Shown here piece after piece: positions 1 through 64,000 of a DNA stretch of 64,000 nt. Below the pieces are notes generated by a model. That model was given only the letters and a program-made list of their open reading frames with translations, was not told where the DNA came from and did no database searches. The position numbers were made by a program, and so were the translations under genes. The stretch's first letter is position 1; each line of letters begins with the position of its first letter. This stretch comes from an uncultured Bradyrhizobium sp. (GTDB taxonomy: Bacteria; Pseudomonadota; Alphaproteobacteria; Rhizobiales; Xanthobacteraceae): contig NZ_CAKZHY010000058.1 in assembly GCF_936928535.1 (NCBI RefSeq), positions 18,977-82,976 on the forward strand. Reading direction: 5' to 3'.

Positions 1-1012
1 CAGGCCAGCGGCCGCCTCGCAGCGTCGAGCGCGGCAAGCCCGGCACGATGCGCCCTGTCACCTCGAGCGCGTGAGCGCCGAGCGCGACGCATACAGCCTT
101 CAACGTTTCGCCGCCCGCAACGATCAGGGTTCCCGGCGGATCGAGCGAGGCGATCAGCGCCGTCAATTCATGTGCGATCCGCCGCGCCGCCTCGGAACGC
201 GCAAGGCCCTCGGGCAACGTGAATTTCACCAGGGCCACACTGTCATCCGCCAGCTTCCGCTGCACAACGGCGCCCCCCTCGCCTTCAGCCAACGCAAGGG
301 TAGCCTCGCCACACGCGGCGAGCTGAGACTCGGTTGTCGTCTGATCGGACCCAAACAAGCCCAGCACCGGTCGCTTCAGGACCGACGGTGCGACAGAACC
401 ATGATTGCGCGCAAGCGCACGGGCCAAACCGCCACTGCCGCACCAGAGCACAGGCCCTGGCATGTGCCGTCCCATCTCGACGACGCGATCGAGATCGAGA
501 TCGCTCTCGGCATCAAACACCTGCACGCCGCCTTCGGACAGCGTGTCGGAGCTGCCTCGCCGTGCCTCGATGCCGTCATGTCTCAGTTGGTCCAGCAGAT
601 TGTCGCCGACCCGATGCCAATCTCCCTGCACAGTACGCGCATATTGCTGGCCGTCGACCGTGCGGCGTCCCTGATAATCGAAGGCAGGTGCGACGACGCA
701 AGACGCCCAATGGCCGGTTTTCAGGCAAGCGCCGAGTTCGGCCGCCCAGGCACCGCGGAGCAGGCTATCGACTTTCTTGTAGGCGATCTCTCCGTCCTGA
801 AGCCGCGACGCCAGCCGAGCGACGATCTCGACACTGTCGGCTTTCGGACGCTCGCGGGTGCTGCTATCGATCGCGAGGCTCAGGGTGCCCGACGCCGCAG
901 GCGCATCTCCCCAGACGACGTCGAACGGTCCGCACAAGCCGACGAACTCCGCCGCGGTGTCGAGCGCGCCGGTGAGATCGTCGGCGATCATACGGACGCG
1001 CGTCATCGTCAT
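1..1012 (-). CDS. Four-carbon acid sugar kinase (OtnK/DUF1537 family), 3' end beyond window
   Basis: This is the first 337 residues of a protein that runs off the left edge. The family phosphorylates four-carbon sugar acids such as 3-oxo-tetronates or threonate with ATP in the cytoplasm. The family signature ADDLTGALDTAAEF begins at residue 9, and a glycine-rich GGETLKAV segment near the visible end matches the C-terminal nucleotide-binding domain. The ATG at 1010-1012 is followed closely by a second ATG at 1004-1006; either could start the protein. It lies about 110 bp downstream of the DapA-family gene on the same strand, so the two probably form a sugar-acid catabolic operon. Substrate cannot be told from sequence. 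Confidence 0.85.
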   Translation of the reverse strand, partial: MTMTRVRMIADDLTGALDTAAEFVGLCGPFDVVWGDAPAASGTLSLAIDSSTRERPKADSVEIVARLASRLQDGEIAYKKVDSLLRGAWAAELGACLKTGHWASCVVAPAFDYQGRRTVDGQQYARTVQGDWHRVGDNLLDQLRHDGIEARRGSSDTLSEGGVQVFDAESDLDLDRVVEMGRHMPGPVLWCGSGGLARALARNHGSVAPSVLKRPVLGLFGSDQTTTESQLAACGEATLALAEGEGGAVVQRKLADDSVALVKFTLPEGLARSEAARRIAHELTALIASLDPPGTLIVAGGETLKAVCVALGAHALEVTGRIVPGLPRSTLRGGRWP

Positions 1013-1111
1013 GCTGCTCCCGTGCCAAAGATCTTGCCAGGGTGCGTCGGACCGTGCGGATCGCGACCGGCCGGCACGCCCTGGAACAGGTGGGACATCG
1101 GATCGCCTCGT

Positions 1112-1140
1112 CGTTCGCCGCTAAGCGGCTTCGGCGAACG
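1112..1140 (-). other. Stem-loop at the 3' end of the DapA-family gene
   Basis: CGTTCGCCG at 1112-1120 pairs perfectly with CGGCGAACG at 1132-1140, and the stop codon of the upstream gene lies in the loop. No T-run follows on the minus strand, so it is more likely an mRNA-stability or processing hairpin inside the operon than a strong terminator. Confidence 0.4.
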
Positions 1141-2056
1141 CTGCGGCATTCGCGAGCAACTCTTTCACTTGAGCTGCCGACAAGGTCTCGAGCGGCGGCC
1201 GCAGGCGCTGCCAGCTGGCGTGACCCGTGCGTTCCGCCATCAGGGCCTTGAGCGACGGCATCTGCGCGAAGCGCGAAACCAGCTCGCGTGCCTTCACGAT
1301 GCGCGCCTGCGCTGCAGCGAGGGTTGCGTCGTCGTCGCTGTCGCGGAAGTGTTTGAAGACATAGGCAAGATCGCGGGCGACGAGATTCGAGGTCGCGGTG
1401 ATGCAGCCCGCGCCGCCCTTGCGCAGCAGCGGCAGCAGCAGCGGGTCCGCGCCCGTCAGCACCGCAAAACCGGGGAAACGCTCGACCATCGCGGTCATGT
1501 TGGCGAAGTCACCCGAGGAATCCTTGATGCCGACGATGGTTGACGGATAGGCTTTGCGCAGCCGCTCGATCAGTGCGTGCGAGATCGGCTGCATCGACAT
1601 CTGCGGGATGTGATAGAGCACGATCTTGAGCCTGGGATCGCCGATGCGCTGGACGATCTCGCTGTAGGCGGCATAGACGCCGTCATCGCTGACGTTCTTG
1701 TAGTAGAACGGCGGCAACATCACCACGGTGTCGACGCCGACCGACAGCGCATGGCGCGTCAACACGACCGTCTCGGTGAAGGCGGCGACGCCGGTGCCCG
1801 GCAGCAATTGGTTCGGCTTGATACCGCCGGCGATCACGGCCTCCAGCAGCCCAGTGCGCTCGGCGACCGAGAAGGAGTTCGCCTCCCCCGTCGTGCCCAG
1901 CATCGCGATGGCGTCGCAGCCTTCGTCCAGCAGGTAACGGCAATGCGCAATGAAGCGCGCATGATCAGGCGCGAGCTCTGCGTCGAGCGGCGTCAACGCG
2001 GCGGAAAACACGCCGTGTGGGTGCAAGGGCTGGGGGTGCAGCGATGATGTCGACAA
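1121..2056 (-). CDS. Dihydrodipicolinate synthase/N-acetylneuraminate lyase (DapA/NanA) family protein
   Basis: A 311-residue class I aldolase of the DapA/NanA family, which forms a Schiff base between a lysine and a 2-oxo acid. The sequence shows GTTGEAN near residue 54, the catalytic tyrosine in LYHIP and the Schiff-base lysine in VGIKDSSGD. Length is normal. The start is a TTG at 2054-2056, preceded by a strong GGAGGA ribosome site at 2061-2066; no ATG fits. It lies next to a sugar-acid kinase and opposite an IclR regulator, so a catabolic 2-oxo-acid lyase or dehydratase is more likely than lysine biosynthesis. The real substrate is unknown. Confidence 0.88.
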   Translation of the reverse strand: MSTSSLHPQPLHPHGVFSAALTPLDAELAPDHARFIAHCRYLLDEGCDAIAMLGTTGEANSFSVAERTGLLEAVIAGGIKPNQLLPGTGVAAFTETVVLTRHALSVGVDTVVMLPPFYYKNVSDDGVYAAYSEIVQRIGDPRLKIVLYHIPQMSMQPISHALIERLRKAYPSTIVGIKDSSGDFANMTAMVERFPGFAVLTGADPLLLPLLRKGGAGCITATSNLVARDLAYVFKHFRDSDDDATLAAAQARIVKARELVSRFAQMPSLKALMAERTGHASWQRLRPPLETLSAAQVKELLANAAAFAEAA

Positions 2057-2083
2057 AGCTTCCTCCGATCGTCAGATCGTTGT

Positions 2084-2100
2084 TGTTCGGAATGCGAACA
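2084..2100. promoter_or_regulatory. Candidate IclR operator, 17-bp palindrome
   Basis: TGTTCG-GAATG-CGAACA is a perfect inverted repeat in the 106-bp divergent gap between the DapA-family gene and the IclR gene. Its place and size fit an operator for the adjacent regulator. Binding is inferred. Confidence 0.5.
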
Positions 2101-2162
2101 TTTGTTATCATCTGCCCCGTTGGTAAGAGCAGGTCGCCGCCGCGTCAAGGGCTGCGGCAGTC

Positions 2163-3029
2163 ATGGCAGGGCATTCAGGCATGGCCAAGGTCGAAAAGAA
2201 GGCGGTAAAGCGCATATCGGATGCGTCTGCAAAAGCACCCGAGTCGAAGAACCCCAAAAACTACGTCGCGTCCGTCGGCAAGGCCTTTGCCGTGCTCAAG
2301 AGTTTCACCAGCGAGGCCTTCGAGCTGACACTGAGTGAAGTTGCCGCACGCGCCGATCTTGATCGCGGGACCGCGTTCCGGCTGATCCAGACCCTGATCG
2401 AGCTCGGCTATCTCCAGGCGGTGCCGCAGAGCCGCCGGTTCCGCCTCGGCGTCGCCTGCCTCGACCTCGGCTATACCGTGCTGTCGCACGGGTCGTTGCG
2501 AAACATCGTGGAGCCACTGCTCCGCGATCTCGTGCCCGAAGCCGGCGATGCGGCCTCGCTCGGCATGCTCGATGGTGGTGACGTGATTTATCTCGCGCGC
2601 GTCAGCGCAGGCCTCGACCGCTACAAGATGGATCGCCGGCCGGGCGCGCGTATCCCCGCCTACAGTGCGGCACTCGGCCATGCCATGCTGGCGCATCTTC
2701 AGCGCGACGAGCAGATCCGGCGGCTGGAGTCACGCCCTCGCGTCAAGCTGTCGGAGCGAACGCTGACCGATCTCGATGCCCTGCTCGCCCGGCTCGACCA
2801 GGTCAAGAAGAAGGGCTATGCCGTCTCCGACGGCGAGAATGCCTACGGTCTGCGTACGCTGGCGACGCCGATCCTCGACGCCCAGGGCTCTGTCATCGCC
2901 GGACTGAGCCTCACTGTGGATGCGATGCGCATGGACATGCCGACCTTCCGCGATCAGGCGCTGCCAAAGCTGATGCGGCTGACAGGCAAAGTGCAGGAAC
3001 TTGCGATCAAGTCGGGACTGGTGGGCTGA
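2163..3029 (+). CDS. IclR family transcriptional regulator
   Basis: A 288-residue regulator. An N-terminal winged helix-turn-helix (about residues 38-95, LSEVAARADLDRGTAFRLIQ) precedes the IclR effector domain, seen in the GLRTLATPILD and AGLSLTVD segments near the C-terminus. The family includes PcaR- and PobR-like regulators of aromatic and sugar-acid catabolism. It is divergent from the DapA-kinase operon and probably controls it through the palindrome at 2084-2100. The ATG at 2181 is an equally plausible start because neither candidate has a strong ribosome site. Confidence 0.9.
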   Translation: MAGHSGMAKVEKKAVKRISDASAKAPESKNPKNYVASVGKAFAVLKSFTSEAFELTLSEVAARADLDRGTAFRLIQTLIELGYLQAVPQSRRFRLGVACLDLGYTVLSHGSLRNIVEPLLRDLVPEAGDAASLGMLDGGDVIYLARVSAGLDRYKMDRRPGARIPAYSAALGHAMLAHLQRDEQIRRLESRPRVKLSERTLTDLDALLARLDQVKKKGYAVSDGENAYGLRTLATPILDAQGSVIAGLSLTVDAMRMDMPTFRDQALPKLMRLTGKVQELAIKSGLVG

Positions 3030-3064
3030 TCGCCTCTCCTGCCGAGACGCGACCTTGGCGGCGG

Positions 3065-3268
3065 CTATTCCGGGACGAGGGTCGCAAGTCCGGCTTCGAT
3101 GATGGTGATTTCCTCGCTGACCTGTGCGATAGCCTGCTTCGGGTCGACACCGGTCACGGCCACCAGTTGCCGCAGCAGATCCTGGCGATGCGTCAAAATT
3201 CCTTCCAGCGCATCGCGATCGTTCAGCCTCACATAGCCTTCAACGATCAATTCAACGGAACGGGACAT
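3065..3268 (-). CDS. Small hypothetical protein, 67 aa
   Basis: The chosen ATG at 3266-3268 begins MSRSVELIVEGYVRLNDRDA and has a purine-rich GAGAG upstream. The product is a short, acidic, predicted helical protein with no signal peptide or membrane segment. I do not recognise a family. An open frame continues upstream to 3472 but that part reads like non-coding sequence. Its closest neighbour is the RNase Z remnant on the same strand. Confidence 0.55.
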   Translation of the reverse strand: MSRSVELIVEGYVRLNDRDALEGILTHRQDLLRQLVAVTGVDPKQAIAQVSEEITIIEAGLATLVPE

Positions 3269-3386
3269 AAATACTCTCAATACAAGCTGATTTCTGATCC
3301 TCGAAAATATCGCGACGGCGCACGGCTGCGGGGATGAAGTTGCGTCAACCTTGACAGGTAAGATTAATGGCCGTGCAACGTACCGC

Positions 3387-4067
3387 CTAAACGGCGACAC
3401 GATCCAGATCGGCGGCGATCCTGACGCTCGGAAAGATCCTGGCAGCCTCGGCCAGAATCTCGTCATCCTCATAGCGACCCGACAGATGAGTCAGCACGAG
3501 CTGCTGGACATTGTTGGCGGCCGCGAACCGGGCCGCCTCTGCTGCCGTGAGATGGCCGTAGTCCCGCGCCGTTGGCGCATCCCGATCCAGGAACGTCGCC
3601 TCGATCACCAGCAGATCGGAATCGGCGACATGGCTCGAAAGTCCCTCGGTGGTCTCGGTGTCGCCGATCACGACCAGCTTCTTGCCGCCGCTTGGAGAGC
3701 CGAGGACATCCTCCGGATCGATGGTCCGGCCTTCGATCGTGACCCGCCGTCCCGCGGCCAGCTCGCCGCGCATGGGTCCATCGGGCACACCAAGGGCTGC
3801 GAGACGGTCAGACAACCGATGGCGGCGCGCGGGACTCTGGAACGAAAAGCCAAAGCTGTCGGTGTCGCGGTGGCGGACGGGAAAACAATCGATGGCGAAG
3901 TCGCCAGCATCGATGACCTCTCCTTCAGAGAGCGGCGCGAACTGCACGGAGATCGGCGCCCTTCCCTCGCCCCACAAGCCGGCGAGCATGCGGATCACGA
4001 TATCGAGCGTTTCAGACCCGGCATGGATGGTCATCGCGTCGGAGGTCTGTCGGAGCCCCAGGGTCGA
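3387..4067 (-). pseudogene. rnz: Ribonuclease Z (MBL fold) remnant, 5' third missing
   Basis: The reading frame gives the C-terminal two thirds of an alphaproteobacterial RNase Z, with the conserved GDTETT, EATFLDRD, GHLTAAEAA and THLSGRYEDDE segments. RNase Z normally has about 300 residues and begins with the metal-binding HxHxDH motif. Here the family-like sequence starts abruptly at STLGLRQTSDAM (codons at 4032-4067), and the sequence upstream is unrelated and runs into a TetR gene. At best a protein of about 215 residues from the ATG at 4034 is made, without the main metal ligands, so it should be inactive. A complete rnz presumably exists elsewhere in the genome. Confidence 0.7.
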
Positions 4068-4106
4068 CGCTGGCGCTGGCGTTCTTCGGCTGGTGGATCG
4101 CCTTTC

Positions 4107-4709
4107 CTATCCTCGCCGCGACTGCGCCTCGACGGCCTGCACCGCGACGCTTGCCACCTGACGCAGCGCCTCACGGTCCGAGCCCGAGGACGCCATCACG
4201 CCCATGCCGACGGAGACTGCCGAGACATAACGCGCGAGCGCGGCGGGATCGGATGTCGGGATGAGATCACCCTCCGCCTTGGCACGTACAAAGCGGTCGC
4301 GCAGCAGGTCTTCATTCTGGGCGCGGCGCGCTGCGAGCTCGAAGGGCACGTTCTCGGAGCCGGTGCCGCAAGCAATGCCGCCTTGCACGAGCAGGCAGCC
4401 GGGGGGATTGGCGGGATCGGTCTGCTTGTCGGCGATGCCCATCAACATGCGCTCGGCAACCTCGCGGGCGGTCGGCGCGGCCACCACCTCGTCCATCCAG
4501 GCGCCGCGCAGGTTGGTGTAGCGGTCGAGCGCGGCCTTGAGCAGGCCCTCCTTGTTGCCAAAGCAGGCATAGAGGCTCGGCGGGTTGATACCCATGGCCT
4601 CGGTGAGTTGGGCAATCGTGGCGCCCTGGTAGCCGTGGCGCCAAAACACTTCCATCGCCTGATCCAACGCGACATCAGCGTCGAATTCGCGGGGGCGTCC
4701 CATGCCCAT
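4107..4709 (-). CDS. TetR/AcrR family transcriptional regulator
   Basis: A 200-residue repressor. The N-terminal HTH begins MGMGRPREFDADVALDQAM and includes TIAQLTEAMGINPPSLYACF, typical of TetR. The ATG at 4707-4709 has GAGGAG about 9 nt upstream; an in-frame ATG at 4751 would add 14 poorly structured residues. It is divergent from an RND efflux pair and probably represses it, since a 16-bp palindrome lies in the shared promoter region. The C-terminal ligand domain resembles regulators that respond to toxic organic compounds, but the ligand is unknown. Confidence 0.9.
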   Translation of the reverse strand: MGMGRPREFDADVALDQAMEVFWRHGYQGATIAQLTEAMGINPPSLYACFGNKEGLLKAALDRYTNLRGAWMDEVVAAPTAREVAERMLMGIADKQTDPANPPGCLLVQGGIACGTGSENVPFELAARRAQNEDLLRDRFVRAKAEGDLIPTSDPAALARYVSAVSVGMGVMASSGSDREALRQVASVAVQAVEAQSRRG

Positions 4710-4878
4710 GTCACCACTCTCCTCGGATTCGGCGTCGTCCCTCACTCCCAACGCCAGGTCCTATCTATTTGTTCTATCTTTCTTTTCTTTTCCGCTTCGC
4801 AATCTTGCGGTAAGCGGCTACAATTTTCTTAGCAAACAGTACATAAGTATCTTGCGCTGCGGTATCCAGCTCCACATC

Positions 4879-4894
4879 TGTAGTGAACACTACA
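4879..4894. promoter_or_regulatory. Candidate TetR operator in the efflux promoter
   Basis: TGTAGTG-AA-CACTACA is a perfect 16-bp inverted repeat that ends 16 bp before the efflux adaptor start at 4911. A TetR dimer there would block transcription or initiation of the pump operon. The rest of the divergent gap (4710-4878) is AT-rich and probably holds both promoters. Confidence 0.55.
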
Positions 4895-4910
4895 TATCTG
4901 GAGCGCGCAA

Positions 4911-6149
4911 ATGCACCCCTCCCAAGAAACGTCTTCCGCCGGCCGGCTCCGTCGCCTTCTCGGCGGCGTTGCCATCGTCGGCGCCCTCGCCGCCGCCGGC
5001 TCGATCGCGACCGGCCACTACTTCCACGCCGCGCAGGCAACGGCAGCCGCCGCGGCTGAGCAAGCCGTTCCCGTCACCGTTGCGCTGATCGAACCAAAAC
5101 AGACCGTGCTGTGGGACGATTTCTCCGGCCGGCTCGAGGCCATCAACCGCGTCGAGCTTCGGCCGCGCGTTGCCGGCGCGATCCTTTCGACCAATTTCAC
5201 CGAAGGCGCGCTGGTGAAGGCTGGTGAGGTCCTGTTCAAGATCGATCCGGCGCCTTATGCGGCCGAAGTCGACAAGGCCAACGCACAGCTCGAGGCCGCG
5301 AAGGCGCGCGTCGTCTTCACCCAAAGCGAGCTCGATCGCGGTGCGCAGCTGATCGGCAATGCCGTGGTCACGCGGCGGGACTACGACCAACGCGACAACG
5401 CCAATCGTGAAGCCATCGCCAATGTGAAAGCCGCCGAGGCGACGCTGCAGGCGGCAAAGCTCAATCTCGACTACACAGAAGTGCGCGCGCCGGTGGACGG
5501 CCGCGTCGGCAAGATCGAGGTCACCGTCGGCAATCTCGTCGCCGCCGGCACCGCCTCCCCTGTGCTGACCTCGCTGGTCTCCGTCAATCCGATCTACGCT
5601 TCGTTCGATGCCGACGAAGAAGTCGTGCTGCGGGCGCTGAACGCGATCGCCGATGGCACCGGCAAGCGCGGCAATCTCGACCAGATCCCGGTCGAGATGG
5701 CGACATCAGGCGGCCTTTCGGCCAAGGGCCACATCCAGCTCATCGACAACCAGGTCAACGGCCAGAGCGGCACCATTCGTGTGCGTGCTGGGTTCCGGAA
5801 CGAGGACGGCCGTCTCATCCCCGGCCAGTTCGCGCGCGTGCGCATGGGTCAGCCGAAGCAGCAGACGCTGGTCATGATCGACGAGCGCGCGATCGGCACC
5901 GACCAGGACAAGAAGTTCGTGATGGCTGTTGGCGAAGACAGCCGCGCGGTCTACCGGCCGATCACGCTCGGTGGTTCGGTCGACGGACTTCGCATCGTCA
6001 CCGCGGGCCTCAAGTCCGGCGATCGCATCGTCGTCAACGGCCTCCAGCGCGTGCGTCCCGGTGCCCTCCTCAAGACCGAGGTCGCGGCGATGGGCGCGCG
6101 CGGACAGCAGGCCTCCAACCACAGCAACCAGGACGTGGTGCAACGCTGA
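4911..6149 (+). CDS. RND efflux periplasmic adaptor subunit (AcrA/MexE type, HlyD family)
   Basis: A 412-residue membrane-fusion protein that links an inner-membrane RND pump to an outer-membrane channel. An N-terminal signal/anchor (LLGGVAIVGALAAAGSIATG, about residues 17-36) is followed by the biotinyl-lipoyl-like half motif VELRPRVAGAIL, a coiled-coil hairpin (about 110-180), the second half motif VRAPVDGRVGKIEVTVGNLV, and beta-barrel and membrane-proximal domains. Length is typical. It lies upstream of the pump gene and is divergent from a TetR repressor. No outer-membrane factor is encoded here, so a TolC-like channel must come from elsewhere. Confidence 0.93.
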   Translation: MHPSQETSSAGRLRRLLGGVAIVGALAAAGSIATGHYFHAAQATAAAAAEQAVPVTVALIEPKQTVLWDDFSGRLEAINRVELRPRVAGAILSTNFTEGALVKAGEVLFKIDPAPYAAEVDKANAQLEAAKARVVFTQSELDRGAQLIGNAVVTRRDYDQRDNANREAIANVKAAEATLQAAKLNLDYTEVRAPVDGRVGKIEVTVGNLVAAGTASPVLTSLVSVNPIYASFDADEEVVLRALNAIADGTGKRGNLDQIPVEMATSGGLSAKGHIQLIDNQVNGQSGTIRVRAGFRNEDGRLIPGQFARVRMGQPKQQTLVMIDERAIGTDQDKKFVMAVGEDSRAVYRPITLGGSVDGLRIVTAGLKSGDRIVVNGLQRVRPGALLKTEVAAMGARGQQASNHSNQDVVQR

Positions 6150-6152
6150 TTA

Positions 6153-6260
6153 CGTCATCCCGGGGCGGGCGTAGCCCGAACCCGGGATCTCGCGCTTACG
6201 AAACTCCGATCACATCACCACTGGATTCCGGGTTCGCGCTTTGCGCGCCCCGGAATGACG
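6153..6260. repeat. Palindromic intergenic repeat, copy 1
   Basis: A 108-bp imperfect inverted repeat between the adaptor and pump genes. The arms begin CGTCATCCCGGGGCG and end GCGCCCCGGAATGACG, and each arm contains a smaller hairpin (GGGCGTAGCCC; GCGCTTTGCGC). The same element occurs at 51317-51413. It resembles the dispersed repeats of Bradyrhizobium genomes. Inside an operon it may form an mRNA hairpin that alters the adaptor to pump ratio. Confidence 0.8.
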
Positions 6261-6306
6261 GCGGAGCTGTGTGGAGAACCGAAAGATATTGCCCAGGGGC
6301 AAGGCC

Positions 6307-9300
6307 ATGAATCTCTCGAAATTCTTCATCGATCGTCCGATTTTCGCCGGCGTGCTGTCGGTGCTGATCTTTCTCGCCGGGCTGATCTCGCTGTTCGCGA
6401 TGCCGATCTCGGAATACCCCGATGTCGTGCCGCCCTCGGTGCTGGTGCGCGCGACCTATCCCGGCGCCAATCCCAAGGTGATCGCGGAAACGGTGGCGAC
6501 ACCGATCGAGGAGCAGATCAACGGCGTCGAAGGCATGCTCTACATGTCGAGCCAGGCGACCACCGACGGCGCAATGACGCTCACGGTGACGTTCCGCCTC
6601 GGCACCGATCCCGACAAGGCGACGCAGCTGGTGCAGAACCGCGTGCAGCAGGCCGAGCCGCGCCTGCCGGCCGTGGTGCGCCAGCTCGGCATCATCACCA
6701 AGAAGTCCTCGCCCGACCTCACCATGGTCGTGCATCTGATGTCGCCGAACAACCGCTACGACATGACGTATCTGCGCAACTATGCGGTGCTGAACGTCAA
6801 GGACCGCCTGGCGCGGATCGACGGCGTCGGCGACGTCCAGCTCTATGGTGCCGGCGACTATTCGATGCGGGTCTGGGTCGATCCGCAGAAGGCGGCCGAG
6901 CACGGTCTGACCGCGAGCGACATCGTGAAGGCGATCCAAGCCCAGAACGTCGAGGCCGCCGCCGGCGTGGTCGGCTCATCGCCGAACGTCAAGGGGATCG
7001 ACCTGCAACTGTCCGTCAATGCCGAGGGACGGCTCGCCAACGAAGAGCAGTTCGGCGACATCGTCGTCAAGACCGGCTCGAAGGGCGAAGTGGTGCGGCT
7101 GCGCGACGTCGCCCGCATCGAGCTTGGCGCATCCGAATACGGCCTGCGCTCGCTGCTCGACAACAAGCAGGCGGTGGCGATCCCGATCTTCCAGGCGCCG
7201 GGCTCGAACGCGCTGGAGATCTCCGATCACGTTCGCGCCACCATGGCCGAGATCAAGAAGAACATGCCGGAGGGCGTGTCCTACCAGATCGTCTACGACC
7301 CAACCCAGTTCGTCCGCTCCTCGATCGAGGCCGTGATCCACACCCTGCTGGAAGCGATCGCGCTGGTGGTGCTGGTCGTGATCCTGTTCCTGCAAACCTG
7401 GCGCGCCTCGATTATCCCCCTGCTCGCGGTGCCCGTCTCGATCGTCGGCACGTTCGCGGTGATGCACGTGTTCGGCTTCTCCATCAATGCGCTCAGCCTG
7501 TTTGGCCTCGTGCTCGCGATCGGCATCGTCGTCGACGACGCCATCGTCGTGGTTGAGAACGTCGAGCGTAACATCGAAGCCGGGCTATCGCCGCGCGATG
7601 CCACCTATCAGGCGATGCGCGAGGTCTCCGGCCCGATCATCGCGATCGCGATGGTGCTGATCGCGGTGTTCGTGCCGCTGGCCTTCATCTCCGGCCTTAC
7701 CGGACAGTTCTACAAGCAGTTCGCGCTGACGATCGCGATCTCGACGGTGATCTCGGCCGTCAACTCGCTGACGCTGTCGCCGGCGCTGTCCGCCCTGCTG
7801 CTGAAGGGCCATGACGAGCCGAAGGATCGGCTGACCATCATCCTGGAGAAGAGCCTCGGCTGGTTCTTCCGGCGCTTCAACCGCGCCTTCACCTACTCCT
7901 CAAGCAGCTACAGCGGCACCGTCACCAAGGTGATCTCGGGCAAGGCCGCCGTGATGGGGCTCTATGTCGTCCTCGTCGGCATCACCGCCTTCCTGTTCCA
8001 GCAGGTGCCAAGCGGCTTCGTTCCGGGCCAGGACAAGCAATATCTGGTTGGATTCGCTCGCCTGCCCGACGGCGCAACGCTCGACCGCACCGAGGAGGTG
8101 ATCCGCAAAATGAGCGACATCGCGCTGACCCAGCCCGGTGTCGAAAGCTCGGTCGCCTTCCCCGGCCTGTCGATCTCGGGTTTCACCAACTCCTCCAACG
8201 CCGGCATCGTGTTCTCGACGCTGAAACCGTTCGACGAGCGCAAGGGCGCGGCGCTGAGCGGAAACGCGATCGCGGCGGACCTCAACAAGAAATACGCCGG
8301 AATCCAGGAAGCCTTCATCGCCATGTTCCCGCCGCCGCCGGTCAACGGCCTCGGCACCATCGGCGGCTTCAAGCTGCAGATCGAGGATCGCGCCGGTCTC
8401 GGCTATGAAGCGCTGAACGAGGCCACCAAGGCGTTCATGGCGGCGATGCAGAAGGCGCCGGAGATCGCCGGCGTGTTCTCGAGCTTCCAGGTCAATGTGC
8501 CCCAGCTGTTCGCCGACATCGACCGCACCAAGGCGCTGCAGCTCGGCGTGCCGGTGACCGAGGTGTTCAACACGCTGCAGATCTACCTCGGGTCCTACTA
8601 CGTCAACGACTTCAACAAGTTTGGCCGCACCTACTCGGTCTATGTGCAGGCCGACGCGCCGTTCCGTGCCCGGGCCGACGATATCAGGCAGCTCAAGGTG
8701 CGCTCATCCTCCGGCGACATGGTGCCGTTGTCGGCGCTGCTGACGATCCGTCAGAGCGCGGGGCCCGAGCGTGCGATCCGATACAACGGCTTCCTGTCGT
8801 CGGACATCAATGCCGCTGCGGCGCCCGGCTATTCGTCCGGCCAGGCGCAGGAAGCGGCGACGCGGATCGCAGCGGAGGTGCTGCCGCCCGGCTTCGCCTT
8901 CGAATGGACCGACTTGACCTATCAGGAGTTCATCGCCGGCAATTCCGGTCTGTGGGTGTTTCCGCTGGCGATCCTCCTGGTGTTCCTGGTACTGGCCGCG
9001 CTCTATGAGAGCCTGACCCTGCCGCTCTCGATCATCATGATCGTCCCGATGGGTCTGCTCGCCGCGATGTTCGGCGTCTGGCTCTCCAAGGGTGACAACA
9101 ATGTCTTCACCCAGATCGGCCTGATCGTGCTGGTCGGCCTCTCCGCCAAGAACGCAATCCTGATCGTCGAATTCGCCCGCGAGCTCGAATTCGCCGGACG
9201 GACGCCGATCCGCGCCGCGATCGAAGCGAGCCGCTTGCGATTGCGCCCGATCCTGATGACCTCGATGGCGTTCATCATGGGCGTGCTGCCGCTGGTGCTT

Positions 9301-9495
9301 TCGACCGGCGCCGGCTCGGAGATGCGCCGCGCCATGGGCGTTGCGGTGTTCTCCGGCATGATCGGCGTCACCGTGTTCGGCCTGTTCCTGACGCCGGTGT
9401 TCTATGTGCTGCTGCGGACCATCACCGGCATGAAGCCGCTGGTGCATCACGGCAGCGGCACCAACGCAGCGCCAGTCCATACTTCGAGCCACTAG
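6307..9495 (+). CDS. RND multidrug efflux permease (HAE1 family, AcrB/MexF type)
   Basis: A 1062-residue proton-driven efflux pump of the inner membrane. The start MNLSKFFIDRPIFAG is the canonical RND N-terminus; an in-frame ATG at 6271 lies in the repeat flank and is unlikely. The sequence has the first transmembrane helix, two large periplasmic loops, the GIVVDDAIVVVENVER segment of helix 4 with the paired proton-relay aspartates, and the second-half counterpart GLSAKNAILIVEFA. Length fits AcrB and MexF. It shares the ctag at 9492-9495 with the convergent TauE gene, where both stop codons overlap. Substrates are unknown; solvents, antibiotics or plant phenolics are typical. Confidence 0.95.
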   Translation: MNLSKFFIDRPIFAGVLSVLIFLAGLISLFAMPISEYPDVVPPSVLVRATYPGANPKVIAETVATPIEEQINGVEGMLYMSSQATTDGAMTLTVTFRLGTDPDKATQLVQNRVQQAEPRLPAVVRQLGIITKKSSPDLTMVVHLMSPNNRYDMTYLRNYAVLNVKDRLARIDGVGDVQLYGAGDYSMRVWVDPQKAAEHGLTASDIVKAIQAQNVEAAAGVVGSSPNVKGIDLQLSVNAEGRLANEEQFGDIVVKTGSKGEVVRLRDVARIELGASEYGLRSLLDNKQAVAIPIFQAPGSNALEISDHVRATMAEIKKNMPEGVSYQIVYDPTQFVRSSIEAVIHTLLEAIALVVLVVILFLQTWRASIIPLLAVPVSIVGTFAVMHVFGFSINALSLFGLVLAIGIVVDDAIVVVENVERNIEAGLSPRDATYQAMREVSGPIIAIAMVLIAVFVPLAFISGLTGQFYKQFALTIAISTVISAVNSLTLSPALSALLLKGHDEPKDRLTIILEKSLGWFFRRFNRAFTYSSSSYSGTVTKVISGKAAVMGLYVVLVGITAFLFQQVPSGFVPGQDKQYLVGFARLPDGATLDRTEEVIRKMSDIALTQPGVESSVAFPGLSISGFTNSSNAGIVFSTLKPFDERKGAALSGNAIAADLNKKYAGIQEAFIAMFPPPPVNGLGTIGGFKLQIEDRAGLGYEALNEATKAFMAAMQKAPEIAGVFSSFQVNVPQLFADIDRTKALQLGVPVTEVFNTLQIYLGSYYVNDFNKFGRTYSVYVQADAPFRARADDIRQLKVRSSSGDMVPLSALLTIRQSAGPERAIRYNGFLSSDINAAAAPGYSSGQAQEAATRIAAEVLPPGFAFEWTDLTYQEFIAGNSGLWVFPLAILLVFLVLAALYESLTLPLSIIMIVPMGLLAAMFGVWLSKGDNNVFTQIGLIVLVGLSAKNAILIVEFARELEFAGRTPIRAAIEASRLRLRPILMTSMAFIMGVLPLVLSTGAGSEMRRAMGVAVFSGMIGVTVFGLFLTPVFYVLLRTITGMKPLVHHGSGTNAAPVHTSSH

Positions 9496-10220
9496 ATCAG
9501 GGAAATCCCCGAGATCAGCAGCAGAACGAGCACGGTCTTGCGAAAGACCGTCTCGTTGACCCGGTGGAAGGCAATGACGCCTAACGCGGAGCCCGCGAAC
9601 AGCGCCGGCAGGCTGACGGCGAGATCGACGAAGACCTTTGACGACAGATCCTGATGTCCCAGCAGGAGCGCGATCGCAAAGACCTGCATCGCCGCAATGA
9701 ACGGCTGCACCAGACCGCGCTGCTCGCTTTTGGGCACCCCGCGCATGTCGCACCAGATCGTCGGGATCGCGCCAGGCATCGCGGTCAGGCCACCGACGAG
9801 CCCTCCTCCGAACCCGATCAGGGCAACCCAGTGCCGGCCGACCGCCTCGCCGGCCGTCACCAGTGTCGGTCGGAGCAGCATGTAGCCGGCATAGAGCGAC
9901 ACGACGACGCCAAAGCCGCGCCGGAGCAGATGAGTGTCGGTCGACTGCAACAGCGAGACGGCGATGGGAACGCCGATCAGTCCGCCCACGATCAACAGCA
10001 GGCTTCCCTCCCAGCGGATGTTGCGCCGGAGCGCCCACAGATTGGTTGCTTGCACGCCTATGCTGCACGCCATCATCAGCGGCACCGCCTCCAGCGGCTG
10101 GAACACGCGCAGCAGGACCGCGCCCGCCACCGCGGAGAATGCGAAGCCCGAGAGCCCCGAGACAAACGCGCCGGCGAACACGGCAACGCTGAGCAACAGC
10201 AGGGTCGCGATGTCAGGCAT
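9492..10220 (-). CDS. Sulfite exporter TauE/SafE family protein
   Basis: A 242-residue integral membrane protein with about eight hydrophobic segments. The family motif appears as GAFVSGLSGFAFSAVAGAVLL near the N-terminus and as GFGGGLVGGLTAMPGAIPTIW in the second half. Members export sulfite, sulfoacetate or other small organic anions. The ATG at 10218-10220 is preceded by a GGAGGG ribosome site, so the upstream 21-residue extension is rejected. Two small proteins lie just upstream on the same strand and may share its transcript. The transported anion is not known. Confidence 0.88.
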   Translation of the reverse strand: MPDIATLLLLSVAVFAGAFVSGLSGFAFSAVAGAVLLRVFQPLEAVPLMMACSIGVQATNLWALRRNIRWEGSLLLIVGGLIGVPIAVSLLQSTDTHLLRRGFGVVVSLYAGYMLLRPTLVTAGEAVGRHWVALIGFGGGLVGGLTAMPGAIPTIWCDMRGVPKSEQRGLVQPFIAAMQVFAIALLLGHQDLSSKVFVDLAVSLPALFAGSALGVIAFHRVNETVFRKTVLVLLLISGISLI

Positions 10221-10234
10221 GGTCCGCCCTCCGC

Positions 10235-10468
10235 TCAATCGTAGGGAATCTGGGATACGGGCGCAGCAGTGCCGTCCGCACACACCGCGGGCTCGCGCGG
10301 AAACGACATTTGCATCGCATGCGCGTGAGACCGCTCCAGCATCACGAGGCCGGCGAGTTGAAGGCTGACGAGCGCCGTGGTGAGAGCCAGCGCGACAATG
10401 TTGAGGTTACGCGTGCTCGAGATTGCGGCGACTGGCTGGACGCTCGTGCGCATCAGATCGGTGGGCAT
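10235..10468 (-). CDS. Small membrane protein, 77 aa, unknown function
   Basis: A short protein with one clear hydrophobic helix at about residues 22-44 (NLNIVALALTTALVSLQLAG), then a polar tail with a single Cys. GAGGAAG lies about 10 nt before the ATG at 10468. Its 5' end overlaps the previous small gene by 62 bp in another frame, and it ends 14 bp before the TauE start. No family is recognised. A membrane accessory to the neighbouring exporter is only a guess. Confidence 0.55.
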   Translation of the reverse strand: MPTDLMRTSVQPVAAISSTRNLNIVALALTTALVSLQLAGLVMLERSHAHAMQMSFPREPAVCADGTAAPVSQIPYD

Positions 10469-10664
10469 TTTCTGAAACTTCCTCTTCGCTGCCGACAGAA
10501 TCGATTTCGTTCAAAGGCAATGCTTCGGGCTGCGCTCCCAGGAGATGGCGATAGCGCCGCAACGCGCGCCGTGCCTCGATGGCACGCTGCTGATGTAGCG
10601 CTGCAAGCATGCGACCAGTGAGGCTGTGGAACATCCCGACCAGGCTCCGCAAATTTGTTCGCAT
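10407..10664 (-). CDS. Small hypothetical protein, 85 aa
   Basis: A strong AGGAGA ribosome site precedes the ATG at 10664. The first half is basic and helical (GRMLAALHQQRAIEARRAL) and looks like the short Arg-rich proteins common in Bradyrhizobium; the C-terminal half is acidic and polar. No signal peptide or membrane segment is visible. It is the first gene of a possible three-gene unit with the 77-aa protein and the TauE gene. Function is unknown. Confidence 0.6.
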   Translation of the reverse strand: MRTNLRSLVGMFHSLTGRMLAALHQQRAIEARRALRRYRHLLGAQPEALPLNEIDSVGSEEEVSENAHRSDAHERPASRRNLEHA

Positions 10665-10853
10665 GACAATCTCCTCTCAACCTGCAAGCGAGATTGACGG
10701 GATTTACGTCCGCGCGCTGTGAGTTGCTTCACACGAAGCTCGAACGCGACGAACAAGAAATCGTGTGCGTTCTGGGTAGGAGAGAACGCAGCACATCGCG
10801 TCACCCAAACGAATGACGTGCAGTAATATTATGATGATGAATTTGCAGGCGGC

Positions 10854-10875
10854 GCGCTGATGCTTTCGTCAGCGC
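10854..10875 (-). terminator. Possible terminator hairpin after the LuxR gene
   Basis: GCGCTGA at 10854-10860 pairs with TCAGCGC at 10869-10875, 9 nt past the stop of the LuxR-type gene. No T-run follows on the minus strand, so termination by it alone is uncertain. The remaining gap 10665-10853 contains no convincing gene and probably holds the promoter of the small-protein/TauE unit. Confidence 0.35.
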
Positions 10876-10884
10876 TTTGATGCG

Positions 10885-12006
10885 TCAATGGACGAGCGGA
10901 TTGGAAAATCCAGCTGCGAGCTTGACGAGCTCGGCCTGGCGGCTCACGCCCGTCTTGGCGAACACGCGATGCAGATGCGTCTTCACCGTCGTCTCGGCGA
11001 TGCCGAGCGCGGCGGCCGTCTCGGGCACGCCACCAACCTCGATGATGCACTGAAGAACCCTGAGTTCCGCAGGCGTCAGTCCGAACGTCCGATCGATCAG
11101 CCCGGTACAGGCGCGCGCATCGAGCTGCGCCTTCCAGACGAACAGGGCTCCGATAGCGCCACCGGCGCGCCCTGCGATCCCCTCCCGTAGCAGCGAGGGT
11201 AGCGCGATCACGTGAGCGATGTGGTGGGATCCGTCACTCGCGGTCAGCTGGATGCTTCGGCCCGCAGCCGCCGCCGCGACCACCTCCGCTTCGTCACGGA
11301 AGACGTTGCGCAGCGCTGCGTTCGCGTCAGGCGTTCTCGCCAGCAACCGGCCGTTGACGGATCGCAGGACGTCGTCAGTCTTCAGGATGGCAACGGCCGC
11401 CGGATTGCTGTGGACGATGTTGCAGGCAGCATCGAGCAGGATCACACCGGCACTCAGGCGATCCACGACGTCGGCAAGCGCCATTGCCCTCTGTTGCTTC
11501 TGCTCGATCGCCCGGTTGATCATCAAGGCGCGGCTTGCATGCGGAACCACGAGTTGCATGCGCGCCCGCATCTTCGCATCCAGCATCTCGCGGCCGGGAA
11601 TCACCGTCAGCAGGATCGGACACGACGAATTTGCCTGGTCCAGCACCACATTCGCGACGTCGGCAGATCCCTGGGGGCGCAGCCATTCCTGATAGAAGCG
11701 GCCGCGGCGGTATTCGTCGAAATTGACGAGATCGGGGATGTTGCGCACCTCGCCGTAGCGGGGCAGCCTCGCGAGCGGGTCGTGCTGGGCGTACTCATCG
11801 GCATAGAGCTGAATAAAGTGCGGATCGACCCCGCAATAGTAGTGCGTCGCCCCTGACTTGCTGACCTTGTCCTTTGAAATCAGGCCGCAGGCTCGGCTGC
11901 CGAAGAATCCGTTGAGCATGACGACGACATCGGACCACAATCCAGGATTGAGCCCGGCGTCGTAGATGCTCTCGATCAACTCCTGATGTTTGATAGCCAG
12001 TTGCAT
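10885..12006 (-). CDS. LuxR-type HTH transcriptional regulator, paralog 1
   Basis: A 373-residue protein with a C-terminal LuxR/FixJ DNA-binding domain: LTPAELRVLQCIIEVGG, then GIAETTVKTHLHRVFAKTG. The N-terminal half has the segments IYDAGLNPGLWSDVV, YYCGVDPHFIQLY and RFYQEWLRPQG, which recur in the genes at 12133 and 18424. There is no recognisable autoinducer-binding domain or phospho-acceptor receiver domain. The ATG at 12004-12006 was chosen; a TTG at 12018 lies in a direct repeat. It is probably a sensor-type activator of an undefined signal. Its closeness to paralog 2 and to the autotransporter suggests a common origin and perhaps control of that surface protein. Confidence 0.87.
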   Translation of the reverse strand: MQLAIKHQELIESIYDAGLNPGLWSDVVVMLNGFFGSRACGLISKDKVSKSGATHYYCGVDPHFIQLYADEYAQHDPLARLPRYGEVRNIPDLVNFDEYRRGRFYQEWLRPQGSADVANVVLDQANSSCPILLTVIPGREMLDAKMRARMQLVVPHASRALMINRAIEQKQQRAMALADVVDRLSAGVILLDAACNIVHSNPAAVAILKTDDVLRSVNGRLLARTPDANAALRNVFRDEAEVVAAAAAGRSIQLTASDGSHHIAHVIALPSLLREGIAGRAGGAIGALFVWKAQLDARACTGLIDRTFGLTPAELRVLQCIIEVGGVPETAAALGIAETTVKTHLHRVFAKTGVSRQAELVKLAAGFSNPLVH

Positions 12007-12015
12007 GAAAAGGGC

Positions 12016-12042
12016 CAAGTGTCAGGCGAGCAAGTGTCAGGC
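12016..12042. repeat. Tandem 12-bp direct repeat upstream of LuxR paralog 1
   Basis: CAAGTGTCAGGC occurs at 12016-12027 and again at 12031-12042, spaced 15 bp apart and immediately upstream of the start codon. It could be a regulator-binding repeat or a slippage-prone tract. The rest of the gap up to 12132 shows nothing clear. Confidence 0.5.
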
Positions 12043-12132
12043 AGGCGGATTTGTGGCGTTGGTGCCGGCGGCGTTTCTATGGAGTCGGCCGCGAGGGCAT
12101 TTGGTTCAAACCTTCCGACGCCGATTGGCCAA

Positions 12133-13248
12133 TTAGTTGGCAAGCGGATTGGAGAAGCCGGCCGCGAGCTTGACGAGGTCGGCCTGACGCGAGGTGCCGG
12201 TCTTGGCGAACACGCGGTGCAGATGGGTCTTCACCGTCGTCTCGGCAATTCCCAGCGCGATGGACGTTTCCGGCACGCCACCGACCTCGACGATCGACAG
12301 GAACACCCGCAGTTCGGTCGGCGTCAGGTCGAAGGTCCGCGCAATCAGCTCGCCGTAGCAATCCCCGAGCGTGACCTTGCGCAGGAGGAGCGCGCCGACG
12401 GCATCGGACGACCGCTCGCTGCGGTTCCGCAGCACTGATGACAGCGGCAGGAGATGCGCGACGTAGCGTTCGCCTGTGGGCGAAAGCAAGGGGATCGCTT
12501 GTGCTCCTGCGGCGAGCGAGACCGCATCTGCGCGGGCCGCAAAGGCGTCGCGCAGCGCCTGATTGGCTTCCGCACCACTGATCATCAGCTGGCCTGCAAC
12601 GATGCGAACCACCTCGTCGGCCGCGGCCAGCGCACGTCCGCTGGCATTGGCGTGCACGACATGGCAGCTGGAATCCAACAGGAAGATGCCGGACGACAGA
12701 TTATCCAGGACATCCGCGAGCGCCGTGGCCAAGGTTAGTTGCGCGCCGATGGCGCGGTTGACGAGCAGCGCGCGGCCGGCATGCGGCACGATCAGCGACA
12801 TCCGGTGCCTCATGCCGGCATCGACCATGCGACGCCCCGAGAGCACCGTCATCATCACCGGGCAGCTTGCGTTCGACTTCTCGAGCACGACATTGGCGGC
12901 ATCGCTGCAGCCCTGCGGCCGCATCCATTCCTGATAGAAGCGGCCGCGGCGATATTCGTCGAAATTGACGAGATCGGGGATGCTGACGATCTCGCCGTGC
13001 GGCGGCAGGATCGTCAGCGGATCGAACCTGGAATGGGTTTCCGAATAGAGCCGGATGTAGTGCGGATCGGCCCCGCAATAATAATGCGTGACGCCGAACT
13101 TGCTGATCGAATCCTTGGAGAACAGCCCGCAGGCCTGGCCGCCGACGAAATCGCGGATGCCCACGACGACGTCGTTCCACAAGGTGGGATCGAGACCGGC
13201 ATCGTAGATCTGTTCGACCAGATCGGGCAGCTTCCGCGCTCTCGGCAT
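12133..13248 (-). CDS. LuxR-type HTH transcriptional regulator, paralog 2
   Basis: A 371-residue close paralog of the gene at 10885, with the same order of segments: IYDAGLDPTLWNDVV, YYCGADPHYIRLY, RFYQEWMRPQG, then the C-terminal HTH (LTPTELRVFLSIVEVGG, GIAETTVKTHLHRVFAKTG). The C-terminal ends of the two proteins (KLAAGFSNPL) are nearly identical, which points to a tandem duplication. The ATG at 13246-13248 (MPRARKLPDL) was chosen over upstream frames that lack family similarity. It is separated from the convergent-sense autotransporter end by about 150 bp. The signal sensed is unknown. Confidence 0.87.
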   Translation of the reverse strand: MPRARKLPDLVEQIYDAGLDPTLWNDVVVGIRDFVGGQACGLFSKDSISKFGVTHYYCGADPHYIRLYSETHSRFDPLTILPPHGEIVSIPDLVNFDEYRRGRFYQEWMRPQGCSDAANVVLEKSNASCPVMMTVLSGRRMVDAGMRHRMSLIVPHAGRALLVNRAIGAQLTLATALADVLDNLSSGIFLLDSSCHVVHANASGRALAAADEVVRIVAGQLMISGAEANQALRDAFAARADAVSLAAGAQAIPLLSPTGERYVAHLLPLSSVLRNRSERSSDAVGALLLRKVTLGDCYGELIARTFDLTPTELRVFLSIVEVGGVPETSIALGIAETTVKTHLHRVFAKTGTSRQADLVKLAAGFSNPLAN

Positions 13249-13395
13249 GGCCTTGAATGGTTTGGGATGAACAATGCACGAAACCGTAACACATCGGGTG
13301 CACGGCCTCATCCTCCGATCGGAGGATGGGCGCCGGCCGGGCGGATGGAGCCCGGCCGGCGGCGTCGCGTTCAGGCCGCCAGGGCTGATGCCGGC

Positions 13396-16300
13396 TCAGA
13401 ACGCGACGCGGACGCCCCCTTTCGCGGTTCCAATGCGGCTCTGGTCGGACATCATCACGCCCTCGACCGCGCCGAACACCGAGACATTGCTCGTGGTGCG
13501 ATAGTCGAGGCCGATGCCCGCGACGGCGCCGACCGTGCTGCGGCTGCCCGGCGTGACGAAGGACAGGTTCTGCCCGAGGAGCACCGTGTTGATGCCGGTG
13601 TCGCCGACGCGCTGGAGCGCAATGACGCCGCCATGGACATTGGTCTTGAGCTCGCCGCCATCGAAGCGGGTCACCCGGGAGAGATCAAGCTCGCCGCGTT
13701 CCTCCAGATCCTGAAGCGTGCGGCTGCCGACCGACAAGCCCTGCGCCGATCCGGTCTCGCTGTAGCCGTTGAACTGACCCGCGACGTAGCGCAGCCGCGC
13801 CGTCGGCGTCAGCAAGTAGCCGTTGCCGATGTCGAGCCTGTAGCCGTAGGCGATCTCGGGGCTGATGTACCAGCCGCTGTAATTTGCCGTCGCCGTCTCC
13901 ATGCCGCCGAGTGCCGCGTTGTTCAGCACCAGCCGCCGCGATTTGTTGTCGGCATTGCCGCCCTGGAGCGTGAAGTCGAAGAACTGCGCAGCCCATTCGA
14001 ACCGGCTGTAGGCGCCGGCGAAGACGTAGACGGTGTCGACCGACTGCGAGTTGAGATCGACCGAGAGGCCGCCCTGCCCGCCGCCGAGGAAGGCGCCGAC
14101 CAGCCAGTTCGGCTGCACCTTGCGGTCGATGCCGATGGCGCCGCCCCACGCCGTCGAAGTTGCGCGCAGGGTCGAGGCCGTCTCGTCCTGAATGCGCTGG
14201 CCGCCAAAGCTGTTGACCCACACTGTGATCGGCGCCGGATCGGTCCAGAGACTCTTCGGTGCCTTGGTGAAGGGACCGGCCTGCGCGCTCTCCGGCGCGT
14301 AGGCCATCGCCATCATGTTGCTGCCGGCAGCGCCGCCCCCGTTCAGCCGCCCCTGCACCAGCGAGGACACTCCGCCCGTGAAATCCATCAGCGTGCGATC
14401 GGTCTGTGCCAGCGCCGTCGGATCGAGGGTCGCGAGGGTTGTGCCTGAGATGACCGACGGGCCGCTGAAACTGCCGCTGGAAAGGTTGGCATTGATGGTG
14501 CCGTTGAAGTTCACGAAGGTCGGCAACGCGATGGTCGTCAGGGACGACACCCTGCTGCTGGGCGCCACCAAGTTCACGTTGACGACATCATTGCCGAAGC
14601 CGAAATCCACCACGCCGTTGATCTTCGAGCCCGGAAGCAAGGTCAGCGTATCGGCCGCACTCGTCAGCTTGATCGCTGTCCCGCCTGTCCCGGTAATGGT
14701 TCCGGCATTGACGATATCAGCGGCGCCGGATGATTTGATTCCGACATTGCCGCTGATGGTGCCGGTATTGGTCACGCTGCTCGTCGTGTTTGTCGCGATG
14801 GCGAACGGGCCGCCCGTGATGGTACCGGCATTGACGATCACGGCGGCGCCTTGCGCGAATACACCTTCGATCGTGCCGGCAATGGTCCCGCTCGCTGTGT
14901 TCGTCAGATTGAGAGCGCCCCCGGTCAGGATGCCATTTTTTGCCGTGATGGACCCGGAGTTGACGATATCCGCTTGCCCGCTGGAGAAGACGCCATTTGC
15001 GCCGCCAGTCCCGCTGATGGTGCCTGAGTTCTGCAGGGCCACCGCCGTGACGGCTTGAACCACATTCTCGCCCACCGCGCGAAGCGTGCCTGAGTTGGTG
15101 ACGTTTGCGGTCAGGGCATCAACGGCCGCGCCAACGGCCGTCGATTCAACAATGCCGGAATTATTGATCGTGACCAAATTGGCGCTTATGCCGAACTGAC
15201 CGGCGGAAATCAGCCCTCCTGCTACGTTCGAGACGGTCGCGCTGTTGCCGGCGCGGACTGCCGTTCCGCCGATCGATCCGCCCTTGATCGTGCCGGCATT
15301 GGCGGTGTTGGCGTCCGTCACCGAGGAAATAGCAATCGAGTTGGCGTTCGCGCTCTGAATCGTGCCACCGGGATTGTTGGTCACGGAAACCGCGCCCGCT
15401 ACCGACAGGATGGCGTTACCCTCGCCTGCGATGAGCCCCGTGTTGGCGGTGACATTCACCGTGCTGGCACGGATGCCGACACCGCCTGCGGCCGATGCCG
15501 TGATCCTTCCAGCATTCGAGACAGTCGCCGTTGTCGCATTGATGGCGGTCCCGCCGGCGTCGGACGCCGATATCGTGCCGACTGCACCGTTGGTGATCGT
15601 CGCGATGTTGGCGGCAATGCCGTTGCGTCCTCCGGAAATCAGGGACGAATTGCTGGACACGACAACTGTCGCGGCTTCGATGCCAACGCTGCCGGCACCA
15701 AGCCCCCTGATGTCGCCGGCATTGATCACCGTGGCGGTGCCGACGGCCCGAAGAGCAACGCCATTCGCTGCGTTCGCCAGGATCTGGCCGGTGCTGTTGT
15801 TGATTGTCGCGTCAGCTCCGGCACTGATACCGATGATATCGCCCCGGATCGTTGAAATGTTGGCGGTCAGCGTCACGGCGCCACCGGCGTTGATGCCGAT
15901 ACCGGCAGCGCTAACTGCCGAGATCGTCCCGCGGTTGTCGATCGAGGCGTTGCCGCTCGCGCTGACCGCGACGCCATTTGCTCCGGTCGCCGTGATGATC
16001 CCGCTGTTGGCGACAGTGGCATCCGCCGTCGCGGAAAGGCCGAACCGGACGCCCGTGATCGTGCCGGTATTCGCAGTCACATTCAACGTGGTTGCATTGA
16101 TACCGATCGAGTCCGTACCAATCCCGGTGATCATGCCGGAATTGCTCACGGTGACCGTAATCGCGTCAATGCCGTGACCTTGCAGCGCGCTTGTAATCGT
16201 TCCCGCATTGTCGAGAGTGAGCGTCGATGCCGTAATGCCATTAAATCCCGAGATCGTTGCTCCGCTGGCATTGGTGACTGTCACGTCGCCGGCCCTGAGG

Positions 16301-16632
16301 CCGGCCGCATTGGGTCCGTCGATTGTGCCAAGATTGGTTAGAATGCCGCAGGAGCCGGTCTCAATGCCGAAGGAGGGTCCGTGGACGGTCGCTCCCGCTT
16401 GGACCTGATAGGTGTTATTGTTGTCGTTGGGGGTACCGTAGCCGGTCACGCCGCCTTGCTGTGTGTCGACGTTTCCCGAGCAGACGATGGTTGCGTTGTT
16501 CACCGGCGCGACCGGCGTGCAGGCCGCCTCTGCCCTATCAACCGCCAGCAGCGGCGCCAGCAGGAGCGCCGAAGCAGGGATCCGCAGCAGGCGGCGGCTG
16601 ACGGTTGCGCGAAGGCTTCGTTTCATCTTCAT
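13396..16632 (-). CDS. Autotransporter (type Va) with long beta-helix passenger
   Basis: A 1078-residue surface protein. A basic signal peptide ([20 protein letters not shown], cleavage after about residue 36) leads into a passenger built of some thirty imperfect repeats of about 20-25 residues with the pattern V-x-N-x-G-T-I-x-G, the hallmark of a right-handed beta-helix. The last 270 residues form the autotransporter barrel, ending in the terminal phenylalanine of VRVAF. No protease or lipase triad is visible, so adhesion or biofilm roles fit best. Start codons at 16632 and 16626 are both possible. Regulator genes lie on both sides. The upstream gap 16633-16845 shows no gene. Confidence 0.9.
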
Positions 16633-16845
16633 TCCCCAGGCGACGCCTTCCGCCCACCGGGCATGCAGGCTTGTCGCTTCGGCCTCCTCCGATCGAACGA
16701 GGCCGACGTTGCACAACGTGAATCGTTGATCGCCAAGGTAGAAAGACGGATGTTATCCGACTTGGACTGATACGACCGGATCGCGGCTCAGAACGAACTG
16801 AGGCGGTTTCAACCACCACTGGTGCAGAGTTGCGACACTGCCCGC

Positions 16846-17094
16846 TCAGGCCTGGTCCCAACCGGCCTTCTCGGCACTCTCGGCCCAGACCGCGGCGCGA
16901 TAGATCTCGCGCCCATTGCCGTCCCTGACCCGGATCCAGGCATCGCGATCGCGCAGATCATCGCGCCAGACGAACAGGTGCCGCGCCATCTCGTCGGCGA
17001 CCACGAATGTCGCTTTGGCATGCTCGAACACCATGCCGCCCGGATCGATCTTCACGACATTGCCGACCAGAAGGTCGAAGAAGAAACGGCGCAT
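16846..17094 (-). CDS. DUF6894 family protein, 82 aa
   Basis: The start MRRFFFDLLVG is typical of DUF6894, a family of small proteins of unknown function with many copies in Bradyrhizobium and relatives. Conserved-looking features include an FVVADEMARHLF segment in the middle and the W-I-RVRD-NG-E-I-YRA pattern in the C-terminal half. No signal peptide or membrane helix is present. It stands alone between the autotransporter and the AraC gene. These proteins are often linked with stress responses, but no function is established for this one. Confidence 0.75.
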   Translation of the reverse strand: MRRFFFDLLVGNVVKIDPGGMVFEHAKATFVVADEMARHLFVWRDDLRDRDAWIRVRDGNGREIYRAAVWAESAEKAGWDQA

Positions 17095-17229
17095 TCAACA
17101 CTCCAACGACCCGCGCCGCGCGCAACCACGCCGTCCCTGGTGTTGATCATGATTTCACGATCAAGGATCACGTGAAAAATTCCCTGCTCGGCTCAAAAAG
17201 GCGGGCCGCTCACACTCGCAGGGACGCGA

Positions 17230-18201
17230 TTACTCCGCCGTACCGCTCCTGACGTCGCTCGGCGTGGCGCCATAGGTCCGCCGGAAACAGCGGTTGAAAT
17301 AAGAGAGATCACCGAAGCCGACGTCGTAGGCGATCGAGCTCACCGGACGTTCGGAAAATTCCGGTTCCCGCAGCATGCGATGGGCGCGCTTCAGGCGTTG
17401 CTCGATCAGGAAGGACGAAAACGTCCTGCCGTCGGCCTCGAACAGGCGCTGGAGATATCGCGGTGTGACGCCGAGCTCCTGCGCAACACCGACAACCGAC
17501 AGATCCTGTCGCCAGCAATTGTTGACGATCAGGAATTTTGCCTTGCGCAAGCGGGCGGCCTTCGCACCGCGCCGTCCTATCACCTCCCTGACGTCGTCAG
17601 CGGCGCCGAGCACGAGCGCGAGCAGATCATGCAAGTGCTCGACGCCAACCTGTCGTAGTGCCGCGGTCGCAAGCGCATTCTCACGCACGAGCGACGTTGC
17701 GTAATCGACCAGCACCCTGATCTCGGTCTGGCGGTCCCGGATGATGCGCATGACCGCATCGTCGACGTCCATGATCATCGGCACGAGAACCCGTCGCGGC
17801 ACGCGCAGCGAAACGCAGTCGCCGGTCACGAATCGTTCGATGGTCGAGGCATCCTCGGCGCTGGCCAGCACGGCTTCTCCGGGGCCGACCAGCAATTCCC
17901 GTCCTCGCGCCGTGATGCCGATGGTTCCTGATCGATTGCAGATCAGCGCAAGACTGTCGTCACCGTCGACGACGAGTTGCTTGGGGCGGACGACCCGGGC
18001 GCCGAACAGCGTACCGAGCAGCAGTTGCAGGTCCGGCAGCGAATGGGACGTGAGGTCAGCCACGATGGACTCACCGTCGCGAACGTCAAGCTCGGCCTTG
18101 ACGCCGTGACAGTAGAAATCGCGTAGCATCGCCACGCGCTTGCTTTCGGGAATGTCGCTTGTCGAAACATTCGCAATGGACAGATCATCCTTGCCGCTCA
18201 C
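17230..18201 (-). CDS. AraC family transcriptional regulator
   Basis: A 323-residue regulator with an N-terminal AraC-binding-like domain and a C-terminal double HTH: VVGVAQELGVTPRYLQRLF and then VSSIAYDVGFGDLSYFNRCFRRTYGATPSDVR. The start is a GTG at 18199-18201, placed by a strong GGAGG ribosome site about 6 nt upstream; a longer frame to 18255 lacks one. No obvious target operon is adjacent on either side; the nearest genes are another LuxR-type regulator and DUF6894. It probably activates genes in response to a small molecule that cannot be named. Confidence 0.9.
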   Translation of the reverse strand: MSGKDDLSIANVSTSDIPESKRVAMLRDFYCHGVKAELDVRDGESIVADLTSHSLPDLQLLLGTLFGARVVRPKQLVVDGDDSLALICNRSGTIGITARGRELLVGPGEAVLASAEDASTIERFVTGDCVSLRVPRRVLVPMIMDVDDAVMRIIRDRQTEIRVLVDYATSLVRENALATAALRQVGVEHLHDLLALVLGAADDVREVIGRRGAKAARLRKAKFLIVNNCWRQDLSVVGVAQELGVTPRYLQRLFEADGRTFSSFLIEQRLKRAHRMLREPEFSERPVSSIAYDVGFGDLSYFNRCFRRTYGATPSDVRSGTAE

Positions 18202-18423
18202 TGTAATCCTCCAATCGACGAGCAGGCCCGGCCACGCGCTGTTGTTTTCCCGCACTGGGTTCCGCGCATTGTCGTGGTGGCGCGCATAGCCTCTCTCAGG
18301 TCCAGAAAACGCCTATACGAAAGTCTCAAATGACAGGCGTCATACGTTCGGAGGACGAATGCAGCCTGGCCTTCACAATGGATTGAGATCGCGCAAAATA
18401 CGCCGCTGACAATATGAATTGGA

Positions 18424-19578
18424 TCACACGGCGTCGTCTGTGCCAGCCGGCAGGGCGAACGGAGCCGCGAAGCCCGCCGCGATCTTGACGAGGTCCGCCT
18501 GCCTGCCCGCGCCCGTTTTCTCGAACAGACGGCCAAGATGGGTCTTGACCGTGGTCCCGGCAATTCCGAGCTTTGCCGCAATATCGGGAACCCCGCTAAG
18601 CTCGACGATGGCCGTCAGCACGCGCGTCTCGGACGGCGTCAGCTTGAACGCAGCAGCGATGGCCTCCGTCGCGAGCCGCGGCGCCATCACGGCCTTTTGC
18701 AGGAACAGCGCCGTCGCGACACCATCACGTTGCAGGCTGCGTTCCTGCGTCAGCGGGAAGGCGTGAACCAGGTAATGCTGACCGTCGGCCGACGTCATGA
18801 GCTCGATCTTGCGGCGATCGACCGCGCCGGCTCCGCTGTTGGCGACAACATCAAAGAAGCTGCGGAATATTTTTTCGGCTTGGGTGTTACGAGCCACGAT
18901 ACGATCGCCGACAATCATGAGCAGATCGCCGTCAGCGAGCATCTTGCGGCAGGCCGCGTTGGCATGAACAATCCGCCCCTCCGCATCGAGCAGACAGATT
19001 GCCGTGCTCAAATGGTCAAGCACCTCCGCGAGATCGGCTGCCGTGTGCGAGCGCGCCCTGATCTGCCGCCCCATCACGCGGGAGCGCTGGATGTGCGGCG
19101 CAAGCAGCCGCATACGCTCGCGCATCGAATCGTCGACGGTGCCGCGTGACCGGCCCCGCATCACCTGAAGGATCGTCGTGCGCGCGCTCGATCGTTCGAG
19201 CGTGACGGTCGCAAGATCGACGGCGCCCTGCGGTTCCACCCATTCGCGATAGAAGCTGGTCGCCACGAAGTCCGAATAGGGCATGACGTCGGCGGCGCCG
19301 ATGGTCTGTTCGACGGACCGATCGAGATGTCGATCGAGCAATGGATCGAGCTCGACATATCGATCCCGATAGAGCTCGCGGAAGCGAGGTTCCGTTCCAT
19401 AGTGCTGGTGGATCTCGATCGAGAGCCTGGCTTTGTCGCGCGAGAGGATGGTCGCGGCCGAGCCGCCGACAAAGCCCGCAACCTGCTCCAGGGCCGCGTT
19501 TCGCTGCGCGGGATCGGCCGCCGCATCGTAGATCTCGCCGACCAGCGACGAGAACCTGTTCGCCTCGAGGACCGTCAT
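18424..19578 (-). CDS. LuxR-type HTH transcriptional regulator, paralog 3 (diverged)
   Basis: A 384-residue regulator related to the genes at 10885 and 12133 but more diverged. It keeps the IYDAA, HYGTEPRFRELY and FYREWVEPQGAVDLA segments, the central PAS-like stretch (ICLLDAEGRIVHANAACR) and the C-terminal HTH (LTPSETRVLTAIVELSG, GIAGTTVKTHLGRLFEKTG). It ends with an extra PAGTDDAV tail. The ATG at 19576-19578 begins MTVLEANRFSSL. No autoinducer domain is present. The downstream gap to the AraC gene is about 170 bp, and the upstream gap 19579-19788 holds no convincing gene. Confidence 0.87.
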   Translation of the reverse strand: MTVLEANRFSSLVGEIYDAAADPAQRNAALEQVAGFVGGSAATILSRDKARLSIEIHQHYGTEPRFRELYRDRYVELDPLLDRHLDRSVEQTIGAADVMPYSDFVATSFYREWVEPQGAVDLATVTLERSSARTTILQVMRGRSRGTVDDSMRERMRLLAPHIQRSRVMGRQIRARSHTAADLAEVLDHLSTAICLLDAEGRIVHANAACRKMLADGDLLMIVGDRIVARNTQAEKIFRSFFDVVANSGAGAVDRRKIELMTSADGQHYLVHAFPLTQERSLQRDGVATALFLQKAVMAPRLATEAIAAAFKLTPSETRVLTAIVELSGVPDIAAKLGIAGTTVKTHLGRLFEKTGAGRQADLVKIAAGFAAPFALPAGTDDAV

Positions 19579-19788
19579 CGCGCGGGCGACGCCTTCGGCG
19601 CGGAAAAAACGTCAGAGAAAAAAGCTGAAGTCTCAAACATCGTCCTTGGGTAACGTCAACCGCAGGGTGTGGCTTGGACGTATTCGCCAAAGACTAGGAT
19701 AAATGCGAACCGCGCGCGGGCTGTGTGCTGCGCATCACGCGCCCGCACCCTGCTTGTTGAACTAGCTGCGCCGGTGGTAACAGGCGGT

Positions 19789-20286
19789 CTATTTCCGGTT
19801 CTCCTCACAGAACTTCAGCGCGGCGAGCGCCTCGCCGGCACGCGGGATCTGGATCTCGATGCTGTCGTCGTCATCGTCCTCGAAGTCGAGCGTGAGACGT
19901 TTGGCTTTCGACAGGCGGTCCATGATGGACTGGTCGTACTCGAAGATGCCGCGCACGGTGGTCTTGTCCATGACCTCCCACTTCGCCTTCGCCATGATGT
20001 CGGCATCATCGGTGCCGACATCGGCACGCAGGATCTCGCCGACCTTGTCCCACTCCCAGCCGTCATAGATCATCACGATCACGATGGCCTTGTCCGAATA
20101 GGTGACGACGATGACGTAGTCGCGGTTCTCGTCGTCCTTGTCCTTGTAGCCGCGGCTCGCGTTGCAATGAGTATCCTGGGTGCGCTTCTCGATGGTCCAG
20201 TCACCGACCTTGGATTGTTGCGCGACCGCGGGCCCGGCACTCAAGGCGCCCGTCATCAGTGCAGCGGCAAGAAAAAGTCGCTTCAT
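19789..20286 (-). CDS. Exported hypothetical protein, 165 aa
   Basis: The product begins with a clear Sec signal peptide (MKRLFLAAALMTGALSAG, likely cut after AVA-Q at about residue 22). The mature part starts with KVGDWTIEKRTQDTHCNA, which faintly resembles the GDW...C opening of IalB-like periplasmic proteins, and contains a run of acidic residues (DFEDDDDD). Two cysteines, one near each end, could form a disulfide. Longer frames to 20649 are rejected because the signal peptide marks the start. Function is unknown. Confidence 0.75.
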   Translation of the reverse strand: MKRLFLAAALMTGALSAGPAVAQQSKVGDWTIEKRTQDTHCNASRGYKDKDDENRDYVIVVTYSDKAIVIVMIYDGWEWDKVGEILRADVGTDDADIMAKAKWEVMDKTTVRGIFEYDQSIMDRLSKAKRLTLDFEDDDDDSIEIQIPRAGEALAALKFCEENRK

Positions 20287-20378
20287 GTCAGCCTCCAGCG
20301 TTTCCCCACGCCAAGCTGACCACCTCTGTTCGCAAGTCGCAAGGCCTTCGCGAGATGGCTCCGGCGACGGCGAACGCC

Positions 20379-20825
20379 TTAAGGACGCCGCGGCACGATC
20401 GCGATCGGAGTGAAGGTGTAAACCTCCTCGCCGTTCTGGTTGAACATCGTCCATTTCACCAGCGCGATGCCCTGCGGCTTCGACTTCGACGGGGTCAGGC
20501 TCATGACCTCCCCGACCAGATGCAGACGGTCGTTCGGCCGCACCGGAATGGTCCAGCGCAGCCCGTCGACGCCGGCTCCGATCAGCGGGTGCGGGCCGAA
20601 GGGCCGGGTCTGGATCGCCAGATTCATGGCGATCGCCGCAGTGTGCCAACCCGAAGCAGCCAGGCCGTTGAACAGGGTGTCCTTGGCCGCCTCGTGGTCG
20701 AGATGCATCGGCTGCGGGTCGAACTCGGTGGCAAACCGCTTGATGTCGGCTTCGGTGACGACGACCTCAGGGGATTTGAAGCGCATACCGACGGTGAGAT
20801 CGTCGAACCAGGCGACCTGGGCCAT
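20379..20825 (-). CDS. MaoC family dehydratase (hot-dog fold)
   Basis: A 148-residue single hot-dog domain of the MaoC/R-specific enoyl-CoA hydratase type. The hydratase signature is seen as FATEFDPQPMHLDHEAAKD, with the catalytic Asp/His pair, and is followed by LAASGWHTAAIAM. Members hydrate enoyl-CoA esters in beta-oxidation, polyhydroxyalkanoate supply or other acyl-CoA pathways. The start at 20825 (MAQVAWFDDL) is chosen because the 63 extra residues of the longer frame look non-coding. It is a single gene, so the pathway is open. Confidence 0.88.
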   Translation of the reverse strand: MAQVAWFDDLTVGMRFKSPEVVVTEADIKRFATEFDPQPMHLDHEAAKDTLFNGLAASGWHTAAIAMNLAIQTRPFGPHPLIGAGVDGLRWTIPVRPNDRLHLVGEVMSLTPSKSKPQGIALVKWTMFNQNGEEVYTFTPIAIVPRRP

Positions 20826-21019
20826 GATTTTGCCTCGAAAGGTGACATGCCGCGCGCAGGCGCACGACCAAGGGATGGATCGATCGTGGGGATTTAGCGG
20901 CTCGGCCGCCACCACGCCAGATCCCGGTTCCCCGCGAAACCCCTTTCCCAAATCGACGAAACACGCCTGAAACAGATCTCGGGTTATCTGGTCGTCAAAA
21001 TCATACAGGGACATGCGTC

Positions 21020-21103
21020 ATGCAATTCTTCCTCGACCCGATCAGCGAATATGCCTGCTGCCAGCATCTCGTCGCCCAACCGCTTGGGGAGGACGAGCTA
21101 TGA
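21020..21103 (+). CDS. Tiny ORF, 27 aa, translationally coupled to the next
   Basis: ATG at 21020 encodes MQFFLDPISEYACCQHLVAQ and seven more residues. An AGGGA lies about 8 nt upstream. Its TGA overlaps the ATG of the next ORF (ATGA at 21100-21103). It has a paired cysteine motif and no membrane helix. It is too short for a secure call; the overlap and ribosome sites are the reasons to list it. Confidence 0.4.
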   Translation: MQFFLDPISEYACCQHLVAQPLGEDEL

Positions 21104-21189
21104 TCGAGACGATCTCCGTTCTCCTGGCTCTGTGCAGCATCGCCGTGTTTGCAGCGCACGCGCTGGATGCCTACCGCACCACGCACTGA
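21100..21189 (+). CDS. Tiny membrane peptide, 29 aa
   Basis: ATG at 21100 follows a strong GGGGAGGA site located inside the preceding ORF. The product is almost entirely one transmembrane helix (MIETISVLLALCSIAVFAAH) with a short polar tail (ALDAYRTTH). Single-helix peptides of this kind occur in rhizobia, but I cannot name a function. It lies in the 460-bp region between the MaoC gene and the next minus-strand gene. Confidence 0.5.
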   Translation: MIETISVLLALCSIAVFAAHALDAYRTTH

Positions 21190-21219
21190 CCAGCAGCCCC
21201 GGCGCAGCCCTTAGTTCTT

Positions 21220-21292
21220 GAGCATAAGCTTTTCAGAAAGGCGCTGCACACTTCGCGCCAACGCGGCCCCCCGAGTTTGGATCACGCGCTAG
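21220..21292. repeat. Degenerate GAGCATNATCTTTTC-type intergenic repeat
   Basis: GAGCATAAGCTTTTCAGAAAG followed by GCTGCACACTT and ending near GGATCACGCGC looks like a decayed copy of a palindromic repeat common between Bradyrhizobium genes. The arms now pair poorly. The call rests on recalled similarity. Confidence 0.4.
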
Positions 21293-21711
21293 AACGGCCG
21301 CCGGTAAAAGTGCTCCGAGTGCGTCGCTGGCGGAAACCGGTTCGCGAGCGCCAAAGCCCCCTTCTCGTCCGTCTCCAGCGCGATCTTTTGCGCCAGCATC
21401 ACGTCGCCGGGCACCAGGAAGCCTGACGGGACGAAGCACCACCCCATCGTTGCATTACCTGAAGCGTCGACCTCGTGGACATTGGCGGCCGTGCCGTAGT
21501 GGATGCGATAGCACTTGCCGCTGTCGCAACCGATGACGTCGAAATGACGGTACTGCTCGAATTGAGCCCGCTGCTCGTCCGTCAGCCATTCGGACAACAG
21601 CCGCCTTCCCCGCGCCTCCGGCGTGTTCTCGCCGAAGAAGCGCCGGTACAGCTCGCGGAGCGCGTGCAACCGCGCTCGCGCGGGCGCGCGGAGCCGGAAG
21701 ATCGCAATCAT
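21289..21711 (-). CDS. Conserved hypothetical protein, 140 aa
   Basis: A soluble protein with no signal peptide. The N-terminal third is Arg-rich and helical. The middle holds DVIGCDSGKCYRIHYGTAANVHEVD, where two Cys and a His sit close together, followed by the hydrophobic GWCFVPSGFLVPGDVMLAQK. The pattern looks like a compact beta domain, and similar proteins occur in rhizobial genomes. It lies 12 bp downstream of the 73-aa gene at 21724 and is probably co-transcribed with it. I cannot assign a function. Confidence 0.65.
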   Translation of the reverse strand: MIAIFRLRAPARARLHALRELYRRFFGENTPEARGRRLLSEWLTDEQRAQFEQYRHFDVIGCDSGKCYRIHYGTAANVHEVDASGNATMGWCFVPSGFLVPGDVMLAQKIALETDEKGALALANRFPPATHSEHFYRRPF

Positions 21712-21723
21712 GGACCGATCAGA

Positions 21724-21945
21724 TCAGCCGCCGACCAGGCGGGGATAGAACAACGTTTCCCGCGCGGTCGGATCGAATGATTTGATACGCGTGACTTCAC
21801 CGGGCCCGGTCCGGTAAGCGGCGGTAAAGCCCGCACCGGTCAATTCCCGAAAGCGTTGTTCGGCCTGCGCCAACGCTTCGGCATTTTCGGGATCAAACTC
21901 GTGGCGCGTATCGCCGGTCTGATCCATCACGATCTGGGTAGCCAT
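21724..21945 (-). CDS. Conserved hypothetical protein, 73 aa
   Basis: Chosen start MATQIVMDQTGDTRHEFD at 21945. The protein resembles a short rhizobial family with the layout TGDTRH near the N-terminus, a central helix (AEQRFRELTGAGFTAA), a GPGEVTRIKSFDPTA segment and a C-terminal ETLFYPRLVGG. No catalytic motif is known to me. It is the first gene of a two-gene unit with the 140-aa protein. The start at 21960 only adds MRRLN. Confidence 0.68.
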   Translation of the reverse strand: MATQIVMDQTGDTRHEFDPENAEALAQAEQRFRELTGAGFTAAYRTGPGEVTRIKSFDPTARETLFYPRLVGG

Positions 21946-22055
21946 GTTGAGTCTCCTCATGCCCAGCCCTGAACTTGATCAAAGCAAACCTCGTGCCGTC
22001 GGTTCCTGAAAGCAACAACTTTCTCGGCACCTCCAGTCACGCCTTGCGGAGCGAC

Positions 22056-22874
22056 TCAACGCACGGCCGCCGCTCCGCCGCCCCCATCGATCTGCCGGCC
22101 CATCAGTGCAATGGCTTTCTGATAGACGCCAGCCGCATTCCACGCCTGGATGGCGGCGAAATTCGGTTCGCCCGGCTGGTAACCGGCTCCCGCGCGCCAG
22201 CCATTGGCCTTCAGGAAATTCGCCGTCGAGGCCAAGGCGTTGGCGGCGACATCGAGATTGCCGGTGCCATAGGCCAGGATGTTCTTGGGCATGAACTGGG
22301 TCTGCCCGACCTCGCCATGCATGGAGCCGCGGGTCGACCCGGACAGCGCGCCGCGATCGACCAGCTTCAGCGCGGCATAGAGCTGCTCGGTGAAGAATTC
22401 AGGGCGCCGGCAGTCATAGGCGAGCGTTGCGATCGACGAGAGCATGTTCTGGTTGCCGCGCTGGCTGCCGAAGCCGGTCTCCATGCCCCAGATCGCAATC
22501 AACGGTCCCGGCGGCACGCCATAGCGCTGCTCGATCGAGGCGAACATCGCCGCCTGCGACTGCTTCAGCGAGCGGCCGCGCGCGACGATGGTGGTGGCGC
22601 CGCGCTTGGCCAGGAACTGGTCGAGCGACAGCGAAAAACTGTGCTGGCTACGGTCGGCATTGATCGTGGCGCTGGCGTAATTGGTCTGCATCAGAGCCGA
22701 GATCGAGGTCTGGCCGATGCCCTTGCCCTGCGCTTCCGCGCTGAACTCGCGCTTCCAGGCCTCGAACCCGCCGGGCCCGTTGCCGCATTGCGCGGCATTG
22801 ACGGCCGGCATCAGGGACAACAGGAGCGCGGCCGCGCCGATCATCGCCGTCGCAACGGTCTTGCCCTCAGTCAT
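22056..22874 (-). CDS. Lytic murein transglycosylase (MltB-like, SLT_2 type)
   Basis: A 272-residue periplasmic enzyme that cleaves the glycan strands of peptidoglycan to 1,6-anhydro-muropeptides. A signal peptide (about residues 1-27, ending AVNAAQ) precedes the catalytic domain. The catalytic glutamate lies in IWGMETGFGSQRGN, and the family GEVGQTQFMPKN and ANFLKANGWRAGAGY segments follow. Length is short for MltB, without a peptidoglycan-binding domain. It stands alone, so housekeeping wall turnover is likely. Confidence 0.9.
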   Translation of the reverse strand: MTEGKTVATAMIGAAALLLSLMPAVNAAQCGNGPGGFEAWKREFSAEAQGKGIGQTSISALMQTNYASATINADRSQHSFSLSLDQFLAKRGATTIVARGRSLKQSQAAMFASIEQRYGVPPGPLIAIWGMETGFGSQRGNQNMLSSIATLAYDCRRPEFFTEQLYAALKLVDRGALSGSTRGSMHGEVGQTQFMPKNILAYGTGNLDVAANALASTANFLKANGWRAGAGYQPGEPNFAAIQAWNAAGVYQKAIALMGRQIDGGGGAAAVR

Positions 22875-22995
22875 TCCTGCGTATCCTTCTCTCGGAGTTG
22901 CGCGACCGGCTCGCGCACGGGCATGATCCTACGTCAGGCGCGCGCGCTCAAGCCCCGACCGGTGCAATCAATGCAAGCAATGCGCTTGACATGAC

Positions 22996-23811
22996 TCAAA
23001 GGCCGCCGTCGGTCCCGAGCAGGAAGTCCACCATGATGCCCTGGTGCTGCCGGTACATGTCGGTGCCGGTCGCCGTGATGCAGCCGAGCTTGCGGGCTTG
23101 CGCGATGAAGGGCGAGATTTCCGGCTGGGTGATGACGCAGCCGCAATAGGCTGATGGAGCCAGCCTGGTGACGTCGACGGGCAGCGGATCGCTGTCCTTC
23201 ATCCCGGCGGGCGTGGCATTGGCGACGAAATCGAAGCCCGCGGGGTCGGCGGAGCCGGCCAGCACGGACGCTTTGCCTGATAGGTTGAGACGATGGATCA
23301 GCGCATCCCGCCGCTCCACCGAGCTATCGTGAATGGCAAGCTCCCTGACGCCGGCTTCGACCAGTTCAAGCGCAATGGCCGAGCCCGCCCCACCGGCGCC
23401 GACAAGAAGCGCCCTCATGCCGCGAGGATTGATCCCCTTCGCACGCGCCGCTCCGACGAAACCGAGACCGTCCACCATATCGCCGTACCACGAACCGTCG
23501 GCACTGCGGCGCATCAGGTTGACCGTTTGAAGAAAATGCGCCCGATCGGTCGCGGCGGCACAGACCTGGTAACAGGCGAATTTGTGCGGAATGGTCACGA
23601 CGATGCCGCCGAGATTCTTCAGCCGCGCCGCCACCGCAAGGAAATCGGGCAGATCAGCGGTCGCAACCTGGACCGGAACGAGAATGCCGTCATGGCCGCG
23701 CGCAGCGAACTCCGCGGAAACGCCCGCGGGCGAACGCACCTGGGCGATGGGTTCGCCGACGATGACGTAGAGGCGCGTTGCGCCTGATGGCGCCGGGATC
23801 ACGCCGCTCAT
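22996..23811 (-). CDS. Shikimate dehydrogenase-like protein (AroE family)
   Basis: A 271-residue oxidoreductase of the AroE/YdiB family. It keeps the substrate-site [11 protein letters not shown] with the catalytic lysine, VNLM, the aspartate in GDMVDGLGF and the nucleotide-binding [16 protein letters not shown]. The usual GDNTDG has become GDMVDG, so the substrate may not be shikimate. The ATG overlaps the stop of the upstream monooxygenase by 4 bp (23808-23811), so translation is coupled and a shared catabolic role is likely. A housekeeping aroE is probably elsewhere. Confidence 0.8.
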
Positions 23812-25667
23812 GCCGGAACCGAAGCGCCGTCGCTGTTCGCGTCCGCGCCGTAGGTCAATTCCAGCCCATCCAGATTGCCCTCCTTGCGCCAGTTGGCGAG
23901 CAGCCGGAGAAATGCCATCGGTCCGCGCCAGTATTGGCTGTTGCGCGCCGCGACCGGATCAAACACGCCTTCGTTGTTGTAGTAGCCGGGCGTGCATTCG
24001 GCGAGATAGGTCTGGCGACCGACCGCGGCCTTCACCACCTCGTCGACCCAGGCGTTCTCGGCCGCGAGCGTCGGCTCCAACGTCCTTGCGCCGCGCTTGC
24101 GCGCCTCCGCGATCACATAGGCAATGTGCTGCGATTGCTCGTCGATGATGTGCGGGAAGTTGGCGCTCTGCCCGGCCTGCACGGTCACGATCAGGAAGCA
24201 GTTGGGGAAGCCGCGGCTGTAGAAGCCGTGCATGGTCTTGACGCCATCGCGCCAGCGCTGCGACAGGCTGATGCCGTCGCGGCCGTAGACTTCAAACCCC
24301 ATGCGGCGCGCGTAGTCGGTGCCGACCTCGAAACCGCTGGCATAGATCAGGCAATCGAGCTCGTACGCCTTGCCGTCGACGACGACCGCATTCTCCGTGA
24401 TGCGCTCGACGCCCCTGCCCTTGGTGTCGACGAGATGCACGTTGGGGCGGTTGAACGTGTCGAGATATTGGTCGTGAAAGCAGGGCCGCTTGCAGAACGC
24501 CTTGTACCAGGGCTTGAGCGCCGCCGCGGCCGTCTCATCCTTCACGATTGCATCGACGCGGGCGCGGATCTCCTCCATCTTGCGATAGTCGGCCTGCTCG
24601 ATCACCTTCAGCGCCTCTTCCATCGTGGTCACCGGCTGCGGCTGGCGACGCGGCGCCAGCAGGATCTCGCCGAGCAGGCCGGTCCAGCCGTCCTGCACCA
24701 GATCGTGCTCGAACGGCTCGCCCGAAATCACCGCGGTGAAATTGTCCATCCGCTCGCGCTGCCAGCCGGGCTTCAGGCCTTCCGCCCAGGCAGCATCGGT
24801 CGGGCGATCGGCGCGCACGCCGATCGCGGAGGGCGTGCGCTGGAATACGTAGAGCTCTCCTGCCGAACGGCCGAGATGCGGCACGCATTGCACTGATGTG
24901 GCGCCGGTGCCGATGATGCCCACGCGCTTGCCGGCAAGGCCGTCGAGACCACCCTCCGCGCTGCCGCCGGTGTAGGCGTAGTCCCATCGGCTGGTGTGGA
25001 AGCTGTGTCCCCTGAAGCTCTCGATGCCGGGAATGCCAGGCAGCTTCGGCCGGCTCAGCGGGCCTCCGGCGAGAATGACGAAGCGCGCGCGGATGCGATC
25101 GCCGCGATCGGTGTCGACCAGCCAGCGCCCCTCCTGCTCATGCCATGTCATGCGCGAGATGACGGTCTGAAACAGCGCGCGCTCGTACAGCTCGAAGTGG
25201 CGGCCGATGCGGCGCGAGTGTTCGTAGATCTCCGGTGCGCGCGCATATTTGCGCACGGGCATGTAGCCGGTCTCTTCCAGCAGCGGCAGATAGACGTAGC
25301 TCTCGGTATCGCAGGCAGCGCCGGGATAGCGATTCCAATACCAGGTGCCGCCGAAATCGGCGGCCTTTTCCACGATGCGGAAATCGGAAATGCCGGCCGC
25401 GCGCAGACGCGCACCACACAGCAGGCCGCCGAAGCCACCGCCGACGATGAGCACTTCGGTCTCTTCGCTAACGGGCTTGCGCGTAAAGGCGGGATCGGCC
25501 CAGGGATCGTCGAGATAACGGCCGAAATCGCCTATCACTTCGACATATTGCGCCTTGCCTTCGGAGCGCAGACGCAGGTCACGCTCGTCGCGATAGCGTG
25601 CGCGGAGTGCGGCAATGTCGACCGTAGAGTCGCCTGATGTGCCGGTCTTGTGTCTTTCTGCTGACAT
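23808..25667 (-). CDS. Flavin-containing Baeyer-Villiger-type monooxygenase
   Basis: A 619-residue FAD- and NADPH-dependent oxygenase. It has the FAD Rossmann motif [15 protein letters not shown] near residue 75, the Baeyer-Villiger fingerprint [13 protein letters not shown], and the NADPH site [16 protein letters not shown]. Such enzymes insert oxygen next to a ketone to form esters or lactones. The ATG at 25665-25667 has GGAGG about 7 nt upstream; the long open frame above it is a shadow. It is longer than cyclohexanone monooxygenase (about 540 aa) by an N-terminal extension, like 4-hydroxyacetophenone-type enzymes. Its stop overlaps the AroE-like start. Confidence 0.9.
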
Positions 25668-25847
25668 CCATTTCCTCCACGGCGGCCTCTGCTTCGCCGG
25701 CAGCTCACGACAAATTAGCCCCGAAAAAGTGACGCATGCAATCGCGTCCGGCGCTTTTTGCGTGGACGCCGCGCGACGTTCCGCTAACCTTTCGCGAGAA
25801 ATCACAAGCCTATGCCGCGCAACGACGTGGCTGTTACGGAGGGAACG

Positions 25848-27473
25848 ATGCAGGGATTGATGATGGACATGCCGCTGCTGATCAGCGGCCTGATCCAGTA
25901 TGCCGCCGACTACCACGGCGAAGCGGAGATCGTCGCGCGCGAGATCGAAGGCGACATCCATCGTTATACCTACGCCGACGCTCATCCGCGTATCAAGCGC
26001 ATGGCGCTGGCCCTCAAGCGGCTCGGCATGAAGCAAGGCGACCGCGTCGGCACGCTGGCCTGGAATACGCATCGCCATTTCGAGATGTTCTACGCCGCGC
26101 CGGGCATGGGCTACGTGCTGCACACCGTCAATCCCAGGCTGTTTCCCGAACAACTGGCCTACATCATCAACCACGCCGAAGATCGCCTGCTGTTCATCGA
26201 TCGCGCCACATTGCCGATCGTCGAGGCGATTGCGCCGCAACTGAAGACGGTCGAAGCGTATGTCATCATGTCCTCGCGCGAGCGGATGCCGGAGACAAAG
26301 CTTGCCAATGTGCATTGCTACGAGGAGCTTCTGGACAAGGAGAACGAGGCAGGCTTCGCCTGGCCGTCCTTCGACGAAAAGTCCGCATCCACCATCTGCT
26401 ACACGTCGGGCACGACAGGCAATCCGAAGGGCGTGATCTATTCGCACCGCGCCGCGATCCTGCAGACCATGACCTGCTGCAATTTCGACTTCCTGCCCGG
26501 ACATGTCGAAGGCGTGCGCGAGGTGATGATGCCGATGGCCCCGCTGTTCCACGGCAATGGCTGGAACATGCCGTTCACCGCGCCCTACACCGGCTCGAAG
26601 CTGGTGCTGCCCGGCCGCAATTACGAGCCCGACAAGCTCTATGAGCTGCTCGAGGGCGAGAAGGTGACGCTCTCGGCCGGCGTGCCGAGCTTCTGGCTGA
26701 TCCTGCTCGACTGGCTGGGACGCACGGGCAACAAATTCTCGACGCTGCGCGCAACCTTGTCATCAGGTTCGGCGCCGCCGCGCGCGATGGTCGAAAAGCT
26801 CAAGCGCGACTTCAAGGTCGATTACGTTCAGGCCTGGGGCATGACGGAAGCGCTGGGCTGCTCGATGCCGGGCCTGCGACCCGGCTCGGAGCATCTCAGC
26901 GAAAGCGAGTTCTTCGATCGGCGCCAGGTCTCGGGCCGCGCCTGCTTCGGCACAGCCTTGCGCATCGTCGACGATGCCGGCGTCGAGCTGCCGCGCGACG
27001 GCAAGACCGTCGGACACTTACGCGCCCGCGGACCCTGGGTCGCCTCCGGCTATATGAAGCTCGACGAGGGCCTCGATCGCGACGGCTGGTTGATCACCGG
27101 CGATATGGCCGTGATCGACAGCCAAGGCCACGTCACGCTGACCGACCGCTCGAAGGACGTCATCAAGTCGGGCGGCGAATGGATCTCATCGATCCAGCTC
27201 GAGGACATCGCGCTGTCCCACCCTGACGTGCTGCAGGCCGCCGTGGTCGCCATTGCGCACGAGAAATGGCAGGAACGCCCTCTCCTTCTCGTCGTCCGCA
27301 AGAAGGGCGCGACCGTCGACGGCAAGACCCTGCTCGACCACATGCGCCCCAAAATCGCGAGCTGGTGGATGCCCGATGCGGTCGAATTCCTCGACGAATT
27401 CCCGATGACCGGGACCGGCAAGGTGCTCAAATCGGCGCTGCGCGAGAAGTTTAGAGAGTATCGCGTCGCGTGA
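25848..27473 (+). CDS. Long-chain-fatty-acid/medium-chain acyl-CoA ligase (AMP-binding)
   Basis: A 541-residue ANL-superfamily enzyme that activates a carboxylic acid with ATP and CoA. It shows the P-loop-like [12 protein letters not shown] motif (about residues 185-196), the [12 protein letters not shown] motif, the [12 protein letters not shown] segment and the C-terminal catalytic lysine in [16 protein letters not shown] ribosome site fixes the ATG at 25848. It is divergent from the monooxygenase/AroE-like pair, so it may activate the acid they produce. Chain length cannot be told; fatty or aromatic acids are possible. Confidence 0.92.
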
Positions 27474-27564
27474 GTCCGGCTCTGCCGGTACGCGATCATG
27501 TTCATCTTTTGGTAGACTCGGGAGCGATATATCCCGATATCGCTCCCCGCTGATCGAGGACATC

Positions 27565-28674
27565 ATGGCGTTTTCCGGATTGGGCCTGCATCTCGGCAAT
27601 CTGTCGCGGCTGTCGAACGCGCAGACGCGTTCAATCAGTCCCGAGAATTTCACCGGTGAAAAGGGCAAGGGCGGCATGTCCGTCGATGGCCCGGCGGCGC
27701 GTCAGGCCCGCGACCTCGGCCAGGGCTGGAAGGTTTCGCCCTATGTCGTCATCGAGCCCGGCACGACGTTCACGCTCGCCGACATCGCAGGCCAAGGCGC
27801 GATCCAGCAGATCTGGATGACGCTGGCGCGCGGACGGCTTCGCCATTCCATCCTGCGCATCTACTGGGACGACCAGGAACAGCCGAGCGTGGAGTGCCCG
27901 GCCGGCGATTTCTTCGCCTGTGGCTGGGAGGAATTTGCGCAGGTGTCCTCCCTCGCCGTCTGCGTCAATCCGGGCCGCGCCTTCAACTGCTACTGGGAAA
28001 TGCCGTTCCGCAAGCGCGCCCGCATCACCATGGAGAACCGCAGCGAGGAAGCGCTGACCGTCTACTACCAGATCAACTATGCCCTGACCGAGGTGCTGGA
28101 GGATTGCGCCTATTTCCACGCGCAGTTCCGCCGCACCAATCCACTTCGCTACAAGGACGTCTATACCATCCTCGATGGCGTCAGCGGACGCGGCCACTAT
28201 GTCGGCACCTACATGGCCTGGGGCGTCAACAACAACGGCTGGTGGGGCGAAGGCGAGATCAAGTTCTTCATCGACGGCGACGGCGAATTCCCAACGATCT
28301 GCGGCACCGGCACCGAGGACTATTTCTGCGGCGCCTACAATTTCGATCCCTATGTCGCGCATGCCGGCCAGGGGCAATCCCGCTACGTCGAGTTCACCAC
28401 GCCCTATGCCGGACTGCCGCAGGTGATCCGGCCCGACGGCGTCTACAAGTCGCAACAACGGTTCGGCCTGTACCGCTGGCACATCCCTGATCCGATCCGT
28501 TTCCAGAGCGACCTTCGCGTAACCATGCAGGCGCTCGGCTGGCTGCCCGGCGTCAAGGAATCGAAATATCTCCCGCTGCAGGACGACATCGCTTCGGTCG
28601 CGTTCTGGTATCAGACGCTGCCGACCGCTTCATTCCCGGAGCTGCCTGGGCCGGACTATCTGGAGATTGGTTAG
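27565..28674 (+). CDS. GH172 / DUF2961 family glycoside hydrolase
   Basis: A 369-residue protein of the DUF2961 family, now glycoside hydrolase family GH172, whose studied members act on alpha-D-fructofuranosides (difructose anhydrides) and D-arabinofuranosides. The family hallmark appears as ICGTGTEDYFCGAYNF, with the conserved glutamate next to it. An N-terminal SISPENFTGEKGKGGM stretch and a central beta-jelly-roll fit the family. There is no signal peptide, which suggests that it acts on imported sugar. No sugar transporter is adjacent. Substrate is unknown. Confidence 0.8.
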   Translation: MAFSGLGLHLGNLSRLSNAQTRSISPENFTGEKGKGGMSVDGPAARQARDLGQGWKVSPYVVIEPGTTFTLADIAGQGAIQQIWMTLARGRLRHSILRIYWDDQEQPSVECPAGDFFACGWEEFAQVSSLAVCVNPGRAFNCYWEMPFRKRARITMENRSEEALTVYYQINYALTEVLEDCAYFHAQFRRTNPLRYKDVYTILDGVSGRGHYVGTYMAWGVNNNGWWGEGEIKFFIDGDGEFPTICGTGTEDYFCGAYNFDPYVAHAGQGQSRYVEFTTPYAGLPQVIRPDGVYKSQQRFGLYRWHIPDPIRFQSDLRVTMQALGWLPGVKESKYLPLQDDIASVAFWYQTLPTASFPELPGPDYLEIG

Positions 28675-28694
28675 GCTCGAACGCGTAAGCGGTG

Positions 28695-28845
28695 CTCTCT
28701 CTCCTTCTCCCCTTGTGGGAGAAGGTGGCGCGAAGCGCCGGATGAGGGGTATCTATCCGCACAGGAAAGTGTGGAGAGACACCCCTCACCCTAGTGAGCT
28801 TGTGTCTTCTAGCGGGGCTGCCCTCTCCCACAAGGGGCGAGGGCA
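28695..28845. repeat. Palindromic intergenic repeat (CTCTCCCACAAGGGG type)
   Basis: The arms CCTTCTCCCCTTGTGGGAG and CCCTCTCCCACAAGGGGCGAG enclose about 100 bp with an inner pair (GATGAGGGGT / ACCCCTCACC). The left arm is itself a hairpin (28703-28725) just past the GH172 stop. This type of repeat is common between Bradyrhizobium genes and may act as a terminator between the convergent genes. Confidence 0.65.
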
Positions 28846-28868
28846 CATCAACTCACAGCGCGTGCATC

Positions 28869-29735
28869 TTAGTTCAGCACTTCCACCGTCGCCGAGCGGC
28901 CGGCGACCAGCGAGATTCCGTCGGGCACCTTGTCCAGCGCGATGCGCACGGGCACGCGCTGGGCGAGACGCACCCAGCTGAAGGTGGGATTGACGTTGGC
29001 GAGCAGGCTCGCACCCTCGACGCGGTCGCGGTCCTCGATGCCCGCGGCGATGCTCTCGACATGGCCTGACAGCGTCGCCTTCTCGCCCATCAGACGGACC
29101 TGAACCCTGTCGCCGACGCGGATGCGCGCGAGCTTCGTCTCCTCGAAATAGCCTTCGACATGCAGGGTGTCGCTGTCGACCAGCGCCATCACGCCCTTGC
29201 CGGCTGAAACGTATGCGCCGGGGCGCAGGTCCATGTTCGTGATGACGCCATTCACGGAAGCCTTGACCTCGCTGCGGTCGAGATTGAGCTGGGCGACCGC
29301 GCGGTCGGCAACCGCCGCATCGAAAGCGGCCTTGGCCTGAAGCTGGGTCGCGAGCACCTGCTCCTGCTTCTGCTGCGACACCGCATCCGTCGTCAGCGCC
29401 GTATAGCGCTTCAGATCTGCATTGGCTTGATCCAGCGTGGCCTGGTGACCGGCGACAGAGGCATCGGCCTGCCGCAGCGCCAGCGCAAAGCGCTCACGAT
29501 CGATCCGAAACAGCACGTCGTCGCGATGGACCTTCTGGTTGTCCTTGACCAGGACATCGGTGACGAAACCGGAGACATCTGGTGCGACCTGCACGACGTC
29601 GGCACGCACACGGCCGTCGCGCGTCCATGGCGACTCCATGTAGTAGCCCCAAAGCTCGCGACCGACGCCGATCGCGGCGATAACAACGATGATGGTCACC
29701 GCAAGCCGGCCGAGCCAGGCAAGATTTCCCTTCAT
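28869..29735 (-). CDS. HlyD/EmrA-type efflux adaptor (AaeA-like)
   Basis: A 288-residue inner-membrane-anchored periplasmic adaptor. One N-terminal membrane helix (about residues 10-28) is followed by the split lipoyl motif VAPDVSGFVTDVLVKDNQKV and KASVNGVITNMDLRPGAYV, with a coiled-coil hairpin between them. It is the last gene of a four-gene operon with a MarR regulator, a FUSC permease and a DUF1656 protein, the layout of aromatic-acid efflux (aaeXAB-like) systems. Its ATG overlaps the preceding stop by 4 bp. Efflux of hydroxylated aromatic acids is likely. Confidence 0.88.
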   Translation of the reverse strand: MKGNLAWLGRLAVTIIVVIAAIGVGRELWGYYMESPWTRDGRVRADVVQVAPDVSGFVTDVLVKDNQKVHRDDVLFRIDRERFALALRQADASVAGHQATLDQANADLKRYTALTTDAVSQQKQEQVLATQLQAKAAFDAAVADRAVAQLNLDRSEVKASVNGVITNMDLRPGAYVSAGKGVMALVDSDTLHVEGYFEETKLARIRVGDRVQVRLMGEKATLSGHVESIAAGIEDRDRVEGASLLANVNPTFSWVRLAQRVPVRIALDKVPDGISLVAGRSATVEVLN

Positions 29736-29938
29736 GAGAGATACTCCGAGAGATAGACGACGCCGCCGAGCAGGCAGACGAAGACTGCGAAATCGAACAG
29801 CGCGCGGTGCCAGACCAGGCGGTAGAGGTCAAAGCGCTGCATCATCCGCCGCAGCAGCGCGCTCAGCACATAGGCGAGGATGATCCAGAGCAGGAGCGCC
29901 GGCACCAGCACGCCGTAAATGTCGATCACATATCTCAT
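29732..29938 (-). CDS. DUF1656 family membrane protein (AaeX-like)
   Basis: A 68-residue protein with two transmembrane helices (about residues 8-30 and 48-66), typical of the DUF1656/AaeX partner of FUSC efflux systems. It overlaps both neighbours by 4 bp (29732-29735 and 29935-29938), so the three proteins are likely made together. Its biochemical role in the pump is not known. Confidence 0.85.
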   Translation of the reverse strand: MRYVIDIYGVLVPALLLWIILAYVLSALLRRMMQRFDLYRLVWHRALFDFAVFVCLLGGVVYLSEYLS

Positions 29939-31986
29939 GCCGCCACACTCGAATCTGCACGCGGCCGGTACGCCGGCGCGGCCGGAAACAGGCCGCGGCG
30001 GATACCGACGAGGCCGATCAGCGCGTCTTCGCGCGCGCTGTCATTGGGATCCGTCACCGCCTGGCCCAGGGCCCGATCGACACTGGCCAGAAGCTCGCGC
30101 GGCATGCCTCCGCCCGCATAGTTTCGGCAGGCGATGGCGAGCTGGTCGAGCATGTCGTCAATGACGGCAATGGTCGACGCAGCAAGCCCGTAGCGCGCGC
30201 GGCGCAGATCGATGATGTTGATGCCGATGCGGAGCTGCACGAGGCTATCAGCGTCACGACGATCGCTCTCCGACAGGAACGCGATCCGCTGCACCAGCAG
30301 CCCGAGACGGTGCAGCATCAGGCCTGCGAACTCCGCGCGATCGCGTTTGCCGCGCCGTTCGGCAGCAATTGCGATCGTCAGCCAGCTCGACAGAACCAGG
30401 CGGTTGGCGATCCACTCCGCCCCGACCCCGCGCGCGATCCGCGTCACGATCTCGGCTACGACGACGCCGATGAAGAACGCCACGGCGGAATTGGCGTAGG
30501 ACGCAAAATCGGCGATGTAGGTCGATTGCAGCGCGAGCAGCGTCGCCGTATTGGCCGCCAGCGCCATGCCGGTGCCCGCCGTTGCCGGCCGCGCGATCAG
30601 GAAGCCGTAGAGCAGGAAGGTCGGCGCCAGCGCGACGATGAGAACCTCGATATGAGAGATCGCGGGCACCAGCGCGAACAGGTAGATCGCGACCACGACG
30701 ATGGCGACCAGCGACCACAGGCCGAAACTGCGGATGAATCGCGCCGGCTCGTCCTGCGCGGCGAAGAACGAGCAGGCCACGGCCGCCATCATCGGCGCCG
30801 AGGCGCCATCCGGCCAGCCCGTGCCGATCCAGAACGCGCAGCAGATCAGGATGGCGGTCGCGGCACCTGCCGCCGACCATAGCGCCAGGCCGCGGTCGCG
30901 GTGGCGCACTGGCGCGGCACCGGCTTCGGAACGGAAGGCGAAATCGATCGTCGAAATGTTGCGACCTTCGCCGATGGCCTCGGTCAGCGCACGGCAGTCG
31001 CGCGAGAGGTCAACCAGATCGCGCGCCCGCGACAACAGGCTGGTGGTGATGATCCGCTCCCAGGACGCATTGTCGTTCAGCCCCGCCTGCTGCTCCGCGA
31101 TCACGCCACGGATACGATCGGCCGGCTGCCGCGCACTGACGTCACTCACGATCCATTGCGCGAGATCTTCCAGCAAGCGCTTCAGCTCCGGCTGACGCCG
31201 CAGGGCCTCCTCGCCCAACGCCGCGAGGCGGTCCTCGATCGAGGCGATCACGGGCAACAACGTCAACATCCGCAGCCGGATCTCGCCGAGGCCGGTCACG
31301 GCATTGCGGTCGCTCAGGCGATCATAGGCAAGATGAGTCGAGAGCGTGTCGATCTCGACGATATCGGTCGCGAGCTTGAGGCGCTTGCCGCGGCTGATGT
31401 CGCCGTTCCCCTCCCGCAACAGCACGACCTGGCTGAGGCGGCGCGCATCCAAAAGCCAGGTGTCGACGCGATGGGCCACGGCCGGTGCGACACTGCGGGG
31501 GAACACGATGGTGGAGACAAGGCTGGCGCAGATGATCCCGAGCGAGATCTCCTCCAGCCGCGCCACCGCGGTGTCGAAGATCGCACCGGGCTCGGAGACC
31601 GAGGGAAAGCCGATCAGCGCCACCGTGTACCCGGCGAGCATGAAGACATAACTGCGCGGCGTGCCGTCGAGCAGGGACAGATAGAGACAGAGCCCGACCC
31701 AAAGCGCGATCGCAAGGCACAGGAGCTCCGGCGCATTGATCAGGTTCGGCACCAGCGCCACCGTCATGGTCGCGCCGACCAACGTGCCCATGACGCGGAA
31801 GAAGGCCTTCGAGCTGGTTGCGCCGGCGAGCGGCTGCGAGGTGATGTAGACGGTCGCCATCGCCCAATAGGGCCGCGGCAGATCCATGGCGAGCGCAATG
31901 ACGAGCGCCAGCATCGACGCGGCAAACGTCTTCAACGCGAAAATCAGGTCCGCGTGGCGGACCAGGAACGGCTCGTCTGCGCGCAT
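29935..31986 (-). CDS. FUSC family efflux permease (AaeB-like)
   Basis: A 683-residue inner-membrane transporter built of two halves, each with about five or six membrane helices and a cytoplasmic helical domain. The N-terminal LALVIALAMDLPRPYWAMATVYI segment is the FUSC signature and the second half begins near residue 360. Family members pump p-hydroxybenzoate, fusaric acid and similar aromatic acids. It starts 2 bp after the MarR gene stop and is translationally coupled to the DUF1656 gene. Confidence 0.9.
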   Translation of the reverse strand: MRADEPFLVRHADLIFALKTFAASMLALVIALAMDLPRPYWAMATVYITSQPLAGATSSKAFFRVMGTLVGATMTVALVPNLINAPELLCLAIALWVGLCLYLSLLDGTPRSYVFMLAGYTVALIGFPSVSEPGAIFDTAVARLEEISLGIICASLVSTIVFPRSVAPAVAHRVDTWLLDARRLSQVVLLREGNGDISRGKRLKLATDIVEIDTLSTHLAYDRLSDRNAVTGLGEIRLRMLTLLPVIASIEDRLAALGEEALRRQPELKRLLEDLAQWIVSDVSARQPADRIRGVIAEQQAGLNDNASWERIITTSLLSRARDLVDLSRDCRALTEAIGEGRNISTIDFAFRSEAGAAPVRHRDRGLALWSAAGAATAILICCAFWIGTGWPDGASAPMMAAVACSFFAAQDEPARFIRSFGLWSLVAIVVVAIYLFALVPAISHIEVLIVALAPTFLLYGFLIARPATAGTGMALAANTATLLALQSTYIADFASYANSAVAFFIGVVVAEIVTRIARGVGAEWIANRLVLSSWLTIAIAAERRGKRDRAEFAGLMLHRLGLLVQRIAFLSESDRRDADSLVQLRIGINIIDLRRARYGLAASTIAVIDDMLDQLAIACRNYAGGGMPRELLASVDRALGQAVTDPNDSAREDALIGLVGIRRGLFPAAPAYRPRADSSVAA

Positions 31987-31988
31987 GG

Positions 31989-32474
31989 CTATTTCGCCTC
32001 TGGACCGGTCTCCGGACCGCTCTTGGCGTCCTCTAGCCGGCTGGCCCGTTGTTCGATGCGCTGAAGAGTTTGGAAGGTTATCGCAAGTTCCACAGGCGCG
32101 ATATCCTTGAGCAGGCTCGCTCGCACGCGCCGCAAGATCCTGACGGTCTGCTCGACCTTGGCCTCGCCGGCTTTGGTGAGGTGGAGCGTTTTGGCACGCC
32201 GGTCAGTCGGATCCTCACGGCGCTCCACCAGGCTCTCGGCCTGAAGCAGGTCGATCAACCGCACCAGCGATGGTCCCTCGATACCCAGCTCGTCTGCCAG
32301 CACGCCTTGGCGCACGTTCTCGCCCTGGCGCGACAGCACCAAAAGCGGGATTGCGGTGGCATAGGACAGGCCGTGATCGGACAGGGCCCGATCCGACTCG
32401 CGCCGCCAGATGCGGGCAAGACGGGCGATCAGCCGGCCGATTTCGCCATGGATGAAGCCTTGCGAGGGTGCCAT
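31989..32474 (-). CDS. MarR family transcriptional regulator (SlyA-like)
   Basis: A 161-residue winged-helix repressor with the DNA-binding segment GVLADELGIEGPSLVRLIDLL followed by the wing EDPTDRRAKTLHLT. It is first in the efflux operon, so it probably represses the operon and itself and is released by an aromatic acid. The palindromic half-sites GCTAA/TTAGC lie 17-29 bp upstream of its ATG. Confidence 0.9.
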   Translation of the reverse strand: MAPSQGFIHGEIGRLIARLARIWRRESDRALSDHGLSYATAIPLLVLSRQGENVRQGVLADELGIEGPSLVRLIDLLQAESLVERREDPTDRRAKTLHLTKAGEAKVEQTVRILRRVRASLLKDIAPVELAITFQTLQRIEQRASRLEDAKSGPETGPEAK

Positions 32475-32490
32475 GCAAACTAGATAGGAG

Positions 32491-32503
32491 GCTAACTATT
32501 AGC
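32491..32503. promoter_or_regulatory. Candidate MarR operator
   Basis: GCTAA-CTA-TTAGC is a short inverted repeat just upstream of the MarR start, in an AT-rich patch that probably holds the efflux operon promoter. Autoregulation is inferred from position. Confidence 0.4.
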
Positions 32504-32585
32504 TCGCAATCATCATCCGGTCACGAAATTGCGACCCGCCGCCCCGCATCGGGTTCCAGGAACAGAATGCTCCTCGCCTTTCGCC

Positions 32586-33494
32586 TCACTTCACCAAATA
32601 GACGTCGGGATCGGCGCTCGAGCTTGGGTTCTTGAAGGCATTGCGCAGGGCTGGCGACATCGGAACGTTGTAGTTGATGCCGTTCGGCGGGGTCGGCGAT
32701 TCCAGCCATTTCCGATAGAGCACCTCGATCTCCGGGCTGGCATAGAGCTCGGCGGTCGCGCGATCGGCCAGCGCCTTGAACGGCGCATCCTCCCGCCGCA
32801 GCATGATCCCGTAGGGTTCGGGCTTGGAGAACGTCTCCTCGCTGATCATGTACAGCGCCGGCTCCTTCGAGCGGGCAATCGCGACCGCGAGTTGAATATC
32901 GTCGAGCGCGTAGGCCTGCGCACGATCGGTCTCCAGCAGCAGGAAAGCCTCGGCCTGGTCGACGGCCGGCATGATCTTGATGCCGAGGTTGCGCTCGGTA
33001 TTGACCTTGGCGAGCTGGTTCAGATTGACCGAGCCCGCCACCGCTGTGACCGCCTTGCCCTTGAGATCGTCGATGGTGTTGATGCTCGCGGCCTTCTTGG
33101 CCGCAAATCGCGTCGCGCTGAGGAAATGCGTGTTGGTGAAGGCGACCTGCTTCTGGCGGTCCGCATTGTTTGTCGTCGCCGAGCAGTGCAGGTCGAGCGT
33201 GCCGTTCACCATCAGGGGGATGCGGTTCGACGAGGTCACCGCGACGTAATCGACGGCGACGTCGGGCATGGCGAGCTGCTTTTTCACGGCATCCACGATC
33301 TTGAGGCAGATATCCATGGCGAAGCCGACCGGCTTCTGGTTGCCATCGAGATAGCTGAAGGGCACCGAGGCTTCCTGATAACCCAGCGCGATCTTTTTGG
33401 TCTCCTTGACCTTCTGAAGCGTGCCCGAGAGATCTTCGGCTGACGCTGCGCCGGCAAGACAAGTGACGGCCAAGAGAACGGCGGGTAGACGCAT
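32586..33494 (-). CDS. Amino-acid ABC transporter substrate-binding protein (GltI-like), solo
   Basis: A 302-residue periplasmic binding protein of the glutamate/aspartate type (family 3). A signal peptide (residues 1-19, cut after ASA) is followed by KKIALGYQEASVPFSYLDGN and GFAMDICLKIVDAVK, typical of polar amino-acid binders, and by the MVNGTLDLHCSATTNNADRQ segment that holds the ligand. No permease or ATPase gene is adjacent. It is divergent from two amidohydrolases and may deliver their substrate through a permease encoded elsewhere. Confidence 0.88.
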   Translation of the reverse strand: MRLPAVLLAVTCLAGAASAEDLSGTLQKVKETKKIALGYQEASVPFSYLDGNQKPVGFAMDICLKIVDAVKKQLAMPDVAVDYVAVTSSNRIPLMVNGTLDLHCSATTNNADRQKQVAFTNTHFLSATRFAAKKAASINTIDDLKGKAVTAVAGSVNLNQLAKVNTERNLGIKIMPAVDQAEAFLLLETDRAQAYALDDIQLAVAIARSKEPALYMISEETFSKPEPYGIMLRREDAPFKALADRATAELYASPEIEVLYRKWLESPTPPNGINYNVPMSPALRNAFKNPSSSADPDVYLVK

Positions 33495-33681
33495 CGGGAG
33501 CTCCTGAAATCGACCTGCGCCGCCATGCCGGGCGCAATCGAGCGGTTGATAGCCGAGCCGCGCCCCGGCCGCCAGACCAGCCTGCGTCTACCAGCTATCG
33601 CGGCTTTCGATATGGCGTCAGGCCCTTCGTCTCCGCTACATTGCCACCACAACTCGCCGACTTGTCAGCCAGATCTCCTTC

Positions 33682-34923
33682 ATGACCGCCCAAACCGCCT
33701 TCGACCTGATCTTCCGCAACGCCCTGTTGCGATCATCCCCGACATCAGTCGATATCGGCGTGAAGAACGGACGCATCACCGCGATCGAACCTCGCCTCGC
33801 CTGCGAGGCGATCGAGGTCGATATCGCTGGACGGCTCGCCCTGCCCGGCTTCGTCGACACCCACATTCATCTCGACAAGGCCTGCCTGCTCGAGCGCTGC
33901 GGGCACATCCACGGCACGCTCGGCGATGCCATCCATGCCGTCTCGGCCATGAAGCGGGATTTCAGCACCGACGACGTCTATGCGCGCGGCGCCAAGGTGC
34001 TCGAGCGCGCCATCGTGCACGGTACGACGCGAATGCGCACCCATGTCGAAATCGACCCGCGCATCGGCCTGCGCAGCTTCGAAGCCGTCAAGGCGCTGAA
34101 GCGCGACTATTCCTGGGCGATCGATCTGTCGCTGTGCGTGTTCCCGCAGGAAGGCCTGACCAATGATCCCGGCGCCGATGAGCTGCTGGTTCAGGCCCTG
34201 CGCGACGGGGCCGATGCAATCGGCGGTTGCCCCTATACCGACACCGATCCGAACGCGCATCTCGCGCGCATCTTCGATCTCGCCCAACAGTTCGATCTCG
34301 ATATCGACCTCCATCTCGATTTCGACCTCGATCCCTCCTGGTCGCATCTGGGCGAAGTCGTTGGGCAAACCGAGCAGCGCAACTACGGAGGCCGCGTCGC
34401 GATCGGGCATGTGACAAAGCTCTCGGCCTTGCCGCCGGAACGGCTGAAGGCCGCGACCACGCAACTGGCCAAGGCCGGCGTCGCCGTCACCGTGCTGCCA
34501 GCGACCGACCTCTATCTGATGGGACGCGAGGCCACCCACAACGCACCGCGCGGGCTGACGCTCGCACACAAGCTGGTCGGCGACGGCATCATCTGCTCGG
34601 TCGCGACCAACAATGTGCTCAATCCCTTCACGCCGTTCGGCGATGCCTCGCTGCTGCGGATGGCGAACTTCTACGCCAATGTCGCCCACGCGTCCGTCGG
34701 CGATTTCGACACCTGCCTCGATCTCGTCACCGAGCTGCCGGCGCGGCTGATGAACCTCAGAGATTACGGAATCGCGGTCGGAAAGCCAGCCGATCTCGTG
34801 GTCCTAGACATCAAGGACAGCCGCTTCGCCATTGCGGAGCTCCCGGACATCCTGATGGGCTTCAAGGGTGGCCGGCAGACGTTCGAGCGGTCGCAGGCCA
34901 AGCTGCTTCACCCGCGAAACTGA
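33682..34923 (+). CDS. Amidohydrolase family protein, cytosine deaminase-like
   Basis: A 413-residue metal-dependent hydrolase of the cytosine deaminase/AtzC branch. Metal and active-site segments are visible in order: VDTHIHLDKA, MRTHVEIDP, DLHLDFDLDP, IGHVTKL and CSVATNNVLNPFTPFGD. Such enzymes remove amino or alkylamino groups from N-heterocycles. It starts at ATG 33682 and is followed 37 bp later by a related amidohydrolase, so the two probably act in sequence on a compound bound by the divergent binding protein. The exact substrate is unknown. Confidence 0.85.
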   Translation: MTAQTAFDLIFRNALLRSSPTSVDIGVKNGRITAIEPRLACEAIEVDIAGRLALPGFVDTHIHLDKACLLERCGHIHGTLGDAIHAVSAMKRDFSTDDVYARGAKVLERAIVHGTTRMRTHVEIDPRIGLRSFEAVKALKRDYSWAIDLSLCVFPQEGLTNDPGADELLVQALRDGADAIGGCPYTDTDPNAHLARIFDLAQQFDLDIDLHLDFDLDPSWSHLGEVVGQTEQRNYGGRVAIGHVTKLSALPPERLKAATTQLAKAGVAVTVLPATDLYLMGREATHNAPRGLTLAHKLVGDGIICSVATNNVLNPFTPFGDASLLRMANFYANVAHASVGDFDTCLDLVTELPARLMNLRDYGIAVGKPADLVVLDIKDSRFAIAELPDILMGFKGGRQTFERSQAKLLHPRN

Positions 34924-34960
34924 ACCGCGCGAACAAAATCGACCCAACGGGAGCAACCGG

Positions 34961-36166
34961 ATGGCCTTCGACAAGATCTTTCTGAACGCCCGCTTCGACG
35001 GCGGGGCGCGGCATCACATCGCGGTCAAGGACGGCCTGATCGCCGCGCTTCTGCCGGCCGATGCGCCCGCAAGCGGCACCGAGACCGTTGACCTCGGCAA
35101 TGCTCTCGTCATTCCCGGCTTCGTCGAGGGCCACATCCATCTCGACACCAGCTTCTATGGCGACGCCTGGCGTCCGCACAAACCGTGCACCAACGGATTC
35201 GACGTGCACGAACGCGTGGCCTTCCAGGCCGAGAACATGGCCGAGGCGGCGCCGATGGACGTACGGGCCCGCAACCAGCTCGACCTCTGCATCAGCAACG
35301 GCTCCACGCAGATGCGCAGCCATGTCATGGTCGATGGCTCTGTGGGCCTGAAATCGCTGGAGACGATCCTGCGCGTGCGCGAGGAATACAAGAACCTGAT
35401 CGACATCCAGCTCGTCGCCTTTCCGCAGAGCGGCATCCTGGCGAGCCCCGGCACGCCGCAATTGCTCGACGAGGCCATCGGCCTCGGTGCGAACCTCGTC
35501 GGCGGGCTCGATCCCGCGAGCTTTGATCGCGACGTCGAGAAGCATCTGGATGTCGTGTTCGGCGTCGCCGGAAAGCACGGCGTCGATGTCGACATCCATT
35601 TGCACGACATGGGCACGCTCGGCACGTTCGAGATCGAGCAGATCGCGGCGCGCACGCGCGCGCTCGGCATGGAAGGCCATGTCGCGATCAGCCACGCCTA
35701 TGGCCTCGGCGACATCACGGCAGATCAGCTCAAGGGCGTCGCCGACATCCTCGCCCGCTCCGGCGTCGCGATCATGACCAACGCGCCGGGCGCCCGGAAC
35801 TTTCCGCCGATCCTGGCGCTGCGCAACGCCGGCGTCACCGTGTTCAGCGGCAACGACAACATCAGGGATTCCTGGTGGCCCTACGGCGACGGCGACATGC
35901 TGCGGCGGGCGACGACGCTCGGCTATCGGTCGGGTTTCAACGTCGATGAGGATCTGCGCGTCGCATTCGACGTCGTCACCGTATCAGGTGCCAAGGCGCT
36001 ACGGCTCGAAGGTTACGGCCTGCATGTCGGCGCCAAGGCCGATTTCGTGACGTTGAATGCGGAGCATGTCCCGGAGGCTGTGGTCGCGGTGCCGCAGGGC
36101 CGCGCTGTGTACAAGGCAGGTATGCTCGTCGCACGCGACGGTAGGATGGTCGGGAAACATCGCTGA
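34961..36166 (+). CDS. Amidohydrolase family protein, second of pair
   Basis: A 401-residue relative of the preceding gene, with EGHIHLDTSF, MRSHVMVDGS, DIHLHDMG, AISHAYGLGD and FSGNDNIRDSWWPYGDGD as metal- and substrate-site segments. The ATG at 34961 has GGGAG about 9 nt upstream. It belongs to the cytosine deaminase-like branch of the amidohydrolase superfamily. The pair differs enough to suggest two steps or two substrates rather than a recent duplication. Reaction is not assigned. Confidence 0.85.
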   Translation: MAFDKIFLNARFDGGARHHIAVKDGLIAALLPADAPASGTETVDLGNALVIPGFVEGHIHLDTSFYGDAWRPHKPCTNGFDVHERVAFQAENMAEAAPMDVRARNQLDLCISNGSTQMRSHVMVDGSVGLKSLETILRVREEYKNLIDIQLVAFPQSGILASPGTPQLLDEAIGLGANLVGGLDPASFDRDVEKHLDVVFGVAGKHGVDVDIHLHDMGTLGTFEIEQIAARTRALGMEGHVAISHAYGLGDITADQLKGVADILARSGVAIMTNAPGARNFPPILALRNAGVTVFSGNDNIRDSWWPYGDGDMLRRATTLGYRSGFNVDEDLRVAFDVVTVSGAKALRLEGYGLHVGAKADFVTLNAEHVPEAVVAVPQGRAVYKAGMLVARDGRMVGKHR

Positions 36167-36316
36167 TTTCCCGGCCATTCTGGCCGATTCACGGCCAATT
36201 CGCCCCGAAATCCGAGTCCGGTAAAATCCCGGACCGTAGCTCCACGAATTGCGGGAAAGATCGCCCTAACCATAATTGGACACGCGCACTGACCGTCTGC
36301 GTTCTCCGAGGAAGTT

Positions 36317-36640
36317 ATGGATATGTTCGGCGCATTCAGCAGCATTGATTATCAATCGATCCGGGCCAAGACGCCGGCCGAGACCGCCATCAAGCGATTG
36401 AGCGGCATCGGCGAAGTGTTGTCGGGGCTCGACATCGACACGATCCACTCGCAAGGCGACATGGCCCGGGCGCTCCGCACGCTCGATACCGCCGACAAGT
36501 GCATTCGCATGATCCTGACCGAGTTCAGAAGCGAGCGGACCAAGGACGTCATCCGCGAGGCCAATCGCCTGAACGATCTGATCGAACTCGCGCGCGATGA
36601 GATCTCGGGCCTGCACCACGCGGGCGGAGTCCTGAGCTGA
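36317..36640 (+). CDS. Hypothetical protein, 107 aa
   Basis: A soluble, mostly helical protein beginning MDMFGAFSSIDYQSIRAKTP. GAGGAAG lies about 4 nt before the ATG at 36317. The middle (LRTLDTADKCIRMILTEFRSERTKDVI) looks like an amphipathic helical bundle. I do not recognise a family. It lies between the amidohydrolase pair and the convergent aromatic-acid operon and has its own 150-bp upstream region. Confidence 0.6.
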   Translation: MDMFGAFSSIDYQSIRAKTPAETAIKRLSGIGEVLSGLDIDTIHSQGDMARALRTLDTADKCIRMILTEFRSERTKDVIREANRLNDLIELARDEISGLHHAGGVLS

Positions 36641-36648
36641 GCGCCTGC

Positions 36649-37567
36649 TCAACCCGAACGTTTGATCTTTGCCAGAATACGATCCGCCTCGGTGCGCCAA
36701 TCGGCGCTGCGCGCGAATTCCTTCGTACCCCTGGTGCCGAACAGGCCCTCATCCGCGAGATCTGCGACCCAGGCCTGACGCTCGGCCGTGCCCTGGGCCG
36801 ACCAGGGCGTCAGCCCGGCCTCGCGGACGCTCGGCGACCTCGCGCACCTCTTCGGCGCGGCGGCGGCCATGCTCGATCACGCGCTGGAAGAAATAGGCGC
36901 CCTGCTTCTCCCAGTTGATCGCGGGAAAGGTTTCCGTCAGCGAAGCGAGCACCGCATCCTCGACGCCATAGGCGCGCGCCGTGGTGAAACTCTCGATCAC
37001 CATGGCCTCCAGGCCCTTGATCATGATGCTGCGGCACATCTTCGCGGCCGAGGCTACACCGAGCTTGTCGCTCGCGACCTTCGCCGCAAAGCCGATCGCA
37101 TTCAGCAGCGGCTCCAGCTCTCTTGCACCGGGGCCACCCAGCAGCAGCGGCACCTTGATTCGATAAGGCGGCACCGAGGTCATCACCGCGCCCTCGACAT
37201 AACGTCCGGCCGCGCCATCGATCAGCGCCGCCGCGCGCTGCTTGGCGCCCGGTGAGGCCGAATTGAAATCGAGAAACCAGGTCCCCTGGTTGATCGTATC
37301 AGCGCAGGCCTTTGCGACTGGTACCGCCTGGCTTGCCGTCACGGCCGAGATGATGAAATCGGACTTTGCCGTCAGCTCCGCATGCGACGCCGCCAGCGTC
37401 ACGCCGAATTTCGCGGCGTGCTCCTTCAACGGTGCGCCTTGCTCGCCGCCAAGCTTGATGTCGTAGGCGGCGACCTTGATGTCGTGCTGGCGCAGATCCT
37501 CGGCCAGGATGCGGCCGACCTCGCCATAGCCAACCAACCCGATCTGCCACCGCTTCGGATCCGCCAT
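36649..37567 (-). pseudogene. NAD(P)-dependent dehydrogenase (DUF1932/6-phosphogluconate DH-like), frameshifted
   Basis: The first 245 or so residues read as a beta-hydroxyacid dehydrogenase: IGLVGYGEVGRILAEDLRQ is the nucleotide-binding loop, and KMCRSIMIKGLEAM with the catalytic-type lysine begins the DUF1932 helical domain. Near 36829 the frame shifts: the family-like ending VREAGLTPWSAQGTAERQAW continues in another minus frame to the stop at 36649-36651. One extra base, or two missing ones, explains it. It is last in the GalB/GalC operon and overlaps the upstream stop by one base. The result is a true pseudogene or a sequencing error. Confidence 0.75.
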
Positions 37568-38436
37568 CAGTTCAGTCCTCGTGTCGTCGCGTCGAACAGC
37601 TCCCCGACCGCATAGCGGCGCGGGATCAATCCCTGCTGGAATGCGTAGTCGACGATCAGCTCAAATGGCTTTCTGTTCGCTTCGATCCCGAACGGAAGCA
37701 GGTCCGGCGTCGCCGCAGGCCCCATCTGTTCCTTGTTCCGCTTGAGCAGATCATAGATGCCCGCGACTACGTCGGGGCGCGATTTCGCAAGGCTCTCGGT
37801 CACGACCACGAGATGATTGACCGGCACGACGCCGCGGCGGGCATACCATCTGGCGGCTTCGGCCGCCGGATCGGGAAACAGCGGCTTCAGTTTGGGATTG
37901 TCGGAGGTCTCGCCGAGTACGGCGTCGAGCTCACCGTCGAGCAGCATCTGAAGGACCTTCCTATCCTTCGGCGCGCGCTCGGTGGTGTCGACATATTCGG
38001 CGACGTGTGGATCCTCGAAGGTGACCCATTTGATTTTGTCGAGATTGACGCCGTAATCATTGGCCAGGATTCCCCTGATCCAGGCGCCCGTCGTCGTGGT
38101 GAAGGAGCGGATGCCGACCCGCTTGCCTTCGAGATCGCCAGGCCCGAGCATTCCCTTCTCAGGATTGTAGAGCGCGTAGCCGTGCTGGAAGCGACCGAGC
38201 ATGGCCGCCGGCAGCAGCACCAGCGGTTTGCCGTGCGCCTTCGCCATCAGATAGGTGACGATCGCCATCTCGCAGACATCGAAGGCCTGCTCGCGCACCA
38301 TCGGCTTGAACGCCGTGTTGGTCGGCGTGTACTCGATGAAGTCGAGGTCGAACAGGTCGGAGCGGAGCTCGCCGCTCTTCACCGCCTTGACGTGAGGGTG
38401 ACTGCCGAGCACAGCCTTCAGCTTGAGACGATCCAT
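37567..38436 (-). CDS. 4,5-dihydroxyphthalate decarboxylase-like protein
   Basis: A 289-residue protein of the family that contains 4,5-dihydroxyphthalate decarboxylases, which share a fold with NMT1/THI5-type binding proteins. Features include VGIRSFTTTTGAWIRGIL, WVTFEDPHVAEY and the C-terminal FVDYAFQQGLIPRRY-like segment. There is no signal peptide, which fits a cytoplasmic enzyme more than a binding protein. The ATG at 38434-38436 starts MDRLKLKAVLG. In this operon a decarboxylase acting on an aromatic or pyrone dicarboxylate would fit. A ligand-binding role cannot be excluded. Confidence 0.7.
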   Translation of the reverse strand: MDRLKLKAVLGSHPHVKAVKSGELRSDLFDLDFIEYTPTNTAFKPMVREQAFDVCEMAIVTYLMAKAHGKPLVLLPAAMLGRFQHGYALYNPEKGMLGPGDLEGKRVGIRSFTTTTGAWIRGILANDYGVNLDKIKWVTFEDPHVAEYVDTTERAPKDRKVLQMLLDGELDAVLGETSDNPKLKPLFPDPAAEAARWYARRGVVPVNHLVVVTESLAKSRPDVVAGIYDLLKRNKEQMGPAATPDLLPFGIEANRKPFELIVDYAFQQGLIPRRYAVGELFDATTRGLN

Positions 38437-38458
38437 TCGCCCGCTCCGATATTCTTCT

Positions 38459-39142
38459 TCAGACGTCCTCGGGATTGTCGACATAGACGAGGCCCGCCTT
38501 CGCCAGAGCCTCGCGCATGCTGTACATGTCGAGGCCCAGTTCGCCCGCGGCAAGACGCGTGCGCTTGCCACCCTCGTCGGCATTACGCTTCTTCGCCTTC
38601 TCGGCAACCTCCGGGGCGTAGCGCTTCGGCACCACGACGACGCCGTCGTCATCGGCGACAATGATGTCGCCGGGATCGACATTGACGCCGGCGCAGACCA
38701 CGGGGACGTTGACCGAGCCGAGCGTGGCCTTGACCGTGCCCTTGGCCGAGACCGCGCGCGACCACACCGGAAAATTCATCTCATGCAGCGCTTTGACGTC
38801 GCGGCAGCCGGCGTCGATGACCAGCCCCTGCACGCCACGTGCCTTCAGGGAAGTCGCGAGCAACTCGCCGAACATGCCGTCGGTATTGTCGGTGGTGCAG
38901 CCGACGACGAGGATGTCGCCCTTCCTGCACTGCTCGACCGCGACATGGATCATCCAGTTGTCGCCGGGTTGGGCCAGCACGGTGACGGCGGGACCGGCAA
39001 TCGACGCACCGGCCCAGACGGGCCGCAGATAGGGCTTCATCAGGCCGAAACGGCCATAAGCCTCGTGCACCGTCGAGACACCGTATTCCGCCATCCTGGC
39101 GGGATCGGCCCGCTTGATGTTGCGAACGACGACGGGCTTCAT
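38459..39142 (-). CDS. galC: 4-carboxy-4-hydroxy-2-oxoadipate aldolase / RraA family (GalC/LigK type)
   Basis: A 227-residue class II aldolase of the RraA fold. GalC/LigK splits 4-carboxy-4-hydroxy-2-oxoadipate to pyruvate and oxaloacetate with a divalent metal. The active-site pattern is seen as [20 protein letters not shown] followed by IDAGCRDV, and the C-terminal [20 protein letters not shown] is typical. Its ATG overlaps the stop of the GalB-type gene by 4 bp. Together the two enzymes form the last two steps of protocatechuate and gallate 4,5-cleavage. Confidence 0.85.
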
Positions 39143-39852
39143 GCCAACTCCTCCGCAACGGTCGGAAACAGGCGCTGATAGGCCTCACCATAGGTCATGG
39201 GCACGCCGGTGTTGCGGCTGCCCTGGATGCCGCGATTGAGCGCGACGCGCTCGTAATAGCCCCAGAGGTGCTTCTGCGCCGCGAGGATCTGGAACGCCTC
39301 GTACTTCTCCTTCCAGACTTCGTCGATCTTGAGCAGCAGATCCGGCTTGTAATTGCACTGCTCCGGCTGGTGCGGCTCGAACAAGAACACAGGCGGCGCA
39401 GAGTATTTGTACTGCGCGCCGGGCTTGTGGCCCATCGCCTGAGCGACGACGCGGGTCTCCTGGGCGAAATGCGCCGCGTTCGGATGGTCGAAATTGTAGG
39501 GGTCTTCCAGTGCGTGCGTCAGCACGAAGCTCGGATTGAGCTCGCGGTAGATGTCGACCATGCGGTCGAAATGCGCCTCGGTGAGCTTGAGCGGATAGTC
39601 GCCGCAATCGAAGAACTCGATCTCAGCCCCCAGCAGCTTGGCCGCCCGCTCCGCCTCGTCCTTGCGGCCGGCCTTGACCGATTCCAGCGTCGCGCCCTTC
39701 TCCTTCCAAGCGAACTGGCTCTCGCCGCGTTCACCGAAAGACATGCAGACGATCTTCATCCGATAGCCCTTCTTGGCATGCAGCGCGATGGCGCCGCCGG
39801 CGCGCCAGACGAAATCGCCTGGATGGGCGGTGATCACAAGACCCGTTTTCAT
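39139..39852 (-). CDS. galB: 4-oxalomesaconate hydratase (GalB type, PIG-L/LmbE family)
   Basis: A 237-residue zinc-dependent protein of the PIG-L fold. The N-terminus [20 protein letters not shown] matches GalB of Pseudomonas putida, where the deacetylase AHPDD motif is altered. [26 protein letters not shown] and the late [17 protein letters not shown] also follow GalB. GalB adds water to 4-oxalomesaconate to give 4-carboxy-4-hydroxy-2-oxoadipate. The ATG at 39850-39852 was chosen. It lies directly upstream of the aldolase that uses its product. Confidence 0.85.
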
Positions 39853-39917
39853 GGGAGAACTCCCTCTTTCGTTCGTCAATATCATAAGCCGCCTGCGTCA
39901 TGCCGACAGCAAGTTCG

Positions 39918-41219
39918 TCAAGCCGCGGCGGGCGCGGGTTCCTCACCGTTGAGCACGCGCTTGAGGCGTTCGCGGTCGAGCGCGCCTTCCCATTTGGCAA
40001 TCGCGATGGTCGCAACCGCGTCCCCGATCAGGTTGGTCGGCGTCAGACCCTGCGACATCAGGCGGTGAATGCCGAGCACCAGCGCGACGCTGGTCACCGG
40101 AATGGTGCCGGTGGCCGACAGTGTCGCCGCAAGCACGACAAAGGCAGCGCCAGCGATCCCTGCCGCCCCCTTGGAGGTCACGAGCAGGATCAGCAGCAGC
40201 TCGATCTGCTCGGCGAGGCCGAACGGCGTATTGGTCGCCTGCGCCAGGAACACGGACGCTGCAGCGAGATAGAGGCATGTGCCATCGAGATTGAAGGAAT
40301 AGCCGGTCGGGATCACGAGCCCAACCACGCTCTTCTCGCAGCCGGCCCTCTCCAGCTTGGTCAGCATGCGCGGCAGCACCGTCTCCGACGACGTCGTCGC
40401 GATGCAGATCAGCAGCTCTTCCCAGATATAGCGGATCAGCTTCAGCAGCGAGAAGCCGCAGAGCCGCGCGACGGGACCGAGCGCCACGATGATGAAGATC
40501 ACGCAGGTGAGATAGAAGCCGCCGAGTAGCTTGCCGAGCGAGGCCAGCGAGCCCACGCCGAACTTGCCGACCGTGAAGGCAATCGCGCCGAACGCGCCAA
40601 TCGGCGCTGCCCACATCACGAAGCCGACCACGGCGAAGACCATCTTGGCGGCGATGTCGATCAGGCTGACCAGCGGCGCGGCGCGCTCGCCGAGCTGCAC
40701 CAGCGCAAAGCCGCACAGCACGGCGATGAACAGGACCTGCAGGATATTGCCCTCGGCGAACGCGCCGATGAACGTCGCCGGCACGATGTTCATCAGGAAC
40801 GGCACGAAGCCGATCACCGCGGTCTGCTTGACATAGGGCTCGACCGCGCTGGCGTTGATGCTGGCGGGATCGATGTTCATGCCGGCGCCGGGCTTGAGCA
40901 CATTTACCGCGACGAGACCGATGATCAGCGCGATCGTGGTCATGACCTCGAAATAGACGATGGCCTTGACGGCAACACGCCCGACCCGCGCCATGTCGGC
41001 CATATGCGCGATGCCATGCACCACGGCGCAGAAGATGATCGGCGCGATCAGCATCCGGATGGCCTTGATGAAGGCATCACCGAGCGGCTGCATCCTCGCG
41101 CCGAGTTCGGGATTTGCGATCCCAAGCGCGATGCCGGCCGCCATGGCGATGAGCACCTGGATCCAGAGCTCCTTCCACCAGGCGCGCCCGCGCGGCTTGT
41201 CGATCGCCATCGCCGTCAT
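39918..41219 (-). CDS. dctA: Dicarboxylate/cation symporter (DctA type, DAACS family)
   Basis: A 433-residue inner-membrane carrier with eight helices and two re-entrant loops. The serine-rich loop IATTSSETVLPRML and the NLDGTCLYLAAASVFLAQATN segment are DctA signatures. DctA imports C4-dicarboxylates with protons or sodium. Here it lies inside the PDC/oxalomesaconate operon, its start overlapping the LigI stop by 4 bp, so it may import a pyrone or tricarboxylate intermediate instead of succinate. That specificity is inference. Confidence 0.9.
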   Translation of the reverse strand: MTAMAIDKPRGRAWWKELWIQVLIAMAAGIALGIANPELGARMQPLGDAFIKAIRMLIAPIIFCAVVHGIAHMADMARVGRVAVKAIVYFEVMTTIALIIGLVAVNVLKPGAGMNIDPASINASAVEPYVKQTAVIGFVPFLMNIVPATFIGAFAEGNILQVLFIAVLCGFALVQLGERAAPLVSLIDIAAKMVFAVVGFVMWAAPIGAFGAIAFTVGKFGVGSLASLGKLLGGFYLTCVIFIIVALGPVARLCGFSLLKLIRYIWEELLICIATTSSETVLPRMLTKLERAGCEKSVVGLVIPTGYSFNLDGTCLYLAAASVFLAQATNTPFGLAEQIELLLILLVTSKGAAGIAGAAFVVLAATLSATGTIPVTSVALVLGIHRLMSQGLTPTNLIGDAVATIAIAKWEGALDRERLKRVLNGEEPAPAAA

Positions 41220-42100
41220 CGATCGAACTCGAACAGGCGCGCGGGATTGTCGACCAGGATCTTCTGCTGGAATTCCGCCTCTGGCGCAAACAGCGGGATC
41301 AGGTCGACGAGGTCACCATCGTTCGGCATCACCTTGACGTTGGGATGCGGCCAGTCGGTGCCCCAGATGACGCGATCAGGCGCAGTCTCGACAATCCTGC
41401 GTGCGAACGGCACGGCGTCACTAAAGGGCGGGCCGGCCGAGGAGACCCGCTCCGAGCCGCAGATCTTGACCCAGCATTTTTCGTCGCGCTGCATCAGCTC
41501 TAGCAAGGTCCTGAACGGAAACTGGTCGAGCCCTTCGGATGCCTTCACCCGGCCCATATGGTCAATGGTGTAGCTCAGCGGCAGTCTCGTCAGCATGTCC
41601 GCATACTCAGGCAAATCGATCGCATCGAAATGCAAATCGATGTGCCAGCCGAGCGGCGTGACCATCGCGACGATGCGGTCGAACACGCGCTTGTCGGGCA
41701 CGCCGCCGAGATGACGGACGAAGTTGAAGCGGCAGCCGCGGAAGCCGCCGTCGTGCAGCACGCGAAGCTCGCGCTCGGTGATGGTGTCGTCGATATTGGC
41801 GACGGCGCGATAGGCGCCGTTGCTCTGCGCGATGGCGTCGAGCGCCACCGTATTGTCGGTGCCGTGCACGCTGGCATTGACGACGACCGCGCGCTCGACG
41901 CCGAGCTTGGCATGCAGGGCCTTGAAGTCATCCAGCGGCGCATCCGGCGGCGTGTAGGAGCGGTCAGGCGCGTAAGGGTATTTCGCGCCCGGTCCGAAAA
42001 TATGGCAATGCGCGTCGCAGGACAGGTTTGGCAGCTTGAATTTCGGCGTGCGCGTGTTGGGATCTGGCGGCGGAATGGTGGGCGTGTACGTCATCGTCAT
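41216..42100 (-). CDS. ligI: 2-pyrone-4,6-dicarboxylate hydrolase (LigI type), cytoplasmic copy
   Basis: A 294-residue amidohydrolase-superfamily lactonase. LigI opens 2-pyrone-4,6-dicarboxylate to 4-oxalomesaconate. The HxH motif is in LSCDAHCHIFGPG, followed by NASVHGTDN, YTIDHMGRV and the late WGTDWPHPNVKVMPNDG, whose aspartate is catalytic. No signal peptide is present. Two ATG codons (42098-42100, 42092-42094) start it, and the first overlaps the stop of the Tat-type paralog by one base. Its product is the substrate of the GalB-type enzyme downstream. Confidence 0.87.
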   Translation of the reverse strand: MTMTYTPTIPPPDPNTRTPKFKLPNLSCDAHCHIFGPGAKYPYAPDRSYTPPDAPLDDFKALHAKLGVERAVVVNASVHGTDNTVALDAIAQSNGAYRAVANIDDTITERELRVLHDGGFRGCRFNFVRHLGGVPDKRVFDRIVAMVTPLGWHIDLHFDAIDLPEYADMLTRLPLSYTIDHMGRVKASEGLDQFPFRTLLELMQRDEKCWVKICGSERVSSAGPPFSDAVPFARRIVETAPDRVIWGTDWPHPNVKVMPNDGDLVDLIPLFAPEAEFQQKILVDNPARLFEFDR

Positions 42101-43050
42101 CAGCCGATCCTGAACAGGCGCGCGGGATTGTCGACCAGCAGCTTCTGCTGGATCGCCTTGTCGGGCGCATAGAGGGGGATCAGATCGACGATTTCGCCAT
42201 CGTTCGGCATCACCTTGACGTTGGGATGCGGCCAGTCGGTGCCCCAGATGACGCGCTCGGGCGCATTATCAATCAGCGCCTTCGCGAACGGGACCGCGTC
42301 GTGGAACGGTTTTCCGCCCGCGGAGGCGCGCTCAAGACCCGTGATCTTGACCCAGCACTTCTCGTCTTTCTTCTGCAGGTCGAGCAGCGCCGTGAAGCCG
42401 GGATCGTCAAGACCTTTTGCGGCCTGAACCGTGCCCATGTGATCGATCACATAGGGCGCCGGCAGCGCGGTCAGGGTGGGCGCGAACTCGGCAATCGTGC
42501 CGGTCTCGAAATAGACGTCGATGTGCCAGCCGAGTTCGGCAACGCGGTGCACGATGCGCTGGAACTTGGTCATGTCGCCGACGCCGAGGCGCTTGAGGAA
42601 AGCGAAGCGGCAGCCGCAGATGCCGCCCTTGTCCAGCGCAGCGAGCTCCTGCTCGGTCATCTCGTCGCTGACATTGGCGATGCCCTTGTAAGCACCCTCA
42701 CTCTGCGCGATGGCATCGGTGACGACGCGGTTGTCTGTGCCGTGCACGGTGGCATTGACGATCACGCAGCGCTCGACGCCGATTGTCTCGTGCACGCTCC
42801 GGAACATCTCGAGCGGCGCGTCAGCGGTGTTGTACGGGCGCTTGTCCGAGAAGGGATAGCGCGACGCGGGGCCGAAGATATGCGTGTGGCTGTCGCACGA
42901 CCTCGGCGGCATCTTGAACGACGGTGTCTTGGGATTGGGATCCGGCGGTGCAATGGTCGGGATCGCCTTCGGCGCTTCCGCCCGCGCTTCGCCCGCGAGC
43001 ACGGCTCCGGCCAATCCCGTCAAGAGATGCAAGCACTCCCGCCTGTTCAT
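42100..43050 (-). CDS. LigI-type 2-pyrone-4,6-dicarboxylate hydrolase with Tat-like signal peptide
   Basis: A 316-residue paralog of the next gene, with RSCDSHTHIFGPASRYPF, NATVHGTDN, YVIDHMGTV and WGTDWPHPNVKVMPNDG. Unlike that copy it begins MNRRECLHLLTGLAGAVLAG followed by EARAEAP: a twin arginine, a hydrophobic stretch and an AxA cleavage site near residue 24, which points to export. LigI enzymes are normally cytoplasmic. It is the first enzyme gene of the operon, 73 bp after the TetR gene. The start at 43050 is chosen; a start at 43071 would move the twin arginine inward. Confidence 0.83.
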   Translation of the reverse strand: MNRRECLHLLTGLAGAVLAGEARAEAPKAIPTIAPPDPNPKTPSFKMPPRSCDSHTHIFGPASRYPFSDKRPYNTADAPLEMFRSVHETIGVERCVIVNATVHGTDNRVVTDAIAQSEGAYKGIANVSDEMTEQELAALDKGGICGCRFAFLKRLGVGDMTKFQRIVHRVAELGWHIDVYFETGTIAEFAPTLTALPAPYVIDHMGTVQAAKGLDDPGFTALLDLQKKDEKCWVKITGLERASAGGKPFHDAVPFAKALIDNAPERVIWGTDWPHPNVKVMPNDGEIVDLIPLYAPDKAIQQKLLVDNPARLFRIG

Positions 43051-43123
43051 TTCCTCAACACCTACTCGCATTGTCCGCTTGCGTGCGGAAGCGCGGTGAC
43101 GCGCCTCCCCCCGGCGGTTTCTT

Positions 43124-43834
43124 TCAAGTCTTGCTGCTTGCAGCGGCCCGCCGCCGCGCCGGCGCGGCCTGGTCCAGCGCCGGCGCCTGGAACGCCGCGA
43201 CAGTGGCCTGCACCATCTGCTCGATGGCATTGGCGGCATCGCTGCCATCGGCTTCGCCGCGCGACAGGCGCGAGACACGGTCCGGCGTCACCAGCGAATA
43301 ATAGAGCGCGCCGAGCAGAAAGTGGCTGCGCCAGACAATGTCGGTACGCGGAATGTGCGGCAGGCTCTCGTGGATCGCGTCGATGAAGGCGTGGCTGGTG
43401 TCGTCAAACGTCTGCGCAATGATTTTTCGCGCGACCTCGTTGCCTTCCGCCGACATCACCGCGCGCAGCCGCGTGAAGCGCGCCCCGCCCCCGGCGAGAT
43501 CGCTGCCCGAGGTGAAGGCCGGCACCACATAGGCCCGCACGATGGCTTCCAGCCGATCCTGGAGATCGCGCACCCGCTTGGCGGCGGCGAGCAGCTCGGA
43601 ACGGCGAAGGTTCATCGGCCCGCAATGGCGCCGGTAGATCTCCAGCAGCAGGCCGTCCTTGGTCTTGAAATGATAGGTCACGCTGCCGGGATTGGCGCCG
43701 GCTGCGTGCGCGATATCGCGCACCGAGACGGCGTTGAAGCCGTTGGTGGCGAACAGCTCCTCGGCCGCGGCGAGGATCGCCTCGCGCATGTTCGGCTTGC
43801 GGGCCGTTTCCTTGCTGGTGGACTTGCGTGCCAT
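43124..43834 (-). CDS. TetR/AcrR family transcriptional regulator
   Basis: A 236-residue regulator with the HTH GFNAVSVRDIAHAAGANPGSVTYHF at about residues 33-57 and a C-terminal ligand domain that ends in an Ala/Arg-rich tail. The ATG at 43832-43834 begins MARKSTSKETARKPN. It lies directly upstream of the LigI/DctA/GalBC operon on the same strand and opposite the Bug-type binding protein gene, and the perfect 18-bp palindrome at 43839-43856 abuts its start codon. It probably represses itself, the operon and the divergent gene until a pathway acid is present. Confidence 0.9.
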   Translation of the reverse strand: MARKSTSKETARKPNMREAILAAAEELFATNGFNAVSVRDIAHAAGANPGSVTYHFKTKDGLLLEIYRRHCGPMNLRRSELLAAAKRVRDLQDRLEAIVRAYVVPAFTSGSDLAGGGARFTRLRAVMSAEGNEVARKIIAQTFDDTSHAFIDAIHESLPHIPRTDIVWRSHFLLGALYYSLVTPDRVSRLSRGEADGSDAANAIEQMVQATVAAFQAPALDQAAPARRRAAASSKT

Positions 43835-43838
43835 GTGA

Positions 43839-43856
43839 TTTGTACTATCGTACAAA
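43839..43856. promoter_or_regulatory. TetR operator, perfect 18-bp palindrome
   Basis: TTTGTAC-TATC-GTACAAA lies 4 bp before the TetR start and 92 bp before the divergent Bug gene. A dimer bound here would control both directions. The half-site TTTGTAC also occurs in the NicR-type boxes at 50004 and 59755, but the centre spacing differs. Confidence 0.6.
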
Positions 43857-43948
43857 AGATCAGGTCTCGTCAACAAAAACCACGGGCAACGTCCGGAAGC
43901 GGCCCGAACAGTGCCGCGGACGCGAATGCTCTCAGGGAGTGTTGCAAT

Positions 43949-44929
43949 ATGCTGGGGTTGAACACGACGATCGGCCGCCTGATGCTCGGCGCCGGTCTGC
44001 TGCTGGCGGGCGGTGCCGCGCGCGCCGCCGACAGCTATCCGAGCAAGCCGGTCCACATCCTCGTGCCCTACGCGGCCGGTGGGGCCGTCGACGTGCTTGC
44101 CCGCACGCTCGGCCAGGCCCTTGCGAAAACCTGGGGCCAGCAGCCCGTGATCGACAACCGCCCCGGCGCCGGCGGCATCGTCGCCTCGCAGGCACTGATC
44201 CAAGCCGCGCCCGACGGCTACACGTTGATCCTGGTCGCCAGCGGCCATCCGCTGAACCAGTTCATCTATCCAAGCGTGCCCTATGACACCTTCAAGGATT
44301 TCACGGCGATCAGCGAAGTCGCCTCTTCGCCGCTCGCGATCGTCGTGGCCAAGGACAGTCCCTACAAGACGCTCGGCGATCTCCTCGCTGCGGCGAAGAA
44401 GGAGCCGGACAAGCTCTCCTACGGCATGTCCGGCAACGGCACATCGGCGCATCTCGCCGGCGAGCTTCTGAAATACATGTCCGGCACCAAAATCGTCGCA
44501 ATCCCCTACAAGGGCGGCGCGCCGGCGCTGACCGCGGTGATCGCGGGCGAGATCCCGCTCAGCATCAATCCGCTGGCGGAGGCGATCGGCCAGCTCGACG
44601 GCGGCCCGGTGCGCGCGCTCGCGGTGACCTCGGCCGAGCGCTCCAAGGCGCTGCCCAATGTGCCGACCGTCGCTGAATCAGGCGTCCCCGGCTATGACGT
44701 GTCGGTCTGGTGGGGCGTGCTGGGGCCTGCAAAAATGCCGCCCGAAATCGTCGCAAAAATCGAGGCCGATCTGAAGGCGGCGCTACAGGATGCGAGCGTG
44801 GCCTCGACGCTCACCAAAATCGGCGCAACCCCGGTCGGCTCTTCGCCCAAGGAATTTGACGCCTATATCCACGCCGAAGCGACCAAATGGGAGCCGGTGC
44901 TGAAGGCCGCCGACATCCGCGCGCAGTAA
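43949..44929 (+). CDS. Tripartite tricarboxylate transporter substrate-binding protein (Bug family)
   Basis: A 326-residue periplasmic receptor. A signal peptide (about residues 1-27, ending AARA) precedes the Bug-family landmarks: YPSKPVHILVPYAAGGAVDV, VIDNRPGAGGIVAS, APDGYTLIL and VPYKGGAPALTAVIAG-like. Bug proteins bind carboxylates such as citrate, terephthalate or protocatechuate. No TctA/TctB membrane genes are nearby, a common situation for Bug genes. It is divergent from the TetR/LigI operon, so its ligand is probably an acid of that pathway. Confidence 0.9.
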   Translation: MLGLNTTIGRLMLGAGLLLAGGAARAADSYPSKPVHILVPYAAGGAVDVLARTLGQALAKTWGQQPVIDNRPGAGGIVASQALIQAAPDGYTLILVASGHPLNQFIYPSVPYDTFKDFTAISEVASSPLAIVVAKDSPYKTLGDLLAAAKKEPDKLSYGMSGNGTSAHLAGELLKYMSGTKIVAIPYKGGAPALTAVIAGEIPLSINPLAEAIGQLDGGPVRALAVTSAERSKALPNVPTVAESGVPGYDVSVWWGVLGPAKMPPEIVAKIEADLKAALQDASVASTLTKIGATPVGSSPKEFDAYIHAEATKWEPVLKAADIRAQ

Positions 44930-44939
44930 GATCCTCCAC

Positions 44940-46085
44940 TTAATTGCGCGCGCTCACCCGTGTATTCTCCGGCGCCGGCGCGCGCTGCAGGAATTCGTCA
45001 TCATCGCCTGCTGCCGAGGGGATCAGGATGGCGCGCTCGCGCGGCAGGGCCTCCGGCATCTCGTCGCGGATGAAGGCGATCAGCTTCTCCCTGACCTCGC
45101 AACGCAGGTCCCAGGATTGCGGCGCATTGCGCGCGCTGACCAGCGCGCGCAGCTCGATGGTGCGTGAATCCGCATCGATCACCTGAAGATTGACCACTGC
45201 GCCGTCCCATAGCTTGCAGTCCTTCACGGCGCCCTCCAGCCAGCGCCGGATGCGCGGCACGTCGGCGCGATAGTCGACATGGAGCGCGATGACGCCGATC
45301 AGCGACGCGGTGTCACGGGTCCAGTTCTGGAACGGCTTTTCGATGAAATAGGACAACGGCACCACCATGCGACGCCAGTCCCACAGCCGGATCACGACAT
45401 AGGTCGCGGCGATGTCCTCGACCCAGCCCCACTCGTTCTCGATGATCACGGCATCCTCGATGCGGATCGGCTGGGTAATGGCGATCTGCAAGCCCGCGAT
45501 CAGATTGCTGAGCAGCGGCCGCGCCGCCAGACCGACGATGATACCGGCAGCACCAGCCGAGGCGAATAGGCTGACGCCATACTGCCTGACCGAGTCGAAC
45601 GTCATCAGCGCCGTCGATACCGTAATGATCACGATGATGATGTCGGTGACGCGCTTGAACACGCGCACTTGCGTCACGTGCTTTCGCGCGACGAAGTTTT
45701 CGGTGACGTCGCGAAAATTCTGCAGATATCGCGCCGCGCTCATGTCGACGATCCGGATCGAGATCCAGCCGATTAGCGCGATGAAGGCGACCACGAACAC
45801 GCGCGTGAGCGGGGTGCGGAACGCATCGTCCAGAGGGGCCAGCGGCAGAACCAGCGCGACGGCCGCAAGGCACAGCGCGAGCTGCGCTGGGCCGGACGTG
45901 CGTTCGATGAACACGCTCAGCAGCGGGAGCCGGGTTCCGAAAGTGCGATTGAGCAGCCAGGTTGCGAGCCGATAGAACGACAGCGCGATCAGCATCGCTC
46001 CGGCGACCAGGCCGAGACCGATGAACCATGACGGTATCCACCCGAACATCTTGTCGATGTCGGTCATGACGGCTTGGCGATTCAT
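44940..46085 (-). CDS. Mechanosensitive ion channel family protein (MscS)
   Basis: A 381-residue MscS-type channel of the inner membrane that opens on osmotic downshock. About five hydrophobic helices fill residues 15-200. The pore helix is SLFASAGAAGIIVGLAARPLL, and the beta-domain begins at IRIEDAVIIENEWGWVEDI, followed by a cytoplasmic alpha/beta domain. The start could be 46085 or the ATG at 46067 (MTDIDKMFG). It ends 10 bp from the convergent Bug gene and seems independent of its neighbours. Confidence 0.9.
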   Translation of the reverse strand: MNRQAVMTDIDKMFGWIPSWFIGLGLVAGAMLIALSFYRLATWLLNRTFGTRLPLLSVFIERTSGPAQLALCLAAVALVLPLAPLDDAFRTPLTRVFVVAFIALIGWISIRIVDMSAARYLQNFRDVTENFVARKHVTQVRVFKRVTDIIIVIITVSTALMTFDSVRQYGVSLFASAGAAGIIVGLAARPLLSNLIAGLQIAITQPIRIEDAVIIENEWGWVEDIAATYVVIRLWDWRRMVVPLSYFIEKPFQNWTRDTASLIGVIALHVDYRADVPRIRRWLEGAVKDCKLWDGAVVNLQVIDADSRTIELRALVSARNAPQSWDLRCEVREKLIAFIRDEMPEALPRERAILIPSAAGDDDEFLQRAPAPENTRVSARN

Positions 46086-46206
46086 TCATGTCCCCGCAAT
46101 TGCGTTCGCCACCCAACGCTTTCCCGGCGGCTTCGCTCCCACGCTCAGTGCAATGCAGCATCCCTTTGGTGCAAACGTCACCGAATTGGGCTATTTGTGG
46201 AACATC

Positions 46207-47457
46207 ATGACTCGCCGAACCGGCAGCGCCGATCTTCCTCTCCACACGGGGCGAGTTCCGCCCTGGCTTGCGAGCCGTATGGCTTCGCTGGGCGCCATCG
46301 TCACGCAGGCGATCGTGCTGCATTATGGCCGGGATGCGTTCATGCAGCGGCTGTCCCACCCGTTCTGGTTCCAGTCGTTCGGCGCCGTGATGGGGATGGA
46401 TTGGCACTCCTCGGGCATCACGACGTCGGTGATCGGCGCGCTGAAGCGCGGGCTCGGCCCGCTCCAGGACGAGCTTGGCATCTATGTCTGCGGCGGCCGC
46501 GGCCAGCATTCGCGCAAGACGCCGGATGAGCTCTTGCAGCTCGGCAGCCGCGTCGGCTTCGACGGCGCAAAGCTCACGCGCGCCAGTCGGCTCGTGGCCA
46601 AGGTCGACAGTGCCGCCGTGCAGGACGGCTTCGATCTTTATCTGCACGGCTTCTTTGTCACCTCCGACGGCAAGTGGACGGTGGTGCAGCAGGGCATGAA
46701 CGGCGACAAGCGGCAGGCCCGCCGCTATCACTGGCATTCCGAGGCGCTGAAGAGCTTTGTCGATGCTCCGCATAGTGCGATCGACGGCCCTGAGCAGGGC
46801 GAGATCGTCAATCTCACCGACCATCGCGCCGACGTCTCGCGCAGCGCGCAGCTCGAGCTTCTCTCAGACCTCGGCCCCGATCGCATCCTCGGCGAATTCG
46901 AGCGACTCACCGGCACCAGCCCGGAGCCTGCACAGGCGCTGCTGCCGCATCTGATCATGCCTGATCATCACGACGTACGTCCGAAAGATGTATTCGCGCG
47001 CCGACTGCACGGCACGCTGGCGGCCGCAGCCGAGCGCGGCCCGGTCGATTTCCCCGAGCTGCTACTGACACCAGGCGTCGGCGCGCGCACCGTGCGATCG
47101 CTGGCGATGGTCGCGGAGGTCGTGCATGGTGCGCCCTATCGTTTCAAGGACCCGGCGCGCTTCTCACTCGCCCATGGCGGCAAGGACCGGCATCCCTACC
47201 CCGTTCCGATCAAGGTCTATGACGAGACCATCCGCGTGCTGAAAGACGCGATCCAAAATGCAAGACTCGGGCGCGAGGAGGAGATGCAGGCGATCAGGCG
47301 CCTCGACGATCAAGCGCGCCGGCTGGAACGGACCGCGAGCGGACCGTCAGTCGAGGCTTACATCGCCGGTGAACGCGAAGCCTCCCCTGAACTCGACGGC
47401 CGATCCGTGTTCGGCTGGGAGCGCGATATCGTGGCGGAGCGGAAATCGACAGGTTGA
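46207..47457 (+). CDS. DUF763 domain-containing protein
   Basis: A 416-residue protein that matches the DUF763 family, best known from archaea and scattered in bacteria. Typical parts are the opening GSADLPLHTGRVPPWLASRM, WHSSGITTSVIGALKRGL, VCGGRGQHSRKTP and the helix-hairpin-helix-like LLTPGVGARTVRSLAMVAEV, which often contacts nucleic acid. The SLAHGGKDRHPYPVP segment is also conserved. The ATG at 46207 is used; the open frame above it is a shadow of the MscS region. Its last 100 bp overlap the P450 gene on the other strand. Function is unknown; a DNA-related role is a guess. Confidence 0.8.
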   Translation: MTRRTGSADLPLHTGRVPPWLASRMASLGAIVTQAIVLHYGRDAFMQRLSHPFWFQSFGAVMGMDWHSSGITTSVIGALKRGLGPLQDELGIYVCGGRGQHSRKTPDELLQLGSRVGFDGAKLTRASRLVAKVDSAAVQDGFDLYLHGFFVTSDGKWTVVQQGMNGDKRQARRYHWHSEALKSFVDAPHSAIDGPEQGEIVNLTDHRADVSRSAQLELLSDLGPDRILGEFERLTGTSPEPAQALLPHLIMPDHHDVRPKDVFARRLHGTLAAAAERGPVDFPELLLTPGVGARTVRSLAMVAEVVHGAPYRFKDPARFSLAHGGKDRHPYPVPIKVYDETIRVLKDAIQNARLGREEEMQAIRRLDDQARRLERTASGPSVEAYIAGEREASPELDGRSVFGWERDIVAERKSTG

Positions 47458-48665
47458 TCGGCGGAGGCCACGACGGGCAGCTTCGCGATGGCGCGGATGC
47501 CCGGCCGCTTGCGCCAATGGATCTGCGACGGATCCACAGCGAGGCCAAGCCGCGGCCAGCGGGTGAACAGCGCCTGCAGCGCACATGTGCCTTCGATCCG
47601 CGCCAATTGATGGCCGAGGCAGAAATGGATTCCCGTGCCGAAGGAGATGTGGCGGTTTGGCTTGCGTTCGAGTTCGAGCCGCTCCGGCCTGTCATGCACC
47701 GCCGGGTCCATGTTCGCCGCCGCAAGCATGACCATGACGCGATCGCCCTTCTTCAGCCGCACGCCTTCGAGATCGACGTCGCGCCGCAAATAGCGCGGCT
47801 TCGAGAACTGGACCGGCGAGACGAAACGCAAGAACTCTTCGACCGCGAGCCCGACGCGGCTCCAGTCCTGTTCCAGCCAGTCACGCAATCCGGGATTGCT
47901 GAGCAGTTCGTAAACCGAGCCGCTGATCAGATGCGTGGTGGTCTCCGAGCCCGCCGCGAGCAGCAGGAACACCATCGAGACCATTTCGTCCGGGGTGATC
48001 TCGCCGCCCTCGCGTTCGACCTGGACCAGCTCGGCAATGAGGCCCTCGCCGCCGCGCTCGCGCGCCAGCTGCAACTGCCGTTCGAGGTAGCCACGCATCT
48101 TGCGGAACGCGAACAGCAACCGGAAGAAGCTGACGACGTTCGTCAGTGAGGACATCGCATTGGCCCAGGCGATGAAGCGTGGGCGATCGGCCATGGGCAG
48201 GCCGAGCAGCTCGGAGATCACCGACAAAGGCAGGATGCGCGCATAGCGCTCAACGAGATCGGCCGGGCCGCCGTTAGCAAACAGCTCATCGGCCAGACCA
48301 TCCGCAATGGTGCGGATGCGTGGCTCCATCGCGACGATGGCGCGGCGGCGAAAGGCTTCGTCGACGATGCTGCGCAGCCGTGTATGGTCAGGCTCGTCCA
48401 TCGTCAGCATATTGTTGGCGATGGTCCTGACCAGCCTGGGCATCCACCAGCGCAGGCCTGCCACCTCGCCGTCTTCCTTGCGCAGCGTGAAGATCGTGCT
48501 GTCCTTCAGCACCTGCGCGGAGGCATCGTGCGTGGTGGTGATCCAGACGTCGCCAACGAGGGGGAATCGCGTTGCCACCACGGGGCCTTGCGCGCGCAGC
48601 GCGGCGATGGCCGTGGGCGGATCGCGAAAGAAGGCCTCGCTGGTGAAATCGAGGCGCGGTGCCAT
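47358..48665 (-). CDS. Cytochrome P450
   Basis: A 435-residue bacterial P450. The haem-binding loop FGTGIHFCLGHQLAR places the proximal Cys near residue 349; the I-helix oxygen-activation site is LLAAGSETTTHLI, and EEFLRFVSP is the K-helix region. Such enzymes hydroxylate hydrophobic compounds with electrons from a ferredoxin. The protein runs about 30 residues past the usual end (AIAKLPVV), in sequence antisense to the DUF763 gene. It follows a small gene at 48745 on the same strand. Redox partners are not adjacent, although a ferredoxin reductase lies at 49178. Substrate is unknown. Confidence 0.92.
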   Translation of the reverse strand: MAPRLDFTSEAFFRDPPTAIAALRAQGPVVATRFPLVGDVWITTTHDASAQVLKDSTIFTLRKEDGEVAGLRWWMPRLVRTIANNMLTMDEPDHTRLRSIVDEAFRRRAIVAMEPRIRTIADGLADELFANGGPADLVERYARILPLSVISELLGLPMADRPRFIAWANAMSSLTNVVSFFRLLFAFRKMRGYLERQLQLARERGGEGLIAELVQVEREGGEITPDEMVSMVFLLLAAGSETTTHLISGSVYELLSNPGLRDWLEQDWSRVGLAVEEFLRFVSPVQFSKPRYLRRDVDLEGVRLKKGDRVMVMLAAANMDPAVHDRPERLELERKPNRHISFGTGIHFCLGHQLARIEGTCALQALFTRWPRLGLAVDPSQIHWRKRPGIRAIAKLPVVASADQPVDFRSATISRSQPNTDRPSSSGEASRSPAM

Positions 48666-48744
48666 GGGATCACCGAATGGGTTGGTGGCGCCTCAACCAG
48701 ATGGTGAGCAAGGTCATGGGCGCAAGGGCCGGAACCGGTTTTTG

Positions 48745-49071
48745 CTATCCCCGCCCCGGCGAGCGTGGCCCCGCCTTGCGCTGCTGCTGGGTCGTATAGG
48801 CATCCCAATGGCTCCAGCTGCCATTGCTGAGGCTTTGCAGATCGGTGCCGAGCGGCCGGCGCGTGCGCTTGTCGTGCTCGGCGATGACGCGTTCGGACAG
48901 CGCGATCTTGCGCTTGAGTTCTCCGATCGTCTTCTGGGTCTGGCCGTTGCGCTTGGAGGACGCGATCTCGCCCATGGTGAAGCGCGCAGTCTCGAGCGCC
49001 TTCAACTCGGCGCGGTTTTTCTTCAACTGAACCCGGTGCCAGGCGATGTTGCTGTCGCTGTCCGCAACCAT
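48745..49071 (-). CDS. Hypothetical protein, 108 aa, coiled-coil
   Basis: Chosen start MVADSDSNIAWHRVQLKKNR at 49071. The middle is a likely coiled coil rich in Lys, Glu and Arg (RAELKALETARF, KTIGELKRKIALSERVIAEH) and the C-terminal end is basic and polar. No membrane segment or signal peptide is visible. It lies 80 bp upstream of the P450 gene on the same strand. Similar short proteins are common in Bradyrhizobium, but I know no function. Confidence 0.6.
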   Translation of the reverse strand: MVADSDSNIAWHRVQLKKNRAELKALETARFTMGEIASSKRNGQTQKTIGELKRKIALSERVIAEHDKRTRRPLGTDLQSLSNGSWSHWDAYTTQQQRKAGPRSPGRG

Positions 49072-49177
49072 GTGGGAACTCCGCTGATTCGCTCCCACAG
49101 TGTATCAAGCGCCGAATCGGCGCCGCAACGTTCCCACCGCGGCGAAAATACGGTGTTGTTGCGAGTAAACGCCGCGT

Positions 49178-49951
49178 TTAGCGCTCGGCAAACGCCTTTT
49201 CGACCACAAACTGGGCAGGTTCGCCGTGGTTGCCCTCGACAAAGCCGCGCTCGCCCAGAAGCACGCGGGTATCAGTGACCAGCGCCGGGCTGCCGCAGAT
49301 CATGACGCGGTCATGGGCGGCCTCAATGGCCGGCAGGCCGATGTCGTCGAACAGCTTGCCCGAGGTGATGAGGTCCGTGATGCGGCCGCGGTTGCGGAAG
49401 GGATCGCGGGTCACGGTCGGGTAGTAGATCAGCTGGTTCTGGATGTATTCGCCGAGCATCTCGTCCTTGGGCAGGTGCTCGGTGATCATCTCGCCATAGG
49501 CGAGTTCCTTCACATGGCGGCAGCCGTGCAGCAGCACGACCTTCTCGAACCGCTCGTAGGTCTCGGGGTCCTTGATCACGCTCAGGAACGGCGCAAGTCC
49601 CGTGCCGGTGCCGATCAGGTAGAGGTTGCGCCCGGCTTCCAGATTGTCGATCACGAGCGTGCCGGTGGCCTTGCGGCTGACGATGATTTCGTCGCCCTGC
49701 TTCAGGTGCTGGAGCCGCGAGGTCAGCGGACCATCCGGCACCTTGATCGAGAAGAATTCGAGGGTGTCCTCGTAATTGGCGCTGGCGACGCTGTAGGCCC
49801 GCAGCAGCGGCTTCTCGCCGACCTTGAGCCCGATCATCGTGAATTCGCCGTTACGGAAACGGAAAGTCGGGCTGCGGGTGGTCTTGAAGGAGAACAGCGT
49901 GTCGGTCCAGTGGTGGACGCTCAAAACGCTTTCCTGATTGAAATTGCTCAT
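49178..49951 (-). CDS. fpr: Ferredoxin--NADP reductase (FPR type)
   Basis: A 257-residue flavoprotein of the bacterial FPR subclass that moves electrons between NADPH and ferredoxin or flavodoxin. LLRAYSVASANYED binds FAD, GTGTGLAPFLSVIKDPE binds the pyrophosphate of NADPH, and VMICGSPALVTDT is the nicotinamide site. The C-terminal end VVEKAFAER is typical. The start at 49951 (MSNFNQESVL) is used. It shares with enamidase a promoter region that contains two NicR-type boxes, so it may supply electrons to 6-hydroxynicotinate reductase. A housekeeping role in iron-sulfur and oxidative stress metabolism is the alternative. Confidence 0.88.
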   Translation of the reverse strand: MSNFNQESVLSVHHWTDTLFSFKTTRSPTFRFRNGEFTMIGLKVGEKPLLRAYSVASANYEDTLEFFSIKVPDGPLTSRLQHLKQGDEIIVSRKATGTLVIDNLEAGRNLYLIGTGTGLAPFLSVIKDPETYERFEKVVLLHGCRHVKELAYGEMITEHLPKDEMLGEYIQNQLIYYPTVTRDPFRNRGRITDLITSGKLFDDIGLPAIEAAHDRVMICGSPALVTDTRVLLGERGFVEGNHGEPAQFVVEKAFAER

Positions 49952-50003
49952 CTCACCTTCCCTGTCGCTTCCAGCGCGGTTCCGAGGCGGTCCAGCTATG
50001 CGT

Positions 50004-50033
50004 CGTTTGTACACGATCATTCGTGTACTAATG
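50004..50033. promoter_or_regulatory. Tandem NicR-type boxes between fpr and ena
   Basis: CGTTTGTACACGATCA (50004-50019) and CATTCGTGTACTAATG (50018-50033) overlap by two bases and together contain the perfect 20-bp palindrome GTACACGATCATTCGTGTAC at 50009-50028. The second box fits the consensus CRTTYGTRTACNAAYG of the boxes at 59603 and 59755; the first shares only the CGTTTGT half. The pair lies 53 bp from fpr and 77 bp from ena, so it could control both. Confidence 0.65.
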
Positions 50034-50109
50034 AATAATCCCGCTTGATCCTGCGGTCAAGGCTGCCCAAGATCGCGAGCGTTGCAGTTAGGAATAAGGA
50101 GCCCCCTCC

Positions 50110-51306
50110 ATGGCGCATGACGCACCGCAGGCCACCGGACCCTCGAAGCTGGTGATCCGCAATATCGGCCTGATCCTGTCCGGCGCCCTGGAAAAACCGA
50201 TCCTGGACGGCGACACCATCGTCGCCGAGAACGGCAAGATCAGCGCGATCGGCCGCTTCAAGGACCTGAACACCGAAGGCGCGACCACCATCGTCGACGC
50301 CAACGGCACGACGGTGACCCCCGGCCTGATCGACAGCCATGTCCACCCCGTCGCGGGCGACTGGACGCCGCGACAGAACCAGATCAACTGGATCGACAGT
50401 TCGCTCCATGGCGGCATCACCACCATGATCTCCGCTGGCGAAGTGCACATGCCCGGCCGCCCCCGCGACGTCGTCGGGCTGAAGGCGATGGCGATCTTCG
50501 CCCAGCGCGCGTTCTGGACGCTTCGTCCGGGCGGCGTGAAGGTTCACGCCGGCGCGCCCGTGATCGAATGCGAGATGGTCGAGGAGGACTTCAAGGAGAT
50601 GGCCGCCGCCGGCGTCAAGCTGCTCGGCGAGGTCGGCCTTGGCGGCGTCAAGGACGGCCCGACCGCGCGCAAGATGGTGGGCTGGGCCCGCAAATACGGC
50701 ATCCAGAGCACGATCCACACTGGCGGCCCCTCGATCCCCGGCTCCGGCCTGATCGACAAGGACGTGGTGCTGGAGGCCGACACCGACGTGGTCGGCCATA
50801 TCAACGGCGGCCATACCGCGCTCCCCGACGACCAGATCCGTTGCATCTGCGAGGGCTGCAAGCGCGGGCTCGAGATCGTTCACAACGGCAATGAGCGCTC
50901 GGCGCTCTACACGCTGCGCATCGCGCGCGAGATGGGCGATCTGCACCGCGTCATCCTCGGCACCGACGGGCCTGCCGGCTCCGGCGTGCAGCCGCTCGGC
51001 ATCCTGCGCATGGTTTCGATGCTGTCCTCGATCGGCGAGCTGCCGGCCGAGATCGCGTTCTGCCTCGCCACCGGCAACACCGCGCGGATGCGCCAGCTCG
51101 ATTGCGGCCTGATTGAAGTCGGCCGCGCCGCCGATTTCGTCATCATGGACAAGGCGCAACACTCGCCCGGCAAGAACATCCTGGAGAGCGTCCAGCTCGG
51201 CGACCTCCCCGGCATCGGCATGACCATCATCGACGGCATCGTAAGGACGCAACGCAGCCGCAACACGCCGCCGGCGGGCCGGGTGCCGGAGGTGGTGGCG
51301 AAGTGA
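50110..51306 (+). CDS. ena: Enamidase (nicotinate pathway amidohydrolase)
   Basis: A 398-residue Fe/Zn-type amidohydrolase closely resembling enamidase of Eubacterium barkeri, which hydrolyses 1,4,5,6-tetrahydro-6-oxonicotinate to ammonia and (S)-2-formylglutarate. Shared landmarks include the opening LVIRNIGLILSGALEKPIL, VTPGLIDSHVHP with the HxH metal ligands, LHGGITTMISAGEVHMPGRP, LLGEVGLGG, STIHTGGPSIPG, VVGHINGGHTA, LGTDGPAGSG and the ending RSRNTPPAGR. It lies convergent to the nicR/ABC/hnr operon and opposite fpr. It acts on the product of Hnr, so it completes the reductive branch. A different cyclic amide is possible but less likely here. Confidence 0.88.
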   Translation: MAHDAPQATGPSKLVIRNIGLILSGALEKPILDGDTIVAENGKISAIGRFKDLNTEGATTIVDANGTTVTPGLIDSHVHPVAGDWTPRQNQINWIDSSLHGGITTMISAGEVHMPGRPRDVVGLKAMAIFAQRAFWTLRPGGVKVHAGAPVIECEMVEEDFKEMAAAGVKLLGEVGLGGVKDGPTARKMVGWARKYGIQSTIHTGGPSIPGSGLIDKDVVLEADTDVVGHINGGHTALPDDQIRCICEGCKRGLEIVHNGNERSALYTLRIAREMGDLHRVILGTDGPAGSGVQPLGILRMVSMLSSIGELPAEIAFCLATGNTARMRQLDCGLIEVGRAADFVIMDKAQHSPGKNILESVQLGDLPGIGMTIIDGIVRTQRSRNTPPAGRVPEVVAK

Positions 51307-51316
51307 CGGCTCCTGC

Positions 51317-51413
51317 CGTCATTCCGGGGCGCGCGTAAGCGCGAACCCGGAATCCGGAGATTTTTGGCGCGAGATTCCGGGTTCACGCGCGATGCGCGTG
51401 CCCCGGAATGACA
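51317..51413. repeat. Palindromic intergenic repeat, copy 2
   Basis: A 97-bp inverted repeat in the gap between the convergent enamidase and MarR genes. CGTCATTCCGGGGCGCGCG pairs with GCGTGCCCCGGAATGACA, and each arm has an inner GCGCG hairpin. It is the same family as 6153-6260. Here it may end transcription from both sides. Confidence 0.8.
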
Positions 51414-51421
51414 AGGTCAAT

Positions 51422-51877
51422 TCACCTTAGCTTGTTCAACAGCGCCATCAGCAGCTCGCGCTCCTTCGCGTCGAGCGGGGCCAGCGTTTCGCGCGTGATT
51501 GCAATCGCGTTCGGCGCAAGCTTCTCCGCAAGCTGCTGACCGGCGCGCGTCAGGCTCACCAGCAGGCGCCGGCCGTCTTCGGGATCCTGGCTCGTCTCCG
51601 TCAAGCCGCGCGCCGTGAGGCGGTCGATCACGCCCTTGATGGTCGCGACATCCATCGCCGTCAATCGCCCGAGTTGGTTCTGCGAGCACGGCCCGGTCTC
51701 GGCGAGCTTCGACAGCGCGGCCCACTGCGTCGGCGTCAGGTTGGTGCCGATGTCGCGGGAAAAGATCGAGCTGTGGCGCTGCCAGACCTGGCGCAGGATG
51801 AAGCCGACCTGCTCGTCCAGCACGTAAGGCGGCTTGCCCTGCTTGACGCTCTTCTTCGCCGTGACGCTTCTTGCCAT
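51422..51877 (-). CDS. nicR: MarR family regulator, NicR/BpsR-like
   Basis: A 151-residue winged-helix repressor. The N-terminal PYVLDEQVGFILRQVWQRHS, the NLTPTQWAALSKLAETGPCS stretch and the recognition region GRLTAMDVATIKGVIDRL with the wing DPEDGRRLLVS resemble NicR and BpsR, nicotinate-pathway repressors that respond to 6-hydroxynicotinate. The start at 51877 (MARSVTAKKS) is chosen. It is the last gene of the hnr/UPF0280/DUF1185/ABC operon, 13 bp after livF, so it would be autoregulated. The boxes at 50004, 59603 and 59755 are its likely targets. Confidence 0.82.
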   Translation of the reverse strand: MARSVTAKKSVKQGKPPYVLDEQVGFILRQVWQRHSSIFSRDIGTNLTPTQWAALSKLAETGPCSQNQLGRLTAMDVATIKGVIDRLTARGLTETSQDPEDGRRLLVSLTRAGQQLAEKLAPNAIAITRETLAPLDAKERELLMALLNKLR

Positions 51878-51890
51878 TCCCGCCCGCCCC

Positions 51891-52595
51891 TCACAACGAC
51901 AGATGCGCGTCACGGATATCCGGACGCGCGTCGAGCTCGGCCATGGTGCCGCCGAAACAGATGCGGCCGCGCTCGATGATATAGGCGCGATCGGAGATCA
52001 GCCGCGCAAAGTGCAAATTCTGCTCGGAGACGACGATGCTGACGCCCTCCTTCTTCATGGTCAGGATGGCATCGACCATCTGTTCCACGATCTTCGGCGA
52101 CAGGCCCTCCGAGGGCTCGTCCAGCAGCACCAGCGAAGGATTGCCCATCAGCGTGCGCGCGATCGTCAGCATCTGCTGTTCGCCGCCGCTCATGCGGCCG
52201 CCGGGACGGTTCTTCATCTCGCCAAGATTCGGAAACAGCGTGAACAGCTTTTCGCGATTCCAGTGCGGCGCATTCGCACGCTTCGGCTGACGGCCGACTT
52301 CGAGATTCTCCTCCACCGTCAGATCGGTGAAGATGCGGCGCTCCTCCGGCACATAGCCGAGCCCCTCGCGCACGATTTCATGTGTCGGCTTCGCCGAGAC
52401 ATCCTTGCCCTCGAACATGATGCGGCCGGTGCGCTGCGCGACCAGGCCGACGATCGAGCGGAACGTGGTCGACTTGCCGGCGCCGTTGCGCCCGAGCAGT
52501 GCCACCACTTCGCCCTCACCGACCTCGAAACCGATGTCGAACAGGATATGCGCCGGGCCGTAATGGCTGTTGAGGTCCTGCACCGTGAGCTTCAT
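51891..52595 (-). CDS. livF: ABC transporter ATP-binding protein (LivF type)
   Basis: A 234-residue ATPase of the branched-chain amino acid transporter family. Walker A is LLGRNGAGKSTTF, the signature is MSGGEQQML and Walker B is LVLLDEPSEGLSP. It overlaps livG by 4 bp and precedes nicR. As part of the nicotinate operon it should power uptake of nicotinate or a related pyridine carboxylate. Confidence 0.92.
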   Translation of the reverse strand: MKLTVQDLNSHYGPAHILFDIGFEVGEGEVVALLGRNGAGKSTTFRSIVGLVAQRTGRIMFEGKDVSAKPTHEIVREGLGYVPEERRIFTDLTVEENLEVGRQPKRANAPHWNREKLFTLFPNLGEMKNRPGGRMSGGEQQMLTIARTLMGNPSLVLLDEPSEGLSPKIVEQMVDAILTMKKEGVSIVVSEQNLHFARLISDRAYIIERGRICFGGTMAELDARPDIRDAHLSL

Positions 52596-53383
52596 GCCGA
52601 GGCTCCCTCGCGATGGCCGCCCTCGTAAAGCAGGCCCTCGCCGAGATAGATCGCCTGCACCTGCGGATTGCCGCGCACTTCGGCCGGCGAGCCCTCGGCG
52701 ATCAGCGTGCCGCGATTGAGAACGATGATGCGGTCGGCATGCTCGAACACCACGTCCATGTCGTGCTCGGTGAAGAGCACGCCGATCGACTTCTCCTTGG
52801 CGATCTGCGCCGTCAGCCGCATCAGCTCGACGCGCTCGCGCGGCGCCATTCCGGCGGTCGGCTCGTCCATCAAGAGCAATTTTGGATCATTGGCGAGCGC
52901 GACCGCAAGCTCGAGCCGCTTGAGGTCGCCATAGGCGAGTTCGCCGCAGGGACGATCGGCATAGCCGCCCATGCCGACCAGCTCGAGCAGGCGCCCGGCC
53001 TCATTGCGGTCGACGTTAGGCGCCGAGCCCCAGAGATTGAACAGTTGCCTGCCATGCGAGATCAGCGCGACCTGGACGTTCTCGCGCACCGTCATGGTGG
53101 CGAAGGTCGCGGTGATCTGGAAGGTGCGCCCAACGCCCATGCGCCAGATATCGCGCGGCTTCTTGCCGGTGGTCTCTTCGCCGAGCAGGCGCACATGGCC
53201 ACTGTCAGGCTTGTTCTGGCCATTGAGCATGTCGAAGCAGGTGCTTTTTCCCGCGCCGTTCGGGCCGATCAGCGCCAGGATTTCGCCCGGTCGCAGCGAG
53301 AACGAGACACCGCGCACGGCATGAATGCCGCCGTAGGATTTGGTCAGGCCTTCGACCGCAAGAAGTGGGGGTGCGACACTCAT
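52592..53383 (-). CDS. livG: ABC transporter ATP-binding protein (LivG type)
   Basis: A 263-residue ATPase with Walker A LIGPNGAGKSTCFD, the degenerate signature AYGDLKRLELAVAL and Walker B KLLLMDEPTAGMAP, followed by the LivG-type H-loop FTEHDMDVVFEHADRI. Start and stop both overlap neighbours by 4 bp, so it is made with the fused permease and LivF. Its role is inferred from the operon: import of a pathway substrate. Confidence 0.92.
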   Translation of the reverse strand: MSVAPPLLAVEGLTKSYGGIHAVRGVSFSLRPGEILALIGPNGAGKSTCFDMLNGQNKPDSGHVRLLGEETTGKKPRDIWRMGVGRTFQITATFATMTVRENVQVALISHGRQLFNLWGSAPNVDRNEAGRLLELVGMGGYADRPCGELAYGDLKRLELAVALANDPKLLLMDEPTAGMAPRERVELMRLTAQIAKEKSIGVLFTEHDMDVVFEHADRIIVLNRGTLIAEGSPAEVRGNPQVQAIYLGEGLLYEGGHREGASA

Positions 53384-55269
53384 TCGGCGGACTCGACCGG
53401 CTTGGCGAGTAACGAGGATCCCGGCGGCGATGACTTCCTGCGCCGCTGCGCCAAGATCTCCAGCATGCCAACGATGCCCTTGGGGAAGACGACGACGATC
53501 AGCACGATGAAGCCGCCGAGCACGAGTTTCGAAAGATCGGTCTGGCTGACCAGCCAGATGTTCAGGGCCTTGTAGACGATCGCGCCGATCACCCCGCCCG
53601 ACACCGTCTCGACACCGCCGAGCAGCACCATGACCAGCGCATCGACCGACAGCGAGATGCCGAGATTGTCAGGGAAGACGCTACCTTTCAGATAGGCGAA
53701 CAGCGCGCCGCCGATGCCGGCAGTGGTGCCCGCGATCACGAAGGCCGTCCACTGGATGCGCTTGGCATTGATGCCGACAGCTTCGCTGCGCAGCAGCGAG
53801 TCGCGCGTGGCGCGGAGCGCGTAGCCGAATGGCGAGAACACCATGACCCGCAGCGCGATCGTCACGAGCGCCGCGACACCGAGCGCAAGCCAATAGAAAT
53901 GCGACGGGCTTGCCGCCCATTTTTCCGGCCAGACGCCCAGAATGCCGTTGTCGCCGCCTGTCACGCTGACCCACTGGAACGCGATCGACCAGACGATCTG
54001 CGCGAAGGCGAGCGTCAGCATCGCGAAATACACGCCGGAGAGCTGCACCGCGAAGAAGCCGAACACAGCGGCTCCCATGCAGCCGAGCAAGGGCCCGAGC
54101 AAGAGGCACACGATCATCGGCAGCCCCGCCATCTTGGCGAGGAAGGCGACACCGTAGGCGCCGAGGCCGAAATAGGCGGCGTGGCCGAACGACGCGAGGC
54201 CGCCGACCGACATCAGGAAGTGCAAGGACACGGCGAAGATCACGAAGATCGCGATCTCCGAGCCAACGGTGAGCGCGTAATTACCCGCAAACAGCGGCAG
54301 CATCGCCGCGATGATCAACGCGGCAAGTGACGCGAGCCGCTCGTTCAAGGTCAGCGGCCGCCAGGGATTGACTGACAGCCCCGGCGTCTTGCGCGCGGCC
54401 GCCTCCGGCTTGCCGAACAGGCCCCAGGGCCGCACGATCAGCACCACCGCCATCACCAGGAAGACCAGGATGATGGAAATCTTCGGAAAGATCAGGATGC
54501 CGAACGCGTTCAGCTCGGAGACCAGCACCGCCGCAACGAAGGCGCCGACGATGCTGCCGAGGCCACCGATCACGACGACGACGAAGACCTCGACGATGAT
54601 GCGCAGATCCATGGCGTGATGCACCGCATCGCGCGGGATCTGGAGCGCGCCGCCAAGGGCCGCGAGGAATACACCGACCGCGAACACCGATGTGAACAGC
54701 CATTTCTGGTTCACGCCGAGGGCTGCGACCATGTCACGGTCCTGCGTCGCGGCGCGCACCAGCACGCCCCAGCGCGTGCGCTGGAACAGCAGCCAGAGTA
54801 CACCGAGAACGACGGGCCCCAGCGCAATCAGGAACAGATCATAGCTCGGGATGTTTTGGCCGAAGAAATCGACCGCGCCCTTGAAGCCCGGTGCGCGGCG
54901 GCCGACGAGATCGTCGGGGCCCCAGATCAGCACGACGAGGTCCTCGACCATCAGCGTGAGACCGAATGTGCCGAGCAGCTGGAACAGTTCGGGCGCGTGA
55001 TAGATGCGCCGCAGCAGCACGATCTCGACGAGGACGCCGATCAGCGCGACCGCAAGCGCCGCCGCCACCACCCCGCCCCAGAAGCCGAACGCGCCGGAGA
55101 AGCGCTCCGTCAGGGTGAAGGCGATATAGGCGCCGATCATGTAGAAGGCGCCATGCGCGAAATTCACGATCCGCGTCACGCCAAAGATGATCGACAGGCC
55201 CGAGGCCACCAGAAACAGCGACGCTGCGCTGGCAAGACCGGTCAGAAACTGTACGACGTAAAAGGCCAT
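53380..55269 (-). CDS. Fused LivH-LivM-type ABC permease
   Basis: A 629-residue protein that joins both membrane subunits of a branched-chain amino acid-type transporter in one chain. Residues 1-290 match LivH (IFGVTRIVNFAHGAFYMIGAY, GFLAALGGALQIPRDAVHHA-like) and residues 310-620 match LivM (SVGGLASFGHAAYFGLGAYG, FGYALRATRDSLLRSEAVGI). In most systems these are separate genes. A 10-bp hairpin separates it from the upstream binding-protein gene. It would form the channel for the nicotinate-operon importer. Confidence 0.9.
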   Translation of the reverse strand: MAFYVVQFLTGLASAASLFLVASGLSIIFGVTRIVNFAHGAFYMIGAYIAFTLTERFSGAFGFWGGVVAAALAVALIGVLVEIVLLRRIYHAPELFQLLGTFGLTLMVEDLVVLIWGPDDLVGRRAPGFKGAVDFFGQNIPSYDLFLIALGPVVLGVLWLLFQRTRWGVLVRAATQDRDMVAALGVNQKWLFTSVFAVGVFLAALGGALQIPRDAVHHAMDLRIIVEVFVVVVIGGLGSIVGAFVAAVLVSELNAFGILIFPKISIILVFLVMAVVLIVRPWGLFGKPEAAARKTPGLSVNPWRPLTLNERLASLAALIIAAMLPLFAGNYALTVGSEIAIFVIFAVSLHFLMSVGGLASFGHAAYFGLGAYGVAFLAKMAGLPMIVCLLLGPLLGCMGAAVFGFFAVQLSGVYFAMLTLAFAQIVWSIAFQWVSVTGGDNGILGVWPEKWAASPSHFYWLALGVAALVTIALRVMVFSPFGYALRATRDSLLRSEAVGINAKRIQWTAFVIAGTTAGIGGALFAYLKGSVFPDNLGISLSVDALVMVLLGGVETVSGGVIGAIVYKALNIWLVSQTDLSKLVLGGFIVLIVVVFPKGIVGMLEILAQRRRKSSPPGSSLLAKPVESAE

Positions 55270-55298
55270 CGGCGGTCCGGGTTAGGTTTGAATTTCAC

Positions 55299-55322
55299 CT
55301 CTCCCCGCAAGAGCGGGGAGAG
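55299..55322 (-). other. Intercistronic hairpin between binding protein and permease genes
   Basis: CTCTCCCCGC (55299-55308) pairs perfectly with GCGGGGAGAG (55313-55322) around a 4-nt loop, 18 nt past the binding-protein stop. Such hairpins commonly protect the binding-protein mRNA and lower permease expression. No T-run is present. Confidence 0.6.
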
Positions 55323-55340
55323 GGAGAGATAGACCAGATG

Positions 55341-56543
55341 TCAATCCTTCGGCCGCAGCTTCTCGACTTCGGCATCGCTGGGCAGATAGTCGGAACCCTT
55401 CTTGTAGGAGGTGTCGACCATCACGCCCTTGCCGTCCTTCTGCGCGGTCTTGCCGACGAAGGCACCGAGGGTCGACTGGTGATCGATCTTGCGGAAGGTG
55501 ATCTCGCCGAACGGCGACGGCATCGAGATGCCTTCGGCTGCTGCGATCATCTTGTCGGTGTCGGTCGAGCCAGCCTTGGCGATGATCGCCGCCGCCGCCT
55601 TGATGGTCTGGTAGCCGACGATCGAGCCGAGGCGTGGATAGTCGTTGTACTTGGCCTGATAGGCCTTCAGGAACGCGTCATGCTCTGGCGTCTTGATCGA
55701 GTACCAGGGATAGCCGGTGACGATCCAGCCCTCGGGCGTCTCCTCCTTGAGCGGATCGAGATATTCGGGCTCGCCGGTCAGAAAGGACACGACCTCGCGG
55801 CCCTTGAACAGGCCGCGGGTGTTGCCCTCACGCACGAGCTTGACGAGATCAGGACCGAAGGTGACGTTGAGGATGGCTTCCGGATTGGCCTGCGCCACCG
55901 CCTGCACCACCGGACCCGCATCGATCTTGCCCTGCGGCGGCCACTGCTCGTCGACCCACTGGATGTCGGGGCGCTTCTCCGACATCAACTTCTTGAACAC
56001 CGCGACCGCCGACTGGCCGTATTCGTAGTTCGGCGCGATCGTCGCCCAGCGTTTTGCCGGCAGCTTGCTCGCGGCTTCCACCAGCATCGCGGCCTGCATG
56101 TAGTTGGAGGGACGCAGGCGGAAAGTGTACTTGTTGCCCTTCGCCCAGGTCACGGCGTCCGTCAGCGGCTCGGCCGCAAGGAAGAACACCTTTTTCTGGT
56201 TGGCGAAATCGCTGACGGCAAGGCCGATATTCGACAGGAACGTGCCCGTCAGCATCGCAACGCCTTCGCTGGAGACGAGCTCATTGGCCGCGGTCTGCGC
56301 ATCGGCCGGCTTGCCGCCATCATCCTTGGAGATGACGACGAGCTTCTTGCCGTTGATGCCGCCGGCCGCATTGATCTCTTCGACCGCGAGCTGCCAGCCC
56401 TTGCGGTAGGGTTCGGTGAAGGACGGCAACAGCGAGTAGCTGTTGATCTCGCCGATCTTGATGTCATCGGCCAGGGCCGAATGGCCCATGCCGGCCGCCA
56501 GAAGCGCAAAGGCCGCGCCGACGAAACTGTTTCTTGCTCGCAT
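55341..56543 (-). CDS. ABC transporter substrate-binding protein (LivK type)
   Basis: A 400-residue periplasmic receptor of the family-5/6 type used by branched-chain amino acid and aromatic-acid importers. The signal peptide ends near GMGHSALAD (residue 25). The mature protein starts IKIGEINSYSLLPSFTEPYR and includes AVEEINAAGGINGKKLVVI and KKVFFLAAEPLTDAVTW, typical of aromatic or amide binders. It is placed between DUF1185 and the permease in the nicotinate operon, so nicotinate or 6-hydroxynicotinate is the likely ligand; leucine-type ligands are less likely. Confidence 0.9.
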   Translation of the reverse strand: MRARNSFVGAAFALLAAGMGHSALADDIKIGEINSYSLLPSFTEPYRKGWQLAVEEINAAGGINGKKLVVISKDDGGKPADAQTAANELVSSEGVAMLTGTFLSNIGLAVSDFANQKKVFFLAAEPLTDAVTWAKGNKYTFRLRPSNYMQAAMLVEAASKLPAKRWATIAPNYEYGQSAVAVFKKLMSEKRPDIQWVDEQWPPQGKIDAGPVVQAVAQANPEAILNVTFGPDLVKLVREGNTRGLFKGREVVSFLTGEPEYLDPLKEETPEGWIVTGYPWYSIKTPEHDAFLKAYQAKYNDYPRLGSIVGYQTIKAAAAIIAKAGSTDTDKMIAAAEGISMPSPFGEITFRKIDHQSTLGAFVGKTAQKDGKGVMVDTSYKKGSDYLPSDAEVEKLRPKD

Positions 56544-56621
56544 CCCAACCTCCAGTTTTGAATTTTATCTCTCGACCACGATCCTGCCGGAGAAGCTGTG
56601 CCCGCCCCTCCGAACCATCCC

Positions 56622-57206
56622 TTATTTCAAACCGTCTTCGCCCTTGATCTCCGCGACCGTCAGCCCGCCGACACGCGGCAGCGGACGGCCGCTGTCGGTG
56701 ACGGCGACCGCGACCATGATCTCGTTCGCGCGCGGCGCGTCGTTGATCTGCACCTCCATGCCGTCAAAGTGACTGCGCACGAAGGCCGCATCCTTGTGCC
56801 CGAGCGGTATGTCGAGCGTCGTGCCGGGGCCGCTGCGCTTCTTCGACGACGGGATCAGCGCCGCGCCCTTGCTCAGCACCTTACGCACCGGCGCGCCCAT
56901 CTTGGGGTGCAGGATCGCGGCGGCATGTTCCAACTCGCCATTCTCGCCGACCGCGGCGGCCTTGCCGTAGCTGTGCGCCTTGGCGCCGTCGATGCCGAGC
57001 GCCGCCACGGCGCGCTTCGCCAGCAAATCACCAAGTTCTTCTCCGATCGCGATCAGCGGGGAGAGATCCTCGACGTATTTTCCCGCAAAGGGGTTTTCGA
57101 TCACGGCGATCGCGGCGGCGCGGCGGGTCGGGGGCGAGACCTGACGGCCCATCTCCATCTGGGTCTCTTCGACCACGGTGACGATCTTGCGGATGATCGC
57201 GCTCAT
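56622..57206 (-). CDS. Amino acid synthesis (DUF1185) family protein
   Basis: A 194-residue cytoplasmic protein of the DUF1185/AA_synth family, recognised by the opening MSAIIRKIVTVVEETQMEMG, ENPFAGKYVEDLSPLIA, the central YGKAAAVGENGELEHAAAIL and HPKMGAPVRKVL. The family name is historical and its reaction is not established. It lies 15 bp after the UPF0280 gene in the hnr operon. A role in further processing of a ring-opening product, or in assembly, is possible, but nothing in the sequence decides it. Confidence 0.8.
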   Translation of the reverse strand: MSAIIRKIVTVVEETQMEMGRQVSPPTRRAAAIAVIENPFAGKYVEDLSPLIAIGEELGDLLAKRAVAALGIDGAKAHSYGKAAAVGENGELEHAAAILHPKMGAPVRKVLSKGAALIPSSKKRSGPGTTLDIPLGHKDAAFVRSHFDGMEVQINDAPRANEIMVAVAVTDSGRPLPRVGGLTVAEIKGEDGLK

Positions 57207-57221
57207 GCTTCACGTCCCTGT

Positions 57222-58121
57222 TCAGGCATCGACCGCGTTCTCCAGCACAAGCGGGCGCGGTCGTTGCTCTTCTATATCTCTGGTTCCGATGACAAGCATA
57301 TCACCACAAAGCCTGAGCACGGCAGCCTCGATCAACCCACGATCGAATAATTGACGTGCACATTCCGCGCCAGATTCGAGCGCAGTGGCGATCTCGTCTT
57401 GCGACATCTCACCGACCTCGCGGGTGACAAGACGCGCGCCGAGATCGCTGTCAGGCTGAAGTTCGTTGGCGGGCTGCCTGATAATGGCGGGATGCCCCGG
57501 CAGGTCGACGGCATTGGCGATCACTGTGGCGGCCGCATCGGCCTGCGAGGCCGTTGCCGCCAGCACCGTGACCGCATCGGCGATGCCAAGCGAAAAGCTG
57601 CGGCCGTGGCGCCCGCTGGTCGCGATGCCGCGAACCGGATCGTCAGCATCGACCCTCATGCTGCGCATGACACCGTCGCGATCAGGCCGATCCATCAGGC
57701 CGATGGAAAAATGCGCGCCCGGCCCGAGGTGCAGCGCTATATCGCCGCCATTGTTGACATAGGCCTGATCGAGCGTCGCGACATCAAGCATGGCGCCGAG
57801 AATTTCCTCGGCCACGCTACCGGCCACCGCAGCCATCGGCGTAATGAAGCGATCCCAGGCGTAGGGCGCTACGGCAGCATACATGCGGCGGGCCACCGTG
57901 CCTGTCAGTGAAGACGCCGCGGGCAGCGCCGCCCGCCGCAATTCCGGCAGCTCGGCGCAGAGCGCGTCCAGCAAACCGGTGAACCGCCGCGCCGCAGCTT
58001 CATAGGCCATGCGCACATCGTGCGCGGGCCCCCTCGCCTCGACGATCAGATCAATCGGTCCATCCTGCAAATGCAGCCGCCGGCCATCAGACAGCAATGC
58101 GATTTGCGGGAGACGTGTCAT
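57222..58121 (-). CDS. UPF0280 family protein (ApbE-like fold)
   Basis: A 299-residue protein of the UPF0280 family, whose known structures belong to the ApbE-like superfamily. It shows AAVAGSVAEEILGAM, then AYVNNGGDIALHL, which parallels the NxGGD flavin-site motif of ApbE flavin transferases, and later SGRHGRSFSLGIADAVTVLA, like the ApbE metal-site region. Its ATG overlaps the hnr stop by 4 bp (58118-58121), so the two are translated together. Because Hnr of E. barkeri carries covalent flavin, a flavin-attachment function is a reasonable hypothesis. No UPF0280 activity is known to me. Confidence 0.82.
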   Translation of the reverse strand: MTRLPQIALLSDGRRLHLQDGPIDLIVEARGPAHDVRMAYEAAARRFTGLLDALCAELPELRRAALPAASSLTGTVARRMYAAVAPYAWDRFITPMAAVAGSVAEEILGAMLDVATLDQAYVNNGGDIALHLGPGAHFSIGLMDRPDRDGVMRSMRVDADDPVRGIATSGRHGRSFSLGIADAVTVLAATASQADAAATVIANAVDLPGHPAIIRQPANELQPDSDLGARLVTREVGEMSQDEIATALESGAECARQLFDRGLIEAAVLRLCGDMLVIGTRDIEEQRPRPLVLENAVDA

Positions 58122-59575
58122 GCCCGCCGTCCTGGAATCGGATTCTGCCAAGGCAGTTGGCGGACGTCATCGCCGCCCCTCACCTCGGAGAGCGGCTTGA
58201 CGTAATCCATGTGCCCACCGAGCGCGGCGTAATCGGACAGTTTCATCGTGAATTCGATCGGCGCGACCAGCGCAGGCGTCGGAACATAGCCGAACGCTCC
58301 CGCCGGCATCTGCGTCACATCGACCATGTAGGTGATGCCCCCGCCCGGCCAGACATAAACCGCCGCACCGCCGCTGGTGACGCGCGTCAGCGCGTCCTTC
58401 ACCGAGCGCGTCAGGCGCACCGGATTGTCGGTGACGCCAGCGCGCAGCGAACCGCCGGCGCCGGCCATGAACAGCACCGTGCACAGCGCCGGCTCGCAAT
58501 TTTCCTGGATGCGCTCGACCGAGAACTGCAGATCGGCGGGCATCTCGGTCTCGACCGGCTTCAAGGCCTGGTCGAGCACATAGTAGGACGAATGCTCGCC
58601 GGTCGTGGACACCATCAGCATCGAGAGGCCGGGCTTGGCCTCCTTGGGATCGAACGGGCCGAGGATCGCGAGTGGATCGGAGATATTGGTTCCACCCCAG
58701 CCAGTGCCGGGATCGGCGACCTGGAAATAGCGGCCAGGCGTCGAGCGCCGGCCCTTCATCTTGATGCCGGTGTCGGCGATGTCGAGCAGCTTGCCGGCCT
58801 GATGCTCGCTGAGCACGCCGGTGATGTGGTCGTCGACCACGACGACCTCGTCCACCTTGCCGTGCCATTGCTTGGCGAACATGCCGATCGTCGCCGAGCC
58901 GCAACCGACCCGCATGCGCTCTTCTTTGACGCCGTTGACGATCGGCGGCTGGCCGGCCTGCACCACCACGCTAGCGCCGCCGTCGATGGTCAGTTCCACC
59001 GCCTTGCAATTGGCGAGGTCCATCAGCGTGTCGCAGGTGACCCGGCCTTCCTTCTTGGAGCCGCCGGTGAGATGATGCACGCCGCCGAGCGACAGCATCT
59101 GCGAGCCGTACTCGCTGGTCGTAACGTGGCCGACCGCCTCGCCCTGCGCGCGCACGGTCGCGGTCTCGGGCCCGAGATAGCGGTCGGTGTCGATCTTCAC
59201 CTTGACGCCGCAGTAAGAGAAAATGCCCTCGGTGACGACGGTCACCATGTCGACGCCGTCGACCTCGGACGAGACGATAAAAGGCGCGGGCTTGTAATCG
59301 GGATAGGTCGTCCCTGCACCGATCGCGGTCACGAAGGTCGAGGGTTCGTGAACGATGTTGCCGTCCCAATCTTCGGTGCGGCTGAAGGGCACCAGCTTGC
59401 CGCCCTGCGACACCGTGCGCTCGAGAATGACGTGCGGATCGACACGGACGAGCTTGCCGTCATGGTTGGCGTAGCGATCGCAGGCGCCCGCCGCGCCCGG
59501 CTTGATGTAGCACATCACCGGACAGGCATCGCAGCGGATCTTGTCGGTGGCCGCGCTCGTTGTTTCCATCACCAT
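58118..59575 (-). CDS. hnr: 6-hydroxynicotinate reductase (iron-sulfur flavoprotein)
   Basis: A 485-residue enzyme matching Hnr of Eubacterium barkeri, which reduces 6-hydroxynicotinate to 1,4,5,6-tetrahydro-6-oxonicotinate with ferredoxin-type electrons; that enzyme has covalent flavin and [2Fe-2S] plus [4Fe-4S] clusters. Near residue 14 the spacing C-x2-C-x3-C-x9-C (CDACPVMCYIKPGAAGAC) fits a cluster. Further cysteines are in SYCGVKV, VTCDTLMDLANC, RVGCGSATIG and NCEPALC. MVMETTSA at 59575 is taken as the start, though METTSA at 59569 is possible. The palindrome at 59603-59618 lies just upstream. It heads the eight-gene operon that ends with nicR. Confidence 0.87.
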   Translation of the reverse strand: MVMETTSAATDKIRCDACPVMCYIKPGAAGACDRYANHDGKLVRVDPHVILERTVSQGGKLVPFSRTEDWDGNIVHEPSTFVTAIGAGTTYPDYKPAPFIVSSEVDGVDMVTVVTEGIFSYCGVKVKIDTDRYLGPETATVRAQGEAVGHVTTSEYGSQMLSLGGVHHLTGGSKKEGRVTCDTLMDLANCKAVELTIDGGASVVVQAGQPPIVNGVKEERMRVGCGSATIGMFAKQWHGKVDEVVVVDDHITGVLSEHQAGKLLDIADTGIKMKGRRSTPGRYFQVADPGTGWGGTNISDPLAILGPFDPKEAKPGLSMLMVSTTGEHSSYYVLDQALKPVETEMPADLQFSVERIQENCEPALCTVLFMAGAGGSLRAGVTDNPVRLTRSVKDALTRVTSGGAAVYVWPGGGITYMVDVTQMPAGAFGYVPTPALVAPIEFTMKLSDYAALGGHMDYVKPLSEVRGGDDVRQLPWQNPIPGRRA

Positions 59576-59602
59576 GTCAAAGCCAGCAGAGCGTGCGGTT
59601 AT

Positions 59603-59618
59603 CATTCGTATACGAACG
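59603..59618. promoter_or_regulatory. NicR-type box upstream of hnr
   Basis: CATTCGTATACGAACG has arms that match at all but one pair, within the 20-bp near-palindrome 59601-59620. It ends about 28 bp from the hnr start. It fits the consensus CRTTYGTRTACNAAYG shared with 50018-50033 and 59755-59770. Confidence 0.65.
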
Positions 59619-59754
59619 ATGTTGCGCGCGGTCCCGAACACTGTCAAGCGGCGCCGCGCGCGAAAAGGCGCGCCTGCCGAATAAAACCTCATTTGCCTGC
59701 CGGCCTTGTTCACAAAGCAGGCAGCCACGCTGCACTGCGGCATGGCCGCTTGCA

Positions 59755-59770
59755 CGTTTGTGTACAAACG
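59755..59770. promoter_or_regulatory. NicR-type box upstream of nicA
   Basis: CGTTTGT-GT-ACAAACG is a perfect inverted repeat 65 bp before the nicA ATG. It lies in the 260-bp divergent gap with hnr. With the box at 59603 it gives one operator per promoter. The rest of the gap 59619-59754 shows no gene. Confidence 0.65.
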
Positions 59771-59835
59771 GTATCGTCGCGGGCGTAGGAATTTCGCGAC
59801 CACGCGACCGCAGGGCCAAGGGTTTGGGAACGAGG

Positions 59836-60318
59836 ATGACGCAACCACCGATCCGCCTCACCGTGAACGGCAGGATCCACGACGTCACGGCGGAGCGCCA
59901 GACGCTGCTGCTCTACGTGCTGCGCAATGATCTCGGACTCAACGGCCCGAAATATGGTTGTGGCCTCGGTGAATGCGGCACCTGTACTGTCCTGATCGAC
60001 GGCATGGCTGCGCGCTCCTGCGTGATTCCGATCAGCGGCTGCGCCGGGCGCGACATCATGACGCTCGAAGGCCTCGGCACACGCGACAAGCCCGACATCG
60101 TGCAGCAGGCCTTCATCGACGAGCAGGCCGCGCAATGCGGCTACTGCCTCAACGGCATGATCATGACCACCAAGGCACTGCTCGCGATCAACCCGCGGCC
60201 GACCGAGCAGGAAGCGCTCGCCGCGCTGCGCTACAATCTCTGCCGCTGCGGCACGCACGTAGAGATCCTGCGCGCCGTGATGCGCGCGGCTGGCCAGCTC
60301 GCCGAGGCCGGTGATTGA
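59836..60318 (+). CDS. nicA: Nicotinate hydroxylase small subunit, 2 x [2Fe-2S] (NicA type)
   Basis: A 160-residue iron-sulfur subunit of the xanthine dehydrogenase family. The plant-type cluster is bound by GCGLGECGTC and the later cysteine of RSCVIP; the second cluster is bound by QCGYCLNGM and LCRCGTH. NicA of Pseudomonas putida has the same size and pairs with NicB to convert nicotinate to 6-hydroxynicotinate. GAGG at the ATG and the overlapping TGATG with the next gene support this start and coupling. Confidence 0.9.
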   Translation: MTQPPIRLTVNGRIHDVTAERQTLLLYVLRNDLGLNGPKYGCGLGECGTCTVLIDGMAARSCVIPISGCAGRDIMTLEGLGTRDKPDIVQQAFIDEQAAQCGYCLNGMIMTTKALLAINPRPTEQEALAALRYNLCRCGTHVEILRAVMRAAGQLAEAGD

Positions 60319-63300
60319 TGGCCTCTCCGAATTCGAATGCAGCTGAGCGAGGTTCGCTCGTCGTCGTCAGCACCGTGGACGAGGTCACCTCCGAAACGTT
60401 CGTGCGGGTCACAACGGACGGGTCGGTCACGGCCTATAACGGCCATGTCGATCTCGGCACCGGCATCCGCACCGCGCTCGGCCAGATCGTCGCCGAGGAG
60501 CTCGACGTCTCCTTCGCCCGCGTCGTCGTGGTGCTCGGCGATACCTCTGTCGTGCCGAACCAGGGCCCGACAATCGCGAGCGAAACCATCCAGATCACTG
60601 CCGTGCCCCTGCGCAAGGCCGCAGCCCAGGCACGGCAGTTTTTGATCACGCGCGCAGCGGAACGGCTTGAGCTGCGGGCATCGGATCTCAAGATCGAGGA
60701 TGGTCTTGTTCGAGGCCATAATCGCAGCATCAGCTATGGCGAGCTGATCGGCGGCGAGTCCATTCGCCTCGAGCTCGAGGATAACGTCGCCGTCAAAGCC
60801 GTCGGCGATTACGCGATCGTCGGCCAGTCCATGCCGCGCGTCGATCTTCCCGCCAAGGCAACGGGCGAGCTGACCTTCGTCCACGATATCCGCCTCCCCG
60901 GCATGCTGCACGGCCGCGTGGTGCGCCCGCCCTATTCCGGCGTCGATGCTGGGCCATTCGTCGGCACCAGCCTGATCGCAGTCGACGAATCCTCCGTGCG
61001 AGATGTGCCCGGCCTGATCGCCGTCGTGCGCATCGGCGATTTCGTCGGCGTGGTCGCCGAGCGCGAGGAGAATGCGGTTCGCGCCGCCGGGCAGCTCAAG
61101 GTGAGCTGGAGGCCGACGCCAAAACTCACTGATCTCGCCGATGTCGAGACCGCGCTGCGCGCCCATCCGTCGAGCCCCCGCACGCTGATCGACAAGGGCG
61201 ATGTCGATGCGGCGATCGCAGGCGCGACCAAGCCGATGCAGCGGACTTATGTTTGGCCCTACCAGATGCATGCGTCGATCGGCCCATCCTGCGCGGTCGC
61301 CGATTATAGGGATGGCAACATCCGCGTCTGGTCGGGCACGCAGAACCCACACGTGCTGCGTACTGATCTCGCATTGCTGGTCGAGCGCCCCGAGAGCGAG
61401 GTCGAGGTTATCCGTCTCGAAGCCGCCGGCTGCTACGGCCGAAACTGCGCCGATGACGTCAGCGCCGACGCGCTGCTGCTGTCGCGCGCGGTCGGCCGGC
61501 CCGTGCGCGTGCAGCTGACGCGCGAGCAGGAGCACGCCTGGGAGCCGAAGGGCACGGCACAGCTGATCGACGTCAACGGCGGCCTCGACGCCACAGGCGG
61601 CATCGCCGGTTACGATCTCGCCACCCGCTATCCCTCGAACGCCGCGCCGACGCTGGCGCTGCTGCTCACTGGGCGTATCTCGCCGGAGCCCGCAGTGCTC
61701 CAGATGGGCGACCGCACCGCGATCCCACCTTACGACTACGACCACATGCGCGTCGTCGCCCATGACATGGCGCCGATCGTGCGCGCGTCCTGGTTCCGTG
61801 GCGTCTCGGCGCTGCCGAACACCTTTGCGCATGAATCCTATATCGACGAAGCCGCGACCGAAGCCGGCGTCGATCCGATCGAATATCGCCTGCGCTACCT
61901 GAAAGACCAGCGCGCCGTCGATCTCGTGAATGCGGTCGCCGAACGCGCCGGCTGGACACCACGAGCGGTCCGTGAAGAGAAGGACAACGAGATAGTGCAT
62001 GGGCGCGGCTTTGCCTATGCGCTCTATGTCCACAGCAAGTTTCCCGGCTACGGCGCTGCGTGGTCGGCCTGGGTTGCCGACGTTGCTGTCAACAAGACCA
62101 CTGGCGATGTCAGCGTCACCCGCGTCGTCGCGGGTCAGGATTCCGGATTGATGATCAATCCTGAGGGCGTGCGCCACCAGATCCACGGCAACGTCATCCA
62201 GTCGACCAGTCGCGCCCTAATGGAAGAAGTCTCGTTCGAGCGCGGCGCGGTGGCGGCACGGGAATGGGGCGCCTATCCGATCATCCCGTTCCCTGAGGTG
62301 CCCAAGATCGACGTGCTGATGCTGCCGCGGCAGGACCAGCCGCCGCTCGGCGTCGGCGAGTCCGCGTCGGTTCCCAGCGCGGCGGCGATCGCGAATGCGA
62401 TCTTCGATGCCACCGGCGTGCGCTTCCGCGAGCCGCCGTTCACGCCGGAGCGCATTCTGAAGGGATTGCATGGCGAGACATCGCCGGCTCCGCAAGCCCT
62501 GCCCGCACCGGCGGCTTCAAAATCGTCCCGCATCTGGGAAAATCCCTTCACCAAACGCGCCGGTATCGTCGCGGCGGTCGCCGCCGTCTGCACTGCTGCG
62601 ATCGGCATCGGCGCGGCGCTTCTGCCCGGCCGCGCCATCGCGCCGATCACGCGTCCTGACGCATCGATCTATTCCGCAGCAGCGATCGCGCGCGGCGAGC
62701 AGCTCGCAGCGCTCGGCAATTGCGCGGAGTGCCACACGAATCTCGGCGGTGTGCTCAACGCCGGCGGCCGCGCGCTTCCGACGCCGTTCGGCACGATCTA
62801 TTCGACCAACATCACGCCTGACGTCGAGACCGGCATCGGCGCCTGGTCCTATCCTGCCTTTGAGCGTGCGATGCGCGAGGGGCTGCATCGCGACGGGCGG
62901 CAGCTCTACCCGGCCTTCCCCTACACGCACTTTTCGAAAACCAGCGACGCCGACATGCAGGCGCTCTACGCCTATCTGATGGCGCAGCCTGCGGTGCGCG
63001 CGACAGCCCCCGCCAATGCGCTCGCCTTCCCGTTCAACATCCGCCCGCTGCTCGCCGGCTGGAACGCGTTGTTCCACCAGGCCAAGGAGTTCAAGCCCGA
63101 CCCTACGAAGTCCGAACAATGGAATCGCGGCGCCTATCTGGTCGAGAGCCTCGGCCATTGCAGCGCCTGCCATTCGCCGCGCAACGCGCTCGGCGCCGAG
63201 CAGCGGCAGGCCTATCTCGCCGGCGGCTTTGCCGAAGGATGGGAGGCGCCGCCGCTGACCTCGCTCTCGCACGCGCCGATCGTCTGGAGCGAGGACGAGC

Positions 63301-63830
63301 TGTTCGCCTACTTACGCACCGGCCATTCCCGCTACCACGGCGTCGCCGCGGGTCCGATGGCACCGATCGTGAGGGATCTCAGGGCCCTGCCCGATCAGGA
63401 CATCCGCGCGATGGCGGTCTATCTCGGCTCGTTCAACGAGGGCACGGCGGACGCGCCCGCCCTCGCGGCAAAGCTCGAGAGCGCAACGCAGGTCCGCGTC
63501 GCCTCGTCCGCCGGCGCGCGGCTCTACCAGGGCGCCTGTGCGGTCTGCCACGAGGTCGGCGGCCTGCCGCTGTTCGGCAGCCGGCCCTCGCTCGCGCTCA
63601 ACAGCAATCTGCACAGCGCGACGTCGCACAATCTGGTGCAGGTGATCCTGCACGGCATCGCCGAGCCCGTGTCGAGCGACCTCGGCTACATGCCCGCGTT
63701 TGGGAACAGCACGAGCGACGCGCAGGTCGAGGAACTCGTCAACTTCCTGCGCGGCCAGTTCGCGCCGGACAAGCCGGCCTGGACCGGCGTGCGCGAGACG
63801 ATCGCGCGCGTGCGATCGTCGGCGCATTAG
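60318..63830 (+). CDS. nicB: Nicotinate hydroxylase large subunit with three-haem cytochrome c tail (NicB type)
   Basis: A 1170-residue fusion. Residues 1-720 are the molybdopterin-binding part of the xanthine dehydrogenase family (segments HVDLGTGIRTALGQIVAEEL, FRGVSALPNTFAHESYIDEA, RVVAGQDSGLMINPEGVRHQ and GVGESASVPSAAAIANAIF). A membrane helix at about 748-770 follows, then three haem motifs: CAECH at 802, CSACH at 948 and CAVCH at 1074. This is the layout of NicB, which passes electrons from nicotinate hydroxylation to the respiratory chain through cytochrome c. Its ATG shares a base with the nicA stop. Other N-heterocycle or aldehyde substrates are possible, but the locus supports nicotinate. 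Confidence 0.9.
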   Translation: MASPNSNAAERGSLVVVSTVDEVTSETFVRVTTDGSVTAYNGHVDLGTGIRTALGQIVAEELDVSFARVVVVLGDTSVVPNQGPTIASETIQITAVPLRKAAAQARQFLITRAAERLELRASDLKIEDGLVRGHNRSISYGELIGGESIRLELEDNVAVKAVGDYAIVGQSMPRVDLPAKATGELTFVHDIRLPGMLHGRVVRPPYSGVDAGPFVGTSLIAVDESSVRDVPGLIAVVRIGDFVGVVAEREENAVRAAGQLKVSWRPTPKLTDLADVETALRAHPSSPRTLIDKGDVDAAIAGATKPMQRTYVWPYQMHASIGPSCAVADYRDGNIRVWSGTQNPHVLRTDLALLVERPESEVEVIRLEAAGCYGRNCADDVSADALLLSRAVGRPVRVQLTREQEHAWEPKGTAQLIDVNGGLDATGGIAGYDLATRYPSNAAPTLALLLTGRISPEPAVLQMGDRTAIPPYDYDHMRVVAHDMAPIVRASWFRGVSALPNTFAHESYIDEAATEAGVDPIEYRLRYLKDQRAVDLVNAVAERAGWTPRAVREEKDNEIVHGRGFAYALYVHSKFPGYGAAWSAWVADVAVNKTTGDVSVTRVVAGQDSGLMINPEGVRHQIHGNVIQSTSRALMEEVSFERGAVAAREWGAYPIIPFPEVPKIDVLMLPRQDQPPLGVGESASVPSAAAIANAIFDATGVRFREPPFTPERILKGLHGETSPAPQALPAPAASKSSRIWENPFTKRAGIVAAVAAVCTAAIGIGAALLPGRAIAPITRPDASIYSAAAIARGEQLAALGNCAECHTNLGGVLNAGGRALPTPFGTIYSTNITPDVETGIGAWSYPAFERAMREGLHRDGRQLYPAFPYTHFSKTSDADMQALYAYLMAQPAVRATAPANALAFPFNIRPLLAGWNALFHQAKEFKPDPTKSEQWNRGAYLVESLGHCSACHSPRNALGAEQRQAYLAGGFAEGWEAPPLTSLSHAPIVWSEDELFAYLRTGHSRYHGVAAGPMAPIVRDLRALPDQDIRAMAVYLGSFNEGTADAPALAAKLESATQVRVASSAGARLYQGACAVCHEVGGLPLFGSRPSLALNSNLHSATSHNLVQVILHGIAEPVSSDLGYMPAFGNSTSDAQVEELVNFLRGQFAPDKPAWTGVRETIARVRSSAH

Positions 63831-63862
63831 AGCAGAGGGCGTGGCTGGAAACTCGCCCGCGA

Positions 63863-63993
63863 CCATCCTTCGAGACGCCCGCCTGCGGCCGGCCCTCAGG
63901 ATGAGGTCGGAGTACGCGGAAGCAGTCGATAGGCAAAGCTGCCGGTTAGCCTCATCCTGAGGAGACCGCGAAGCGGTCGTCTCGAAGGACGAG
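63863..63993. repeat. Palindromic intergenic repeat (CTCATCCTGAGGAG type)
   Basis: CCATCCTTCGAGACGCCCGC and CCTCAGGATGAGG pair with CCTCATCCTGAGGAGACCGC and TCGTCTCGAAGGACGAGG around a central 45-bp spacer. The element begins 33 bp after the nicB stop and is a common type of dispersed repeat in this group. It may act as a terminator. Confidence 0.7.
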
Positions 63994-64000
63994 GCGCTTG

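Follow-up and report, generated by a model that had tools for sequence, protein, structure and literature searches.

Nicotinate is fermented by the anaerobe Eubacterium barkeri, where the later steps lead to methyleneglutarate and onward; its 6-hydroxynicotinate reductase has Fe-S clusters. Alhapel et al. reportedly showed in 2006 that this reductase carries covalently bound flavin, and are said to have found genes for the first three enzymes in nine Proteobacteria. A cluster for a nicotinate route via tetrahydro-oxonicotinate (THON) was given in 2012 for Azorhizobium caulinodans ORS571, Bradyrhizobium japonicum USDA110, Rhodopseudomonas palustris HaA2 and SG-6C (PMC3511419). In the section of that paper on the route, the case is built on homology, on SG-6C growing with nicotinate and on 6-hydroxynicotinate that appears transiently. 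Its section 13 and Fig. 4 legend do not name UPF0280, AA_synth, a ferredoxin-NADP reductase or an operator, and we infer that UPF0280 and AA_synth are the two genes meant there.

The window, by which we mean the whole 64 kb stretch of DNA analysed (contig 58, 18977-82976, in a 7.5 Mb genome), combines hnr with genes for a nicotinate hydroxylase and an enamidase, as in the Azorhizobium type, and also Liv-type genes, UPF0280 and AA_synth. Judged from sequence, the best explanation is very probably a nicotinate cluster of the published type, in which reductive ring breakdown would follow a respiration-linked entry step. The preliminary description had offered the locus as a possible genetic basis of the Azorhizobium pathway. 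That idea is probably right but not new, because the cluster is already in the 2012 paper. New here are an operator and a predicted regulon that includes fnr, a strict Hnr-UPF0280 partnership, and modular variants of the cluster. A published but little-explored cluster now yields testable claims: which protein matures the reductase, which one supplies its electrons, and which operator controls the genes.

Gene order and predicted enzymes

Leftward from the hnr promoter run hnr, UPF0280, AA_synth, livK, a fused livHM, livG, livF and marR. Beyond marR lies ena on the opposite strand, with fnr divergent from it, and to the right of hnr are nicA and nicB (Table 1). The importer genes together span 51891-56543 on the minus strand; livF overlaps the long form of marR. 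The right edge of the window is the contig end, 170 bp past nicB, so the region behind nicB is not visible in this assembly. Of 38 relatives examined, 15 have a nicotinate phosphoribosyltransferase gene in the region that follows nicB, which, along with the published growth of SG-6C, speaks for nicotinate as the substrate.

Table 1. Features of the cluster, with positions counted in the window
Feature	Position	Strand	Basis
fnr	49178-49951	-	ferredoxin-NADP(+) reductase, Fpr type; best NCBIfam match PRK10926
overlapping pair of operator-like palindromes	50004-50019, 50018-50033	.	in the ena/fnr intergenic region; 2 and 3 mismatches to CGTTYGTRTACRAACG
ena	50110-51306	+	enamidase homologue; PDB 2VUN match E 9.7e-111
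marR	51422-51913	-	MarR-family regulator; Pfam MarR
livF-type ABC ATPase	51891-52595	-	ORF; 60% identity to annotated ABC transporter ATP-binding protein, locus L140
livG-type ABC ATPase	52592-53383	-	ORF; 61% identity to annotated ABC transporter ATP-binding protein, locus L140
fused LivH-LivM permease	53380-55269	-	two BPD_transp_2 stretches
livK-type periplasmic binding protein	55341-56543	-	PF13458 E 2.8e-69
AA_synth (DUF1185) protein	56622-57206	-	PF06684 E 4.9e-75; PDB 2QTP E 3e-87
UPF0280 protein	57222-58121	-	NCBIfam NF003322, 423.6 bits vs cut-off 290
hnr, 6-hydroxynicotinate reductase homologue, 485 aa	58118-59575	-	CxxCxxxCx9C motif; family relatives
operator-like palindrome before hnr	59603-59618	.	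1 mismatch to CGTTYGTRTACRAACG; conserved alignment block
operator-like palindrome before nicA	59755-59770	.	0 mismatches to CGTTYGTRTACRAACG; conserved alignment block
nicA, [2Fe-2S] subunit of predicted nicotinate hydroxylase, 160 aa	59836-60318	+	Pfam Fer2, Fer2_2
nicB, Mo-cofactor subunit with a fused cytochrome c part, 1171 aa	60315-63830	+	MoCoBD_1, MoCoBD_2, Cytochrom_C

The ena product aligns with 2VUN over residues 12-395 of 398 (373.9 bits, E 9.7e-111). A His-x-His, two later histidines and one aspartate line up with that structure, and we take these to be metal ligands. This full-length match bears out the enamidase homologue that had been placed near hnr, although the distance is 6.8 kb and not the 8 kb given. 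Hnr itself has zero Pfam or NCBIfam matches and no significant PDB sequence match. The protein of the window is 97% identical to Bradyrhizobium proteins, a tree of 78 Hnr rows places it with those of Bradyrhizobium, and the CxxCxxxCx9C motif is invariant in 52 of 52 Hnr sequences. In their source records, several close relatives bear the name 6-hydroxynicotinate reductase and others that of "hypothetical protein". A longer hnr reading frame had been used before; with the start set at the methionine before the cysteine motif, the protein has 485 residues (58118-59575).

The entry enzyme has the make-up of NicAB, with a [2Fe-2S] subunit and a Mo-cofactor subunit fused to cytochrome c. The fusion had been noticed already, and three Cytochrom_C stretches and three CxxCH motifs in the translation agree with it. 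The best solved relatives of NicB, 8GY3 subunits among them, are the cytochrome and Mo subunits of dehydrogenases for aldehydes, sugars and alcohols, so its substrate rests on context; NicAB is predicted to act on nicotinate.

In the route that we read from these genes, a Liv-type importer would bring in nicotinate, its presumed substrate, with the livK-type protein as a predicted subunit. NicAB would hydroxylate nicotinate and pass electrons to the cytochrome chain. Hnr would then reduce the hydroxylation product, with electrons likely from the apparently co-controlled ferredoxin-NADP reductase, and the enamidase would open the reduced ring, converting THON to 2-formylglutarate and NH3. UPF0280, with its ApbE fold, likely would mature Hnr. 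The preliminary description had nicAB-type, hnr, enamidase, ABC importer and MarR genes together in the window, as they are, and had read NicAB, Hnr and enamidase as successive steps; the 2VUN-level enamidase, the Hnr family, the NicAB domains and a BpsR-related MarR support that order. The fnr, UPF0280 and AA_synth genes lie inside the interval it covered and were absent from it.

A shared palindrome and the predicted regulon

The palindrome CGTTYGTRTACRAACG was first spotted by eye in the nicA/hnr region. At up to three mismatches it occurs in the 64 kb window only at 59755, 59603, 50004 and 50018, which are the nicA/hnr and ena/fnr divergent promoters. Counted by strand there are 7 matches, as against 1.81 in shuffles, and 0 of 100 shuffles reach 7. 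Counts in relatives were taken from the best 80 of 593 loci and are not independent, because these loci are mostly Bradyrhizobium and the motif was drawn from the window: nicA and hnr are divergent in 45 loci, with a site at up to two mismatches in 42 and two or more sites in 40, and all 29 divergent ena/fnr regions have a site at up to three mismatches, 22 of them two or more. The divergent nicA/hnr regions of L078, L079 and L091 have zero sites within two mismatches. At that threshold, the divergent regions (20.4 kb) contain 111 sites, as against 16 in the other 1457 kb. Loci of Bosea, Kaistia, Microvirga and Agrobacterium also have sites, with one mismatch or none, ahead of marR, hnr, ena or hyuA. 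When the DNA of five loci is aligned, both nicA/hnr sites are conserved blocks amid less conserved sequence.

The MarR protein matches 2NNN (E 2.7e-46) and 6PCP (E 8.8e-27) in the PDB, the latter apparently BpsR, to judge by PMC6837509 and the matching numbering. The contacts to 6-hydroxynicotinate listed in that paper are Tyr15, His23, Arg26 and His32. Their equivalents in the window protein are Tyr30, Phe38, Arg41 and His47, so that three of the four are kept and His23 is replaced, which sets it apart from a BpsR type with all four conserved. By sequence, this protein is likely the repressor of the cluster; it may bind the palindromes and be released by 6-hydroxynicotinate. The shared palindrome places fnr in the predicted regulon.

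The fnr product scores 162.8 bits against PRK10926, under the cut-off of 390, and the genome has two paralogues elsewhere at 61-63% identity, plus a 25% relative. The gene is common among hnr loci but not universal, being within the flanks in 29 of 50 fully flanked loci (from the best 80 of 593) and in 37 of 73 in a wider set. It adjoins hnr on a Comamonadaceae plasmid (L140) and in Sagittula (L141). Because of this adjacency and the operator region in common with ena, fnr likely encodes the electron source for Hnr, a reductase that would work with a ferredoxin.

UPF0280, AA_synth and the modular variants

In a phylum sample of 299 genomes, the 20 with Hnr are the very 20 with UPF0280, and in a class sample of 385 genomes, which overlaps the former in some genomes, Hnr is found in 68, spanning 41 of 276 genera, and UPF0280 in 68 of 68, although common ancestry and linkage inflate these counts and cases of separated genes are few. 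In 67 of these genomes the two genes share a strand and UPF0280 follows Hnr after 0-223 bases; the exception is G516, where the Hnr match is partial and the two are on separate contigs. Three of the 317 class-sample genomes without Hnr have weak UPF0280 matches (E 1.9e-6, 4.8e-4 and 8.1e-4), among them G392, with a 31% identical match and no Hnr match. At the level of loci, UPF0280 is directly behind hnr in 74 of 77 with enough right flank (best 80 of 593); the other three have it 8 kb off (L082) or beyond the 10 kb flanks in the same genome (L073, L094).

The enamidase is less regular: of the 20 phylum-sample genomes with Hnr, 10 have a match (E <= 1e-20), as do two non-Hnr genomes. Hnr alone is therefore no proof of the pathway, and the name 6-hydroxynicotinate reductase may be too narrow for the family. 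AA_synth was considered as a strict partner of Hnr and rejected, as it is in 19 of the 20 Hnr genomes but also in 21 without Hnr. Since UPF0280 is in all Hnr genomes, the enamidase in half and AA_synth follows less strictly, UPF0280 is tied to Hnr and not to the nicotinate pathway.

Several observations bear on the wider family. UPF0280 is behind hnr in the Acidobacteriota loci L081, L083, L085, L087, L092, L098 and L106, which are the only out-of-phylum support for the pairing; there are no Bacillota-titled loci among the best 80 of 593. The UPF0280 family also includes 2O34 of Desulfovibrio vulgaris, whose genome lies outside the Hnr counts. An apparent natural Hnr-UPF0280 fusion (P0068, 764 aa) was set aside, as its junction looks like a frameshift and it is a single metagenome member. 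A literature search, a weak one with most subscription journals outside its scope, gave no paper with the word UPF0280, nor one with ApbE and hydroxynicotinate together.

The entry hydroxylase and the ring-opening enzyme vary among relatives. In the 73 of 97 loci with more than 7.5 kb to the left and 6.5 kb to the right of hnr, an enamidase is present in 44, a hydantoinase/oxoprolinase HyuA instead in 11, both in 0 and neither in 18, in some of which an enamidase may sit beyond the fetched flank. For entry, NicAB with cytochrome c is encoded in 41 loci, and an enzyme made of a fused Fe-S/Mo subunit plus a separate FAD subunit in 25; 7 have neither. One each of HyuA, HyuB and the Mo subunit was checked by Pfam. 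The HyuAB loci are clustered on the Hnr tree (5 changes as against 9.6 in shuffles, a value that 0 of 500 shuffles reach), and a branch of 53 rows (99/95) is without them; NicAB rows are scattered over several separate parts of the tree.

All 44 enamidase loci have an AA_synth more than 60% identical to that of the window, and so do 13 of the 29 loci that show no enamidase in the fetched stretch. It also lies directly beside an enamidase relative at four fetched places outside hnr loci (L166, L176, L182, L183). Both the complete co-occurrence and the neighbourhood away from hnr make it a candidate for a step after ring opening; our guess from sequence is that it might catalyse one step between 2-formylglutarate and glutarate. 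An account in PMC2954203 linked AA_synth (DUF1185) to amino-acid metabolism from its location beside Liv-type transporters; in these clusters it may belong to heterocycle breakdown.

The structural model of UPF0280 has the ApbE flavin-transferase fold, and the protein has this fold and the GGD and AD-x3-T stretches in common with the flavin transferases ApbE, Ftp and FmnB. The catalytic histidine of ApbE is held in an HxxDP loop. The one canonical ApbE of the genome has this loop, whereas UPF0280 has a gap opposite it, in what is a weak alignment (hhalign probability 10%), and no histidine is invariant in 51 UPF0280 sequences. As it seems to lack the loop, UPF0280 is not classed as an ApbE member. 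An H257G mutant of Vibrio cholerae ApbE is among the listed structures. As a flavin acceptor in Hnr, T229 was considered, the motif around it (GCGSATIG) resembling ApbE acceptor motifs; two of 52 sequences have Ala at this position, and no acceptor is proposed.

From fold and partnership it is quite possible, if tentative, that UPF0280 acts on the Hnr flavin, which it might install or hold. We are somewhat more hesitant about the full proposal, that UPF0280 is the flavin-attaching or -loading enzyme of Hnr, from a branch of the ApbE fold without the histidine loop, and that the two form a portable ring-reduction module used with at least two entry hydroxylases and at least two ring-opening enzymes. 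If it is true, this branch produces a flavoenzyme that can reduce a heteroaromatic ring in aerobic cells. UPF0280, still hypothetical in NCBIfam, gains Hnr as a candidate client. The canonical ApbE could also act on Hnr in place of UPF0280.

Competing readings and known systems

UPF0280 might instead act on a pathway metabolite or an electron carrier, for example as a flavin-binding redox partner with the ApbE fold. This is conceivable though somewhat doubtful: the histidine loop of ApbE is seemingly missing, with the alignment weak at that place, and no acceptor residue can be named in Hnr, but UPF0280 accompanies Hnr regardless of the entry or ring-opening enzyme and also occurs in Hnr genomes that have no enamidase match; its distribution thus tracks Hnr, not the pathway. 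The ferredoxin-NADP reductase could serve the neighbouring P450 (47358-48665) rather than Hnr. We regard that as improbable. P450 systems require a reductase, and fnr is followed on its own strand by the P450 gene, as it is in L031, L032, L034, L035, L037 and L043. However, fnr has its palindrome-bearing divergent promoter in common with ena in 29 of 29 such loci (best 80 of 593), has cluster or other genes without a P450 match as neighbours in L071, L078, L079, L094, L140 and L141, where both sides of fnr are visible, and is adjacent to hnr in L094, L140 and L141. Many loci stop short of the P450 position and are uninformative either way.

It could also be that NicAB feeds an oxygenase (maleamate) route encoded elsewhere, and that hnr and ena serve another heterocycle. 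In Azospirillum oryzae a 66% identical NicB is accompanied by genes that their annotation or sequence identifies as NicX, NicC, NicD, an Asp/Glu racemase and an isochorismatase-type amidohydrolase, and contig 95 of the genome has a 35-36% NicX relative with 30% NicC-like and 25% NicD-like matches within 10 kb. These identities are low, however, and no NicE or NicF match is present in the 20 kb of contig 95 searched, which makes an oxygenase route for nicotinate unlikely. The five maleamate genes of the Azospirillum cluster have no match in the window, the palindrome is common to the nicAB, hnr and ena promoters, and hnr has NicB as its neighbour in all 26 fully flanked loci titled Bradyrhizobium (from the best 80 of 593). 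Taken together, we find this reading very improbable and retain the reductive route.

The Pseudomonas/Azospirillum-type nic cluster, as on the Azospirillum oryzae plasmid (L138), shares NicA (71% identical), NicB (66%) and a MarR regulator with the window, but has oxygenase-route genes where the window has hnr, UPF0280, AA_synth and ena. The fermentation of E. barkeri shares the 6-hydroxynicotinate reductase and the enamidase with the window cluster. That organism is anaerobic and has, according to the description of the enzyme in PMC10331938, a four-subunit nicotinate dehydrogenase with an FAD subunit, whereas the window encodes NicAB fused to cytochrome c.

Genes at the edges of the cluster

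The gene for ferredoxin-NADP reductase, fnr, is adjoined in the window by a cytochrome P450 gene. The same neighbor is present in six Bradyrhizobium loci, with many of the other flanks stopping short of the P450 position. Behind nicB, we examined 38 loci from relatives (L031-L068). A nicotinate phosphoribosyltransferase gene is present there in 15 of them, including L047, where it adjoins nicB, and a catechol 2,3-dioxygenase gene lies behind nicB in another 15/38, which belong to a different Bradyrhizobium group. The Hnr match of genome G016 falls into two pieces in overlapping frames (L028/L029); this is a gene with a frameshift or a misassembly.

Coordinates of the features discussed
Feature	Locus	Position
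Cytochrome P450 gene	Window	47358-48665
AA_synth (DUF1185)	Window	56622-57206
Catechol 2,3-dioxygenase gene	L031	4781-5749
Nicotinate phosphoribosyltransferase gene	L047	4349-5653
Rieske oxygenase gene	L141 (Sagittula stellata plasmid)	17541-18611
NicX-, NicC- and NicD-like genes	L163 (own genome, contig 95)	634-10629

Oxygenase and Nic-like genes in other settings

The Sagittula hnr-UPF0280-AA_synth cluster, which has HyuAB, also contains a vanillate-demethylase-like Rieske oxygenase. Its substrate may be, as a guess, an N-methylated pyridine, e.g. trigonelline or homarine. The NicX-, NicC- and NicD-like genes of contig 95, all inside 10 kb, are distant relatives and possibly serve another aromatic or pyridine pathway.

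AA_synth and the Liv-type transporter

Two adjacent AA_synth paralogues lie behind UPF0280 (L070, L074, L077-L079 and others) in 28 of the 71 loci with sufficient flank, and in none of the 33 titled Bradyrhizobium. In the DUF1185 structures paper (PMC2954203), the family is tied to amino-acid metabolism via adjoining Liv-type transporters. Because nicotinate is the more likely substrate of the Liv-type transporter in hnr clusters, the family name AA_synth may mislead.
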